A stretch of 54,302 nt of DNA from the NCBI RefSeq assembly GCF_945952055.1, contig NZ_CAMFHB010000041.1, forward strand, positions 1 through 54,302, given 5' to 3'. The position numbers were made by a program, and so were the translations under genes. The notes below the pieces were generated by a model. The model had not been told where the DNA came from. It ran no database searches and saw nothing but the letters and a program-made list of their open reading frames with translations. This stretch comes from an uncultured Alsobacter sp. (GTDB lineage Bacteria > Pseudomonadota > Alphaproteobacteria > Rhizobiales > Beijerinckiaceae). Below are positions 1-54,302 of the stretch, in pieces. Numbering within the stretch: the first letter of the stretch is position 1; each line of letters starts with the position of its first letter.

Positions 1-75
1 ACCGGCGCTCGCATCACCGGCGCTCGCATCACCGGCGCTCGCATCACCGGCGCTCTCTTGGCCGGCGCTCTCATG
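1..75. repeat. 15-bp tandem repeat, about five copies, in frame with the first gene
   Basis: Three exact copies of ACCGGCGCTCGCATC are followed by two diverged ones (ACCGGCGCTCTCTTG and GCCGGCGCTCTCATG). The unit is a multiple of three and is read in the frame of the downstream gene, giving TGARI, TGARI, TGARI, TGALL, AGALM. The array continues to the window edge, so the copy number is not known. It sits where the n- and h-region of a signal peptide would be. Confidence 0.9.
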
Positions 76-1443
76 GCCTGCGGCGTCGTGGCCTCGGCGC
101 CCGCGGCACGGGCGGCGACCGTCGCCGTCGAAGGCTTCACGAGCACGGGGACGGCCGTCGTGCGGCTGTCGGGCCGCATCGTGGCCGGCGACGCCCAGAA
201 GCTGCTCAACGCGACCTCGACCGTGCACAAGGCCATCGTCGTCCTGGACAGCAAGGGCGGCATGGTGGGCGAGGGAATCCGGATCGGCTCCATCGTGCGC
301 TCGCGGGCCTTCACCACCTATGTCCCAGCCAAGGCCGAGTGCGCCTCGATGTGCGGGGTGGTCTGGCTGTCGGGCCGCACGCGCTGGCTCGACGCCGAGA
401 GCAAGGTGGGCTTCCACGCCGCCTACAACGCGCAGGACAAGGAGGTCTCCGGCAGTGCCAACGCCGTCATTGGCGCGTTTCTGCAAAGCATCGGCCTCGG
501 CCTCGACGCGATCGGCTACGTCGCGACGGCCAGCCCCAGGACCGTGTCGTGGATGACGGCGGACAGGGCCACCCGGCTCGGCGTGTCCTACGCCATCGCG
601 GTTCCCGACCAGGTGGCGATCACCGACAGGAAGCCGGTCCCCGGGTCGCTGTCGCCCGTCGCCGGCCAGGCCAACGCCAACCGGTTCAGCTGCGACCTGC
701 CGACGGCGCGGCTCATCCTGGACGCCATGAGCAAGGACAGGGACGCGCGCCAGGCTTTCCTGAAGGACAATTCCGCCGTCATCAACCGGCAGTGCCATGG
801 CGTCGCGGAACGGGCGTCCCTCGTCATCGAGACGTTCCACACCGAACTGCCCATGGCCTGCATCCGTCGCCCCGGCGGCGCACCCTGCGAGTGGATGCAA
901 CTGGCTGACCTCACGGTCACGCCCGACGCACCGGTTCCAGGCGTCGAGGCGTTGCCGGCGCAAACGGCGGTACAGTCACCCGTCCTGGACGCGCGGAGGG
1001 CCTTCGCCGGTCGCGTCGGCGTTCTGGGCGAGCGGGACCTGTGCAGGACCTATCTCGCCGGGCCACAGAACAAGGTCGAGGAACCTTTCGACGTGGTGAT
1101 CGCCGAGGCCGCGAGACGCCGCCTCACGGCCGAGCGGTGCGCCGGCGTGGTCGCCTGCGCCGATCCGGCGGTGGTCACGCGGGCCCGCGGCACGAACGCC
1201 CTCGCCTGCCAGGACAGGCTCGGAACGGTCGGCATCACGGAGCTCTGCGCCGCCGCGCTGGCGCCCGGCAGCGCGGACTGGCGCGACGACCCGGCGTTCT
1301 ACTGGATCCGGCTGGAGATCAGGCAGCGCGTCGTGGACGTCGCGGCCTGCCGCAAGCTGCTGGCGCCCGAACCGGGCTCGGGCACGAGCGCCTCGCCCCT
1401 CGACACCTCGGAAGCGCCGAGCCTCAGAAGCCGACGCCCATAA
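1..1443 (+). CDS. ClpP-like secreted (periplasmic) protein, 5' end outside the window
   Basis: The reading frame is open to the left edge, so the real start is probably upstream. The first internal start is TTG at 58 and the first ATG is at 73. A hydrophobic stretch ending in APAARA before ATVAVEGF looks like a signal peptide. The next 170 residues resemble the ClpP/crotonase-like fold of secreted proteins (COG3904 type): VVLDSKGGMV, then ECASMCGVVWLSG with a candidate nucleophile Ser, then KVGFHAAY with a candidate His (residues 97 and 120 counted from the TTG). The C-terminal half is Cys-containing and has two similar segments beginning ERDLC and ITELC, each ending in a Cys about 35 residues later. 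The substrate is unknown. The last 20 bp overlap the tail of the convergent small gene. Confidence is high for coding and moderate for the fold. Confidence 0.75.
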   Translation, partial: TGARITGARITGARITGALLAGALMACGVVASAPAARAATVAVEGFTSTGTAVVRLSGRIVAGDAQKLLNATSTVHKAIVVLDSKGGMVGEGIRIGSIVRSRAFTTYVPAKAECASMCGVVWLSGRTRWLDAESKVGFHAAYNAQDKEVSGSANAVIGAFLQSIGLGLDAIGYVATASPRTVSWMTADRATRLGVSYAIAVPDQVAITDRKPVPGSLSPVAGQANANRFSCDLPTARLILDAMSKDRDARQAFLKDNSAVINRQCHGVAERASLVIETFHTELPMACIRRPGGAPCEWMQLADLTVTPDAPVPGVEALPAQTAVQSPVLDARRAFAGRVGVLGERDLCRTYLAGPQNKVEEPFDVVIAEAARRRLTAERCAGVVACADPAVVTRARGTNALACQDRLGTVGITELCAAALAPGSADWRDDPAFYWIRLEIRQRVVDVAACRKLLAPEPGSGTSASPLDTSEAPSLRSRRP

Positions 1444-1690
1444 TCGTGTAGTTCTTGCAGGCGATGCTGCCACAGCCGGGCCTGGCGCCGGCGACGGTCG
1501 CGGTGGTGGCGACGGCGGGCGTGTCGGCGGCAAACAGCGCGGAGCGCTGGCGAACGGGAGCCGGCTTCGCCGTGGCGACCTTGGCGGGCTCGACGGTGCG
1601 GGTGGGCTTGCGAGAGGCGGCGTATCCGGCGTTCGACAGCAGGACCACGCAGGCGATGGCGGACGAGAGGACGCAGAAAGACCGGCGCAT
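1424..1690 (-). CDS. Small secreted protein with C-terminal ACxxYxIxGVGF motif (copy 1)
   Basis: This is a predicted 88-aa protein. I chose the ATG at 1690 because AAGGAG lies 6 nt upstream and a signal peptide follows (MRRSFCVLSSAIACVVLLSN, then AGYA). The longer frame upstream has no such support. The mature part is low-complexity Ala/Thr/Pro/Lys sequence that ends in CGSIACKNYTIMGVGF and stops there. The same ending occurs in the 92-aa protein at 41,038 at the other end of the T6SS island (CPALACGRYVILGVGF). I do not recognise the family. The two conserved Cys could form a disulfide. The gene converges on the ClpP-like gene and overlaps it by 20 bp. Confidence 0.7.
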   Translation of the reverse strand: MRRSFCVLSSAIACVVLLSNAGYAASRKPTRTVEPAKVATAKPAPVRQRSALFAADTPAVATTATVAGARPGCGSIACKNYTIMGVGF

Positions 1691-1863
1691 CGAAAACTCC
1701 TTTTTGAAAAACCGGGCCGGTGACCCGTTCTGGGCAAACCGGACACGAGGAAGCAACGAGCGAAACCCTAGGATGGGGCCGCTGAAATCCCGGTGGGCGA
1801 AAAGCCTTGCATTTTAAGCAAGACGCGCAGCCGCCTGGACAGCGTGAACAGGGATTAACCGCG

Positions 1864-2175
1864 ATGGGCGCAATGCCACGAAACCGGGAGAAGCCGGCCC
1901 GCTCCGCGGGAGCCTCGGCCGGCCTCGTGGTCGGGTGCCTGCTGGCCGTCGCCCTGACGGTGGGACCTGCCAGCATCCAGGCGCCGGACGCGGCTCACCC
2001 GGCACCCGGCGCCTCATCGGACGAGACCGGCTCCCGGCGGCCGCCGGCGGGCAAGACGCTCGTGCCGGTGACGGATCCCCGGTGCTCGCTCGTGATGCCG
2101 CCTTTTCAGACCTACAAGGAGGTCCCCGTGGACACGGCCAACCAACCGCCCCGGTGCGATGAGCCCGGGCGCTGA
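1864..2175 (+). CDS. Hypothetical small secreted protein
   Basis: A predicted 103-aa protein. A basic N-terminus (MGAMPRNREKPARS) is followed by a hydrophobic stretch (GLVVGCLLAVALTVG), which suggests a signal peptide or anchor. The rest is Pro/Ala-rich with two Cys near the end (DPRCS and PPRCDEPGR). The ATG at 1864 has only a weak AGGGA upstream; the frame also opens earlier at TTG 1807. No family is recognised. It converges on the macro-domain gene with about 30 bp between them. Confidence 0.4.
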   Translation: MGAMPRNREKPARSAGASAGLVVGCLLAVALTVGPASIQAPDAAHPAPGASSDETGSRRPPAGKTLVPVTDPRCSLVMPPFQTYKEVPVDTANQPPRCDEPGR

Positions 2176-2206
2176 CGCCGGGAGTTCCGACCGGGCCGAC
2201 AGGCGG

Positions 2207-2737
2207 TCAGGCCGGCTGTGGCGCTCCGACGGCTGCGAGGCGTGCGCGGTAACTGGCCGCCACGTCCTCGTCGCCCAGAACGAAGTGGAAGCGCTCGATG
2301 TCCGGGCTTCGCGCCAGTTCCTCGCGCGCCACGCGGACGCAGACGCCCGCCGCCACGTCCGGCGGAACGCGATGGCCTCCGGCGCCAAGCGCGGCGCATC
2401 CCACCGTCCGCGCCCCGATCACGCGCATGATGGAGAATGACCGGCGCAGGACGGCCTCGAGCACGTCCGCCTCGCCCTCCTCCCCGCCGGACCAGACGGG
2501 ACCGACGGCGTGCAGCACCTGGCGCGCCGGCAGCCCGAACCCGGGCGTCAGGTAGACCTCCCCCGCCTCCCCGCCCTCGCGCTCGGCCAGGAGGTCGAAC
2601 AGGGCGGGACCGCCACGCTCGATGATCCGGCCGTTGAGCCCGTCGCGGGAGGTGAAGCTGTGGCTGGCCGCGGTGACGATGGCATCGGCCCGCCAGGTCG
2701 TGATGTCCCCCAGGACGACGTCGAGAGGCGCCGTCAC
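2207..2737 (-). CDS. Macro-domain protein
   Basis: A 176-aa protein that is one macro domain. The N-terminus VVLGDITTWRADAIVTAAS matches the family signature GDI-x(5)-DAIV-NAAN, with Ser instead of the usual last Asn. Later elements are also present: RIIERGGPALF, GEVYLTPGFGLPARQVLHAVGP and the glycine-rich loop AALGAGGHRVP. Macro domains bind or hydrolyse ADP-ribose derivatives. The start is a GTG whose last two bases form part of the upstream caspase gene's TGA (GTGA overlap), so translation is probably coupled. An ADP-ribosyl hydrolase or sensor role is family-based inference. The Asn to Ser change may alter catalysis. Confidence 0.85.
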   Translation of the reverse strand: MTAPLDVVLGDITTWRADAIVTAASHSFTSRDGLNGRIIERGGPALFDLLAEREGGEAGEVYLTPGFGLPARQVLHAVGPVWSGGEEGEADVLEAVLRRSFSIMRVIGARTVGCAALGAGGHRVPPDVAAGVCVRVAREELARSPDIERFHFVLGDEDVAASYRARLAAVGAPQPA

Positions 2738-4410
2738 GGCGTTCCCGCCAGCGTACGCAGGGCCTTCGTGGTGGGCTCGTCGAAACGGCCGGTGGCCGCT
2801 CCGGCATAGATCTTCCGGGTCTTCATGAGGGTCTGGACCTCCTTGCGGAAATCGGCCGACCACACCTGCCCGTTGGTCGTGATCTGCTCGAGCGAGGCCA
2901 GGTTGCCCTTCTCGATGGCGCTCACGACCATCCGGGCGGCCTCCTTCGTGTCGCGCGGCACGCCGCGGCCGCTCTCGTACATCCAGCCGAGATTGTGCAT
3001 GGCCTGCGTGTCGCCCTTCGCCGCGGCGGACTTGTAGAGCCGCTCGGCCTCGCGGGCATTCACGGCCATGCCGAGCCCCTCGGCGTTGGCGAAGGCCAGC
3101 GCCGTTTCCGCCGCCGCATGGCCGCGATCCGCGGCATCGCGATAGAAGTTCAGCGCCTCGTCGTACTGCTTCAGCTTCTGATAGGCGCGGCCGGCCTGGA
3201 ACAGGAACCGCGGCTCGGCGGGGGCCGCAGCCAGGGCGATGCGGCAGGCCACGAGCGCAGCGGTGCCGTCCATCTCCTGCATGTCGATGCCCGTGCCCTT
3301 TGCCTGCGGATCGAAACGGCGGGCGGCCAGGCGGTCGCACTCGGTCACGGCCGTCACGGTCGCCGGGGCCGACGGAGCCGGGTCCGGCGCAGGCTTCGGT
3401 GGCAGGACCGCCGGCCCGGCATTGGCCTGCTGGGAGCGCAGCGTGTCGATCCGCGCCTTGGCGAAGCTCGCGAAGGGGCACGACCCGAACAGGCGCACGT
3501 GCTCCTCGTAGAACTCGATGCGATCGAAGGCCTTGGCCTCGGTCCAGTGGGAGGCGGCGGGTCCGCACGGATCGGACGGCTGGGCCACGGCCGGGCCGGG
3601 GGTCGCGGCCGGCTTGGGCGCGGCCTCCGCAGGGCGGGCGAGCGGCAGCACCGCGCCACCCAGCGAGCCATAGACGAAGGGCTCCTGGCGGCTCTTCGTG
3701 GTGGCGATCACGTCGTCGCGGACGAGGCCGAGGGCGAGGCGGACGTCGAGCCCGGGCGTCGCGAGATGCTTGAGCAGGGCCGAGGTGAACGGGCTGTTGC
3801 GCCCGTCGCCGTCGGCGGCGGTGGTGCCGGCCTTGGCGGCATAGGCGACCAGGGTGTCGACGCTGGTTGGCTCGACGCGGGCGAGGCCGCGGCCGATCGA
3901 CCGGCCGGCCGCCGAGCGCGTCATGGCATTGATGAACGGGTTGTCGCGGCAGGCGTCGAGAATGACGAGCCGCAGCCGCTTCACCTGCTCCATGGAGCGC
4001 AGCACGCGGTCCAGCGGCACCGCCTCGTCGTCGACCGCACGGTCGCTGCCGAGCTTCGCATCGACGGGAATGAGGTAGTTCTGGCCGTTCACCTCGATCC
4101 CGTGGCCGGAATAGAAGATGAGGCCGATATCGGCACCGTTCGCGGCGTCCTCGAAGTTCTGAAGTGCGCGCCGGATCCCCCGCTCGTCGAGGTCGAGCCC
4201 CGTCAGGACGGTGTCGAAGCCCGCGCCCCGCAGCATGGCGGCCATGGCGTCCACGTCGTTGGACGGATTGGCGAGACGGGTCACGTTGGAATAGGCGCCG
4301 TTGCCGATGAGCAGCGCCACCCGCTTCTGGGCAAGAGCGGCGTCGGAGTGGGCCCATCCGATCAGAGCGAGGAGACAGGCAGCCACGGAAACGAGAGCAC
4401 GGTGAATCAT
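2734..4410 (-). CDS. Caspase-family (peptidase C14) protein with Sel1-like repeats and a PG-binding-like tail
   Basis: A 558-aa exported protein. The signal peptide covers about residues 1-27. The caspase p20-like domain spans about 28-260 with KRVALLIGNGAY, the catalytic His in FYSGHG (H103) and the catalytic Cys in LDACRDNPF (C154). A Pro/Ala-rich linker follows. Residues about 410-500 look like TPR/Sel1 repeats (AMHNLGWMYESGRGVPRD). The last 40 residues (KIYAGAATGRFDEPTTKALR) resemble a peptidoglycan-binding repeat, which would place the protein at the cell wall. The gene overlaps the macro gene by 4 bp. A GTGCG-N4-CGCAC site lies about 82 bp upstream and a TATGAT hexamer at 4435-4440 could be its -10 element. 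The cleavage target is unknown. Confidence 0.88.
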   Translation of the reverse strand: MIHRALVSVAACLLALIGWAHSDAALAQKRVALLIGNGAYSNVTRLANPSNDVDAMAAMLRGAGFDTVLTGLDLDERGIRRALQNFEDAANGADIGLIFYSGHGIEVNGQNYLIPVDAKLGSDRAVDDEAVPLDRVLRSMEQVKRLRLVILDACRDNPFINAMTRSAAGRSIGRGLARVEPTSVDTLVAYAAKAGTTAADGDGRNSPFTSALLKHLATPGLDVRLALGLVRDDVIATTKSRQEPFVYGSLGGAVLPLARPAEAAPKPAATPGPAVAQPSDPCGPAASHWTEAKAFDRIEFYEEHVRLFGSCPFASFAKARIDTLRSQQANAGPAVLPPKPAPDPAPSAPATVTAVTECDRLAARRFDPQAKGTGIDMQEMDGTAALVACRIALAAAPAEPRFLFQAGRAYQKLKQYDEALNFYRDAADRGHAAAETALAFANAEGLGMAVNAREAERLYKSAAAKGDTQAMHNLGWMYESGRGVPRDTKEAARMVVSAIEKGNLASLEQITTNGQVWSADFRKEVQTLMKTRKIYAGAATGRFDEPTTKALRTLAGTP

Positions 4411-4484
4411 GGCGAACCCTCAGGCTGGGAGCCGATCATACTCCCGAGTGCAGACGGACCGTAGCGCGAACAGGACACGCCAGA

Positions 4485-4500
4485 CGTGCGCTTGCGCACA
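4485..4500. promoter_or_regulatory. Palindromic operator candidate, site A
   Basis: CGTGCGC-TT-GCGCACA is a perfect palindrome over 14 bp (GTGCGC/GCGCAC). Its centre is about 82 bp upstream of the caspase gene on the minus strand. It is the same GTGCG-N4-CGCAC motif as sites B to E. The binding protein is unknown; the spacing fits the CRP/FNR family. Confidence 0.6.
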
Positions 4501-4582
4501 TGTCGACGTGGCAGGATGCCCCTTAGGGGTCTCATGCTTCGTCACGGATTGTGATACACTTCGAACGACAAACAACCTGTGG

Positions 4583-4598
4583 TGTGCGTTGGCGCACA
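4583..4598. promoter_or_regulatory. Palindromic operator candidate, site B
   Basis: TGTGCG-TTGG-CGCACA has 6-bp perfect arms and is centred about 77 bp upstream of the small secreted protein gene on the plus strand. Sites A and B share one divergent intergenic region, each at a similar distance from the gene it faces. Confidence 0.62.
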
Positions 4599-4667
4599 TC
4601 GTCCGGCTGGTGCACCGGGCATGATGCGAAGAACGGGGCGTGATGCCCCCTTGGAAAGGATCGAGCC

Positions 4668-5126
4668 ATGACCGCGCTGCGCTCTTTCAAAAGCTCGCTC
4701 ACCGGCCTCGCCGCCACGCTGACCGTGGCCGGCGGCCTCACTCTCGCCCCCACGGCCTCGCAGGCCGGCTGCTTCGGATGCGGTTTCGACGTCGGGGTGG
4801 GAATTGGCGGCCTGGTCGGCGCCTTGGCGGCCGGTTCGCGCGCCAACGAGCCGCGCTACGGCTATCCGGACGAGCCTCAGGCACCGCGGCAGCGGGACCG
4901 CCGGCGGCCGCCGGTCGTGACCTACGATCCGAGCGATCCCGAAGCCCCGCGCGCCGAAGCGCAGCCCCAGCAGCAGCAGCAGCGGCCGGCCAAGCGCAAG
5001 GCGGTCGCCCAGAAGCCGGCCGAGGCGCCCGCCAAGAAGGTGGCGACCGCCCAGCCCGCCGAGGGCGAAGCCAAGAAGGTGACACGCTCGGTGGCCGTGG
5101 CCAATACGGGAGCCCTGGAGCCCTGA
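4668..5126 (+). CDS. Small secreted Gly-rich/Gln-rich protein
   Basis: A 152-aa predicted exported protein. The start has GGAAAGGA 7-8 nt upstream. The signal peptide is MTALRSFKSSLTGLAATLTV with cleavage near ASQAG. The mature N-terminus GCFGCGFDVGVGIGGLVGAL has two Cys and a glycine-rich hydrophobic segment, a pattern seen in small cell-envelope proteins. The rest is disordered-looking Pro/Arg/Gln/Lys sequence with a run of five Gln. No family is recognised. The gene is divergent from the caspase gene, has palindrome site B upstream, and is followed by a hairpin terminator. Confidence 0.75.
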   Translation: MTALRSFKSSLTGLAATLTVAGGLTLAPTASQAGCFGCGFDVGVGIGGLVGALAAGSRANEPRYGYPDEPQAPRQRDRRRPPVVTYDPSDPEAPRAEAQPQQQQQRPAKRKAVAQKPAEAPAKKVATAQPAEGEAKKVTRSVAVANTGALEP

Positions 5127-5162
5127 TCGCTCCGGCCTGCCGCCACGCGCGAATCGAACCAG

Positions 5163-5187
5163 AAGCCCGGGCCCGAACCCGGGCTTT
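5163..5187 (+). terminator. Rho-independent terminator candidate
   Basis: A perfect 9-bp stem AAGCCCGGG/CCCGGGCTT with a 6-nt loop, followed by a short T stretch, lies 36 bp after the small secreted protein gene. Confidence 0.7.
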
Positions 5188-5314
5188 GTCTATGGGCGCG
5201 GCGAGAACGGGCGACCCGTCCGCCAGGAGTGCTCATGAGCACGCAGTCCGGCCAGTCCCGCCGGGCGCTGCCGGCCCCTGAGCGCAGCGGCCAGGCCCCG
5301 GCGATTCCTCGTCG

Positions 5315-7537
5315 CTAGATGCCCGTGATCGTCGGGATCTTGCGTGCCCCCGTCGCGGCCGGCGGAGCCGGGGCAGGCTTGGGCGCCTCGACGACCGGAG
5401 CCTTGGGTGCGACCGCCTGCGGAGCGGGCCGGACGATCTGCGCGGGCGCCTTTGGACGCGCCGGCTTCGATGGCGCGCTCTCCTCGTCGTCTTCAACGTC
5501 CGGCGCCGGGCGGGAGACGGTCTTCACGGAAGGGTCTGCGCCCGGCCTCGCCACGTCGGTCCCCTTGTCCGCCGGGCAGACGGCCAGCGCCTGGGCCTTC
5601 ATCTCGTTGACGAACTCGTCCGTGAGGTTGGCCTCGCTCAGGATCGAGTGACGGCCCGTCAGGTAGCGGGACACCGCCGCCCGGGTCGCCTCGTCGAGGC
5701 TGCCGGATGCGGGCCCGGCGTAGCAGCTCAGCCGCTTCAACTCGACCTGGGCGGTGCGGACCAGAAGGTCGATCGAGCGGATCGCCAGGTCGGCGTCCTT
5801 GCGCGCTCCCTCGCAGGTCAGGGCCTTGCGCAGGCTCGCGAGATCGTCGCGGACGGCCGAACCGCCTCCCTTGAAGGCGGCCACCTTCTGCGCCTCGCCG
5901 GCGCAGATCTCCGCCCGGCGGTTCTCCTCGCTCTCGAGGGCCGCGATCCGGGCATCGGCCTCCCCCTTCAGCGGAAGGCACTTGAAGGCCAGCGTCTTGC
6001 GGCGCAAGTCGGCGAGGTCCTTGAACGAGGCGAGTTCGCGCCGCTCGGCATCGCACACCCGCGCCTCGGCGGCCTCGACCGTCTTCACCGCCTCGTCGGC
6101 GGCCCGCCCGATCGTCGGGCAAGTGGAGGTCGCGCGCAGCTCGTCGATGGCGGTCCGGCGGCCGCCCGCGGCCAGCTGCTTCAGCGTGCCCTCGTCCCGC
6201 GCGCAGGCCTCGGCCAGCCGCTTGGCCTCCTCGGCCCGGCGCTTCTCCTCCGCCTGCCGCTGCGCCAGAAGTTCCTTCTCGATCCGCTCCTTGTCGGCCT
6301 TCGCCTTGGCCAGCGCCTGCTTCTCCTCCAGCTCCTTCTGACGGCGGGCGATCTCGGCCATCCGGGCGGCCTCCTCGGCCTGCTTCTTCTGCTCGGCCTC
6401 GAACTCCCTCTGCCTCTGGATGGCGACGGCCTGCTCGCGCTCGCGCTGCTGGCGCTCTTCGTCCCGGCGCCGCGCGTCCTCGGCGGCGGCGAGCGCCTTC
6501 AGCCGATCCTCCTCCTGCTTGGCCACCAGCCGGGCCTGCTCGTCGGCCCGCTTGGCCAGCTCATCCGCCTTGCGGGCCTGCTCCTGCTGCGCCCGGTCGG
6601 CGATCAGCTGCATGGCATCCAGCAGCATCTGCACCTGCCGGACGTAGCGGGAGGCGGGATAGGTCTCGATGAAGCGCTTCAGTTCGCCGGGGTCGACCGA
6701 GGCGGCCTGGGAGATCCGGTCCCAGGCCATGCGGTCGCTCTCGGCCAGGTTGAGGTAGTAGTCGCCACGCACCGACGAGATCGACAGCTCCGGAACCTGC
6801 TTCTGGTTGGTCTTGGCGGCCACGTCCTGCCCGACCAGCTGGAACAGGTCGCTCACCTTCAGCCCGGGCTCGCGCAGCCTGTTCAGCAGGGCCGCCGTGT
6901 AGGGGCTGTTGCGCTCGGTGCCGTCCTGGGCCACCGCGTTGGCCTGCGTGGCATAGGCGACGATGCTGCCCTGCGGCGCGAGGATGGGCGCCAGCCCGCG
7001 CTCCCCGATGGCGCGGTTTCCGCTCTTGAGCCTGTCGGAGAACGGGTTGTTGCGGCACGCGTCCAGCACCATGATCTTGATGCCGCTGGGATTGGCCTCC
7101 AGGAAAGCGTTCTTGATGACGTCGACCGAGACGGCCTCGCCCTCGATGCTGGTGGCGTCGATGATGTCGGCATCCACCGGGAGAAGGTAGTTCATGCCGC
7201 CCGACTGCACGCCGTGCCCAGCGTAGAAGAACAGCATCACGTCGGCACTCTTGGCCGCCCGGCGGAAATTGGCGACGGCGCGGTTGAAACCCTTGAGATC
7301 CGCGTCCTGGGCCAGGATGACCTCGAAGCCGAGCTCGCCCAGCACCTTCGCCATGTCGGGTGCGTCGTTGGCCGGATTCACCAGCGGCGAGACGGCCTTG
7401 TACTTCGCGTTGCCCACCACGAGGGCGACGCGCTTGTCCTGCGGCGTTCCCACGGGCTGTGCATTGGCCGACACACAGCCGATCACGAGCCCGATCGCCG
7501 TCAGGAGAGCGACAAGAACGACGGACATCGTCCTCAT
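5315..7537 (-). CDS. Caspase-family (peptidase C14) protein with long coiled coil
   Basis: A 740-aa exported protein. The signal peptide spans about 1-27 (GLVIGCVSANAQ). The caspase p20-like domain spans about 33-270 with the catalytic His in FFYAGHG (H108) and Cys in LDACRNNPF (C161). A charged Glu/Lys/Arg/Ala segment, about residues 320-460, is very likely a long coiled coil (repeated EEKRRAEEAKR-type heptads). Then comes a Cys-containing helical region, a stretch similar to a PG-binding-like repeat (SCYAGPASGSLDEATRAAVS), and a Pro/Ala-rich tail. The ATG at 7537 has TTGGAGGA at good spacing. Together with the caspase gene at 4,410 it makes two catalytically intact paralogues within 3 kb. 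No palindrome site was seen upstream. Confidence 0.88.
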   Translation of the reverse strand: MRTMSVVLVALLTAIGLVIGCVSANAQPVGTPQDKRVALVVGNAKYKAVSPLVNPANDAPDMAKVLGELGFEVILAQDADLKGFNRAVANFRRAAKSADVMLFFYAGHGVQSGGMNYLLPVDADIIDATSIEGEAVSVDVIKNAFLEANPSGIKIMVLDACRNNPFSDRLKSGNRAIGERGLAPILAPQGSIVAYATQANAVAQDGTERNSPYTAALLNRLREPGLKVSDLFQLVGQDVAAKTNQKQVPELSISSVRGDYYLNLAESDRMAWDRISQAASVDPGELKRFIETYPASRYVRQVQMLLDAMQLIADRAQQEQARKADELAKRADEQARLVAKQEEDRLKALAAAEDARRRDEERQQREREQAVAIQRQREFEAEQKKQAEEAARMAEIARRQKELEEKQALAKAKADKERIEKELLAQRQAEEKRRAEEAKRLAEACARDEGTLKQLAAGGRRTAIDELRATSTCPTIGRAADEAVKTVEAAEARVCDAERRELASFKDLADLRRKTLAFKCLPLKGEADARIAALESEENRRAEICAGEAQKVAAFKGGGSAVRDDLASLRKALTCEGARKDADLAIRSIDLLVRTAQVELKRLSCYAGPASGSLDEATRAAVSRYLTGRHSILSEANLTDEFVNEMKAQALAVCPADKGTDVARPGADPSVKTVSRPAPDVEDDEESAPSKPARPKAPAQIVRPAPQAVAPKAPVVEAPKPAPAPPAATGARKIPTITGI

Positions 7538-7654
7538 CCGGTCGATTCCTCCAATTGGAATCCGGAAGTGGCCCGGCAGACCCGGACCGACATGAATGAC
7601 TTGATGACGAAGGAAGCGGATCAGACGTCAGAAATTGCCCGATCCGAGCCGTAC

Positions 7655-7694
7655 TGAAAACAAATGCAAGACTTCAAACAGACCACAGTCTTGC
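7655..7694 (-). terminator. Rho-independent terminator candidate
   Basis: On the minus strand an 8-bp perfect stem (GCAAGACT/AGTCTTGC, 13-nt loop) is followed by ATTTGTTTTC. It lies 36 bp downstream of the propeller-peptidase gene's stop codon, between that gene and the caspase gene. Confidence 0.6.
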
Positions 7695-7729
7695 CATGAC
7701 ATGCCCTCACCGGCAAGACCTCACCAGGC

Positions 7730-9436
7730 TCAATTCACCTTCTTGCCCGCCTGGCCGGCGACCGGAACGGGGGGACCAGCCGGACCCGGATCGTTCAGCA
7801 ACCCCTTGTAGCGGACCGGCTTGTAGCCGCGGGCCAGGAGCGAGGCGAGCGGGTAGACGTTGCGGCACACGCGTCCGTTGCAGGCACCGGGCGAGGCCTC
7901 GATCACCTCGGCCTTGCGGTCGGCCGTGAAGCGCACGAACAGCAGCACGTGCGAGCCCGGCTTGTTCAGCGCGTCCCCCGGCAGAAGTTCGAAGGGATTG
8001 GCGAGCTCGGTGGTGATGGCGGGGATCGCGATCGTCGTAAAATGGCTGGACAGGCCCCAGGCCGCGCTCACGAAGGACGAGCAGTCGACGCCGATCACGT
8101 CGCGGCGCGGATCGTCGCGCGTGCAGATGTTGCCGGCCAACCGTCCCTGGTTCAGGCCCATGGCGATCTGCTGCAGGTTGCCCATGCATCCCCAGCAATA
8201 GGGAATGCCCTGGACGTCCTGGTTCAGCTTGCCGTTGAGGTAGCCCGGCCGGCGCACGCGGCTGAACCCCGTGCACTGGTTGTCGGGATCGGGGCCGTAG
8301 ACGGCGGGCGTCACACGCCACTTGGCATTGGCGAAGGAGAACGCCGTCTCGATCACCTGCTGCCGGTTGAGGGGGCGCACGGCCGCGGCCGCGCCCTTGC
8401 GCCGGGCGAGATCGGCGAGCGACTGCCCCTTGCCCGCGGTGTCGATCCGCGCGTCCGGTCGCAGCGGCCGGAAGCTCACCGCCAGCACGTCGGCATTGTC
8501 CTTGCGGGTGCGCAGGAAATACACCTCGCCCTCGGGCGAGACGGTCACGAAGCGGCGCGACAGGCCGACGGTGCCCGACAGCGGCAGTTCGTAGATGCCC
8601 TCGAGGGTTCCGTTGGACGCGTAGCGCGCCACGAAGGAGGCCGGCACGTCCGTGAAGTCGGTCGGAATGTTCTCGCCGAAGACGAAGTATCGGCCCTTGC
8701 GGTCGACCTCGAGCAGCTCTGTCGCGCCCAGCCGGCTTCTGACCTGCATCTTCAGGCGCGCCAGGACGGCGCTGGAGCCCTTCTCCAGGATGTTGATCTG
8801 GACGGCGCTCTCGCCCTGGGCCTTGACCTCGGCAGAGAGGGCGCCCTTGCCGCGCGTGGCGACCGACTGCACGGGCGGCTGGCCGGCCAGGACGTTGACG
8901 GCGCGGGTCCGCCCGATCTCGGCCGGATCGCCGTCGTCCACCACCATCGAGCCCATCTGAGCGAGCGCGGAGACGGCATAGGGATCGGGAGCGAGCGACG
9001 AGCGCGTGAGGGTCAGGCCGCGGGTCGGCGCCGTCTCCGCCCCCGTGGGCTGCAGCGCCCTCACCTGCCCGTCCCAGACGTAGAAGGTGTTGTCCTGCGA
9101 CACGACCATGTCGGTGGGCCGGATCCCCTCCGGCAACTCCAGGACCTGCGGCGGCTGGCCGGGATCGCTGGGATCGAACTTCAGCACGCGGCTGTTCGCC
9201 TGGTCGAGAAGGTAGACCTCGCCGTTGGGGCCGGAATAGATCGCCTGCGGGACCTCGACCTCGACCTCCTCGCGGCTGTCGATGATCCCCACCCCACCGG
9301 CGCCCGACCCCGCGAGGAAACCGCGGATGACCGCGTCCCCGCCCGACGACTGCGCCAGGGCGGGGGGTGCGAGCGCGACCGCCAAAGCCATGGCCGAGGC
9401 GGCGAGAAGTTCAGTCGCGGCAGTGCGGCGTGTCAT
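7730..9436 (-). CDS. Secreted beta-propeller protein with C-terminal NlpC/P60-like Cys peptidase domain
   Basis: A 568-aa protein. The start is the ATG at 9436; a TTG 18 nt upstream is less likely. The signal peptide ends near ALAQ (residue 29). Residues about 55-330 contain NHL/propeller-like blades (AIYSGPNGEVYLLDQANSRV, VSPEGEVYFLRT). Residues about 355-550 hold an NlpC/P60- or CHAP-like fold: GVDCSSFVSAAWG with candidate nucleophile C452, GDALNKPGSHVLLF with H496, and EVIEASPG with a possible third residue E513. Such domains cut peptide or amide bonds in peptidoglycan. With its own Sec signal it is more likely a resident periplasmic enzyme than a classical T6SS effector, but it could make room for the T6SS envelope complex. 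A variant palindrome (site E) lies about 110 bp upstream. Confidence 0.75.
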   Translation of the reverse strand: MTRRTAATELLAASAMALAVALAPPALAQSSGGDAVIRGFLAGSGAGGVGIIDSREEVEVEVPQAIYSGPNGEVYLLDQANSRVLKFDPSDPGQPPQVLELPEGIRPTDMVVSQDNTFYVWDGQVRALQPTGAETAPTRGLTLTRSSLAPDPYAVSALAQMGSMVVDDGDPAEIGRTRAVNVLAGQPPVQSVATRGKGALSAEVKAQGESAVQINILEKGSSAVLARLKMQVRSRLGATELLEVDRKGRYFVFGENIPTDFTDVPASFVARYASNGTLEGIYELPLSGTVGLSRRFVTVSPEGEVYFLRTRKDNADVLAVSFRPLRPDARIDTAGKGQSLADLARRKGAAAAVRPLNRQQVIETAFSFANAKWRVTPAVYGPDPDNQCTGFSRVRRPGYLNGKLNQDVQGIPYCWGCMGNLQQIAMGLNQGRLAGNICTRDDPRRDVIGVDCSSFVSAAWGLSSHFTTIAIPAITTELANPFELLPGDALNKPGSHVLLFVRFTADRKAEVIEASPGACNGRVCRNVYPLASLLARGYKPVRYKGLLNDPGPAGPPVPVAGQAGKKVN

Positions 9437-9537
9437 GGGGATCCTGCCCTTCAACCGTCGAAAGCTGCTCTCGTCCAGGCTCCTGCCCCGCTGGCGCCCT
9501 GCGTATCGCCGACTCTAGGACCTCCCGGGGGACGCGC

Positions 9538-9553
9538 TGTGCGCCGGCACACG
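9538..9553. promoter_or_regulatory. Palindromic operator candidate, site E (one mismatch)
   Basis: TGTGCG-CCGG-CACACG matches GTGCG-N4-CGCAC with one mismatch in the right arm. Its centre is about 110 bp upstream of the propeller-peptidase gene, which is the only gene that reads away from this gap. Confidence 0.42.
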
Positions 9554-9588
9554 ACGTGGCGGCCGGCGGCCTACGGGACCACGCGCGG

Positions 9589-9909
9589 TCAGTGACTGGT
9601 CCCGTCCGGCGAGGCCTCTCGCTCGTCGTCCTCGCCCATGTAGAGGTAAAGTTCGCCCCATTCGTCGCGCCAGACATTGTCGGGGTCCATGACCACGATG
9701 GCGAGCTTCACGTCGTTGGCGAGCTTGATCGCCTGGATCAGGGCTTCCTGGGCGGCGAAGGACTGGCTCTGGAAGGTGCGCGCGAGGCGGTTCGGCAGGG
9801 CCGACTGGGGACAGACGACGACGCCCGTGGCGCCCCCCTGCCCGCGGGTCAGCGACACGGTGATGGCATCGGGCTGGATCTCGTCGACGCGTTCGAAACG
9901 GTTCGCCAT
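9589..9909 (-). CDS. Hypothetical 106-aa protein at the end of the tss operon
   Basis: The reading frame starts with ATG (MANRFERVDEIQPD). The sequence is acidic with no signal peptide or membrane segment, so it is probably cytoplasmic. It contains QEALIQAIKLANDVKLAIVV and MDPDNVWRDEWGELYLYMGE. I do not recognise a family. It follows clpV by 119 bp on the same strand and is the last gene of the minus-strand T6SS arm. It could be a ClpV adaptor or an unrelated passenger; nothing in the sequence decides this. Confidence 0.6.
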   Translation of the reverse strand: MANRFERVDEIQPDAITVSLTRGQGGATGVVVCPQSALPNRLARTFQSQSFAAQEALIQAIKLANDVKLAIVVMDPDNVWRDEWGELYLYMGEDDEREASPDGTSH

Positions 9910-10028
9910 GGTCTGTGCCTTTGCGCTGCCCCGCCGACGCGACGGCGGGCGGTGGTTGCCGGCGGTCGGCGCCGGTCCGCAGTGACCGGGCCCGGACCGC
10001 TGCCCGGACCCGATGGCCGTCCTCGCCG

Positions 10029-12737
10029 TCAGGCGGTCTCCTCGGCCAGGGCCGGCGCGGCGTCCTGGGCGGGAGCCGCGCCGGCGGCCTCCGGAGCGGA
10101 CAGCGAGACGCCGTAGACGTACTCGCCGTTGGCGAAGTCGACCGACACGGTGTCGAACTCCTGCTTCTCCATGGCCCGCTTGAGGATCTCGCGGGACAGG
10201 GCGGGCAGCAGCGTGTTGGTGATGATGTTGTCGATGATGCGCCCGCCCGAATCCGGGTCGTTGCACAGCGACACGATGTGCTCGACCACCGCGTCCGAAT
10301 ACGAGAACGTCGCCTTGTGGTTCTCCGTGATCCGCTTGCCGATGCGGCCCAGCTGCAGCCGCACGATGCCCGCGAGCATGGCCGGCGACAGCGGGAAGTA
10401 GGGGATCGTCACGATGCGACCGAGCAGCGCCGGCGGGAAGACCTTCAGCAGCTCGGGCCGCAGCGCCACCGACAGAGCCTCCGGATCGGAGGCGTAGCGC
10501 GGGTTCTGGCCGAGTTCCATGATCACGTCCGTCCCCACGTTGGAGGTGAGGATGATCAGTGTGTTCTTGAAGTCGATGCGCCGACCCGTGCCGTCCTCCA
10601 TCAAGCCCTTGTCGAACACCTGGAAGAACAGCTCGTGCACGTCCGGATGGGCCTTCTCGACCTCGTCGAGCAGCACCACGCTGTAGGGCTTGCGGCGCAC
10701 CGCCTCGGTGAGCCGCCCGCCCTCGCCGTAGCCCACGTAGCCGGGAGGAGCGCCTTTGAGCGTGGAGACCGTGTGGGCCTCCTGGAACTCCGACATGTTG
10801 ATCGTGATGATGTTCTGCTCACCGCCGTAGAGAGCCTCGGCCAGCGCCAGGGCGGTCTCGGTCTTGCCGACGCCGGACGGCCCGCACAGCATGAACACGC
10901 CGATGGGCTTGTTGGGATTGTCGAGCTTGGCCCGATTGGTCTCGATGCGCTTCGAGATCATCGTCAGGCCGTGTGACTGGCCCACCACCCGGCGATTGAG
11001 GATCTCAGGCAGGCGAAGAACCGTCTCGATCTCGTCGCGCACCATCCGTCCGACGGGAATGCCCGTCCAATCGGAGACGACAGCGGCGACCGCCTGGTCG
11101 CCCACGTGCGGATAGATCATCCGCTTGTCGGCATCGATCGCATCGAGGGCCTCGATGGTCTCCTTCAGGGAGGCGCGCGCCTCGTCCTTCTCGCCCTCCT
11201 GCGCGTCCTCCTTGCCGAGGATCTCGCGCAGGGTGCGGGTCTTCTCCACCAGCGCCTGCTCGGCCTCCCAGTCGGCCTTCAGCGCGGCGAGCCTGGCCTG
11301 GCGGGTCGCGGTCTCCTCGTCGATCGCCTCGACTCGCTCCTGCGGATCGGCGCCGAGGTCGCGGTCGGCCAGCAGCGCCTCCTTCTCGCTCGCCAGCGCG
11401 GCGATGGAGACCTCGAGGTCGGCGATGGCCGCCGGCGTGGTCGACTGGCTGATGGCGACGCGCGCGCAGGCCGTGTCGAGCAGGCTCACCGCCTTGTCGG
11501 GAAGCTGGCGGGCCGGGATGTAGCGGCTCGAGAGCTGCACCGCCGACACCACCGCGGCATCGGAGATGCGCACCTTGTGGTGCTTTTCCATGGGCTTGAG
11601 GATGCCGCGCAGCATGATCGAGGCCTTGGCCACGTCGGGCTCGTCGACCTGCACCGGCTGGAAGCGGCGGGTCAGCGCGGGGTCCTTCTCGAAATAGAGG
11701 CGGTACTCCGCCCAGGTCGTGGCGGCGATCGTGCGCAGCGTGCCGCGGGCCAGGGCCGGCTTCAGCAGGTTCGCCGCATCGCCCGTCCCGGCCTGGCCGC
11801 CGGCGCCGATCAGCGTGTGCGCCTCGTCGATGAACAGGATGATCGGGGTGGGCGAGGCCTGAACCTCGTCGATCACCGAGCGCAGCCTCTGCTCGAACTC
11901 GCCCTTCATCGAGGCGCCGGCCTGCATGAGGCCGATGTCGAGCGCGCACAGCTTCACGCCCTTGAGCGGCGGCGGCACGTCGCCCGCCGCGATGCGCTGG
12001 GCGAAGCCCTCCACCACCGCCGTCTTGCCCACGCCGGCCTCGCCGGTGAGGATCGGGTTGTTCTGGCGCCGGCGCATCAGCACGTCGATGAGCTGGCGGA
12101 TCTCGTCGTCGCGGCCGAGGATCGGGTCCATCGTCCCCGACGCGGCCTTGGCGGTCAGGTCCTGCGAGAAGCGGTCGAGCGCGGTCGTTCCCTTCGGCCC
12201 CGCGTCCCCCGGCGCGCCGGCGCCGGCCAGGCCCGAGCCGTCCAGCGGGCGAAGGTTCTCTTCGTCCGACTTGCCCCAGTAGTTGCGGCTTTCCGACGAC
12301 AGGACGTCGACGTTGATCTTGTCGAACTCGCGCGACAGGTTGGAGAACACGCGCTTGAGGTCACCCGTCCTGAGCGCGGCGACGAGCAGGTGCCCCGAAC
12401 GGATCTGGGCCTCGCCGAACGCAAGCGTGGCGTAGTGCCAGCCGCGATCCAGGAGGTCCACCACATGGTTGGCCACCCCAGGCATCTCGGTCTCGTTCTT
12501 GCGGAAGCCGGTGATGACCCCCGCCAGGTCGGACATCAGCTTGCCCTTGTCGAGCTTGAAGGCGTCGACCGTCAGGCTGATGTCGGACCGCTCGTTCTGC
12601 AGCAGGTGGAACAGCCAGTGCGCGAGCTCAACGTTGCGGTTCCCGGCGCTCTTGGCATGCCGCAGGGCCTTCATGAACGCGTCGTAGCCGACGCGATTGA
12701 GCTTGCCCGTGACGACTTCGAGATTGATGTCGGCCAT
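10029..12737 (-). CDS. clpV: T6SS AAA+ ATPase ClpV (TssH)
   Basis: A 902-aa Clp/Hsp100 ATPase that disassembles the contracted TssB/TssC sheath in the cytoplasm. An N-domain (residues about 1-160) is followed by two AAA+ modules with Walker A GEAGVGKT (about 230) and GPSGVGKT (about 618), Walker [10 protein letters not shown] and [13 protein letters not shown], and a middle coiled-coil region. Length and architecture fit ClpV rather than ClpB, and so does its position inside the tss operon. I chose the ATG followed by [13 protein letters not shown], with GGGGGCAGGGGG upstream; a longer frame exists but lacks family sequence. The C-terminal 25 residues are an Ala/Pro-rich tail. It starts 19 bp after tssG. 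Confidence 0.95.
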
Positions 12738-12756
12738 TCCCCCTGCCCCCTGTTCG

Positions 12757-13773
12757 TCAGACCGCGTCGGTCGTTGTGTCCGCATCGAGCCGGCCTCGCG
12801 GCCGATAGCGCGCATCGCTGCGCATCCTGTCCGCCGGGGCCTCCCGGTCGGGCGTCATCCACGTGGTCCAGCCGAGACGGCCGAAGGTCCCCAGTTCCGT
12901 GCCGCGGGTCTCGCGCTCCGGAATGGCCAGTTCGACGTCCCAGTCGAGAATGGTGCCGGCGAAGAACGTCACCGCGTCGGCGAGCGGCTCGGCGAGTTCG
13001 CCGGCCGGCAGGAAGCGCTCGTAGTCGGCCAGGTTGCGCGTAACGAGCCGCACCCGAAACTTGTCCTGGACCGAGTAGACCGTGCCGCCGATCAGCGTGT
13101 CGGAGCCCAGCGCGCTCAGGCGATCGCCCAGGCGGATCTGCTCGTCGGGGGCGAGCGACAGCGTCGTGCCGACGAACTCCTCCACCTTGACCGTGCAGCC
13201 GAAGAGCCCGCGCAGGAAGCCCTCCAGCCGGGCGGCCGAGCGCATCTGCGCCCCCAGGAGCCCGGCGAGACCCAGCTTGGCCTGGTCGGCCACGGTGTCG
13301 AGGTTGCGATAGGGCGCGGTGCCCAGACCGATGGTCGAGCCGATGTAGTCGGCGAAGCGGTCCGCATCCGGACGGTCGTGATGCGCCTCGGGCCGGCTGT
13401 CCGCCCAGGCCCGGAAGAAGAGCTGCAGGAAGCGGTGGTTCAGGATGTCGAGGAACCGCGGGAAGGCGTCGTCCCCGCCCTGGTTCCAGACATAGGCCTC
13501 GTGGGTGACCGCCAGCGGCAAGGCGCCCTGCCCGCCCAGCAGCCCGAGGAACTTCTGGTAGACCGCCAGCGTGCCGTCCTGCCGGCGCGTCACCTTGCTG
13601 ACGGTGCTGGCCGGGAAATCCATGTGGGGATCCTGGCCGAGGCGAACATACTCCTGGTCGAGCCGGCCGGCGTCGCCGATCCGCGGCCGGTGGGGATGCG
13701 ACCGCTCGATCGTGCGCATCAGCGCGAGGAAGTCGAAGCGATAGGGCTCCTCCTCGATGTCACGCCACTTCAT
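12757..13773 (-). CDS. tssG: T6SS baseplate subunit TssG
   Basis: A 338-aa baseplate wedge protein that works with TssF, TssE and TssK. The N-terminus MKWRDIEEEPYRFDFLALMR and the segment FLGLLGGQGALPLAVTHEAY are typical of TssG (ImpH family), as is the later DWDVELAIPERE. The ATG overlaps the tssF stop codon (ATGA), so the pair is translationally coupled. No anomalies were seen. Confidence 0.93.
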   Translation of the reverse strand: MKWRDIEEEPYRFDFLALMRTIERSHPHRPRIGDAGRLDQEYVRLGQDPHMDFPASTVSKVTRRQDGTLAVYQKFLGLLGGQGALPLAVTHEAYVWNQGGDDAFPRFLDILNHRFLQLFFRAWADSRPEAHHDRPDADRFADYIGSTIGLGTAPYRNLDTVADQAKLGLAGLLGAQMRSAARLEGFLRGLFGCTVKVEEFVGTTLSLAPDEQIRLGDRLSALGSDTLIGGTVYSVQDKFRVRLVTRNLADYERFLPAGELAEPLADAVTFFAGTILDWDVELAIPERETRGTELGTFGRLGWTTWMTPDREAPADRMRSDARYRPRGRLDADTTTDAV

Positions 13774-15728
13774 AGCGCCCTCCGGGAGCCGATCCGGGCG
13801 GGCCAGCGCATGATCTCGCCGCGTTCGGGCGTGCGCACGACGGTCTGCGTGAAGTGGTTGATGCCGGCGTACTGGGCGAAGAAGCGCTCGAGCACGGCGC
13901 CCAGCAGGAAGACGCCGCTGCCCTCGAAGGCCTTGTCCTCGATGGTGACGGTGACCTCCAGGCCGCGGGCGACGCCCACGCCGTCGGGCCTCCGCACGCG
14001 CCGGGTCACCGGCTTGCCGTCGACGCTGCGGATGCCGCGGATCCGCCGTTCCGTCGTCGCGTCGGCGAGGTTGGCGAACATCGCCAGCACTTCGCGAAGC
14101 GCCGCGCCGTTGCGACCGCCGCCCCGCTCGACGAGCCCGAGATGGTTCAGGCTCAGCATGTTGATGAGGCGCCAGGTCACCGCGCCGGAGTAGCTGGCGT
14201 CGCCCCGCGCCCGCATCTGCGACACGATCGGCTCGCGCGGCGACGTGGGGCCGGCGACGCAGACGAGATCGAGCTCCACGTTGTCGAGCAGCCGGAAGTC
14301 GGCCCCTCCGTCGCCCACGGGCAGATGCTCGGTCAGGTGACGGTTCGAGCAGAGCGCCCTGACGGAGAGTTCCGCCACGGATTCCTCGTCGAGCTTGGAC
14401 GGCTCGACGACCGAGATGAACATCTCCGTGCCGACATAGTCGGACACCGAGCCGTTCTCGCGCTCGGCGGTGGCCCGGCGGCGCGGCAGGCGCCGGATGG
14501 TGTAGAACAGGCCGTCGTCCTCGTAGCTCGCCGCGACCTCGGCCGCCGCCGAGTAGAGCGGTCGCACCCGCACCCTCTCCCGCTGCCCCTTGAAGTGCGC
14601 CGACACCTCGATCACCCGGTGCGGCTCGTAGTCGAGCTGGCGGGTGCGGTCCGGGACCACGTGGTGCTCGAAGCCGTTCGTCCTGACCTGGACGCGGTCC
14701 ATGGTCATCTCGAACAGGTTGATCGCCGGGGCGCAGTAAAGGCCGAAGACCGAAGGCTTGACGTATCCCGACAGGCGGGAGTTCACCTCCGAGAACGCGA
14801 AGATGACCTCGACCGTGCGCGCCTTGACGCGCGGGATCACGCGCTCGAGCTTGCCGAGGTTGAAACCGAGCAGCTTGGATGGCAGGAGGAAGTATTCGCG
14901 CAGCAGGTCGAAGCCCTCGAAGATCCGGGGATCGTTCGGGAACAGCGCCTCCGACTGCTCGAAGCCGATCTGCGACAGGCAGTCCGGTGGACCCTGGATG
15001 ACCTGGGGGTTGCCCGCCGCGTCGACGTAGCGGAACCACACGCCGACGCAGCGTCCGAAGATCTGCTCGTAGAGGGCGACCGCGTCCCCCTCGTTGCCCT
15101 GCAGGTGGAACGGCAGGTTCTGCACCCGGCATCCGGCGAACATCGCCTCGGGCCCGGGAGGCCCGTTCGGCTCGTCCTCCAGCCGCGGCAGGCTGCGATG
15201 GCGCAGCGTGAGGCGCAGGCCCGCGAGCGTGTCGCGGCCCACGGGCACGCCGATGGCGCGCAGGGGGCCGGGCGACATGACGTACTCGGCCGCCGCGACG
15301 TCGAACGGCCACAGCGTGACGTCGCTGCACAGCCGGAAGCGGCAGGCGACCCGGCGCTCGCGCTCCATGTACGTCGCGTCCATGATGCTGTCGCGACGCA
15401 GGGTCTGCCCCTCGCGGAGCGCGGGATCGCCGAAGGTCGGCCGCGCGGCCAGGAGCAGCGTCGAGGGCGTGGGCGCGAGATAGTTCGGAACGAGCTGCTC
15501 GAGCAGGTTCGCCGTGAACTCGGGGAACTCGTGCTTCAGCTTCAGTTGCACGCGGGCGGCGAGGAATGCCGCGCCTTCGAGCAGTCCCGACAGCATCGGG
15601 TCGGACTGCTCCTGCATCAGGCCGCCGAGGCGGTCGGCGATGCCCGGGTACTCGCCGGCGAACTCGCGGGCCATCTCCTTGAGGAGCGTCAACTCGCGAT
15701 TGTAGTGATCGATGAATTCGGGATGCAT
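13770..15728 (-). CDS. tssF: T6SS baseplate subunit TssF
   Basis: A 652-aa cytoplasmic baseplate protein (ImpG family). The N-terminus MHPEFIDHYNRELTLLKEMA, followed by AREFAGEYPGIADRLG, is the hallmark of the family, and LSGLLEGAAFLAARVQLKL follows as expected. Length is slightly above the usual ~600 aa. It lies 8 bp after tssE and overlaps tssG by 4 bp. Confidence 0.95.
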   Translation of the reverse strand: MHPEFIDHYNRELTLLKEMAREFAGEYPGIADRLGGLMQEQSDPMLSGLLEGAAFLAARVQLKLKHEFPEFTANLLEQLVPNYLAPTPSTLLLAARPTFGDPALREGQTLRRDSIMDATYMERERRVACRFRLCSDVTLWPFDVAAAEYVMSPGPLRAIGVPVGRDTLAGLRLTLRHRSLPRLEDEPNGPPGPEAMFAGCRVQNLPFHLQGNEGDAVALYEQIFGRCVGVWFRYVDAAGNPQVIQGPPDCLSQIGFEQSEALFPNDPRIFEGFDLLREYFLLPSKLLGFNLGKLERVIPRVKARTVEVIFAFSEVNSRLSGYVKPSVFGLYCAPAINLFEMTMDRVQVRTNGFEHHVVPDRTRQLDYEPHRVIEVSAHFKGQRERVRVRPLYSAAAEVAASYEDDGLFYTIRRLPRRRATAERENGSVSDYVGTEMFISVVEPSKLDEESVAELSVRALCSNRHLTEHLPVGDGGADFRLLDNVELDLVCVAGPTSPREPIVSQMRARGDASYSGAVTWRLINMLSLNHLGLVERGGGRNGAALREVLAMFANLADATTERRIRGIRSVDGKPVTRRVRRPDGVGVARGLEVTVTIEDKAFEGSGVFLLGAVLERFFAQYAGINHFTQTVVRTPERGEIMRWPARIGSRRAL

Positions 15729-15736
15729 CGCGCGGC

Positions 15737-16273
15737 CTAGAGCGGACCGACGCGAATCTTGCCGCTATCCAGCTCGACGTCCGCCACGAACTCCAGGGGG
15801 ACGTTCACGGGATCGCTGACGAGATCGGCGCGCACGACGAAGCGCAGGGCCAGGCCGTCGACCGAGGCCGACCGGTCGCGGGTGACGACGATGCTCTCGG
15901 ACGCCAGGCGCGGCTCGAAAGACCGCAGGGCCTCAGCAAGGTCCTTGCTGACGCCGTCGACCCGATGGTCGTCGATGGACAGGTGCACGAGGTCGGGCAA
16001 TCCGAAATTCAGGATCGACCGCGCCACCTCCGGCGCGCCGCTCAGGTCGAGCGACGACCCGAGGGACACCGTGTTGAGCAGGCTTTCCAGGTCGCGCGCC
16101 ACCTCGCGCCGCAGCGTCAGCTCGCCGATCGCGCCGCGGGCGCGGGACCGCCGGGCCGCGATCACGCGCTCCCCGGAGTCGTCACGCAGGTCGGCGCGGA
16201 TCTTCGAGTCGTGCGCCTCGAAGGCCGCTCGAAAGGCGTGCATCAGGGGCACGCTCGTCTTCTGTTCGGCCAT
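15737..16273 (-). CDS. tssE: T6SS baseplate subunit TssE (gp25-like)
   Basis: A 178-aa protein homologous to phage gp25, which starts sheath assembly on the baseplate. The gp25-like core is ARDLESLLNTVSLGSSLDLS, then SILNFGLPDL and AEALRSFEPRL. It follows hcp after a 58-bp gap holding a perfect 24-bp palindrome, and precedes tssF by 8 bp. Confidence 0.92.
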   Translation of the reverse strand: MAEQKTSVPLMHAFRAAFEAHDSKIRADLRDDSGERVIAARRSRARGAIGELTLRREVARDLESLLNTVSLGSSLDLSGAPEVARSILNFGLPDLVHLSIDDHRVDGVSKDLAEALRSFEPRLASESIVVTRDRSASVDGLALRFVVRADLVSDPVNVPLEFVADVELDSGKIRVGPL

Positions 16274-16296
16274 CGTCCGGACCCACCAATGAAAGC

Positions 16297-16320
16297 GGGG
16301 GCGGCGCGCGCGCCGCCCCC
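16297..16320 (-). terminator. Perfect 24-bp GC palindrome between hcp and tssE (attenuator candidate)
   Basis: The sequence is self-complementary over 24 bp (arm GGGGGCGGCGCG). In the minus-strand transcript it forms a very stable hairpin 11 bp after the hcp stop codon, followed by GCTTTC rather than a strong U tract. It could be a partial terminator or a 3' stabiliser that raises hcp mRNA over the downstream baseplate genes. Confidence 0.6.
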
Positions 16321-16331
16321 GTGACCTGGCA

Positions 16332-16814
16332 TCAGCCTTCCTTGTTCTCGAGGAAGCTGTAGGTCATGTTCGGGCTGGTGCCGGACCCGCCCGTCTTGGT
16401 CTGTTCCTTGTACTCGACCTTGATCTTCGCGAAGTTCAGGCTGACGTTCTCGGTCAGGCGATCCTCACCGCCCGAGCCGCCGGTGCTGACGGAGGTGATG
16501 AGGACGTCGGTCAGCTTGATCGTCAGGTATTCGAGAGGCTTCTCGCCGGCCTTGCGGACCACGAGCGTCGCATCGGGGAAATGCTTGCCGTTGGCGCAGG
16601 CCAGCATCAGGTCGGTCGTCGACTTGTCGATCCACTTGGTGAAGCTCAGGTCGGAGCAGCTCGACTTGCCCGCGCCCATGCCGCCGCCGTGATGCGCGGA
16701 GCCCGAGTTGTGCAGGCCCCAGGACCAGGCGAGGACGTCGATCTCGCCCGTGTGAGCCGAGTCCTTGGACTCACCCTTGATGGCGCCGATCTTGATGAAC
16801 ATGTCAGTAGCCAT
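16332..16814 (-). CDS. hcp: T6SS inner-tube protein Hcp (TssD)
   Basis: A 160-aa Hcp ring protein, the secreted tube subunit. The start MATDMFIKIGAIKGESKD, the segment EIDVLAWSWG and the C-terminal NVSLNFAKIKVEYKEQ are diagnostic. No C-terminal effector extension is present. It has its own strong ribosome site (GAAAGGAAAG), lies 90 bp after tssC, and is followed by a strong hairpin, an arrangement consistent with higher expression than its neighbours. Confidence 0.97.
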   Translation of the reverse strand: MATDMFIKIGAIKGESKDSAHTGEIDVLAWSWGLHNSGSAHHGGGMGAGKSSCSDLSFTKWIDKSTTDLMLACANGKHFPDATLVVRKAGEKPLEYLTIKLTDVLITSVSTGGSGGEDRLTENVSLNFAKIKVEYKEQTKTGGSGTSPNMTYSFLENKEG

Positions 16815-16904
16815 GGGATCTTTCCTTTCGGTGATGACGGCGCGTATGGCCAGCGCACACGGCGTCCAAGAGACGGTGGAAGGCGAAGACGACCTGGGTG
16901 ATTT

Positions 16905-18395
16905 TTAGTTGCTGGCCGGGAGGCGGGACACGAGGCTCATGCCGATGTCCATGCCTTCCAGCTGGAAGTGCGGGCGCAGGTAGAACCGGGCCGAGTAGTA
17001 GCCGGGGTTCTCCGGGTTCTCGAAGACGTCCACGCGGGCGTCGGCGAGAGGCTTGCGGGCCTTCTGCAACTCCGACGACGTGGCCGGATTGGGGTCCACG
17101 TACTGGTTGATCCAAGACTGCAACCAGATCGTGAGCTCCTCCTTCTCCTTCGTGGCGCCGATCTTGTCGCGAACCATGCACTTCAAGTAGTGCGCGAAGC
17201 GCGAGACCGCGAACATGTAGGGAAGGCGCGACTTCAGCTTGTCGGAGGCGGTGGCCTCCTCCTTGTCGTAGATCCGCGGCTTGTACACGGACTGGGCGCC
17301 GATGAAGGCCGCCTTGTCGGTGTTCTTGCGGTGGATCAGGGGGACCAGTCCGGACGCGGCGAGCTCGGCCTCACGACGGTCCGTGATCGAGATCTCGGTG
17401 GGGCACTTGAGGTCCACGCCGCCATCGTCGGTGGGGAAGGTGTAGGCCGGAAGGTTCACCACCTCGCCGCCCGACTGGACGCCGCGGATGCGGGTGCACC
17501 AGCCGTTTTCCTTGAAGGCGCGGTTGACGTTCGTGGCCATGCCGTAGGCTGCGTTGATCCAGCCGTACTTCTCGCCCTTGTGGCCGTCCGTCTCCTCCTC
17601 GAAGGCGAACTCCTCGACCGGCTCGGTCTTGGCGCCGAAGGGCAGACGGGCGAGCATGCGCGGCATGCACAGGCCGAGATAGGCGGCGTCGTCCGTGTCG
17701 CGCAACGACTTCCACGCCGCGTATTCGGGCGTGTCGAACAGCTTGCTGAGATCCCGCGGGTTCATCAGCTCTGTCCAGGAGTCCATGCCCATGAGCACGG
17801 GGTCGGCGCCGGCGAACAGCGGGGCGTGGGCTGAGGCCGCGATCTTGCACAGGTCGCGCATCAGCTGCACGTCGGTCGGCATATGCGAGAAGTAGTAGTC
17901 GCAGATGAGGGCGCCGAAGGGCTCGCCGCCGAGCGTGCCGAACTCCTGCTCGTACACGCGCTTGAACAGCGGGCTCTGGTCCCAGCGTGCTCCCGGATAC
18001 ATCTTCAGGTTCCGGTAGAGCTCGTTCTTGCCCATGTTCATGAAACGGATCTTGAGATTGGCATCCGTTTCCGAGTTGAACACCAGGTAGTGAAGCCCGC
18101 GCCAGGCGCTTTCGATCTGCTGAAATTCCGGCGCGTGCATGATGGCGTTCATCTGCGCCGACAGCTTCTTGTCGATCTCCGCGATCATGGCCTCGATGGT
18201 GTCGAGGACGTCGCCCTTGACGAGGGTCGAGTCGGAGAGCGCCTGCGTGACGAGCGTGTTGACGGCGCTCTCGACTTCCGAGGCCGCCCGCTCGCTGCGG
18301 GGCTTGAAGCTCTGCTTGAGGAGGGACGAGAACTCGTCCGCATCCGTGGTGGCCGCCGCTCCGGCCGAGCCTTGCCGTTCCAGATCCGCTGACAT
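16905..18395 (-). CDS. tssC: T6SS contractile sheath large subunit TssC
   Basis: A 496-aa sheath protein that pairs with TssB. Diagnostic stretches include IESAWRGLHYLVFNSETD, FGALICDYYFSH and FYLRPHFQLEGMDIGMSLVS at the C-terminus. The length is usual for TssC. The start has AGAGG upstream, 15 bp after tssB. Confidence 0.97.
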   Translation of the reverse strand: MSADLERQGSAGAAATTDADEFSSLLKQSFKPRSERAASEVESAVNTLVTQALSDSTLVKGDVLDTIEAMIAEIDKKLSAQMNAIMHAPEFQQIESAWRGLHYLVFNSETDANLKIRFMNMGKNELYRNLKMYPGARWDQSPLFKRVYEQEFGTLGGEPFGALICDYYFSHMPTDVQLMRDLCKIAASAHAPLFAGADPVLMGMDSWTELMNPRDLSKLFDTPEYAAWKSLRDTDDAAYLGLCMPRMLARLPFGAKTEPVEEFAFEEETDGHKGEKYGWINAAYGMATNVNRAFKENGWCTRIRGVQSGGEVVNLPAYTFPTDDGGVDLKCPTEISITDRREAELAASGLVPLIHRKNTDKAAFIGAQSVYKPRIYDKEEATASDKLKSRLPYMFAVSRFAHYLKCMVRDKIGATKEKEELTIWLQSWINQYVDPNPATSSELQKARKPLADARVDVFENPENPGYYSARFYLRPHFQLEGMDIGMSLVSRLPASN

Positions 18396-18410
18396 TGTTG
18401 CCTCTTTAAA

Positions 18411-18944
18411 TCAGGACTTGTTGTCGTCGCCGGGGGCCTTCTGCTCGGCTTTCGCCTTCAGGGCCGCCATGAGGTCGGGATCGCTCAGGAGCTTCTTGAT
18501 CTGGTCTTCGGCGGCGACCTTGCCGTCCATGTAGCGCAGCAGGTTGGCGAGCTGCTCGCGCGCCTCCAGGAGCTTGGCCACGGCCGGAACCTGCCGTGCG
18601 ACCTTCGCGGGACCGAAATCCTCGAACTTGTTGAACCGGAGGTTCACCGAGAGCTTCTCGCCGGTGTCCTCACCCGACATCTTGTTCTCGACCTTGAACG
18701 AGACGCCCGGCTGGATCGCGCCCATGCGGCTGTCGAAGTTGTCCATGTCGATGTCGAGGAAGGCCCGATCCGCCACGTCCGCCTTCTCGACGCCGGGGGC
18801 ATTGCCCGACAGGTCGGCGAGCACGCCCATGACGAAGGGCAGCTCGATCTGGCGCTCGGCGTCATACGGATCTTCGTAGGTGATGTGGACGCGAGGCTTG
18901 CGATTTCGACCGATGAAGGCCTGCCCGCTGCTGGAAGAAGCCAT
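18411..18944 (-). CDS. tssB: T6SS contractile sheath small subunit TssB
   Basis: A 177-aa sheath protein. The N-terminal GRNRKPRVHITYEDPYDAE, the ELPFVMGVLADLSG core and the C-terminal helix around LLRYMDGKVAAEDQI match the family. It has a near-ideal ribosome site (AAGGAGGG). A 117-bp gap separates it from tssA, so it may have its own promoter. Confidence 0.96.
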   Translation of the reverse strand: MASSSSGQAFIGRNRKPRVHITYEDPYDAERQIELPFVMGVLADLSGNAPGVEKADVADRAFLDIDMDNFDSRMGAIQPGVSFKVENKMSGEDTGEKLSVNLRFNKFEDFGPAKVARQVPAVAKLLEAREQLANLLRYMDGKVAAEDQIKKLLSDPDLMAALKAKAEQKAPGDDNKS

Positions 18945-19061
18945 TTTGCTTTCCCTCCTTAACGACGAGACCGTTCTGTGAAGACGATCTGTTCGGTGGT
19001 TTGAGTGAAGGTTCAGAACCGCCCCAAGTCAATCGGGCGGGAATTCACGATGTGCGAAAAG

Positions 19062-20579
19062 TCACTCCGAGCTTTCGGGACGCAGCAAGGTTGCTGGGAT
19101 TATGTCCTTTAAAATGCTCAAGAAATCCTTATTGGTCAGGTCACGGACGCGGCCCAGCAGCACGGGAATCGGGCTGGATGGTTCAGCTTGACGGTAGAAC
19201 GCCTCAACATCTGCAAGTAATGCGAGTGCATCCTGGCGCGAAACCGCCACGAACGCGAGCGGAGCCACGGGAACCGGCGCCGCGTGGACCGGCATGGCAG
19301 CGGGCTCGGCCGCCTCCTCGCCGCCCTCCTGCGACGGGGTCTCGGCGCCTGCTTCTTCTTCAGGTTGCGCTTCGGACGACCACGACTCGTCCGACGATTC
19401 TTCCGATGCTTCGGGCTGTTCGTAGGATGAACCGGACTGGTCGTACGACTCGTCCGACTGCTCGTACGACGTGTCCGGCGAGGCGCCGAAGGGAGCCAGC
19501 CGCTCGAGCGGGATGACGAGCCTCTCGGACGTCCCGATCACGAAGACCGCCTGCTCCGCGAAGTTGGGCTCGAGCGCGCGCAGGACGTCGATGAACGACT
19601 TGCCGATGAGGTCCCGGGCCTGGCGCACGATCAGCAGCGACGGGTTCGACGGCTCGCTGGTGGCCAGGTAGCTCTCCACCGCGCCGAGCGCGGCCGCCGC
19701 ATGGGCGTGCGTCTTGACCCGGCCCCGCAGTCGCGGCGCGGCCGAAGACCCCGCCTCCGCTCCGTCCTCGCTCTCGGCGCCGCCGGCGGCACCGCCCGTC
19801 TCGACCGCGGCCGAGGGCTCGAGCCGCCCGAGGAATCCGTCGATGTAGCCGATGATTTCTGCGAGCAGGGCCAGGAGCTTGTCGAGCGGAACCCAGTTCT
19901 CGGCCGCCTTGTCGCGGGTGATGGAGGCGATCGCCTTGGCCGAGGCCTGGATGTCGGCGAAGATGACGCGGCGTGTCCTGAGTTCGTCGGGGCTGACCTC
20001 GAGCATCGCCCTCTCGACGACGCCCGGCTCCAGGACCGTCTCGGCGATTTCCTCTTTCTTCTCGTTCTGGCCGATGAACGGAGCCGCCTTGCCCTGGGAC
20101 AGCTGGACCGTTCGATAGAGGATCTGGCCGACGCGCTTGTTCACGATGATCGGGACATGCGTCAGCGGAAGCAAAACCGTCGGCGCATCGTCCAGCGCCT
20201 GGAGCGCGATCATCCTGAACAGGTAGTCGCCGGACTCGGCCCGCGGATGAACCTCGTCCCACCGCTCGCGAAGCAGGGCGGCCGATGCCGCCAGCGAGGC
20301 CCTGAAGCCCTCGACGTCCTTGTTGAGGATCTGCAGCCTCGCGAGGATCGAAAGCAGTCGCAGGTCCCGTGTCCGGGCCAGGAGGCCCGAGATCACGTCG
20401 TATTCGTTCTGGAACGCGATCTTGGAGCGATCGAACAGAAAATAGGACGTGGGAAGCTGCGACTCGATCCGCGCGACGAAGTTCACGAACTCCGGATCGC
20501 CCTCGAAATCGAGGTCCGGCCCCGTCGGCAGATCGCCGTCGATGGGCTGGACCAGCGAGGAAAGATCGATCAAGGCCAT
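19062..20579 (-). CDS. tssA: T6SS protein TssA (ImpA N-terminal domain), with a duplicated C-terminal motif
   Basis: A 505-aa TssA-type protein that would help start or cap sheath assembly. The N-terminal ImpA domain spans about residues 5-165 (VQPIDGDLPTGPDL). A C-terminal TssA-like motif occurs twice: residues 301-338 (SYLATSEPSNPSLLIVRQ) and 458-495 (AFYRQAEPSSPIPVLLGR). The copies are separated by an acidic, Ser/Tyr/Gln-rich linker (about 367-440) with repeats such as SYEQSDESYDQSGSSYEQ. It is the first gene of the minus-strand arm and is divergent from the TPR-methyltransferase gene. Confidence 0.9.
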   Translation of the reverse strand: MALIDLSSLVQPIDGDLPTGPDLDFEGDPEFVNFVARIESQLPTSYFLFDRSKIAFQNEYDVISGLLARTRDLRLLSILARLQILNKDVEGFRASLAASAALLRERWDEVHPRAESGDYLFRMIALQALDDAPTVLLPLTHVPIIVNKRVGQILYRTVQLSQGKAAPFIGQNEKKEEIAETVLEPGVVERAMLEVSPDELRTRRVIFADIQASAKAIASITRDKAAENWVPLDKLLALLAEIIGYIDGFLGRLEPSAAVETGGAAGGAESEDGAEAGSSAAPRLRGRVKTHAHAAAALGAVESYLATSEPSNPSLLIVRQARDLIGKSFIDVLRALEPNFAEQAVFVIGTSERLVIPLERLAPFGASPDTSYEQSDESYDQSGSSYEQPEASEESSDESWSSEAQPEEEAGAETPSQEGGEEAAEPAAMPVHAAPVPVAPLAFVAVSRQDALALLADVEAFYRQAEPSSPIPVLLGRVRDLTNKDFLSILKDIIPATLLRPESSE

Positions 20580-20737
20580 GTCTCAATCCTCGCAGGTCGG
20601 CGGCGGCTCGCGCGCCGGCCATGCGATCGCGGGAATCGCATCCGCTTCGTCCTTACAATGCCAATGTTGCAGAAACCTTGCGCGGCCGATCATTACCGTC
20701 CTAGCCTCCACGCGAATTTTTGATCCGGGGCAGAACA

Positions 20738-22060
20738 ATGACGGATGACAGCGCCGACACCCGCCGCGAGGTCACGTTCGAACAGGCCCTCAAGATTGTC
20801 CAGGCCGCCGTTCGCGAAGGAGCCTTCGCCGAAGCGGAAGAGATCTTGGCATCTATGCTGGAAGTTGCACCTGATCATCCGGACGCGCTGCATTACTGGG
20901 GGCTCAGCCAGTTTCTGCAGGGACACGTCGACAAGGCGATCGAGCTCCTCGACCGCGCCCTGGCGATCATGCCGGACCACCCGGACCTGTGGAACAACAT
21001 CGGCAACGTCCGCAAGCAGACGATGGACTTCGAAGGCGCGGCGAAAGCCTACAGGCGGGCCGTCGAGCTCGCGCCGCAGTCCGTCTACTTCAAGAACAAC
21101 CTGATCTCGGCCCTGCGGCTCACCGAGCGCTACGAGGAGGCCTGCGCGCTGGCCGAAGAGGCGCTGGCGCTGGCGCCCGACGACATCAACATCCTCAACA
21201 ACGCCAGCAATCTTTTCGTGGAGGTCGGTAACGTCAAGCGGGCCGGCGAATGCCTCGGCCGCATCCTGTCGCACAAGACTCCCACCCCCAAGATCCTCGA
21301 GATGCAGGTGACCTGCTTCACCTGGGCCGGGAACCTGGACCAGGCGGCGCTCGCGGTCCGCAAACTGGTCGAAATCGATCCGGCGAATGCGACCGCGCGG
21401 CACCGCCTCGCCGCCCTCTCGGGAGAAGACGTCCCGGCACGGGCCTCCGACGACTACATCAAGCAGGTCTTCGACGACTTCTCCGTCAGGTTCGATTCCA
21501 ACCTCAAGCGGCTGTCCTACCAGGCGCCCGAACTCGTCGCCGCCTCGCTGGGCCGCGGCGCGGGCGAACCCGGGGGCGACCTCGTCGTCCTCGACGCGGG
21601 CTGCGGGACGGGCCTGTGCGGGCCGCTGGTGCGCCCCTACGCCCGCCACCTCACCGGGATGGACCTGTCTGCCGGCATGCTGGTGAAGGCCAGGGAGCGC
21701 GGGGTCTACGACGCCCTGGAGCAGGCCGAGCTGACCGCCTACATGGCGGCCCGCGACAGCGCCTACGACGCGATCGTGTGTGCCGACACGTTCTGCTACT
21801 TCGGCGACCTCGCCCCCGCGATGGCGGCGGCCCGGGGCGCGCTGCGCCACGGCGGGCTCTTCGTCTTCACCGTCGAGGAAAACGTGGACACGGCCGAGCC
21901 GCACCGCATCCAGCAGCACGGGCGCTATTGCCACACGGAAGACTACGTCCGGGCGACCTGCGCCGCGGCAGGCCTCACGGTTGCAGCCATCGACCGCGAC
22001 ACGCTGCGCACCGAGGCCACCAAGCCCGTGCCGGGCCTGATCGTCAGGACGGCCCGCTGA
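20738..22060 (+). CDS. TPR-repeat protein with C-terminal SAM-dependent methyltransferase domain
   Basis: A 440-aa cytoplasmic protein. Residues about 13-225 form TPR repeats (ALHYWGLSQFLQGHVDKAIE and DLWNNIGNVRKQ). Residues about 245-440 are a class I methyltransferase with motif I VLDAGCGTG (284-292) and the later TGMDLSAGML. The ATG is preceded by CCGGGGC; a TTG 18 nt upstream is less likely. The substrate is unknown. The gene shares a 158-bp divergent region with tssA and lies upstream of vgrG, so it may act on a T6SS component. That role is inference from position. Confidence 0.85.
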   Translation: MTDDSADTRREVTFEQALKIVQAAVREGAFAEAEEILASMLEVAPDHPDALHYWGLSQFLQGHVDKAIELLDRALAIMPDHPDLWNNIGNVRKQTMDFEGAAKAYRRAVELAPQSVYFKNNLISALRLTERYEEACALAEEALALAPDDINILNNASNLFVEVGNVKRAGECLGRILSHKTPTPKILEMQVTCFTWAGNLDQAALAVRKLVEIDPANATARHRLAALSGEDVPARASDDYIKQVFDDFSVRFDSNLKRLSYQAPELVAASLGRGAGEPGGDLVVLDAGCGTGLCGPLVRPYARHLTGMDLSAGMLVKARERGVYDALEQAELTAYMAARDSAYDAIVCADTFCYFGDLAPAMAAARGALRHGGLFVFTVEENVDTAEPHRIQQHGRYCHTEDYVRATCAAAGLTVAAIDRDTLRTEATKPVPGLIVRTAR

Positions 22061-22073
22061 GCCGCCCATGCGT

Positions 22074-22093
22074 CATGTGCGATAGCGCACATG
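22074..22093. promoter_or_regulatory. Palindromic operator candidate, site C
   Basis: CATGTGCG-ATAG-CGCACATG has perfect 8-bp arms and is the best copy of the motif. It lies just after the methyltransferase stop codon and about 117 bp upstream of vgrG. Confidence 0.68.
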
Positions 22094-22200
22094 GCCCGGG
22101 GTGACGACGGGTCAGTCTCATGTTGCCAATTCGTCCACTTTCGATGCTGCACACTCGCAGCCCTTGATGACTTCAAGCCTTCAGCCAGGGAAGACGCCTC

Positions 22201-24048
22201 ATGGCCAAGCCCACTCAAGACTACAGGGTCGCAAAGCTCGAGACCCCCTTGGGGAAGGACGAGTTGCTGCTGTCGCAGTTCAAGGTCAACGAGGCGCTCG
22301 GCGAACCCTTCGAGATCGTCCTGGACTGCGTCAGCGAGAACAAGTGGCTGGACTTCACGCCGGCGCTGGGCCTGAACTGCTCGCTCACGTTCAAGAGCTT
22401 CGAGAAGACCCGGCACTTCAACGGGGTCCTGGTGGAGGCCACCGCCATGGGGCCCTACGAGGACTTCTTCCGCTACGTCGTGGTGCTGCGGCCGTGGTTC
22501 TGGCTGCTGACCAAGCGGACGACCAGCCGCATCTTCTCCACCATGAAGGTCCAGGACATCATCAAGGAGGTGTTCCAGAAGGCCGGCCAGTCGGACTTCG
22601 AGGACAAGCTCCAGAAGGATTACCCGAAGCTCGAATACTGCGTGCAGTACCGGGAATCCGATTTCGACTTCGTCAGCCGCCTGATGGAGCTGCACGGCAT
22701 CTACTACTACTTCAAGCACACGGATTCGAAGCACATCATGGTGCTGGCCGACGACAAGGGCAGCCACGAGGCGACCCCCATCGGCACGATCGAGTTCCAC
22801 CCGGACCGCGGCGCCGTCTACCACAAGAAGCAGTATCTGAGCGACTGGCAGGGCCAGCGCCGCTTCCATACCGGCAAGGTCTCGCTCAACGAATACAATC
22901 CGCTCAAGGCCTCGGCGTCGATGAAGGCCGACCAGCCGGGATCGGCCTCCTTCGCGCACAGCGACTACGAGCATTACGAGTATCCAGGCCAGTATGACGA
23001 ACGCGGCGACGGCCAGAGCTATGCCAAGGTGCGCATGGAAATGCTGGCCGCCCAGGACGGCCGGCGGACGGCCGCGGGCGACGCCGTCACGCTGATGGCC
23101 GGCGAGACGGTCAAGGTCGACAAGCACTACGTGTCGGGCCAGAACACCGAATACCTGATCCTGCGCTCGAGCCACTCCTTCGTCTCGGAACTGTTCCGCT
23201 CCAATGCCGGGTCCCGCGCGGGGCGCGACGTGCACAGCGAGTTCGAGTTCCTGGAGACGAAGACGCCCTTCCGCAGCCCGTTCCGGACCCCCAAGCCCCG
23301 CATCTTCGGTGTGCAGACGGCCAAGGTGGTCGGCAAGGACGGCGAGGAGATCGACGTCGACGAGCACGGCCGGATCCTGCTCGAGTTCTACTGGGAGCGG
23401 GACAAGAAGCCGTCGCGCCGCGTGCGGGTGGCCCATGTCTTCGCCGGCAAGAACTGGGGTGGCATCCACACGCCGCGCATCGGCATGGAGGCCGTCGTCG
23501 AGTTCCTGGAAGGCGACCCCGACCGCCCGCTGGTCACCGGCACCGTCTACAACAGCGACAACAAGCATCCCTACCCGCTGCCCGCCGAGAAGACGAAGTC
23601 CGGCCTGAAGACCAACTCCAGCAAGGGCGGAGGCGGTTTCAACGAATTCCGCTTCGAGGACAAGAAGGACAGCGAGGAGGTCTACTTCCACGCGCAGAAG
23701 GACCTCAACAGCGTCATCCTCCATCAGGAGACGCGGAAGATCGCCGAGAAGTTCGGCAGCGGAACGGCCCGCAAGACCGAGATCGTGAACGGCGACGACG
23801 ACCTGAAGGTCGCCAACGGCAACACCAAGACGGACGTCTCCAAGAACCGGGAGACCACGATCGGCATGGACGACACGCTCAAGGTGGGCAAGAACCAGAC
23901 GATCACCATCGGCATGGACGTGGAGATCAAGGTCGGCAAGTCGATCTCGCTGATCTGCGGCCCCAACAAGATCACGATCGACCCGGGCGGGATCAAGATC
24001 ATCGGCCCGACGATCGCCCTGACGGCGCCGAAGGTCGACATCAACTGA
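22201..24048 (+). CDS. vgrG: T6SS spike protein VgrG (TssI)
   Basis: A 615-aa spike trimer subunit. The gp27-like half spans residues about 10-370 (CVQYRESDFDFVSRLMELHG). The gp5-like OB fold follows (DEHGRILLEFYWERDKKPSR, then KNWGGIHTPRIGMEAVVEFL and GDPDRPLVTGTVYN). The C-terminus is a beta-helical needle (TTIGMDDTLKVGKNQTITIG). There is no extra effector domain, so effectors would be carried as separate cargo. It is transcribed alone, with site C upstream and a terminator downstream. Confidence 0.97.
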   Translation: MAKPTQDYRVAKLETPLGKDELLLSQFKVNEALGEPFEIVLDCVSENKWLDFTPALGLNCSLTFKSFEKTRHFNGVLVEATAMGPYEDFFRYVVVLRPWFWLLTKRTTSRIFSTMKVQDIIKEVFQKAGQSDFEDKLQKDYPKLEYCVQYRESDFDFVSRLMELHGIYYYFKHTDSKHIMVLADDKGSHEATPIGTIEFHPDRGAVYHKKQYLSDWQGQRRFHTGKVSLNEYNPLKASASMKADQPGSASFAHSDYEHYEYPGQYDERGDGQSYAKVRMEMLAAQDGRRTAAGDAVTLMAGETVKVDKHYVSGQNTEYLILRSSHSFVSELFRSNAGSRAGRDVHSEFEFLETKTPFRSPFRTPKPRIFGVQTAKVVGKDGEEIDVDEHGRILLEFYWERDKKPSRRVRVAHVFAGKNWGGIHTPRIGMEAVVEFLEGDPDRPLVTGTVYNSDNKHPYPLPAEKTKSGLKTNSSKGGGGFNEFRFEDKKDSEEVYFHAQKDLNSVILHQETRKIAEKFGSGTARKTEIVNGDDDLKVANGNTKTDVSKNRETTIGMDDTLKVGKNQTITIGMDVEIKVGKSISLICGPNKITIDPGGIKIIGPTIALTAPKVDIN

Positions 24049-24139
24049 GGCCGGTCGGATGTCCCTGAGCCGCCCCCCGTCACGGCAACGGCCCGAGCCC
24101 CGCCAGGCGCTCGCCCGAATGCCATGGGCCCACATGGAA

Positions 24140-24161
24140 AAGCCCGGCGCGAGCCGGGCTT
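24140..24161 (-). terminator. Terminator between convergent vgrG and ompA-like genes
   Basis: A perfect 9-bp stem AAGCCCGGC/GCCGGGCTT with a 4-nt loop. Read on the minus strand it is followed by TTTTCC, which suits the ompA-like gene; on the plus strand the T tract is poor. Confidence 0.7.
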
Positions 24162-24205
24162 CGGTGTCGGGACGATCGCGGGCGCCGGGCGGGCACGCCG
24201 GCGAC

Positions 24206-24787
24206 TCACTGCAGGAGGCGGGTCTCCACGCGGCGGTTGGCGCCGTCGAAGGGATCGTCGGTCTTGGGCTGCGTCTTCCCGTAGCCCTTCGGCGCGAGCC
24301 GCTCGCGGTTGATGCCCTGCTGGGCCAGGAACGACACCACCGACTGAGCCCGCCGCTCCGACAAGGTGAGATTGTAAGTCTCCGGGCCGCGCGCGTCGGT
24401 ATGCCCGTCGATGGCGAAGCGCAGGGTTTCCAGCCGGGGGTCGTTCAGCGCCTTGGCAAACTCGGAAAGGTTGCGCCGCGCCGGCTCGGTCAGCGCATCG
24501 GAGTTCAGGTCGAACGTGACCTCGAGGTCGAACGTGTTGCGCACGGGATCGGCCTGCTTGGCGCAGCCGCCGACGCAGACGGCACGGGTGCCGCCCGGCC
24601 TGGGTGCAAGGAAGAAGTCCAGCACGCTCTGGGCGGAATAGCTGGGCTGGGCCTGCGCCGCGGCCGGCGAGCACACCAAGGAGGACGTCAGGACGCAGAG
24701 CGCTCCACCGGCGATTGTCGCGATCAGCGCCGAGCGAAAGCGATCGGTGTCGAGGATGCGGATCATCGGTTGGTTGGACACTGTCAT
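24206..24787 (-). CDS. OmpA-family peptidoglycan-binding envelope protein
   Basis: A 193-aa exported protein. A hydrophobic segment (IATIAGGALCVLTSSLVCS) acts as signal peptide. The C-terminal OmpA-like domain (about 85-193) has the peptidoglycan-binding pattern DGHTDARGPETYNLTLSERR and GKTQPKTDDPFDGANRRVE. It likely ties the T6SS envelope complex to the cell wall. The start is uncertain: GAGGGAG directly abuts the ATG at 24787 and would suit a GTG 6 nt downstream (24781) better. A TATGAT hexamer at 24806-24811 and palindrome site D lie upstream, shared with the divergent operon. Confidence 0.85.
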   Translation of the reverse strand: MTVSNQPMIRILDTDRFRSALIATIAGGALCVLTSSLVCSPAAAQAQPSYSAQSVLDFFLAPRPGGTRAVCVGGCAKQADPVRNTFDLEVTFDLNSDALTEPARRNLSEFAKALNDPRLETLRFAIDGHTDARGPETYNLTLSERRAQSVVSFLAQQGINRERLAPKGYGKTQPKTDDPFDGANRRVETRLLQ

Positions 24788-24842
24788 CTCCCTCAAAACA
24801 GAGACATCATAGCATCTTGTGCCTCGCGCCGTCAGGATGCGC

Positions 24843-24858
24843 GGTGCGTCGGCGCACG
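24843..24858. promoter_or_regulatory. Palindromic operator candidate, site D
   Basis: GTGCG-TCGG-CGCAC sits almost midway in the divergent gap between the ompA-like gene (about 63 bp from its start) and the DUF6931-like gene that opens the tagH-tssK-tssL-tssM operon (about 66 bp). Confidence 0.6.
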
Positions 24859-24915
24859 TCCCGGACGGCCGGCGCGGGACGATGCGCAGGACAAGCGGCG
24901 GAGCAGGAGCGGGCC

Positions 24916-25485
24916 ATGAGTGCGCCTCACCAACCCAGGATCCGGTTCGCGACCGTCGACGATCTCTATGCGGCGTTTCCCACCGCCGTCGTCGAGATCG
25001 GCGAGCCGGCCGAGCGGCAGCCCTCGCCGGTCTTCGTGGACGCCTGCCTGCGCGCCGAGAAGTGGGACTGCGCCCTCACCTTCCTGGCCTACCTGCTGGG
25101 CAAGCGCGAAGCGGTCTGGTGGGGTTGCACGTGCCTGCGCCAGGTGAAGGTCGACGGCGCGACGGAGGAGGCCTGCCTGCGAGCCGCCGAGGACTGGGTG
25201 CGCAGCCCCGAGGACCAGCGCCGGGTGCACGCGCTCGACATCGGCATGCAGGCTAGCCAGCAGCGCCCCGCGACCTGGATCGCGCTGGCCGCCGGCTGGT
25301 CCAGCGGCAACATGTCCGGCGACGAGCGGTTTCGCATCGCCCCGCCCCCGCAACTGACCGCGCAAGCCGTCCGGGCGGCGATCCTCGGCGCGGGCACGCG
25401 GATTCCCCTGGACCAGCAAGCCGCGCTTTTCAGGAACTGGGCGTCAACGGGTCTGCGCTACGCTCTCGATCCGCAATCCGCCTGA
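24916..25485 (+). CDS. DUF6931-like T6SS-associated protein
   Basis: A 189-aa protein with no signal peptide, probably cytoplasmic. It contains FLAYLLGKREAVWWGCTCLR and TWIALAAGWSSGNMS, a pattern I associate with the DUF6931 family found next to T6SS genes. The family has no known activity. The ATG has AGGAGCGGGCC upstream. It opens the plus-strand operon and lies 19 bp before tagH. Family assignment is moderate. Confidence 0.65.
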   Translation: MSAPHQPRIRFATVDDLYAAFPTAVVEIGEPAERQPSPVFVDACLRAEKWDCALTFLAYLLGKREAVWWGCTCLRQVKVDGATEEACLRAAEDWVRSPEDQRRVHALDIGMQASQQRPATWIALAAGWSSGNMSGDERFRIAPPPQLTAQAVRAAILGAGTRIPLDQQAALFRNWASTGLRYALDPQSA

Positions 25486-25504
25486 CCAACCGAAAATCGA
25501 TCCC

Positions 25505-26980
25505 ATGCGTCTGACCCTGACGATCGAGAACCAGACCAACCTGCCGGACGGCGGGTCCCTCACCTACTCGGTCGCCGGCGCCCGCGGATTCGACATCGGA
25601 CGCGATTCGTATCTCGACTGGGTGCTTCCCGACCCGTCCCGGTTCATCTCGGGCAAGCACTGCGAAATCCGCCCCCAGGGCGGCGAATACCTGCTCTACG
25701 ACGTCTCGCGCAACGGCACCTTCCTGAACGGCGCCCAGCAGCGCATGCAGTCGCCCCACCGCCTGCGCACGGGCGACCGGCTGTCGATCGGCCACTACAT
25801 CGTGGCCGTGGTGGTTGAAGGCGTCGCCGAGAGGCCCGAGGACTTCGGATCGGGCGCCGCGCCGCCAACCCCCGTCGGCGACGCCATGTGGGACTTCAAC
25901 GACGCTGCGCCGCCGGTCGACCAGCGGTCCTTCCGCGCCGATCTCGGCCCGCGCGTGATCCCGCCCGACTTCCACGACAGCGCGGCCGATCCCCTCTCCG
26001 CCGTGCCGACGTGGTCGCAGCCCCCGCCCCTTCCGCCGGTGGCTCCGCCGTCCTCGTCGTTCTCGGACTGGGATGCCGGGCCGCCGCGTGCCGTGCCCAC
26101 CCCACCCGCGCCGCCCCCGATCCCGCGGCCAAGGCCGCAGGTGAGCGGCGGGCCCGGCGGCGTGTGGGCCAGCCCGTCGGCCCCCTCCTCCGCTCCGCAG
26201 CCGCTGCCGTCCTCCACCTGGGACGACGAGCCCGTGCCGGCCAAACCGCCGGCGGCGCTTTCCTCACCCCCGCCGGTCTCGCCTCCCCCTGCCGTGCCGT
26301 CGTTCGAGCCCCCGGTGGCGCCGTCCTTCGAGCCGCCGCCGCCGATGCCCGCGCTCGAGCAGCGCGCTGCCGAGCCGCCGGCCTCACGCGAGCCCGACCG
26401 GCGGGCAGGGTCCGACGATTTCGTGCGTCGCTTCGCGGCGGCGGCCGGGATCGCGCCGGAGATCATGGCGAGGGTGCCGCCGGAGGAACTCGCCGACCGG
26501 CTCGGGCAGCTCATGCGCATGCTGACCGGCGAGATGATGCAACTGCTGAGCGCGCGCTCCGACGCCCGACGCATGACGCGCAGCAGCAGCCAGACGGTCG
26601 TCCAGGCGCTGGACAACAACCCGCTGAAGTTCGCGCCCTCCCCCGAGGAGGCGCTGGCCATCCTGTTCGGCCCGCCGACCCGCAGCTATCTCGACGCGCA
26701 GCGGGCCTTCAAGGCGGGCTTCGCCGACCTGAAGACCCATCAGCTCAAGACCTACGCCGCCATGCAGCAGGCGGCGCGGCGTCTCGGCGACGACCTGTCG
26801 CCCAAGACGATCGAGGCCTCTCTGCCCTCCGAAGGCGGTCTCGCCGGGGTGATCGGCGGCCGCCGCTCGCGCCTGTGGGACACGTATGCCGCGCGGTGGG
26901 CCGCCAGTGCCGAACGCCACGACGGGGGGCTGGCAGATGTGTTTATGCAGTATTTCGCAGAGTGCTATGATCGAACGTAA
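25505..26980 (+). CDS. tagH: T6SS-associated FHA-domain protein TagH/Fha
   Basis: A 491-aa protein. The FHA domain (about 25-95) shows FDIGRDSYLDWVLPDPSRFI followed by SGKHCEI and DVSRNGTFLNG, the phosphothreonine-binding signature with its Arg, Ser-x-x-His and Asn. A long Pro-rich linker follows (about 110-290). The C-terminal TagH domain (about 305-490) contains EALAILFGPPTRSYLDAQRA. In Agrobacterium, Fha reads phosphothreonine on TssL, and the same partners are encoded here (tssL, kinase, phosphatase). Confidence 0.92.
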   Translation: MRLTLTIENQTNLPDGGSLTYSVAGARGFDIGRDSYLDWVLPDPSRFISGKHCEIRPQGGEYLLYDVSRNGTFLNGAQQRMQSPHRLRTGDRLSIGHYIVAVVVEGVAERPEDFGSGAAPPTPVGDAMWDFNDAAPPVDQRSFRADLGPRVIPPDFHDSAADPLSAVPTWSQPPPLPPVAPPSSSFSDWDAGPPRAVPTPPAPPPIPRPRPQVSGGPGGVWASPSAPSSAPQPLPSSTWDDEPVPAKPPAALSSPPPVSPPPAVPSFEPPVAPSFEPPPPMPALEQRAAEPPASREPDRRAGSDDFVRRFAAAAGIAPEIMARVPPEELADRLGQLMRMLTGEMMQLLSARSDARRMTRSSSQTVVQALDNNPLKFAPSPEEALAILFGPPTRSYLDAQRAFKAGFADLKTHQLKTYAAMQQAARRLGDDLSPKTIEASLPSEGGLAGVIGGRRSRLWDTYAARWAASAERHDGGLADVFMQYFAECYDRT

Positions 26981-27021
26981 GCTCGCGAAGGCGAGTCCAT
27001 CCCGGCAGGTGTGCTGAAGCA

Positions 27022-28356
27022 ATGTCCTGGTACAGCAAGGTCGTCTGGCGGGAAGGACTGTTTCTCCGCCCCCATCATTTTCAGCAGCACGACCGCTATT
27101 TGGAGCGGCTCGTCGAGCGTCGGACGCGGTTCACCACGCCCTATCCGTGGGGCTTCGCCGAACTCGAGATCGACCGCGACCTCGCGCAACAGAGCAAGTT
27201 CGCGCTGCGCCGCGCCGTCGGCATCATGCAGGACGGCACACCCTTCGACCTGCCGGGCGACAGCCCGCTGCCCGAGCCCATCGACGTGCCGGACACCGCC
27301 TCCGGCCAGATCCTGTGGCTGACGCTGCCGACCGCGGCGCCCAACACACGGGAGGTCGACCACCGCACCACGGAGAGCGCCAGCCGCTGGCTCGAGGGCG
27401 TCGAGACCATCATCGACTCGACGGCAGAGATCCGCAGCGACGGCGAGATCGACATCGCCCACCCGCGCCTGGCGCTGGACCTGCGCAAGCAGGCGAGCCC
27501 CGGCTATGGCAGCCTGGCGATCGGCCGGGTGGTCGAGGTGCGCGACAAGGTCGTCATCCTGGACGAGCGCTTCGTCGGGCCGCTGCTGGCCACCGCGGCG
27601 CACCCGGTCGTGTCGGGATGGCTGGACCGGGTCATCGGCTGGATCGAGAACCGGCTGGAAGAGCTGTCGCGCTTCGCCGCCGACCCCACGGCGGGGGGCG
27701 GCCTGCAAAGCTTCGACTACCTGATGTTGCAGGTCCTGAACCGCACGATCCCGGTGCTGCGCCATCTGCGGGCCTCCACCTGCGTGCATCCGGAGCGTCT
27801 CTACACCGAGTTCCTGACGCTGGTGGGGGAACTGGCGACCTTCGCGCCGGAGCGGCGCGCGCGGCTCTACCCTGCCTACAACCACGACAGCCTCGACACC
27901 ACCTTCGAGCCGGTGCTGCGCGACCTGCAGGAATTCCTGACCGCGGTGAACCCGAACCGGGCCATCCGGCTCGAGATCATCGAGCGCGCGGCCAACGCCT
28001 TCATCTCCCCGATCCGCGACCGCAACCTGTTCCGGACCTCGACCTTCATCCTCGAGGTCTCGGCGCGGCGTCCGCTGGTCGAGATCCAGAACCAGTTCCC
28101 CAACCTGTTCAAGCTCGGCCCGAGCAACAAGATGAACGACATCGTGCACGCCAACCTGCCCGGCGTGCCCCTCGTCTACCGGCCGACACCGCCACCGCAG
28201 ATCCGCGCCATCGCGGACCACGTCTACTTCTATCTCGATCGCACCTCGCCCCTGTGGCCGGAGTTCAGCACGGCCGCCTCCATCGGCATGCACTTCGCCG
28301 GTGACTGGCCCGAACTCCAGCTCGAACTCTGGGCCGTAGCGGAGAACAGGCGATGA
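27022..28356 (+). CDS. tssK: T6SS baseplate subunit TssK
   Basis: A 444-aa protein linking the baseplate to the membrane complex. The N-terminus MSWYSKVVWREGLFLRPHHF and QQHDRYLERLVERR are diagnostic. Length and C-terminus are normal. Its last bases overlap the tssL start (ATGA). Confidence 0.96.
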   Translation: MSWYSKVVWREGLFLRPHHFQQHDRYLERLVERRTRFTTPYPWGFAELEIDRDLAQQSKFALRRAVGIMQDGTPFDLPGDSPLPEPIDVPDTASGQILWLTLPTAAPNTREVDHRTTESASRWLEGVETIIDSTAEIRSDGEIDIAHPRLALDLRKQASPGYGSLAIGRVVEVRDKVVILDERFVGPLLATAAHPVVSGWLDRVIGWIENRLEELSRFAADPTAGGGLQSFDYLMLQVLNRTIPVLRHLRASTCVHPERLYTEFLTLVGELATFAPERRARLYPAYNHDSLDTTFEPVLRDLQEFLTAVNPNRAIRLEIIERAANAFISPIRDRNLFRTSTFILEVSARRPLVEIQNQFPNLFKLGPSNKMNDIVHANLPGVPLVYRPTPPPQIRAIADHVYFYLDRTSPLWPEFSTAASIGMHFAGDWPELQLELWAVAENRR

Positions 28357-29786
28357 CGAGCGGCGACAATCCGTTCGGCCCCGGGAGCGGCGAACGCACG
28401 GTCTTCATGCCGAACCCGGGCGGCCGGCGCCCACCGACCCCACCGCCTCCGGCGCCTGCGCCGGGCGCGGCCCCGCCGCTTCCCCCCGGCGTCAATTCGC
28501 AGGACGACTGGATCGTCACGCAGCGCGCCCAGCAGCAGGATCCGTCCGCCCACCTGCAGCGCGCCGAGGACCTGCGCTTCGACGAGCTCGCCGCCGACCA
28601 CGAGAACCCGATCATGCGATCGGCGGGGCCGCTGCTGCTGCTGCTCGGCCGGCTGCGGGTCGCCATGGTGCGCGCGTCCTTCGCGAGCCTGATGGAGCAG
28701 GTGGCGGCCGCCATCTCCTTCTTCGACAAGGAGATCCGCGCGGCCGGCGTGAGCCCGGAGCGTGCCAACACGGCCAAGTACATCCTGTGCGCGACGGCCG
28801 ACGACATCGTCCAGAACATCCCCACGTCGGACCGTCACGTCTGGACGCAGTACAGCATGCTCAGCCGCTTCTACGGCGAGCTCCTGGGCGGCGTCCGCTT
28901 CTTCGAGGAGCTGGACAGGCTGCGCCAGGACCCGGTGCAGAACTACGACGTGCTCGAACTGCAGCACGCCTGCCTGGCGCTCGGCTTCCAGGGCGTCCAC
29001 CGTTCGTCGCCCAACGGCATGTCGCAGCTGCAGACGCTGCAGCGCTCGGTCTACGAGCTGCTGCGGCGGGTGAAGCCGAAGGTCCAGGCGGACCTCTCGC
29101 CCCGCTGGCGCGGCCAGGCGCTGGGTCAGCGCGTGCGCTCGGCCACGGTCCCGGTCTGGTCGGTGGGCGCCCTGGCGGCCCTGCTGCTGGTCGGCGGCTT
29201 CCTCGGCCTGCGGACCCTGCTCACCGGCGCCTCGGAGGCCTCGGCGGCGGACGTCATCGGACTGCACCCGTCGACCCCGATCGAGCTCAGGCGGCCCAGG
29301 CCGGCTCCGCCGCCGCCCAAGAAGGAGCTCACCGAGCCCCAGCTGACGCAGCTGCAGCGCATCCGCGCCGGGCTGGCGCCCGAGATCAAGGACGGCACGG
29401 TCACGGTCGATCCGCTGGCCAAGTGGATCGCGGTGCGGGTCGGCAACCTGATCCTGTTCGAGTCGGGCAAGGCCGACGTCGTGCCCGAGTTCAAGCCGCT
29501 CGGGCAGCGCATCGTCCAGATCCTGGAGAAGGAGGTCGGTCCCGTCCGCATCGTCGGGCACACGGACAACCAGCCGCTCAGCGCCCTGAACCGCTTCAAG
29601 GACAACCAGCAGCTCTCGCTGGAGCGCGCCAAGGGCGTGGCCGCGCTCATCCAGCCGAACCTGAAGGACCCCTCGCGCGTGTCCCTCGACGGGCGCGGGC
29701 CGGACGAGCCGATCGGCGACAACAAGACGAACGAGGGCCGGGCCAAGAACCGCCGCGTCGAGATCCTGATCTGGCGGACGGACTGA
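28353..29786 (+). CDS. tssL: T6SS membrane subunit TssL with C-terminal OmpA domain
   Basis: A 477-aa inner-membrane protein. The N-terminal tail NPFGPGSGERTVFMPNPGG carries T16, a candidate kinase target. A Pro-rich stretch and the DotU/TssL cytoplasmic domain follow (about 60-245, AKYILCATADDIVQNIP). One membrane helix comes next (WSVGALAALLLVGGFLGL). The periplasmic OmpA-like domain (about 345-477) has VGHTDNQPL and LSLERAKGV for peptidoglycan binding. This extended form anchors the membrane complex to the wall. TssL phosphorylation on Thr14 in Agrobacterium is established; T16 here is inferred only from position. Confidence 0.94.
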   Translation: MTSGDNPFGPGSGERTVFMPNPGGRRPPTPPPPAPAPGAAPPLPPGVNSQDDWIVTQRAQQQDPSAHLQRAEDLRFDELAADHENPIMRSAGPLLLLLGRLRVAMVRASFASLMEQVAAAISFFDKEIRAAGVSPERANTAKYILCATADDIVQNIPTSDRHVWTQYSMLSRFYGELLGGVRFFEELDRLRQDPVQNYDVLELQHACLALGFQGVHRSSPNGMSQLQTLQRSVYELLRRVKPKVQADLSPRWRGQALGQRVRSATVPVWSVGALAALLLVGGFLGLRTLLTGASEASAADVIGLHPSTPIELRRPRPAPPPPKKELTEPQLTQLQRIRAGLAPEIKDGTVTVDPLAKWIAVRVGNLILFESGKADVVPEFKPLGQRIVQILEKEVGPVRIVGHTDNQPLSALNRFKDNQQLSLERAKGVAALIQPNLKDPSRVSLDGRGPDEPIGDNKTNEGRAKNRRVEILIWRTD

Positions 29787-29948
29787 CCTTCCATGACCCG
29801 TCCGCATCCCCAGCGACCCACCATGCGGCAGGCCGGGACAGCTCCGGCCCGCCGTGACCATGCCTGCGCCTGCCAAGACACCACCCGGTGCAACGACACC
29901 ACCCGGCCCGTTTGGGGCTGGGCACTCACGATTTCAGACGTTCGTTCG

Positions 29949-29976
29949 GCCCTGCGCGGCGAAGCCGCCGCAGGGC
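29949..29976 (+). other. Hairpin in the leader of the cyclase-tssM gene
   Basis: A GC stem of about 12 bp with one bulge (GCCCTGCGCGGC paired with GCCGCCGCAGGGC, loop GAA) ends 24 bp before the start codon, in the 214-bp gap after tssL. It has no U tract, so it is more likely a leader structure than a terminator. The same gap has a direct repeat GACACCACCCGG spaced 18 bp apart. Confidence 0.5.
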
Positions 29977-30000
29977 ACAACCCTTTGCCGCGGATCCACG

Positions 30001-33000
30001 ATGGCCAGCACGAGACAGCTTGCCTGCATTCTGGCCGCCGACGTCGTCGGCTTCTCGTCCCTGATGGAGAAGGACGAGACCAACACCTACCAGCGGGTGC
30101 GTGCACTGCACGACCAGCTGCTGGCGCCGATGGTGAAGGACCGCAACGGGCGGATCGTGAAGACCATGGGCGACGGCGTGCTGGCGGTGTTCGGCAGCGC
30201 CGTGGACGCCGTGGGCCTGGCGCTGGAACTGCAGGCGGCCTGCGGCAACAGCGAGCGAACCCAGGACAAGCCGCTGCGGCTGCGGATCGGGATCAATCTC
30301 GGCGAGATCATCCTGGAGGACGGCGGGGACATCTTCGGCGAGGGCGTCAACATCGCGGCGCGCCTGGAGTCCCTGGCCGAGCCGGGCGGGATCCTGGTCT
30401 CCGGCAAGGTCCACGACGAGATTTCCGGACGCCTGCCCTGCCGCCTGGAGCCCAAGGGCGCCCAGGCGGTCAAGAACATCGCCAAACCCGTGGTGGTCTA
30501 CGCCGTGTCGCCCGCGGCGACGCGCGCGGGCTCCGCCCCGGACAAGGAGTTGCGGCATGACAAGCAAGGCACGACGGCTGCGGGGAGCGCGATGAAGGGG
30601 GCGGGAGTTGCGGGCGAGCTCGGCAAGATCGCCGTCGCCGGCCTGGGCGCGCTCGCGCTCGCGGCCGTCATCGTTCTGGCCGGCCCCTACCTCGCCATCG
30701 GCGATTTCCGGCCGCTCGACAGCGTCATCGTGCGTGCGGTGCTGTCGACGCTGCTGGTCATGGCCTTCGCCGGCTATGCGGCCTGGAAGGTCTACAAGCG
30801 TGGCAAGGACGCCAACGCGCTCGCCGAGGGCATGGCGGCCGGCCCGCAGGAGGACGACAGCGCCGAGCTGAAGAGCCGCATCGGCGACGCCGTCACCACG
30901 CTGCGCCAGTCGGCCGGCGGACGCGCGGACGCCCTCTACGACCTGCCCTGGTACATGATCATCGGGCCACCCGGCTCGGGCAAGACGACCGCCCTGGTCA
31001 ACTCGGGCCTGCGCTTTCCCCTCGCCGGCAAGGCGACGCCCGCGGCCGTGGCCGGGGCTGGCGGCACGCGCTACTGCGACTGGTGGTTCACCGACGAGGC
31101 GATCCTCATCGACACGGCGGGCCGCTACACGACGCAGGATTCCGACGCACGGGCCGACCGCGACAGCTGGCTCGCCTTCCTCGACCTGCTCAAGACCCAC
31201 CGGGCCCAGCAGCCGATCAACGGCGTGCTCGTGGCGATCAGCCTGCAGGACCTGCTGACCCTGAGCCCGCAGGAGCTGGAGGCCCATTCGCGCGCCATCC
31301 GCGGACGCCTGGCCGAACTGCACGACCGGCTCAAGATCAACTTCCCGGTCTACGTGGTCTTCACCAAGGCCGACCTCGTGGCCGGCTTCATGGAGTTCTT
31401 CGGCAATCTCGGCGAGCAGGCCCGCCGGCAGGTGTGGGGCGTCACCTTCCAGACGACCGACAAGACGAAGAACCTCGTCAACGAGGTGCCCGGCGAGTTC
31501 GAGGCGCTCATCCGCCGCCTCAACCAGGACCTGAGCGACCGGCTTCAGGAAGAGCCCGCACCCGCCACGCGCGCCTCGCTCTATGGCTTCCCGGCGCAGC
31601 TGGCCGCGCTGAAGCGACCGATCCAGGACTTCCTGGGCTCGATCTTCGAGCCCACCCGCTTCCACGCCAACGCCACCCTGCGCGGATTCTACTTCACGTC
31701 GGGCACCCAGTTCGGCACCCCCATCGACCAGCTCGTCAACGCGCTGGTGAAGAACTTCGGCGCTCAGGAGGTGGGTGGCGCCTCCTATTCCGGGCTCGGC
31801 AAGAGCTTCTTCCTGACCGACCTGATCCAGAAGGTCATCATCGGCGAGGCCTCGTGGGTCTCCACGGACCTGCGCGCCGTCAGGCGCCGGCAGATCCTGC
31901 GCGCCACCGCCTTCGCGGCGATCCTCGCCTGCGCCGGCGCGCTGGGCGGCGCCTGGTGGGTGAGCTACGCGCGCAACAAGGCCCTGATCGAGGCCGAGGC
32001 TTCCGCCGCGACCGAATATGCCTCCGCTGCGGGCCCGCTCGTCACCGAAAATCCCATCGGCGACAGGGAGTTCGCGAAGGTTCTTCCGGCGCTCCAGAAG
32101 CTGCGCTTCCTGCCCGCGGGCTATGCGTCGCGCGACGACTCCATCCCGCTGGCGGCCGGCTTCGGCCTGAGCCAGCAGGAGCGCCTCGCCTCGGCGGGCA
32201 CGACGGCCTACGCCATGGGCCTCGAGCGCCTGTTCCGGCCGCGCCTCCTGTTCCGGCTGGAGGAGGTGCTGAACGCCAACAAGGACAATGCGCCGTTCAT
32301 CTACGAGGCCCTCAAGATCTACATGATGCTTGGAGGGCGCCACCCGGCCGACAAGGACGTGGTGGTGTCCTGGTTCCGCCAGGACTGGGCGCAGAACCTC
32401 TACCCCGGCGGCGGCCAGTCCGAGGGCCGCAAGGCGCTGGAGGAACATCTCGTCGCGCTTCTCGACCTGGAGGGCACGCGCGATCCGCTGGTCGAGATCA
32501 GCGGGCCGCTGCTCGCCGACAGCCAGGCCACGCTGGCCCGCCTGAGCATCCGCGAGCGTGCCTACGAGATGCTGAAGTCGCGCGCCCGCGCCTCCGGCCC
32601 GCAGGACTGGATCGTCGCGCGCGCCGCAGGTCCCGACTTCGCCCGCGTCTTCGACGTGGCGGGAGGCGACCCTGAGGCCGTCCGCGTGCCGGGCTTCTAC
32701 ACCTACGCCGGCTTCCAGCGCGCCTTCCTCGACCAGCTCGGCGACGTCGCCGACAAGGTGAAGGCCGAGCAGTGGGTGCTGGGCAAGCTGGCCGAGAACG
32801 CCCAGGTCAGCGACCAGTACAGGACGCTGAACCAGGACCTCCTCGTCCAGTACGGGCGCGATTTCGAGCGCGCCTGGCTCGACGCCCTCGCCAAGATGCA
32901 GATGAAGCCGCTGACGGCCGACAAGCCGCGCTACCAGGTTCTGGGCTCGGTGGGCGGGCCGACCTCGCCGCTGCGCTCCATCTTCGAGTCCATCAAGGCC

Positions 33001-34113
33001 GAGACGGCGCTCACCAAGGACCGCCCCGACCTCGCCAAGCCGGCGGCCCCCGGCGCGGCGCCCGCCGCGGCCCAGCCGCCCCGGGCGACGCTGTTCGCGC
33101 AGGGAGAACCACCGCCCGGCACGCGCATCGAGGAACGCTTCCGGCCCTTCCACGAGTGGACGGACGGGGCGACGACGAAGCGGCCCATCGACGAGCTGGT
33201 CGCCATCCTCAGCGACATCAACGACAGCCTGATCACCAGCGCCAACGTGCCGGCCCAGGCGGCCCAGGCCAACCAGCAGCTCCAGGTGCTCGCCGCCAAG
33301 CTGCGCGGGCAGGCCAACCGCCTCCCCGACCCGTTCCGCGGCATGATCCTGCGGGCCAGCGACGCGGTGGAGCGCGACTCGATCATCAGCGACAAGTCCA
33401 AGATCAACGCCGACATGGCGAGCGCCATCAACGCGATCTGCAAGGACGTGACGGAGAACAAGTTCCCGTTCGGCCCGACCTCCCGGCCCGACAGCAATCT
33501 CGGCCAGTTCGGCAAGCTGTTCGGCCCCAACGGCACCATCGACGAGTTCTTCAGGACGCGCCTGAGCAAGTACGTCGACACGTCGGGCCGCGACTGGAAG
33601 GTCCGCGCCGACATGCCGCCGCAGCTCACCATGAACGGCGAGACGCTGAAGCAATTCCAGAACGCGTCGATCATCCGCGACACCTTCTTCGCCCAGGGCG
33701 GCAGCGTGCCCTCGCTGGTGCTGGGCGTGACGCCGGGCCAGGTGCTGCGCCCGGGCGCGGTGCTCGTGTTCGACCATTTCGGCCAGCGGATCGAAAGCAA
33801 GCCGGCCGGCCAGCCGCCGGCGCCGTCCCAGATCATGTGGCCGGGTCTGGCGGCATCGGGTGCCGGCAAGCTCACCATCACCATGACCGCCAGCGACACC
33901 CCGCCGGGCGTCGGCAACCCGGTCATCGAGCAGTCCGGGCCGTGGGCGCTCTTCAAGCTGCTCGCCACGGCGGCCCAGCGCGGCCCCAACGCGGTCGAGT
34001 GGACCGGGGTCGTCGGTGGCGTGGAGGCCCGCTACCAGGTCAGCTACTCGACGCCGCAGAACCCCTTCAGGCTGGAGGCACTGCGACAGTTCAAGTGCCC
34101 TGGCCCGCTGTAG
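30001..34113 (+). CDS. tssM: Class III adenylate cyclase domain fused to T6SS membrane subunit TssM
   Basis: A 1,370-aa fusion. Residues 1-170 are a class III nucleotidyl cyclase: first metal Asp in ILAADVVGFSS (D14), second in TMGDGVLAVF (D58), Lys54, and GDIFGEGVNIAARLES with D110, N117 and R121. All residues expected for catalysis and for ATP preference appear present. After a 40-residue linker comes TssM/IcmF: two membrane helices (about 210-262), Walker A GPPGSGKT (322-329), a third helix near 630-650, and a large periplasmic part with the IcmF-related core. Since TssM's N-terminus is cytoplasmic, the cyclase would face ATP. I start at the ATG followed by ASTRQLACILAAD; the frame also opens upstream but is not family-like. 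An internal ATG at 30592 with GGGGAG upstream could yield TssM alone. Confidence 0.92.
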   Translation: MASTRQLACILAADVVGFSSLMEKDETNTYQRVRALHDQLLAPMVKDRNGRIVKTMGDGVLAVFGSAVDAVGLALELQAACGNSERTQDKPLRLRIGINLGEIILEDGGDIFGEGVNIAARLESLAEPGGILVSGKVHDEISGRLPCRLEPKGAQAVKNIAKPVVVYAVSPAATRAGSAPDKELRHDKQGTTAAGSAMKGAGVAGELGKIAVAGLGALALAAVIVLAGPYLAIGDFRPLDSVIVRAVLSTLLVMAFAGYAAWKVYKRGKDANALAEGMAAGPQEDDSAELKSRIGDAVTTLRQSAGGRADALYDLPWYMIIGPPGSGKTTALVNSGLRFPLAGKATPAAVAGAGGTRYCDWWFTDEAILIDTAGRYTTQDSDARADRDSWLAFLDLLKTHRAQQPINGVLVAISLQDLLTLSPQELEAHSRAIRGRLAELHDRLKINFPVYVVFTKADLVAGFMEFFGNLGEQARRQVWGVTFQTTDKTKNLVNEVPGEFEALIRRLNQDLSDRLQEEPAPATRASLYGFPAQLAALKRPIQDFLGSIFEPTRFHANATLRGFYFTSGTQFGTPIDQLVNALVKNFGAQEVGGASYSGLGKSFFLTDLIQKVIIGEASWVSTDLRAVRRRQILRATAFAAILACAGALGGAWWVSYARNKALIEAEASAATEYASAAGPLVTENPIGDREFAKVLPALQKLRFLPAGYASRDDSIPLAAGFGLSQQERLASAGTTAYAMGLERLFRPRLLFRLEEVLNANKDNAPFIYEALKIYMMLGGRHPADKDVVVSWFRQDWAQNLYPGGGQSEGRKALEEHLVALLDLEGTRDPLVEISGPLLADSQATLARLSIRERAYEMLKSRARASGPQDWIVARAAGPDFARVFDVAGGDPEAVRVPGFYTYAGFQRAFLDQLGDVADKVKAEQWVLGKLAENAQVSDQYRTLNQDLLVQYGRDFERAWLDALAKMQMKPLTADKPRYQVLGSVGGPTSPLRSIFESIKAETALTKDRPDLAKPAAPGAAPAAAQPPRATLFAQGEPPPGTRIEERFRPFHEWTDGATTKRPIDELVAILSDINDSLITSANVPAQAAQANQQLQVLAAKLRGQANRLPDPFRGMILRASDAVERDSIISDKSKINADMASAINAICKDVTENKFPFGPTSRPDSNLGQFGKLFGPNGTIDEFFRTRLSKYVDTSGRDWKVRADMPPQLTMNGETLKQFQNASIIRDTFFAQGGSVPSLVLGVTPGQVLRPGAVLVFDHFGQRIESKPAGQPPAPSQIMWPGLAASGAGKLTITMTASDTPPGVGNPVIEQSGPWALFKLLATAAQRGPNAVEWTGVVGGVEARYQVSYSTPQNPFRLEALRQFKCPGPL

Positions 34114-34124
34114 GACACGCCGCC

Positions 34125-34823
34125 ATGCGCCTCGGGCTGTTCGGAAAGCTGCATGCCAAGAGGGACTTCATCGCGGTGTCGACGCCGCGGGCTTTCCTGA
34201 ACTGCTGGGAGCCGTGGCTCCAGGGCGCCATGTCGGCGAGCCGGCACGCCCTGGGCGACGCCTGGCAGCCGGCCTTCCTGGAAGCCCCCATCTGGCGCTT
34301 CTGGCTGGGTCCCGCCCTGTGCGGCGTGCCGGTGCTGGGCGCGATGATGCCCTCGATCGACGGGGTGGGCCGCTACTACCCGCTGACCCTGATCGCCTGC
34401 GATCCGGATGTGCCATCGGGCACACCGGCCATCCCGCCCCCCGAGCACAATGCCCAGGATGCCTGGTTCGCGGAGGCCGAGGCCCTGTTGTTCGACACCC
34501 TGGATCCCAACCGCCCCTTCGAGCACACGACGGCTGCGCTCGAGGCGCTGTCCCATCCCGAGACGGCGCCCGTTCTCGCCGGTCCGCTCGAGCCCGCCTA
34601 TGGCGGTGTCGTGACGGCCGAGGGCGACCCGACGCAGTTCGACGTCGGCACGTCCTTCGCGCAGTTGCGGGCGGGCGCCTGGCCCCTGCAGCAGGCGGGC
34701 CTCACCTGCTGGTGGACCGCCGGCGGCGCGGGCTACCCGCCGCGGGCGGCCACCTTCGCCGGAATGCCCGATCCCTACTTCCTGACGGGCGTCCTCACGG
34801 GACGCTTCGCCGGTTCCTCCTGA
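34125..34823 (+). CDS. tagF: T6SS-associated protein TagF (ImpM family)
   Basis: A 232-aa cytoplasmic protein with the TagF opening LGLFGKLHAKRDFIAVSTPR and the core WRFWLGPALCGVPVLGAMMP plus GRYYPLTLIA. TagF proteins repress T6SS assembly after translation, in part by binding Fha in some species. It lies 11 bp after tssM and 14 bp before the phosphatase gene, so it belongs to the same transcription unit. Confidence 0.93.
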   Translation: MRLGLFGKLHAKRDFIAVSTPRAFLNCWEPWLQGAMSASRHALGDAWQPAFLEAPIWRFWLGPALCGVPVLGAMMPSIDGVGRYYPLTLIACDPDVPSGTPAIPPPEHNAQDAWFAEAEALLFDTLDPNRPFEHTTAALEALSHPETAPVLAGPLEPAYGGVVTAEGDPTQFDVGTSFAQLRAGAWPLQQAGLTCWWTAGGAGYPPRAATFAGMPDPYFLTGVLTGRFAGSS

Positions 34824-34837
34824 GTCCGGATGAGCCC

Positions 34838-35647
34838 ATGTCGCACCCCCCGTCCCCGTCGCTCCCGTCCTGGCCCGGCGCCTCGTTCGACACCTTCGGG
34901 GCCACCCATGCGGGGCGGGTGCGCGACCACAACGAGGACAGCTTCTGCCTGCGGCCGGACTCGGGCCTGTGGGTCGTGGCGGACGGCATGGGCGGCCACG
35001 CCGCGGGCGAGGTGGCCAGCGCCGCCATCGTCGAGGTGCTGGGCGCGGTGGGGCCGCAGGAGAGCGCGGCCAACCTCATGAAGGCCTGCGACGACGGGCT
35101 GGCCGAGGCCAATGCGAGGATCCGGGCCTACGCGGCCCAGCGCAGCCACGGTGTGATGGGCGCCACGGTCGCGGTGCTGCTGACCTTCGGCGAGCACTTC
35201 GCCTGCGTCTGGTCGGGCGACAGCCGGGTCTACCTCGTGCGCCAGCACACAATTCTTCAAGTGACTCGCGACCATACTGAAGCTGAGGATCTGCTGGCGC
35301 AGGGGGTCCTGACCGAAGCGGAAGCCAAGGCCTGGCCCCGGCGCAACGTCATCACGCGGGCCATCGGCGTGTTCGAGGAGCCCATGCTCGACCACCGCCA
35401 CGGCGAACTGGAACCGGGAGACATCTTCGTGCTGTGCAGCGACGGCCTCACCGGCCACGTCGAACCGGACGAGATCCTCGCCGCCGTCAGCCGGCGGCGG
35501 GCGGAGATCGCCGTCGGCGAGCTGATCGGCATGACGCTGGACCGGGGCGCCAAGGACAACGTCACCGTCGTCGTGATCCGCTACCGGCCCGAGGACGGCG
35601 CCACCGTCGCGCCCTTCACGGCCGCCGTTCGCAACATCTGGGACTGA
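34838..35647 (+). CDS. pppA: PP2C-family protein phosphatase (PppA/Stp type)
   Basis: A 269-aa soluble Ser/Thr phosphatase. The PP2C motifs are in order: RVRDHNEDSF, VVADGMGGHAAGE (metal-binding Asp), WSGDSRVYL, CSDGLTGHV and GAKDNVTVVV. It would reverse phosphorylation by the adjacent kinase on Fha, TssL or other T6SS parts. The start is the ATG followed by SHPPSPSLPS. It ends 4 bp before the kinase start. Confidence 0.94.
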   Translation: MSHPPSPSLPSWPGASFDTFGATHAGRVRDHNEDSFCLRPDSGLWVVADGMGGHAAGEVASAAIVEVLGAVGPQESAANLMKACDDGLAEANARIRAYAAQRSHGVMGATVAVLLTFGEHFACVWSGDSRVYLVRQHTILQVTRDHTEAEDLLAQGVLTEAEAKAWPRRNVITRAIGVFEEPMLDHRHGELEPGDIFVLCSDGLTGHVEPDEILAAVSRRRAEIAVGELIGMTLDRGAKDNVTVVVIRYRPEDGATVAPFTAAVRNIWD

Positions 35648-35651
35648 AACC

Positions 35652-37631
35652 GTGGCCGATCCGACCATCTTCCAGCCCAGCAACGGCGCGCTGCCGCCCG
35701 GCACGCAGCTCAACGGCATCTATGAGATCGACGCGCATCTCGCCAGCGGCGGCATGGGCGACGTCTACCGCGGCCACGAGCTGCAGACCGGCGAGCCGGT
35801 CGCCATCAAGGTCATCCGCACCGACCTCGCCGACAACGAGGCCGCGCTGGCCATGTTCCGCCGCGAGGCCTCGGCGCTCAACCGCCTGCATCACGAGGCG
35901 ATCGTCCGCTACTACGTGTTCTCGCTGGACCCGGTGTTGCGCCGCCACTACCTGGCGATGGAGCTCGTCGAGGGACATTCTCTCGGGGACGTACTGCGCA
36001 ACGGGCCTCTCTCGCCCGCCCAGGCGCTCGTCCTGCTGCGTCGCGTCGCCTCGGGGCTCGGCGCCGCGCATGAGCGCGGCATCATCCACCGCGACATTTC
36101 CCCCGACAACATCATCGTCTCGCAGGGCGACTACGCCCGCGCCCGCATCATCGACTTCGGCATCGCGCGCTCCACGCGGGTTGGCGACGCGACCGTGCTC
36201 GGCGGCGGTTTCGCCGGAAAGTACAACTACGTCTCGCCCGAGCAGCTCGGCCACTTCGGTGGCGAGGTCACGGGGCGCTCGGACATCTACTCGCTGGGCC
36301 TCGTGATCGCGCAGGCGCTGCTCGGCAAGCCCATCGACATGGGCGGCAGCCAGCTCGAGATCATCGACAAGCGCCGCAAGGTTCCGGACCTGTCGGGCAT
36401 CGCCCCCGAAATGCGCCCCCTGCTCGAGCGGATGCTGCAGCCCGATCCCGCCGCGCGCTTCGCGACCATGCAGGAGGCGATCGACTGGCAGCAGGCCGCC
36501 CCGCAGGCCCAGGGTCGCAAGGGCGCGGCCCCGACCCCGCCACGCGCCGAGCAGGCCCGCTCCGACCGCGCGCCGGCGCCGAAGCCGGCGGGGGGCGGCG
36601 GCAAGGGCCTGGTCATCGGGCTCGCCGTGCTGGTGCTGGGCGGCGTCGGCGGCTTTCTCGCCTGGCTGAATGCCGGCTCGAAGCCGGTGGTGAAGGCGCC
36701 CGAGAAGGAGATCACGCTCGAAACCGCCGACAAGCGGCCGCCGGTGCAGCCCCCGGTCCCGCAGGAGCCGAACGCCAACGGCGGGACGGGCCCGAATACC
36801 CCCACCGACACGGCGCAGAACCGCCCGATCGATTGCAGCCAGCCGGCTCTCCAGAAGGACGCCATCATCGCGTGGACGGAGAAATGCGGCAAGCCGCCCG
36901 GAACGGACGTGACGACCGGGCCCGCGGTTCCGGCCACGCCCGTCGAACCGCCGGCTGCACCGACCGTACCGACCGCGCCGCCTGTTCCGACGGCGCCCAC
37001 CGCGCCACCCCCGTCGCTGGAGGGCCCGGTGCGCAAATACGTGCGCGGCTACGACATCGGCGAATGCGCGGCGCTGCTGCCCGGCCCGGTCGGCGACAAG
37101 TCGGCCGACGTGGACGGCTACGGCGTGGACGACAAGCCGTTCCACCGTTTCGACAAGGACTTCAAGGACCGCTTCACCTGGGAGGCCTCCATCGGCGTGC
37201 GCCTCATCAAGCCGGCGCAATGCGCCGCGATGCCGTTCGTCGCCCGGCTGGTGAAGGACGGGTCGGACCAGGTGGCCCTCAGCACCGGCGTGGAGTCGCT
37301 GAAGAGCCGCGACACCCTGACGGGCACCGTCGAGTCGCGCGGGGGAGCCCCGTTGCTCCTGCTCGTGGACGACGACGGCGACGTGCACGACATCACGAGC
37401 CAGGCGACCGGCGACGCGCAGAAGAAGACCTTCCGGCTGCGCCTCGAGATGAAGCCGGGCACCACCGCGGCGGCGCCGATCCTGCTCATCGCGGTCACGG
37501 GGGCGGACATCCCGGCCTTGAAGGCGGCCTCCAACGTGCCGGGCAAGCGGGCCTTTCCGAAGGCCCTCGAGCAGCTCGGCAAGACGACGGGCGCCTCGGT
37601 GGCCGTCAAGTTCGTGACGCTCGAGCCATGA
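35652..37631 (+). CDS. ppkA: Transmembrane Ser/Thr protein kinase (PpkA-like)
   Basis: A 659-aa kinase starting at GTG. The N-terminal kinase domain (about 22-290) has the Gly-rich loop ASGGMGDVYRG, Lys53 in AIKVI, catalytic HRDISPDN (D148) and DFG at 168-170. Then come a Pro-rich linker, one membrane helix (about 317-338), another Pro-rich stretch and a periplasmic domain (about 450-659) with no clear family. That outer domain could sense the envelope state. The HRDISPDN form (rather than HRDLKPEN) is seen in other Hanks-type kinases. It overlaps the next frame's upstream ATG by 4 bp. Confidence 0.92.
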   Translation: MADPTIFQPSNGALPPGTQLNGIYEIDAHLASGGMGDVYRGHELQTGEPVAIKVIRTDLADNEAALAMFRREASALNRLHHEAIVRYYVFSLDPVLRRHYLAMELVEGHSLGDVLRNGPLSPAQALVLLRRVASGLGAAHERGIIHRDISPDNIIVSQGDYARARIIDFGIARSTRVGDATVLGGGFAGKYNYVSPEQLGHFGGEVTGRSDIYSLGLVIAQALLGKPIDMGGSQLEIIDKRRKVPDLSGIAPEMRPLLERMLQPDPAARFATMQEAIDWQQAAPQAQGRKGAAPTPPRAEQARSDRAPAPKPAGGGGKGLVIGLAVLVLGGVGGFLAWLNAGSKPVVKAPEKEITLETADKRPPVQPPVPQEPNANGGTGPNTPTDTAQNRPIDCSQPALQKDAIIAWTEKCGKPPGTDVTTGPAVPATPVEPPAAPTVPTAPPVPTAPTAPPPSLEGPVRKYVRGYDIGECAALLPGPVGDKSADVDGYGVDDKPFHRFDKDFKDRFTWEASIGVRLIKPAQCAAMPFVARLVKDGSDQVALSTGVESLKSRDTLTGTVESRGGAPLLLLVDDDGDVHDITSQATGDAQKKTFRLRLEMKPGTTAAAPILLIAVTGADIPALKAASNVPGKRAFPKALEQLGKTTGASVAVKFVTLEP

Positions 37632-37645
37632 CGAGGAGCACCGGC

Positions 37646-39241
37646 ATGAAACGCCCGTTCCGGTCGTCCGTCCTGTGCCGAGGCGCCGCCCGCGGCGTGC
37701 TTCTGGCGGGGCTGGCCGCTGCGCCGGCCCAGGCGGAGCTGCGTGGGCTCGTCGTCGGCATCGACACGTACCAGGGCGTTCCGCCCCTGCGTGGCGCCGT
37801 CGCCGACGCCAACGACATCGCGGCTGTGCTGCGGGGCCGTGGCGCCCGGGACGTGATGATCCTCACGAACGCAACGGCGACGCCCAAGGCCATCGAGGGG
37901 GCGCTCGACACGCTCGCGAAACGGGCAAGGCCGGACGACACGGTTATGCTGTCCTTCGCGGGCATCGGCGGCACGCTCGGCGGGACGGCGGGCGGCAGCG
38001 CGTTCCTGCTGGCCGGCTACCGGCCCGGAGCCCCGTCGGCGGACGTGCTCCCCTGGGCCTCGGTCCTCGCGGCGGCCGCGCGGATCGAGAAGGCGGGGGC
38101 CCAGGTCATCGTCGTCAACGACTACGCCAGCGGTCGCGACCAGGTGCGGGCCACCGACGACCGGGCCGCCGGCGGAGCCGCGCGCGGCACGGCCGAGCGC
38201 ATCGACGCGCGAGCGGCGCCCGCGGCCCGGCCGCCGGACCTGAAGCGCACGGCCATCCTGTCGGCCGCCTCGGCCGGCCGCGGCGCGGCCGAGGTGATGA
38301 TCGAGGATCGCGGACCGCGTGGCGCGCTGAGCTACGCCGTGGCGCGCGGGCTCGAAGGCGCCGCGGACGCCAACCACGACGGATCCGTGAGCGGCACCGA
38401 ACTGTCCGACTACGTCCGGCTGGTCGGCTACCAGATCGCCGACCAGAGGCAGCAACCCGACGTCGTGGCCGGCGCGGAACTGTCGCGCGGCATCTCGGTC
38501 CAGCCCGTCGGCACGGCGAAGCCGCCGCCCCAGCCGGCGACACCGCCGCCGACCGCCCTGCCCCCGCCTCCCCCGGCCGGATCGGCGCAGCAGGTCCCGC
38601 CCAGGACCGACGGACCGAAGATCAGGGTGGCCGCGTTCGACGGCATGGGCGCCAAGCTGCAGAATTTCGTGCTGCCGGTGCCGTTCCAGATCGTCGAGCC
38701 CAAGGATTCGCCAGACCTGCTGTGGGATCCCGGCACGAAGGACGTCGTGTCCGGTGGGGACGTGATCGCGCGCAACGTCGAGATCGGCGACATGGCCGGC
38801 GTCATCGAGCGCACCGCCGTCATCCGGTCGCTGCGCACCGTGGTAGCCCGCGCCCCGCAGGCCATCCGCCTGCTGCCCGGAGACGGCCTGCACCGCAAGG
38901 GCAATCGCGTCGAGATCGAGGTGAAGGCGCTGCGCGGCCGGGCGCTGGTGATGTTCAACATCGCCGGCAACGGAGCCGTCCAGATGCTCTATCCGGCGGG
39001 CAACGACCGCAACACCTTCGACCAAGACGATTACCGGCTTCCCCTGTCGGTGAGCGAGCCTTTCGGCGCCGACCAGGTGGTGGCCGTCACGATGCCGCAA
39101 CGCCTGCCCGACGTGGAGAAGGCGATCCGCGACCTGGAAAGGCCGAGCCTGAACAAGGCGCCGGGACGCGTTCTCGATATTCTGGCGAAGCTCCCGCCCG
39201 GTTCCGCGGTCGGGACCGTCGGCCTGTTCACGGCCCCCTGA
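37646..39241 (+). CDS. Catalytically dead caspase-fold protein with DUF4384-like domain
   Basis: A 531-aa exported protein. GAGGAG lies 8 nt before the chosen ATG and a signal peptide follows (GVLLAGLAAAPAQA). Another ATG 18 nt upstream overlaps the kinase stop. The caspase-like domain (about 31-270) keeps LRGLVVGIDTYQGVPPLRGA and a DANHDGSVSGTE loop (241-252) like an EF-hand, but the His position is Ile (FAGIGG, I107) and the Cys motif is replaced (VIVVNDYASG, 154-163). A Pro-rich linker leads to a DUF4384-like domain (about 400-485, GRALVMFNIAGNGAVQMLYP). It may act as a scaffold or sensor next to the kinase. Confidence 0.82.
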   Translation: MKRPFRSSVLCRGAARGVLLAGLAAAPAQAELRGLVVGIDTYQGVPPLRGAVADANDIAAVLRGRGARDVMILTNATATPKAIEGALDTLAKRARPDDTVMLSFAGIGGTLGGTAGGSAFLLAGYRPGAPSADVLPWASVLAAAARIEKAGAQVIVVNDYASGRDQVRATDDRAAGGAARGTAERIDARAAPAARPPDLKRTAILSAASAGRGAAEVMIEDRGPRGALSYAVARGLEGAADANHDGSVSGTELSDYVRLVGYQIADQRQQPDVVAGAELSRGISVQPVGTAKPPPQPATPPPTALPPPPPAGSAQQVPPRTDGPKIRVAAFDGMGAKLQNFVLPVPFQIVEPKDSPDLLWDPGTKDVVSGGDVIARNVEIGDMAGVIERTAVIRSLRTVVARAPQAIRLLPGDGLHRKGNRVEIEVKALRGRALVMFNIAGNGAVQMLYPAGNDRNTFDQDDYRLPLSVSEPFGADQVVAVTMPQRLPDVEKAIRDLERPSLNKAPGRVLDILAKLPPGSAVGTVGLFTAP

Positions 39242-39251
39242 GGAGGCGACG

Positions 39252-39938
39252 ATGTTCAAGACGGCCCTCGTCACGACCACCCTGCTCGGCCTGGCCCTGT
39301 GCTGGCCCGCGGCCGCGCAGACGTCCCCGGACCGGGCAGTCAAGATCATCACGCCCCCGCCGGCCGGCAGCCAGCCGAGCCCGCCCAGCGCGACCGAGCA
39401 GCCGACCCTGGGCAGCGCGCCCCCGGTGTTCACACCCGACGACGATGCCAACCCCTCCGGTGTCACCCTCGAGATCGCGCCGGGGAACGAGGCCCAGGTG
39501 GGCTCGCGCATGTCGGTGAAGGTCGCCACCAAGCGCGAAGGCTACCTCGTGCTCGTCGACGTGGACGCCGCCGGCACCCTGACCCAGGTCTATCCGAACA
39601 GGCTCTCGCTGGTCTCGGCCACCGCCGGCGACGAGCAGCAGAACCTGCTCAAGCCCGGCCGGCTGAAGATCATTCCGGAGCCGACCGGCAAGGAGGCGTT
39701 CGAGTTCGTCGCCAGCCCGCCGACCGGACTCGGCATGCTCGTCGCCATCCTGAGCGACGCGCCCGTGCTCTACGTCGATCTTCCCGACGTCCCGGCGGCC
39801 ATGGCCGGCCAGAAGAACGCGGCGCAGTATCTGGTCAGCCAGACCCGCAGCCTCAAGATCCTTCCCGCCGAGGACGACAAGCCGATCCGCGACCCGAAAT
39901 GGTCGTTCGCCGTCAAGTTCTACTCGATCCGCCCGTGA
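39252..39938 (+). CDS. Secreted DUF4384-domain protein
   Basis: A 228-aa protein with a signal peptide (MFKTALVTTTLLGLALCWPA, cut near AAAQ). After a Pro/Ser-rich stretch the DUF4384-like domain begins at about residue 70 (VTLEIAPGNEAQVGSRMSVK, then GYLVLVDVDAAGTLTQVYPN). The domain is often linked with caspase-fold and kinase proteins; its function is unknown. It lies 10 bp after the caspase-fold gene, whose C-terminal domain is of the same type. Confidence 0.85.
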   Translation: MFKTALVTTTLLGLALCWPAAAQTSPDRAVKIITPPPAGSQPSPPSATEQPTLGSAPPVFTPDDDANPSGVTLEIAPGNEAQVGSRMSVKVATKREGYLVLVDVDAAGTLTQVYPNRLSLVSATAGDEQQNLLKPGRLKIIPEPTGKEAFEFVASPPTGLGMLVAILSDAPVLYVDLPDVPAAMAGQKNAAQYLVSQTRSLKILPAEDDKPIRDPKWSFAVKFYSIRP

Positions 39939-39982
39939 CCCCGATCGCGACCGTCGCGCCCTTGTCCAAGCCAGGTACACCG

Positions 39983-41017
39983 ATGCCGAACCGCCGTCTC
40001 CCACGCCCGCCGGGCTGGCGCCTCCTCCTTGCCGGTGTCGCGCTGGTGATGGCCTGCGGACCGGGGCTGGCGCAAGAATCCTCGACGGAGCTGCCGCTAG
40101 GGGGCCTGACGCTCGTTCCCGCGGGAGACGCGGCCGGGCTCTCCATCCAGTCCGCGCAGATGCAGGTGACGCCCGACCGCGTGACGATCCGCTACAGCGT
40201 CGCGAACACCGGCGGGATGCCGCTCGACGCCAAGCTCGTCCTGGCGCTGCCCCGGCTCGACTTCTCGGATCCCGACGTCCAGTGGGCAATTCCGGGGATC
40301 GAACCCACCAACTTCATCGACGCCGTGGCGAAGGTGGACGGCCGGCCGCTGCGCATGGCGGCGAGCCAGACGGCGGACCTCAACGGACGCAGCGTCGCCG
40401 CCGAGCTGCGCCGCTCCAAGATCTCGCTCGTGCCCGTCGGCACCTTCCAGAACGAGGTGCAGGCCCTGCAGCCCAAGGCGCTGGAGACGCTCGCCGGCGC
40501 GGGCGTCATCCAGCAGGCCGGAACGTCGCCCGACGGCGCGCCGCTCTACTTCCCGACCTGGGCGGTGGAGACGGTGCTGTCCGCGCCGGTGAAGATCCCG
40601 GCCGACAAGCCGCTGGCCCTGGAACTGTCCTACCGCACGAGCGTCGGCGTGAGCCGGGACACGGTGCTGCGCAAGGCCCTGCGGGAGAAGCCCAGCCTGG
40701 CGGCGCCCCTGGACGCCCTGAAGCGCACCTACTGCATCGATGCCGGCACCCTGGCGGGCATCGACAAGCTCAGCGCGGCCGGCGAAGCCAATGGCGCCCA
40801 GATGGAGGAACGGCGGATCCGCGTCCTCCTGCAGCCCCTCATCGCGGGAAAGCCGACCGGCGTCCTGAAACTCTCCGTGGACAAGGGGCGCCCGGACCGC
40901 ATCACCAGCTTCTGCTCCCAGGGGGTCAAGAAGACCGGGCCGACGACGTTCCAGAGCGAAGCCAGGGACGTGGTCGAGCCGCTGGACTTCAGGATCCTCC
41001 TGGTGGGCCCCCGTTGA
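39983..41017 (+). CDS. Secreted DUF4424-family protein
   Basis: A 344-aa exported protein. The signal peptide precedes AQESSTELPLGGLTLV, and IRYSVANTGGMPLDAKLVLA matches the opening of DUF4424. Later comes YRTSVGVS. Function is unknown. I chose the ATG; an in-frame GTG at 39935 that overlaps the previous stop codon (GTGA) is an alternative but gives an N-terminus with no signal peptide at the front. It is co-directional with the DUF4384 gene. Confidence 0.82.
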   Translation: MPNRRLPRPPGWRLLLAGVALVMACGPGLAQESSTELPLGGLTLVPAGDAAGLSIQSAQMQVTPDRVTIRYSVANTGGMPLDAKLVLALPRLDFSDPDVQWAIPGIEPTNFIDAVAKVDGRPLRMAASQTADLNGRSVAAELRRSKISLVPVGTFQNEVQALQPKALETLAGAGVIQQAGTSPDGAPLYFPTWAVETVLSAPVKIPADKPLALELSYRTSVGVSRDTVLRKALREKPSLAAPLDALKRTYCIDAGTLAGIDKLSAAGEANGAQMEERRIRVLLQPLIAGKPTGVLKLSVDKGRPDRITSFCSQGVKKTGPTTFQSEARDVVEPLDFRILLVGPR

Positions 41018-41037
41018 ACCTTGCGCCGAGATCGCCC

Positions 41038-41316
41038 ATGAGCCGCCCCACGACCATTCACCGCGTCGCCGCAACCCTTCTCGTCAGCGGCATCCTCCTC
41101 GGACCGGCGCTGGCCGAGGCGCCCGCCGCCCAGCGCGCACGACCCGCGCCGTCGCTGCCGAAGGAGGCCCTGGCGGGCCGGCCGGCGACGCCCCCGGCGG
41201 CCCCGCCGCAGGTGCAGGTGGCCTCGGCGGAGCGGCAAGCCTGGGACGCCCCCGCCGCGCGGGCCTGCCCGGCGCTGGCCTGCGGCCGCTACGTCATCCT
41301 GGGGGTGGGCTTCTGA
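41038..41316 (+). CDS. Small secreted protein with C-terminal ACxxYxIxGVGF motif (copy 2)
   Basis: A 92-aa protein. The signal peptide covers about residues 1-26 (VAATLLVSGILLGPALA). The mature part is Ala/Pro-rich and ends in CPALACGRYVILGVGF, immediately before the stop. This matches the ending of the 88-aa protein at 1,424-1,690; the rest of the two proteins is alike only in composition. It lies 20 bp after the DUF4424 gene and 54 bp before the PAAR-like gene. The family is unknown. Confidence 0.75.
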   Translation: MSRPTTIHRVAATLLVSGILLGPALAEAPAAQRARPAPSLPKEALAGRPATPPAAPPQVQVASAERQAWDAPAARACPALACGRYVILGVGF

Positions 41317-41370
41317 CGCCCAGCCCGGCCGAGCCGAGAGCCTGAAACCCCGTCTGGCAGGAGATCGCCG

Positions 41371-41733
41371 ATGCCGATGCAGACCATCAATGCGATGAAC
41401 ATGATCATCTGCACCGGCTGCCCCATCCCGCAGCCTCTGCTCGTGACGAGCAACCAGACGAGCTACAACACCAAGCAGTTCTCGGCGACGGTCAACGACT
41501 GCATCCCGATGGTCAACATCAAGCCGTTCGGGCCGTGCGCGTTCACGCCGCTACCGCCGAGCCCCAGCGGCGGGCCGTGCATTCCCAAGCCGGTCGGCAC
41601 GTGGATGCCGGGATCCTTCACCCTGTTCCACCAGAAGCAGCGTGCACTGCGCCTGACCGACAAGCTGCAATGCGGCTCGGGCGGCACGATCAGCTTCGTG
41701 AATCCCGGCCAGTTCCCGCAGGACGTGGACTGA
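41371..41733 (+). CDS. PAAR-like (DUF4280) T6SS tip protein
   Basis: A 120-aa protein. The pattern fits the DUF4280 PAAR-like family: MNMIICTGC near the start, NDCIPMVNIKPFGPCAF in the middle, then GPCIPKPVGTWMPG and a final LQCGSGGTISFVNPGQ. Such proteins cap the VgrG spike and carry effectors. It is the only PAAR-type gene in the window, and no effector gene follows it. AGGAGA lies 6 nt upstream of the ATG. Its stop codon touches the palindromic repeat element. Confidence 0.85.
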   Translation: MPMQTINAMNMIICTGCPIPQPLLVTSNQTSYNTKQFSATVNDCIPMVNIKPFGPCAFTPLPPSPSGGPCIPKPVGTWMPGSFTLFHQKQRALRLTDKLQCGSGGTISFVNPGQFPQDVD

Positions 41734-41933
41734 GAGTGTGTGAATCAATCTCCAGCGCCGCATTGCACCTGACCTTCGCTTGCGCGACCACCTCTCAGCC
41801 GTCCTGCCCGGGCTCGGCCCGGGCATCCACGACTTTGCTGGGGCCATCCTGAAGTCGTGGATGGCCGGGCCAAGCCCGGCCAGGACGCGGAGAGGGAGAT
41901 GCAAGCTGGACAATCGAAAGAGTCACACACTCT
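41733..41933. repeat. Palindromic repeat element, full copy (about 200 bp)
   Basis: The element is bounded by AGAGTGTGTGA and its inverse TCACACACTCT. The arms are imperfect inverted repeats over most of the length: ATCCACGACTT pairs with AAGTCGTGGAT near the centre, and GGCCGGGC-type blocks flank it. It has no coding potential. Part of it recurs at 54,209. It looks like a MITE-like or REP-like element, of a kind common between genes in rhizobial genomes. Confidence 0.8.
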
Positions 41934-41945
41934 GAGCACGCCGGC

Positions 41946-42572
41946 TCAGGCCGGAGGCAGAAGCCAGCGGCGCGTGGCGGCGACGGCGCCCAGCATCATC
42001 ACCGCAGCCCCGGCGAAGGGGATGAGCGAGGGCGGGTGGCGCGGGATGTCCGCCCAGTGCGGGACGACGTGGCTCGCCGTGTCGAAGTCCTCCCCGCTGA
42101 AGCCGCAGATCACCGGCGCGCCCGCGTAGACGAGTTCCCGGTCCACCGTCTGCGCCAGGCGCTCGGCCGGCGCATCGAAAGACGCGCCCTGGCGCATGGT
42201 GTCGAGCAGCATCCGGGCGGCTGCCAGGTAGGCATGGGAGCATTCGTTGAAGGGGCTGTCCTCGTCGGCGATCGCGCGCGGCGCCAGGCCCCACAGGCAC
42301 CAGGCCTTCTGGATCCGCGCGTAGTTCAGCACCCTGCGGAAATCCTCCGACCGGGTCGCGGGATGGGACGATGCCAGGTCGACGATCGCGCTCCAGTGCC
42401 GGGCGTAGACGGCCATCTGACCGTGCTCCAGCGACGGCACAGCGACCCCGACGATGGGCTGGACCGACCGTTCGTGGGCCTTCGCCGGCAGGGCGGCCCA
42501 AGGCAAGGCAGGCCACGGCAGGGCTGCTCCCACGAGCACCCCGGCCAGGACCAGGATGCGGGCGGCCCTCAA
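41946..42572 (-). CDS. Hypothetical secreted protein in the cobalt-uptake operon
   Basis: A 208-aa protein. I place the start at a TTG that overlaps the cbtA stop codon (TTGA), because a signal peptide follows at once (RILVLAGVLVGAALPWPALP, cut near AKA). The mature part starts HERSVQPIVGVAVP, includes RVLNYARIQKAWCLWGLAPR, and ends with one membrane helix (IPFAGAAVMMLGAVA) and a basic tail. No family is recognised. Translational coupling to cbtA suggests a role in cobalt uptake. Confidence 0.6.
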   Translation of the reverse strand: MRAARILVLAGVLVGAALPWPALPWAALPAKAHERSVQPIVGVAVPSLEHGQMAVYARHWSAIVDLASSHPATRSEDFRRVLNYARIQKAWCLWGLAPRAIADEDSPFNECSHAYLAAARMLLDTMRQGASFDAPAERLAQTVDRELVYAGAPVICGFSGEDFDTASHVVPHWADIPRHPPSLIPFAGAAVMMLGAVAATRRWLLPPA

Positions 42573-43294
42573 GCCAGGACCCGACGGCTCCCGCCCGGAC
42601 GCCAGCCCGACAACCAGGCAAAGGCCGCACCCAGGGTGAGCCACAGGACCGCGCTGGTGCCCAACGAGGCGAGGCGGAACTTCATCAGGACGACGCTGGA
42701 GAACTCGTCGGGAACCTCGTTCACCGTGGGCATGGCCATCATCACGACCGCGACCGCGACGGCATAGAAGACGAGGCCGGCCACGGTGCCGATGCGCCCG
42801 CCATGGCGGGCCGCCACGGCGCGGCCAAAGGCCGTGGCGAGGCCGGCGGCAAACAGCGACAGTCCGAGGAGCGAGAAATAGAGCCCCGTGCGCGCCCCGA
42901 TCGTATCGGCGTGACCGATCGCGGGCGGGTTCGCCGGGTACTTCAGCTGGGGAACGAAGGCCAGGACCAGGAACCCGGCCAACGCCAGCAGGACGGCCGT
43001 GCCGGCGGGGCCGATGCGGCCGAACCGGCCCAGCGCGAAGGCATAGGCGATGCCGAAGAGCCCGCCCATCGCCGCGCCGATGACGGTGACGCCGGTGAAG
43101 AGACCGAGCGTGCTCTGCACGGCGCGGGAAACGACCTCGGCGCCCTGCGCCTCGCCGGCCATCTTGGCCGCGTGCTCTTCGAACGCGATGGCCCAGTCGA
43201 TGGTGGGCTCGCCGAAGATCCAGGCGAAATTCGTCGCTACGACACCCGCCAGGGCACCACAAAGCATCCCGCGCAGGAGCAGGGTCCCAACCAT
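42569..43294 (-). CDS. cbtA: CbtA family cobalt transporter subunit
   Basis: A 241-aa membrane protein with about six hydrophobic segments, starting MVGTLLLRGMLCGALAGVVA and including the CbtA pattern FALGRFGRIG, VPQLKYPANPPAIG and VNEVPDEFSS. CbtA with CbtB is a predicted cobalt importer controlled by B12 riboswitches. It follows cbtB by 19 bp. Confidence 0.9.
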   Translation of the reverse strand: MVGTLLLRGMLCGALAGVVATNFAWIFGEPTIDWAIAFEEHAAKMAGEAQGAEVVSRAVQSTLGLFTGVTVIGAAMGGLFGIAYAFALGRFGRIGPAGTAVLLALAGFLVLAFVPQLKYPANPPAIGHADTIGARTGLYFSLLGLSLFAAGLATAFGRAVAARHGGRIGTVAGLVFYAVAVAVVMMAMPTVNEVPDEFSSVVLMKFRLASLGTSAVLWLTLGAAFAWLSGWRPGGSRRVLA

Positions 43295-43313
43295 CCCGAT
43301 GGCTCCGGCTGCG

Positions 43314-43529
43314 TCAGTGGCAGGGGAAGCCGAGAAGATGGCGCCCGTCGTGGACGAACTCGTGAATGGCCTCGCCGCCGAAGAGCGCCACGGCGCCCTG
43401 CTCGGCTCCGACGAAGTAGACGGCCAGAACAGCGATCAGCATGCCGAAGATCGCCCACGGCATGATCTCACGGACGGGAATCGCGGGAACGGCGACTTGC
43501 TGCTGCGCGGTCGTGGTGGTCGCGGACAT
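43314..43529 (-). CDS. cbtB: CbtB family cobalt transporter subunit
   Basis: A 71-aa single-span membrane protein with the CbtB core (MPWAIFGMLIAVLAVYFVGA) and a C-terminal His-rich metal-binding end (EAIHEFVHDGRHLLGFPCH). GAGGAG lies 6 nt upstream of the ATG. The cobalamin riboswitch lies in its leader. Confidence 0.92.
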   Translation of the reverse strand: MSATTTTAQQQVAVPAIPVREIMPWAIFGMLIAVLAVYFVGAEQGAVALFGGEAIHEFVHDGRHLLGFPCH

Positions 43530-43564
43530 TGCGGCTCCTCAGGGGTCGTGCGCCCCGGCCAAAG

Positions 43565-43680
43565 TGGCACCGATGTGAGGTCTGACTGTCACCCGCGAGC
43601 GAGCGATCCACAGTGGCGCGACCGTGCCGGATTTCCACCGGCTTCCCAGCATCGATATCCTGGGAGACAACACCTTGATC
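43565..43680 (-). promoter_or_regulatory. Cobalamin riboswitch
   Basis: Read on the minus strand, the leader of cbtB holds the conserved blocks in order: GGGAAGCCGGTGGAAATCCG, then GCGCCACTGT, then the B12-box region GACAGTCAGACC. These are the core signatures of the B12 aptamer. It should repress cbtBA when cobalamin is abundant. The ends are approximate. Confidence 0.9.
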
Positions 43681-43735
43681 ACGGGCTTTGTCAATCGACC
43701 TGAGGCCCGGACCCGTGGCCCGAAGCGGAAAAACG

Positions 43736-44296
43736 ATGACAGCCCGATTGCGCCTGCTCTGCCACGCCGCCACGGCCGCGACCCGGACGGTCTCCTTCGC
43801 CGACGACGCGCCGGTGGACGCCGCCGAGCATGGGCGCATCGCGCGACTCACGCGGCTGCGCGCCGGCACGGTCCTGGCCTCCCCGGCCCGCGCCGCGCGC
43901 GACACGGCCGAGGTGCTCGGCGGGCCGTTCGACGAGGACGGGCGGCTCGCCGATCTCGACGTCGGGCGCTGGCGGGGGCAGACCCTCGACCTCGTGCTGG
44001 CCCGCGAGCCGGACGCCGTCGCCCTGTGGATGCGAGACCCGACCTCGGCGCCGCACGGGGGTGAGCCGATCACCGCCCTGGTCGCCCGGGTGGCGGCCTT
44101 CCTCGCCGACGCGGCCGACCATCCCCGCCTGCTCGCCGTCACCCATGCGTCGGTCCTGCGCGCCGCCGTCGTCCACGTGCTGGGAGCGCCGGCCCAGGCT
44201 TTCTGGTCGGTCGACGCCGCCCCCCTCGGGCTGGTGGAGCTCTCGCACGACGGCCGGCGCTGGGCGCTGCGCTACGGACCACGCGATCCGGGTTGA
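43736..44296 (+). CDS. Histidine phosphatase family protein
   Basis: A 186-aa protein of the phosphoglycerate mutase/acid phosphatase fold. The motif is LLCHAATAATR where RHGxT is usual: the catalytic His is kept but the preceding Arg is Cys. The second His lies in LLAVTHASVLRAA. It is divergent from the B12-controlled operon, which suggests a link to cobalamin or cobalt (CobC belongs to the same fold), but the substrate is not shown. Confidence 0.82.
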   Translation: MTARLRLLCHAATAATRTVSFADDAPVDAAEHGRIARLTRLRAGTVLASPARAARDTAEVLGGPFDEDGRLADLDVGRWRGQTLDLVLAREPDAVALWMRDPTSAPHGGEPITALVARVAAFLADAADHPRLLAVTHASVLRAAVVHVLGAPAQAFWSVDAAPLGLVELSHDGRRWALRYGPRDPG

Positions 44297-44632
44297 CCCG
44301 CTCGCGCGAATTCTCGCGCCGCCGTCATTTTTGGGATTCACAGACCTGTCCCGCTCTGGCACGATTCAGCATCCGTTGGAGCCAGACATGAACCGCCGCA
44401 CCCTCGACACCGGGAGCGTGGACGCTCTCGCCTTGCCCGCTGCCGGGCCGTTGCCGACCGGCGCATCGAGACGCCTCGCCTAGCTTTTTCGCCTTCCGCA
44501 AAGCCTCGCACGCCAGCCCGCCCCGAGCCTCGGGGCCGGGCGCGGAGACGTGCGCCCATCCCACAGCCGGCCAGGGCACGACGCGCCGCGGCCCGGCCCC
44601 TTCCGAACGCGCGCAGGACGCAACGTGGACCC
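44297..44632. other. Intergenic stretch with one possible small ORF
   Basis: This 336-bp gap holds a small inverted repeat near its start (CGCGA-ATTC-TCGCG) and a 31-codon frame (44,388-44,483, MNRRTLDTGSVDALALPAAG at its start) with GGAG 9 nt upstream. No RNA gene or clear promoter was seen. Confidence 0.5.
44388..44483 (+). CDS. Possible small ORF, 31 aa
   Basis: An ATG with TTGGAG 9 nt upstream opens 31 codons ending in GASRRLA. There is no recognisable domain or signal peptide. It could be a small protein or chance in GC-rich DNA. Confidence 0.2.
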   Translation: MNRRTLDTGSVDALALPAAGPLPTGASRRLA

Positions 44633-45025
44633 ATGAGCAGGATCGACGGCGGGATCCCCGCCTACCTCAACGTGCCGCAGGGGGTGCAGCATATCGGCCT
44701 GGCGCTGCTGGGACCGGAGTGGGTCCGCTTCCTGTTCCTGATCATGAGCGGGCTGGACCCGGACGAGGCGACGTTCTGGCTCGCCTACCGGGCGGACCGC
44801 ACCGGCGCATGGCACCAGGGCATGTTCGAGCTGCAGGTCTGCATGGCGATGCACTTCGCCGACATGGACGAGCAGGGCAAGCCCCTGCCCTGGTATGTCG
44901 AGCGCTGGACGGAGCGGATCTTCCTGCGCCATCCGCTGCTGTTCACCGACCGCCTCCTGTCCAACGTGGAGGCGCAGTTCCTCGAGCAGACCTTCGGCGG
45001 GACGGTGCCGCTCGCCGGACTCTAG
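44633..45025 (+). CDS. Hypothetical 130-aa protein
   Basis: No signal peptide. The sequence includes NVPQGVQHIGLALLGPEWVR, FLFLIMSGLDPDEATFWLAY and LLSNVEAQFLEQTFGG. It reads as a conserved-looking globular protein with normal codon use, but I know no family for it. It converges on kdsA with a 12-bp gap. Confidence 0.65.
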   Translation: MSRIDGGIPAYLNVPQGVQHIGLALLGPEWVRFLFLIMSGLDPDEATFWLAYRADRTGAWHQGMFELQVCMAMHFADMDEQGKPLPWYVERWTERIFLRHPLLFTDRLLSNVEAQFLEQTFGGTVPLAGL

Positions 45026-45037
45026 CGCGTCGAACGC

Positions 45038-45883
45038 TCAGGCCCGCGGTGTCTTGGCCAGCCGGTCGAAAGCCATGAGGTCGGCCAGCAGCGCGGGCAT
45101 CTCCTTCAGGGGCACCATGTTGGGGCCGTCCGACGGCGCGCGCTCGGGGGCCTCGTGGGTCTCGATGAAGACGCCGGCCACGCCCACGGCCACGGCCGCG
45201 CGCGACAGGACGGGCACGAATTCGCGCTGCCCGCCGGAGGAGGTCCCCTGCCCTCCCGGCTGCTGGACCGAATGGGTGGCGTCGAAGATCACCGGTGCGC
45301 CGGTGCGCGCCATGATGGGCAGCGAGCGCATGTCCGACACCAGCGTGTTGTAGCCGAAGGAGGCGCCGCGCTCGGTCAGCATGACGTCGGGGTTGCCGGC
45401 GCCCGTGACCTTGGCGAGCACGTTGGCCATGTCCCACGGCGCCAGGAACTGGCCCTTCTTCACGTTCACCACCCGGCCGGTCTTGGCGGCGGCGACCAGG
45501 AGGTCCGTCTGGCGGCACAGGAACGCCGGGATCTGCAGGATGTCGACGACCTCGCCCACGGGCCCGCACTGGCCGGCATCGTGCACGTCGGTCAGCACCG
45601 GCAGGCCCAGGGTCTCGCGGATCTCGGCGAAGACGGCGAGAGCGGCATCCAGCCCGATGCCCCGAGCGCCCGTGAGGGAGGTGCGGTTGGCCTTGTCGTA
45701 GGACGTCTTGAAGACGAACGGCAGGCCAAGCGCGCCGGTGATCTCCTTGAGGGCGGCCGCCATCTCCAGCGCGTGGGCGCGGCTCTCCATGGCGCAGGGC
45801 CCGGCGATCAGGGCCAGCGGCAGGGCATTGCCGAAGCGCACGGCTCCGGCGGCGACGACGGTGTTCGGCGAGATCTCGGTCAT
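45038..45883 (-). CDS. kdsA: 3-deoxy-8-phosphooctulonate synthase KdsA
   Basis: A 281-aa cytoplasmic enzyme that condenses phosphoenolpyruvate with arabinose 5-phosphate to make KDO 8-phosphate for lipid A/LPS. Diagnostic segments are [68 protein letters not shown] and [13 protein letters not shown]. No pyrG or eno neighbour, often seen beside it in alphaproteobacteria, is present in the window. Confidence 0.97.
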
Positions 45884-45934
45884 CGCGCCGGTATAGACGG
45901 TCCCGGCCAGGGAAGCGAGGGCGCCCGGAACCCC

Positions 45935-47095
45935 TCAGCCGAGAATGGCGTGGGGGAGGAAGCGCGACGTGTTCTTGGTGATCGGGCCATCGTCCTCGCG
46001 CAGGCAAAGGCCCGCCGCCTCGCCGGCCACGACCCAGCTGCCGAGCACCACGTAGCGGCCCGCCTCTCCCACGATCGGGGCCAGGGCCTGCCGCACGTAG
46101 CCTTCTCGGCCGTAGGGCCCGGGATCGGCGTCGAGCACCTGGGCATCGCGCACCAGCGTGACGTTGGCCCCCTCGCGGGAGTAGAGCGGCTTGCGGGCAA
46201 AGCTGGTGCCCAGCGTCGCCTTGCGCGGGTCGTTCTCGAAGAAGGCGGGCAGCAGGGCGGGATGCCCGGGATAAGCCTCCCACAGCAGCGGGAGCAGGCC
46301 CTTGTTGGAGATCACCGCCTTCCACGGCGGCTCGATGAACCGCGTCACGGTCGCCGGCAGCGCGGCGGCGAAGTCGTCCCGCAGCATCCACTCCCACGGG
46401 TAGAGCTTGAACAGCTGCGCGATCAGCCGGTCCTTGTCGTCGACGAAGGCATCGTCGGCGGAGCGACCGATGTCCGCGAGCCTCACGAAGACCGCCTCGC
46501 CTCCCGCCTGGCGTGCGCATTCCTCGAGATAGGCGACGGTGCCGCGGTCCTCGGCGGTGTCGTCCATGCAGGTCAGGTGCAGGCGGCGCCCGCCCGTGAT
46601 TCGCGCCAGCGCCGCGACGAGCTTGTCGTGCACGCTGTTGAACTGGTCGGCCTCCGGCGGCAGCCGGCCGTCGGCCCGCGCATCCTCGAGCCAGCGCCAC
46701 TGGACGTAGCCGGTCTCGAACAGCGCGGTGGGCGTGTCGGCGTTGTACTCGAGCAGCTTCGCCGGCCCCGTGCCGTCATAGGCGAAGTCGAAGCGGCCGT
46801 AGAGCGACGGGTCGTCGCGCCGCCAGCTCGCCGCGATCGGATCCCACGCCGTCTCCGGGATGGCGAGCCGACGCAGCAGCCTCTCGTCGCCGACGATGCG
46901 ACCGGCGAGGTCGCGGCACATCGCCTCCAGCTCGGTCGTGACGTCCTCGATGTGGTTCTCGATCTGGGCCAGCGTGAAGGCGTAGTAGGCGTCCTCCACC
47001 CAGTAGGGCGCGTCGTTGATGGTGTGGAAGTCGAACCCGTCGGCTTCCAGCATCGCCTTCCAGTCCGCTCGCTCCGCGATGGCGACGCGCCGCAT
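45935..47095 (-). CDS. Glutathionylspermidine synthase-like ATP-grasp protein (YgiC type)
   Basis: A 386-aa cytoplasmic protein of the GSP synthase C-terminal family. Key stretches are LLEYNADTPTALFETGYVQW, PWEWMLRDDFA, PPWKAVISNKGLLPLLWEAY, FARKPLYSREGANV and LGSWVVAGEAAGLCLREDDG. It would ligate amine and carboxyl groups with ATP. The amidase half of bifunctional GspS is absent, as in E. coli YgiC. The start is 1 bp after the stop codon of the YgiB-type gene. Confidence 0.9.
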   Translation of the reverse strand: MRRVAIAERADWKAMLEADGFDFHTINDAPYWVEDAYYAFTLAQIENHIEDVTTELEAMCRDLAGRIVGDERLLRRLAIPETAWDPIAASWRRDDPSLYGRFDFAYDGTGPAKLLEYNADTPTALFETGYVQWRWLEDARADGRLPPEADQFNSVHDKLVAALARITGGRRLHLTCMDDTAEDRGTVAYLEECARQAGGEAVFVRLADIGRSADDAFVDDKDRLIAQLFKLYPWEWMLRDDFAAALPATVTRFIEPPWKAVISNKGLLPLLWEAYPGHPALLPAFFENDPRKATLGTSFARKPLYSREGANVTLVRDAQVLDADPGPYGREGYVRQALAPIVGEAGRYVVLGSWVVAGEAAGLCLREDDGPITKNTSRFLPHAILG

Positions 47096-47096
47096 G

Positions 47097-47681
47097 TCAG
47101 CCGCCGCCCCCGGAAAACGCATGCCCGGACGAGCCGAAGCCGCCGCGCGACACGGCCGAATGCCCGCCGTCCCCGCCTGAGCTGGAGGACGACGTTGACG
47201 AATCGCCACCGGAAAAGGCCGAGAACCAGCCCCGCCCGGACGAGCCGGACGAGCCGGAGGAGGAACTCGAGGACCCGCCGAAGTGACTGCGGCTGGACGA
47301 CGAGGAACTCCGCGACTGGCCCGGCCGGCAAACCTCGCCGAGCGCGACCGGCGTGACCCCGTCCTCGTAGGTCGTGAAGCCGGCGGCGTTGCGCGTCAGC
47401 GGCTGGAAGGCGCCGCCCCGGCCACCGCCGAAGATCACGCCCGCCCCGTTCGGGCCGGACTTGGCGAACCCGTCGCGGCAGAGCTGCTCGCCGATCTTCC
47501 CGTCCGAGATGCAGTGCGCGATGGTGTCGTACATCCGCCCCTGCGGACAGGAACTGTTCGGGGCAATGGCATACACGCCCAGCGCCGCCGCGCCCGCCCC
47601 CGCCATCATCTTGAACGGCACGTTCTGGGAGCGTTTCACGGGCCCGGGAGCCTCGGGCTTGCGCTTGCCGAAGTCGCTCAC
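47097..47681 (-). CDS. DUF1190 (YgiB-type) protein with Ser/Gly-rich tail
   Basis: A 194-aa protein. The basic start (MSDFGKRKPEAPGPVKRSQN) is followed by a short hydrophobic segment (MMAGAGAAALGVYAI) and the DUF1190 core with paired Cys (SSCPQGRMYDTIAHC). The last 75 residues are almost all Ser, Gly and a few Phe/His. It precedes the YgiC-type gene by 1 bp. Function is unknown; in enterics the pair is linked to the envelope. Confidence 0.85.
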   Translation of the reverse strand: MSDFGKRKPEAPGPVKRSQNVPFKMMAGAGAAALGVYAIAPNSSCPQGRMYDTIAHCISDGKIGEQLCRDGFAKSGPNGAGVIFGGGRGGAFQPLTRNAAGFTTYEDGVTPVALGEVCRPGQSRSSSSSSRSHFGGSSSSSSGSSGSSGRGWFSAFSGGDSSTSSSSSGGDGGHSAVSRGGFGSSGHAFSGGGG

Positions 47682-47691
47682 GCTCGCCTCC

Positions 47692-48096
47692 TCAGGTCGA
47701 CATGGAGACGGCGTTGAGGATGCCGCAGGTCAGGGAGAGGAAACCCAGCGACAGCGCCGCGGCCCAGTCCCCGTTGGCGATGCGGTCGGAGAGGTTGCTG
47801 AGCCGCCAGCGCGCCACGAGATAGGCGCCGGACTGCACCGCGAGGGCGACGATGCCCCAGACGATCAGGTCGACGATCGACACCGAATGGGCCGCCGCGC
47901 TGCCGAGCGGCAGGGCGAAACCCAGCATGCTCAGGCCGAACGCGGTGGCGGCGGGGGCGTTTCCCTGCTCGATGAGCCCCAGTTCGTCATGCGACGTGAG
48001 GCGCGTGTAAACCGCCGTATAGGCGGCCAACAACACGACGCCGACGAAGAAGTAGAGCAGGAAGGCCGGAAGCCCCTGCAGCGATGCCAGGATCAT
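47692..48096 (-). CDS. DUF350 (YjfL-type) membrane protein
   Basis: A 134-aa inner-membrane protein with four hydrophobic segments (LLYFFVGVVLLAAYTAVYTR, AATAFGLSMLGFALPLGSA, VDLIVWGIVALAVQSGAYLV, SLGFLSLTCGILNAVS). DUF350 proteins sit with YgiB/YgiC-type genes, as here: it is 10 bp upstream of the DUF1190 gene in the same operon. Confidence 0.88.
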   Translation of the reverse strand: MILASLQGLPAFLLYFFVGVVLLAAYTAVYTRLTSHDELGLIEQGNAPAATAFGLSMLGFALPLGSAAAHSVSIVDLIVWGIVALAVQSGAYLVARWRLSNLSDRIANGDWAAALSLGFLSLTCGILNAVSMST

Positions 48097-48169
48097 GCGG
48101 TTCCCCCCTTGGACGGCCAGAGGCTAGCGCAACCGGGGCCGGACGGTAAGCGGCCGAGGCTCCGACGCG

Positions 48170-49027
48170 TTAACGAGCGAAGACCAGCGCCGTGCCCATC
48201 GCCGCCTCGGCCGGAACGACGAGTCCCCACGGACCGGGCCTGCAGGGAATGCGAGCCGCCGCCAGACGGCTCTCCATCGCCGCCACGTCGGTCCCGGCGA
48301 CCGAGAAGCCGACGAAGCGCGGCGGCTCCTCGCCGACCGGCGCGCCCAGCACCCAGGACGCGGCGGCCCCGGTCATGACCTCGATCCGGCCGCGCGGCAG
48401 AGGCACGGCGACACCGGCGGAATTGGACACGAGCTCGCGCTCGCCGGAGAAGGCGGACAGGAACTCCGCATGGGCGGCCGGATTCTCCGAGACCATCAGC
48501 ACCGCGGCCACCCCGGAGGCGCCGTTGGGATGGCGCTGGAAGGCGGGATTCCAGAAGTTCTGCGGCTCGTGCTGCTGGCACACGAAGAAGCCAACTTCCG
48601 GGGCAAGCCGGTCCTGCGCGAACGCCAGGCTGAAGGCGACCCGGACGCTGGTGCCGTCCGGTCGCAGGGCCTGCCGCTCGAAGAAGAAGGGCGCGAAATC
48701 GCCGATCCCGGCCGCGGCGAACCGGTCGCGGTCGGCCCCGCTGTCGTCCGACTCGAGGACCGTCAGGGCGATCCCCTCCCGGCGGGCAAGGCTGTCGCGC
48801 ACGAAGGCGCCGAACGAGAAGCGTCCCGGCGCGTGAGGCTCGATGGCCGCGCCCGCGCCCAGCGTGATCAGCTCGAGGAAGACACCCGGCATCTGGACGA
48901 TGCGGTTCTCCGTTCCCCAGGGATGGCGGTTGCGCGCGCCCACCAGGAAACCCATCGCCTCGTAGAGCTTGCCGGCCGCGTCGAGGTCGTGGACGGCGAT
49001 GACGAGGTGATCGAGGCCGCGGGGCAT
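48170..49027 (-). CDS. VOC-family (glyoxalase-like) protein
   Basis: A 285-aa cytoplasmic protein. The N-terminus MPRGLDHLVIAVHDLDAAGK is the classic first strand of a vicinal oxygen chelate domain, and FFVCQQHEPQNFWNPAFQRH begins the second half. It resembles the glyoxalase_3-type proteins; substrate unknown. The frame opens 15 codons earlier, but this ATG begins the conserved domain. Confidence 0.85.
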   Translation of the reverse strand: MPRGLDHLVIAVHDLDAAGKLYEAMGFLVGARNRHPWGTENRIVQMPGVFLELITLGAGAAIEPHAPGRFSFGAFVRDSLARREGIALTVLESDDSGADRDRFAAAGIGDFAPFFFERQALRPDGTSVRVAFSLAFAQDRLAPEVGFFVCQQHEPQNFWNPAFQRHPNGASGVAAVLMVSENPAAHAEFLSAFSGERELVSNSAGVAVPLPRGRIEVMTGAAASWVLGAPVGEEPPRFVGFSVAGTDVAAMESRLAAARIPCRPGPWGLVVPAEAAMGTALVFAR

Positions 49028-49201
49028 GCGTGTGATCCGGATAAGTGAGCGATTCCGGGGCACACATTGCATGGAAGACAGGGAACCGTCACGCCGTCGC
49101 CGCAGGCCGGCGTCCCGGACGGAGCGAATTCGTGCGACTGCTGACGTGGACTGTCAGCAGGCCCGGGCCAGCATGCCCCCATCGCAACGAGGAGACGGGA
49201 C

Positions 49202-49657
49202 ATGCCCACCACCAACGACGCGTCCTACTGGCTCGGGGTCGCCTGCGCCGCCCATGTCCGCCGCGGCCGCGGCGAAGGCTTCATGCAGCTTTGCCACGGC
49301 CGGGCGGCGCCGCTGCGGCGCATCCGGCCCGGCGACGGCATCGTCTACTACTCGCCGACGACGCAGATGGGCGTCCCGGACGGGTACCGCAGCCTGACGG
49401 CCATCGGGCGGGTCCGCGAGCGCGATACCTATCGGGTCACCATGGCGCCGGGCTTCGAGCCGTTCCGACGGGACGTGGAGTGGGCGGCATCGCGCGAGAT
49501 CGCGATCGCGCCGCTCCTGCCCCTGCTGAGCTTCTCGGCCGGCAACCGCAACTGGGGCTACCAGCTGCGGCGCGGGATCGTGCCGATGACCGCCGAGGAT
49601 TTCGAGCTGATCGCAGGCGCCATGGCGGCGGCGGCCGTCGAACCCGCAGCCGCGTGA
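49202..49657 (+). CDS. EVE-domain protein
   Basis: A 151-aa protein made of one EVE domain ([58 protein letters not shown]). EVE domains belong to the PUA-like superfamily and read modified bases in other proteins. GAGGAGACGGG precedes the ATG. It converges on the agmatinase gene with 5 bp between them. Confidence 0.88.
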
Positions 49658-49662
49658 GCGGA

Positions 49663-50616
49663 TCAGGCCCTCCTGATGCAGAACTGGAGATAGTGCTGCA
49701 CGACGGTCGAGGCCGCGATCGCGGTGATGTCGGCATGGTCGTAGGCCGGCGCCACCTCCACGACGTCCATGCCGCGCCAGTCCAGGGCCGCCAGGGCCCG
49801 CATCAGCATCAGCGCCTGGGCGCTGGAGAGCCCGCCGGCTACGGGCGTGCCTGTGCCCGGCGCGAAGGCCGGATCGAGAACGTCGATGTCGAAGGTCAGG
49901 TAGGCCGGCGCATCGCCCACGCGGTCGCGCACGGCCTGCGCGACGGACTCGATGCCGCCGGCATGGACGGCATAGGCATCGAGGATGGCAAGGCCGCAGT
50001 CCTGCGGCGCCACGGTTCGGATGCCGATCTGGATCGACATTTCGGGCCGGATCAGGCCCTCGCGCACGGCGGTCGTGACGAAGCTGCCGTGCGAAACGCG
50101 CCCTCCGCCGCCGTCGTCCCAGGTGTCCTGGTGGGCGTCGAACTGGACGAGGGCGAGCGGTCCGTGCCGCCGCGCGTGGGCCCGCAGCAGCGGCAGCGTG
50201 ACGGAATGGTCCCCGCCCAGCGTGAGGAGATGGGCGCCGGACGCCACGATCTCCGCCGCCTCGGCCTCGATGGCCGCGGGCACGCCGGCCGTGTCGCCGT
50301 GGTCGATCCAGCAGTCGCCGCGGTCGACGACGACCGTGGTTTCGAAAGGATCGAGGCCGGAGGGATATTGCGGGTCGCCATCGAAGATCGCCGACGCGCG
50401 GCGGATCGCCTGCGGCCCGAAGCGCGCTCCCGGCCGGTTCGAGGTGGCGCAGTCGAAGGGAACGCCCCAGACGACCGCGTCGACGCCGGCGAGGTCGCGC
50501 GAATAGCGCCGTCGCATGAAGGACAGCGCACCCGCGAAGGTCGGGTCGGCGGCTCCCCCGCGGACGGGCCCGCGGAAGGCGTTATCCACAGGGGGATGTT
50601 CCGTTTTGACAACCAT
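49663..50616 (-). CDS. speB: Agmatinase (ureohydrolase family)
   Basis: A 317-aa Mn-dependent enzyme that converts agmatine to putrescine and urea. The metal ligands are seen in TLGGDHSVTLPLL, FDAHQDTWDD and TFDIDVLDPAFAPGTGTPVA. The length is typical. Related guanidino hydrolases share these motifs, so the exact substrate is inferred. Confidence 0.9.
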   Translation of the reverse strand: MVVKTEHPPVDNAFRGPVRGGAADPTFAGALSFMRRRYSRDLAGVDAVVWGVPFDCATSNRPGARFGPQAIRRASAIFDGDPQYPSGLDPFETTVVVDRGDCWIDHGDTAGVPAAIEAEAAEIVASGAHLLTLGGDHSVTLPLLRAHARRHGPLALVQFDAHQDTWDDGGGGRVSHGSFVTTAVREGLIRPEMSIQIGIRTVAPQDCGLAILDAYAVHAGGIESVAQAVRDRVGDAPAYLTFDIDVLDPAFAPGTGTPVAGGLSSAQALMLMRALAALDWRGMDVVEVAPAYDHADITAIAASTVVQHYLQFCIRRA

Positions 50617-50717
50617 CGTGGGCCTTTCCGTACGGCTCAGCCTGCGCTCCGTCCCGAATTCTATCCCAGCCCCGGAATCGCTGTTAGGGGTACAGGACGC
50701 GCGGCGGAGTGGGGCAA

Positions 50718-51497
50718 ATGCTTCGGATACAACCAGTCGTAGTTGTGTGCTGCATTGTGGCCGGTGTTGCCACCGCCACGAAGGGACAGGCCGGCGAGAC
50801 GTCCGCGCGCCCGTCCTGGAGCGGCGTCTATGGCGGGTTCATGGGAGCCGCCTCGAACGCCAAGATCCTCGGCAGCACGCTCAAGGCGGACTTCACGGTG
50901 GGCTCGAACGCCAGCCAGGAATCGGCCGTCGTCGACGACGACGCGAAGGGCGCCGGCGTCTTTCTGGGATTTCGCAAGCACCTCGATCAGCGCTTCGTCG
51001 TCGGCGTCGAGGCCGATGTCCTGAAGCTCGGGCACACGGCGCGGACCATCAACCTGATTGGGGGAAGTTCGCAGCCGGTCGCGATGCTGAAATACGAGGT
51101 CCCCTGGCTGTCGACGCTGCGAGCCGTCGCCGGCGTGTCCTTTGCCGACATTCTGCTCTACGGAACCGGCGGGCTTGCCGTGGCGGGCGAATCCGAGCGT
51201 CGCACGCAGTATCGGCTCGTCGCCGGCGCCAGCATACCCGCCTTCACGGAGGCGTCGGACGCGACCAGGATGGGGCTGGCGCTGGGTGCAGGGATCGAGT
51301 GGCGCATTGCCGGAGCATGGTCGCTCCGGGCCGAGTGGCTCCACGCGCACTTCCCGCGCGAGGTCTTCGCCTTTCCCGATGCACGCGGAGGCGCACAGGC
51401 GTCGTTCGCCAGCGTCCAGGGCCGCATCGCCCGCAATACCGCGGACGTCGACGTGGCCCGGATCGGCATCACCTACACGTTCGGCCTTTTCGACTGA
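50718..51497 (+). CDS. Outer-membrane beta-barrel protein
   Basis: A 259-aa exported protein. I chose the ATG because GGAG lies 8 nt upstream; a GTG 9 nt earlier is possible. The signal peptide ends near KGQAG. The mature part starts SWSGVYGGFMGAASNAKIL and has alternating beta strands, including GLALGAGIEWRIAGAWSLRA and a C-terminal ARIGITYTFGLFD strand ending in an aromatic residue, as in small OmpA/Omp25-like porins. Confidence 0.85.
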   Translation: MLRIQPVVVVCCIVAGVATATKGQAGETSARPSWSGVYGGFMGAASNAKILGSTLKADFTVGSNASQESAVVDDDAKGAGVFLGFRKHLDQRFVVGVEADVLKLGHTARTINLIGGSSQPVAMLKYEVPWLSTLRAVAGVSFADILLYGTGGLAVAGESERRTQYRLVAGASIPAFTEASDATRMGLALGAGIEWRIAGAWSLRAEWLHAHFPREVFAFPDARGGAQASFASVQGRIARNTADVDVARIGITYTFGLFD

Positions 51498-51540
51498 TCG
51501 GTCGTCCGGCTCGGCGCCGTCGACGGACGCCAGAACGAGA

Positions 51541-51566
51541 AAAGCCGCCCGAAGGGGCGGCTTTTC
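51541..51566. terminator. Bidirectional rho-independent terminator
   Basis: A perfect 11-bp stem (AAAAGCCGCCC/GGGCGGCTTTT) with loop GAAG lies between the convergent outer-membrane protein gene and rpsI. It can serve both. Confidence 0.88.
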
Positions 51567-51599
51567 CGACTGCGGGACGGCCGCGGAGCGGCCGAAACC

Positions 51600-52079
51600 T
51601 CAGCGCTTGGAGAACTGGAAGCTCCGGCGGGCCTTCTTGCGGCCGTACTTCTTGCGCTCGACCACGCGGCTGTCGCGGGTGAGGAAGCCGACCTTCTTGA
51701 GGACGCCGCGCAGCTCGGGCTCGTAGTGCGTCAGAGCCTTGGCGAGACCGTGGCGCACCGCGCCGGCCTGGCCGGAGAGACCGCCGCCGGCAACCGTGAC
51801 GTTGATGTCGTACTGGTTGAGGCGATTGGCCACCAGCAGCGGCTGCTGCAGGATCATGCGCAGCACCGGACGGGCGAAGTAGGTGCCGACGTCACGGCCG
51901 TTGACGGTGACCTTGCCCGCACCGGGCTTGATCCACACGCGGGCGACCGCGTCCTTGCGCTTGCCGGTCGCGTAGGCGCGGCCATGGGCGTCGAGCTTCT
52001 GGACGTGACGGGGAGCCTCGGGAGCCGCGGTCTCGACCGCGCCCTTGAGGTCCTGCAGGGACTGGAGGGTTTCGGCCAT
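51600..52079 (-). CDS. rpsI: 30S ribosomal protein S9
   Basis: A 159-aa ribosomal protein. The S9 core is [38 protein letters not shown] and the basic C-terminus ending SFQFSKR. The N-terminal ~35-residue extension is usual in alphaproteobacteria. It lies 2 bp after rplM. Confidence 0.98.
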
Positions 52080-52081
52080 GA

Positions 52082-52546
52082 TCAGGCGCTCCTCGAATTC
52101 TTGCGGTTGAGGGCGGCGACGTCGAGCGACACGGGCTGCTGGGCCTCGTGCGGGTGCTCGGAGCCCCCGTAGACGCGCAGGTTGCCGAGCTGCTGGCGGC
52201 CCAGGGGGCCGCGGGGCAGCATGCGCTCGACCGCCTTCTCCACGACGCGCTCGGGGAAGCGGCCTTCGAGGATGAACTTCGCCGAGCGTTCCTTGATGCC
52301 GCCCGGGAAGCCGGTGTGATGGAAGTAGACCTTCTGGTCGCGCTTGCGGCCGGTCAGGACGACCTTGTCGGCATTGATGATGATGACGTTGTCACCGCAG
52401 TCGACGTGGGGCGTGAACGTGGGCTTGTGCTTGCCCCGCAGACGCATGGCGACGAGCGAAGCGAGGCGGCCGACGACGAGGCCCTTCGCGTCGATCAGCA
52501 CCCACTTCTTGTCGACCTCGGCGGGCTTTGCCGAATAGGTCTTCAT
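52082..52546 (-). CDS. rplM: 50S ribosomal protein L13
   Basis: A 154-aa ribosomal protein starting [20 protein letters not shown]; the frame opens 23 codons earlier but that part is not L13. The signature [18 protein letters not shown] and the later [14 protein letters not shown] are present. First gene of the rplM-rpsI operon. Confidence 0.98.
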
Positions 52547-52642
52547 GGATCGGTTCCGCTGGTGGTCCGCCGCGGAGCCGGAAGGCGCCAGGACGGAGCA
52601 GTGAAGGCGGGTCACCCGGACGGCTCCCGCTCGATGGCGCGG

Positions 52643-52671
52643 TGGATACGGGAGGACGGGGGCGATGTCAA
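52643..52671 (-). promoter_or_regulatory. Housekeeping promoter of rplM-rpsI
   Basis: On the minus strand TTGACA is followed, after exactly 17 bp, by TATCCA, about 97 bp upstream of the rplM ATG. This fits a vegetative sigma-factor promoter. Further upstream (52,688-52,765) there are two imperfect hairpins in an AT-richer patch. Confidence 0.7.
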
Positions 52672-52798
52672 GTCACTCGACACTACCTGAATCGCAAAAA
52701 GCGAAGCGATTTCAGAGGGATGAGTTTTGTGGTATTATTTTACCGCAATGCTTTTCTGCGGTTCCGCCCGAACCGGCGCCTGGGTAGGCCCGCCGGGC

Positions 52799-53212
52799 TC
52801 AGCGCGGCGGGATGGAATAGGTCGCGGTGACGTGGGCCACAGGGTCGTCGTGCCCCTGCCCCATCAGCGTCACCTCGCCCACCGCCAGCCGCTTGCCCAG
52901 CTTCAGGAGCCGGGTTTCCGCGAAGAGCGGCCCGGGCTCGGGCTTGCGCAGGAAGTTGATGTTGAGGTTGGTCGTGACGGCGAGCCCGACGGGGCCGATG
53001 GCGCCGAGGATCACGACGTACATCGCGAGGTCGGCGAGCGTCATCATGGCGGGCCCCGAGATGGTACCGCCGGGCCGCAGCTGGCTCTCGTGATAGTCCA
53101 TGCGCATCCGCGCGGTGCCGGGTCCCAGCGCCTCGACGTGCCAGATGCGGCCATGGAGATAGATCTGCGGAAACTCGCGCTCCAGGAACGCCTCGAGCTC
53201 CGGGACCGTCAT
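52799..53212 (-). CDS. PaaI-family thioesterase (hotdog fold)
   Basis: A 137-aa cytoplasmic thioesterase. The family pattern is RPGGTISGPAMMTLADLAMY, followed by TTNLNINFLRKPEPG. The ATG followed by TVPELEAFLEREFP is preferred over a frame that opens 22 codons earlier. It is divergent from the enoyl-CoA hydratase gene, which suggests a shared acyl-CoA pathway. Confidence 0.85.
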   Translation of the reverse strand: MTVPELEAFLEREFPQIYLHGRIWHVEALGPGTARMRMDYHESQLRPGGTISGPAMMTLADLAMYVVILGAIGPVGLAVTTNLNINFLRKPEPGPLFAETRLLKLGKRLAVGEVTLMGQGHDDPVAHVTATYSIPPR

Positions 53213-53332
53213 CACGGGACCACCGACCGCCACGCCTGAACCTCCTCGCCTTGCTGCCACCGGCGCATCGCTTATCATGCCGCGCGCCGGCTGCCAGCCT
53301 CATCGCGCGAAGGCGTGCCGGAGGGAGCCCGC

Positions 53333-54151
53333 ATGTCCGCCCAGCGTCACCCCCCACCCGCCGAGCCGATCCTGCTGCGCAGCGACCGCGACGGCATCGC
53401 CACGCTGACGCTGAACCGCCCGGCCGCGCGCAACGCCCTGTCGGCGAACCTCATCGCGGCCCTGGCGCGGGAACTCGATTCGATCGGGCGCGACCGCGGC
53501 ACCCGGGTGGTGATCCTCGCCGCCGCCCCCTCCCCCGCCTTCTGCGCCGGCCACGACCTGAAGGAGGTCACGGCCATGCGGCAGGCCGCCGATGCGGGCC
53601 GCGGCGGGTTCACGGACCTCTTCAAGGCCTGCGCGGACATGATGCAGGCGATCGTCGCGCTGCCGCAGCCGGTCATCGCGGCGGTGGAGAGCATCGCGAC
53701 CGCCGCCGGGTGCCAGCTCGTGGCGACCTGCGACCTGGCCATCGCCGGCGCCGAGGCCGGCTTCTGCACGCCGGGCGTCCACATCGGGCTGTTCTGCTCG
53801 ACGCCGATGGTCGCCCTGTCGCGCAACGTCGCTCCCAAGCACGCCATGGAGATGCTGCTGACGGGCGACACCGTGCCGGCGCACGAGGCCCTGCGCATGG
53901 GGCTGGTCAACCGGGTGGTTCCGGTGGGGACGGCGCTGTCGGAGGCCGAGACGCTCGCCGCCAGGATCGCGTCGAAGTCCGGTGCCGTTCTCGCCATCGG
54001 CAAGCGCGCCTTCTACGAGCAGGCCCAGATGCCGCTCGCCGAGGCCTACGCGCACACCGCCGCCGTGATGGTGGAGAACATGCTGCATGCCGACGCCTGC
54101 GAGGGGATCGGCGCCTTCGTGGACAAGCGCAAGCCGGTGTGGAGCCGCTGA
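53333..54151 (+). CDS. Enoyl-CoA hydratase/isomerase family protein
   Basis: A 272-aa crotonase-fold enzyme. The first half has LTLNRPAARNALS and the oxyanion-hole motif FCAGHDLKEV; the second has AAVESIATAAGCQLVATCDL and FCTPGVHIGLFCSTPMVAL. The second acidic catalytic residue of true hydratases is not obvious, so isomerase or other activity is possible. GAGGGAG lies upstream of the ATG; a GTG 18 nt earlier is less likely. Confidence 0.88.
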   Translation: MSAQRHPPPAEPILLRSDRDGIATLTLNRPAARNALSANLIAALARELDSIGRDRGTRVVILAAAPSPAFCAGHDLKEVTAMRQAADAGRGGFTDLFKACADMMQAIVALPQPVIAAVESIATAAGCQLVATCDLAIAGAEAGFCTPGVHIGLFCSTPMVALSRNVAPKHAMEMLLTGDTVPAHEALRMGLVNRVVPVGTALSEAETLAARIASKSGAVLAIGKRAFYEQAQMPLAEAYAHTAAVMVENMLHADACEGIGAFVDKRKPVWSR

Positions 54152-54184
54152 GCGGGACTGCTGCACCCCGACCTTATGATCCTG

Positions 54185-54207
54185 AGCAGCCAACTTCGCA
54201 GGCTGCT
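54185..54207 (+). terminator. Hairpin after the enoyl-CoA hydratase gene
   Basis: A 7-bp stem AGCAGCC/GGCTGCT with a 9-nt loop lies 33 bp after the stop codon. It has no T tract, so termination here is uncertain. Confidence 0.4.
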
Positions 54208-54208
54208 A

Positions 54209-54273
54209 AGAGCATGTGACGCTTTCGGTGATCCAGCGAGCAGCTCTCTCTCCGCGTCATGGCCGGGCTTGGT
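54209..54273. repeat. Partial second copy of the palindromic repeat element
   Basis: AGAGCATGTGAC, GCTTTCGGTGATCCAGC and CTCTCCGCGTCATGGCCGGG follow one another as in the inverse of the right arm of the element at 41,733-41,933. The match stops after GGGCTTGG, and the next bases (TGTTTAGACCGGGGAGATGG) are unrelated to that element. Confidence 0.7.
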
Positions 54274-54302
54274 GTTTAGACCGGGGAGATGGTGGACACC
54301 TG

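What the first reader, a model, noticed from the sequence alone, without database searches (positions are those of the whole stretch)
30001..34113. Adenylate cyclase domain fused to the N-terminus of TssM
One uninterrupted frame encodes a class III cyclase with its metal Asps (D14, D58), Lys54, D110, N117 and R121, then a complete TssM with three membrane helices and a Walker A. The cyclase would sit in the cytoplasm on the T6SS membrane complex. I know of no described TssM of this build. It would let the assembled or contracting machine make cAMP, or let cAMP output report its state. The residues are seen; family roles are known; the signalling role is inferred.
Basis: partly seen in the sequence, partly recalled or inferred. 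Interest (0 to 1): 0.9.

Follow-up and report, generated by a model that had tools for sequence, protein, structure and literature searches.

The report
Adenylate cyclase built into T6SS TssM
A bacterial protein-injection machine appears to carry, on one of its membrane anchor proteins, an extra domain that looks able to make the signal molecule cyclic AMP; if real and active, the weapon could report its own assembly to the cell.

Summary
Confirmed: one open frame (30001-34113, 1,370 aa) holds an N-terminal class III cyclase domain with all six catalytic residues and a near-complete TssM with Walker A and three membrane segments, in a T6SS cluster that also encodes kinase-, phosphatase-, Fha- and TagF-like proteins. 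In relatives tssM directly follows tssL; here about 0.8 kb (214 nt non-coding plus the cyclase) lies between, and TssM's ancestral start survives as Met198: an insertion joined in frame. It is rare: of 218 distinct TssM cores scanned, only this one has a cyclase in frame (212 of the 217 others had at least 600 nt upstream to judge). A parallel: in Lichenifustis a cyclase-like domain is fused to the kinase of the same operon, next to a CRP-family gene, but its base-recognition residues are changed. Best reading: a membrane-complex-tethered adenylate cyclase, working as a dimer when TssM assembles; activity and coupling are inferred. Main rival: one wrong base in the linker of this draft assembly, splitting two overlapping genes; third-position G+C argues against it, a codon score did not decide, and no second genome with the fusion was found. 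New variant of a known kind.

The parts
30001..34113 (+). cyclase-TssM fusion gene, 1,370 aa
   Evidence: one open frame with Guanylate_cyc and four IcmF/TssM Pfam models
30001..30543 (+). class III nucleotide cyclase domain (residues 1-181), D14 K54 D58 D110 N117 R121
   Evidence: PDB 3mr7 E 4.1e-39
30544..30591 (+). linker between cyclase and ancestral TssM start
   Evidence: G+C at position 3 in 27 of 30 codons over 30502-30591; low pLDDT in the model
30592..30594 (+). Met198, likely the ancestral tssM start codon; possible internal start
   Evidence: lies where TssM of relatives starts (L075, L077, L087 and others shown)
30616..30783 (+). first two TssM membrane segments (residues 206-236, 238-261)
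   Evidence: hydropathy; helices 193-230 and 242-279 in the model
30964..30987 (+). Walker A GPPGSGKT (residues 322-329)
31150..31920 (+). IcmF-related_N domain
31894..31962 (+). third TssM membrane segment (residues 632-654)
29787..30000 (+). 214-nt non-coding stretch between tssL and the fusion gene; no sigma-70-like promoter or intrinsic terminator by consensus scan
28353..29786 (+). tssL (DotU + OmpA), N-terminal RTVFMPNPGG
34107..34823 (+). tagF (exact start not fixed)
34826..35647 (+). PP2C phosphatase (PppA-like; exact start not fixed)
35652..37631 (+). Ser/Thr kinase (PpkA-like), no cyclase domain
25505..26980 (+). Fha-like protein (FHA + T6SS_FHA_C)

Best explanation
A class III adenylate cyclase domain was inserted, probably with its own 5' region, between tssL and tssM and joined in frame to TssM, giving a cyclase tethered to the inner-membrane ring of the T6SS. 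Class III cyclases work as head-to-tail dimers (recalled family knowledge) and the best studied T6SS membrane complex holds ten TssM in a fivefold ring, so assembly of TssM would bring cyclase domains together and allow cAMP synthesis at the machine; cAMP would be read by some of the genome's 18 cNMP-binding domains. Shown: fused frame, intact residues, insertion, conserved TssM, cNMP-binding domains in the genome. Inferred: that the domain is active, that it prefers ATP, that assembly or TssM's ATP-driven change controls it, and that cAMP is the output.
For: Five Pfam domains over cut-off. Six catalytic residues kept, while 4 of 12 other cyclase domains of this genome deviate beyond the T/S type (one of the four, L279, is a weak match). 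Third-position G+C stays high through the linker. From the tssL stop to TssM residue 281 there are 156-466 nt in the 127 of 130 other loci where both were found (some loci are copies of one another), 1,055 nt here. Met198 lies where TssM of relatives starts. The nearest paralogue has the same layout: N-terminal cyclase, then a membrane segment and a further stretch. Kinase, phosphatase, Fha and TagF genes lie in the cluster; in Agrobacterium, TssL phosphorylation triggers a TssM change (PMC3953482, passages). Ten TssM per complex (PMC10433429, passages). 18 cNMP-binding matches. A second recruitment of a cyclase-like domain to this operon in Lichenifustis, on the kinase, beside a CRP-family gene.
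Against: No second genome carries the fusion (1 of 218 distinct TssM cores). The linker is low-complexity and of low confidence in the model, so rigid transmission from TssM to the cyclase is unlikely. No CRP-family match among the 35 window frames that I gave to Pfam; not every frame was given. The Lichenifustis domain has lost the adenine-recognition pair (K54 to D, D110 to K), so that parallel is no evidence of cAMP output. My codon log-odds score did not single out the fused frame. Nothing here shows activity.
Confidence: 0.45

Rival explanations
1. Two genes, not one: a stand-alone cyclase gene whose stop overlaps the tssM start (ATGA), separate in reality but fused in this assembly by one wrong base in the linker.
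For: Stops lie close in both other frames (30558 and 30593), the second overlapping the Met198 codon; four-base runs lie at 30536 and 30582 and a five-base run at 30597; the genome is a 106-contig draft; the fusion is a singleton; the codon log-odds score did not favour the fused frame.
Against: Position 3 is G or C in 15 of 15 codons over 30502-30546 and 12 of 15 over 30547-30591 in the fused frame (positions 1 and 2: 11 and 12, then 10 and 9), so an error would most likely sit near the end of the linker. No stop lies inside any of the 12 cyclase matches (in one search one longer alignment, on C24, runs over a TAG). The T6SS genes given to Pfam match in single frames. ATGA at the TssM start also occurs by the second codon alone in several relatives shown.
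Confidence: 0.12
2. Constitutive membrane-tethered cyclase: TssM is only an anchor and cyclase activity is not coupled to the T6SS.
For: Linker without predicted order; insertion seen in this lineage only; cyclase domains with assorted partners are common in this genome.
Against: Anchoring to a many-copy ring should affect dimerisation by itself (inference); the partner is a T6SS core part rather than any membrane protein.
Confidence: 0.23
3. Two products: the full fusion plus free TssM from the preserved internal start Met198, so that only some TssM subunits carry a cyclase.
For: Met198 lies at the ancestral start and GGGGAG stands four bases before it.
Against: The spacing is short; no experiment.
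Confidence: 0.12
4. Catalytically idle cyclase fold used as a dimerisation or ATP-sensing module of TssM.
For: The related fusion in Lichenifustis has altered base-recognition residues.
Against: All six catalytic residues are kept here.
Confidence: 0.08

Closest known systems
TssM/IcmF of the T6SS membrane complex (Agrobacterium and E. coli type)
   Same: TssM Pfam domains, Walker A, three membrane segments, place after tssL and before tagF
   Different: N-terminal cyclase of about 180 residues plus linker before the ancestral start
Class III adenylate cyclases with N-terminal catalytic domain (3mr7-like; in this genome C10:99924)
   Same: Catalytic residues and domain length
   Different: The C-terminal partner is a T6SS core component
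Cyclase-kinase fusion of Lichenifustis flavocetrariae (L084 10136-12544)
   Same: N-terminal cyclase-like domain fused to a protein of the same T6SS operon
   Different: Partner is the kinase, base-recognition residues changed, CRP-family gene adjacent
TagP (Pseudomonas putida K1-T6SS)
   Same: A TssM derivative with a changed domain make-up (PMC10433429, passage)
   Different: [quoted passage not shown] no cyclase is mentioned

Membership tests
TssM (T6SS) | IcmF-related_N, IcmF-related, helical and C2-like domains | tested here: met
   all four above cut-off
TssM (T6SS) | Three membrane segments, two N-terminal and one after the NTPase domain | tested here: met
   (hydropathy); helices
TssM (T6SS) | Walker A (not in every TssM, recalled) | tested here: met
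   GPPGSGKT 322-329
TssM (T6SS) | Gene inside a T6SS cluster with core genes | tested here: met
   ClpV-like AAA, TssF, TssG, TssE (gp25), Hcp, TssC, TssB, TssA (ImpA_N), VgrG-like, Fha, TssK, TssL; no SciN/TssJ match in the genome
Class III adenylate cyclase | Two metal-binding aspartates | tested here: met
   D14, D58; roles recalled
Class III adenylate cyclase | Lys/Asp adenine recognition pair and Asn/Arg transition-state pair | tested here: met
   K54, D110, N117, R121; roles recalled
Class III adenylate cyclase | Catalytic activity as a dimer | not testable with these tools
   no biochemistry; the cyclase part of the model is of low confidence
T6SS-state-coupled cyclase | cAMP output depends on TssM assembly | not testable with these tools
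   inference only

The most novel reading that the evidence does not exclude
The T6SS membrane complex is itself a second-messenger enzyme: a ring of TssM-borne cyclases turns assembly into cAMP, beside the threonine phosphorylation pathway; and T6SS operons of Hyphomicrobiales have recruited cyclase domains at least twice, on TssM here and on the PpkA-like kinase in Lichenifustis.
Probability: 0.35. Interest if true: 0.85.

Novelty: new variant of a known kind. Interest (0 to 1): 0.6.

Why it matters
To my knowledge, how a cell senses that its own T6SS has assembled or fired is poorly understood. A cyclase covalently on TssM would give a direct, measurable readout (cAMP) of membrane-complex assembly, a natural counterpart of the adenylate-cyclase two-hybrid assays used on T6SS proteins (PMC4604203, passages).

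Tried and rejected
Chance or a spurious GC-rich frame: rejected by Pfam scores and third-position G+C; the codon log-odds score was no help, as it did not separate the frames.

Other long TssM frames as fusions: every listed row with a frame of 1,350 or more codons was held or fetched and scanned; none has a cyclase. Limits: only some first-look candidates per genome were scored by those searches; frames of 1,290-1,349 codons were mostly not scanned, so a cyclase on a short TssM could be missed; 5 of the 218 distinct cores have under 600 nt upstream. For the long-frame loci with a tssL match, tssL ends within 466 nt before the residue matching our 281, so no cyclase gene fits between. The cyclase profile was built from 19 of 24 intended rows; the script dropped five and at least three look read on the wrong strand; it still found the cyclases of L074 and L084 and all 12 other cyclases of the genome.

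Recent copy inside the genome: rejected; the best other DNA match is 69% over about 500 bases, and the 214-nt upstream stretch has nothing better than E about 0.2 and no match at E 1e-3 in 279 held loci, though a 30-nt piece of the linker matches L159 at 90%. Flanking repeats of an insertion: none convincing; a 10-base repeat at 30546 and 30604 may be chance. Viral contigs with the cyclase as query: no relative. Solved structures with TssM alone: none by sequence. Plasmids: none of the 40 rows listed of 810 records starts before query residue 229. Model of residues 1-700: TssM part fair, cyclase part poor (mean pLDDT 64.9); not used as evidence for the cyclase fold.

More cyclase-kinase fusions like L084: the cyclase profile finds one (L084) in the 80 named loci, 56 of which hold such a kinase; none of the 42 kinase rows listed (337 genomes, E cut 1e-45, list cut, at most 4 candidates scored per genome) is aligned from before query residue 185, and the 10 loci fetched from it show no cyclase; a more diverged cyclase could be missed. 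In plasmids no place covers 80% of the query.
Full report
Observation. The frame at 30001-34113 is open and encodes 1,370 residues. Pfam finds a Guanylate_cyc domain at 7-159 (E 1.2e-15) and four TssM/IcmF domains up to residue 1348, all over their cut-offs. The cyclase aligns over 4-176 with PDB 3mr7 and over 9-150 with Ma1120. The start at 30001 fits the third-position G+C and the start of a paralogue.

Setting. The window is contig C41 of a 6.6-Mb, 106-contig genome. Two genomes that the tool puts in its family carry the same tssM as named records: a Hyphomicrobiales MAG (G632 = L075) and Bosea sp. CS1GBMeth4 (G013 = L087), so the host belongs in that order (inference; its own name is not given). 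The cluster has genes for ClpV, TssF, TssG, TssE, Hcp, TssC, TssB, TssA, VgrG, Fha, TssK, TssL, the fusion, TagF, a PP2C phosphatase and a Ser/Thr kinase. No TssJ (SciN) match was found in the genome. TssL begins with RTVFMPNPGG near its start; 35 of 78 TssL found in the 80 named loci have a motif of this shape by my pattern. That this is the phosphorylated site is a guess: in Agrobacterium TssL is phosphorylated at Thr14, in a region conserved in Agrobacterium and Rhizobium, and this triggers a TssM change (PMC3953482, passages).

How the fusion arose. In relatives tssM starts close behind tssL: from the tssL stop to the residue matching our 281 there are 156-466 nt in the 127 of 130 other loci where both were found; here there are 1,055 (some loci are copies of one another, and a few distant ones align weakly). 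The extra stretch is 214 nt of non-coding DNA and the cyclase. TssM of relatives starts where Met198 lies. So a cyclase gene, probably with its 5' region, was placed before tssM and joined in frame; the old start codon remains and may still be used. The nearest relative in the genome (69% DNA identity over about 500 bases) has an N-terminal cyclase, one membrane segment and a further stretch without Pfam match.

How rare. I scanned 233 TssM loci, 218 distinct TssM cores (213 with at least 600 nt upstream held), with a cyclase profile; only the window has a cyclase in the TssM frame. Of the three same-genus genomes listed, none has the fusion in the search; one (G002) has a different TssM (37%) and one (G003) is only 83% complete. 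The closest TssM found (73% over 420 residues, L075) has no cyclase.

A parallel. In Lichenifustis flavocetrariae (L084) the operon reads TssM, TagF, PP2C, then a protein with a cyclase-like domain (Guanylate_cyc E 3.7e-5, 23.8 bits, cut-off 21.9) and a Ser/Thr kinase domain, and next to it, on the other strand, a CRP-family gene. The kinase is 60% identical to the window's kinase. The domain keeps the counterparts of D14, D58, N117 and R121 but has D for K54 and K for D110 (a one-residue gap lies near the latter). So operons of this kind have taken up cyclase-like domains on two different parts, but the second may not make cAMP. It was the only one found.

Mechanism. Shown: fused frame, intact catalytic residues, tether to a core membrane part, 18 cNMP-binding matches in the genome. 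From literature: TssM is an inner-membrane protein with three membrane segments, a cytoplasmic N-terminal part and a periplasmic part (PMC3213119, passages), ten copies per complex (PMC10433429, passages), and a change after TssL phosphorylation (PMC3953482, passages). Inferred: cyclase dimers form when TssM assembles, so cAMP reports assembly. The linker, without predicted order, argues for control by proximity rather than by a rigid lever.

Against. The fusion rests on one draft assembly. In the two other frames stops lie at 30558 and 30593, the latter overlapping the Met198 codon, so one wrong base in the linker would make two coupled genes. Third-position G+C in the fused frame is 27 of 30 through the linker, against 21 and 21 at the other positions, and the T6SS genes given to Pfam match in single frames; but the codon log-odds score did not decide. 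I give this rival 0.12.

Literature. Ten searches of the held library showed no TssM with a cyclase in the rows listed (six aimed at it directly: 9, 14, 34, 36, 66, 67). Lists were cut: 20 of 26, 15 of 21, 15 of 85, 8 of 49, 12 of 20, 12 of 290. I saw listings and abstract starts, and passages of five papers (PMC3213119, PMC3953482, PMC10433429, PMC4604203, PMC9972734). In PMC4604203 'adenylate cyclase' means the two-hybrid assay; in PMC9972734 'adenylyl cyclase' is part of the GAF name. The library lacks most subscription papers.

Noticed in passing
L084:10136-12544: Lichenifustis flavocetrariae T6SS kinase with an N-terminal cyclase-like domain, base-recognition residues changed, beside a CRP-family gene at 12554-13252 on the other strand.
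   Followed up: partly
2734-4410 and 5315-7537 (-): Two caspase-like (Peptidase_C14) genes beside the T6SS cluster, one with Sel1/TPR repeats.
   Followed up: no
20720-22060 (+): TPR plus methyltransferase protein between tssA and vgrG.
   Followed up: no
24206-24796 (-) and 24604-25485 (+): An OmpA-like frame and a DUF6931 frame overlap on opposite strands.
   Followed up: no
41371-41733 (+): DUF4280 protein (PAAR-like by recall) downstream of the kinase.
   Followed up: no
37675-39519 (+): 614-aa frame behind the kinase without any Pfam match.
   Followed up: no
G000, 12 other cyclase domains (L270-L281): Two have the same catalytic sextet as the fusion, six have T or S for D110, four deviate otherwise.
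   Followed up: yes
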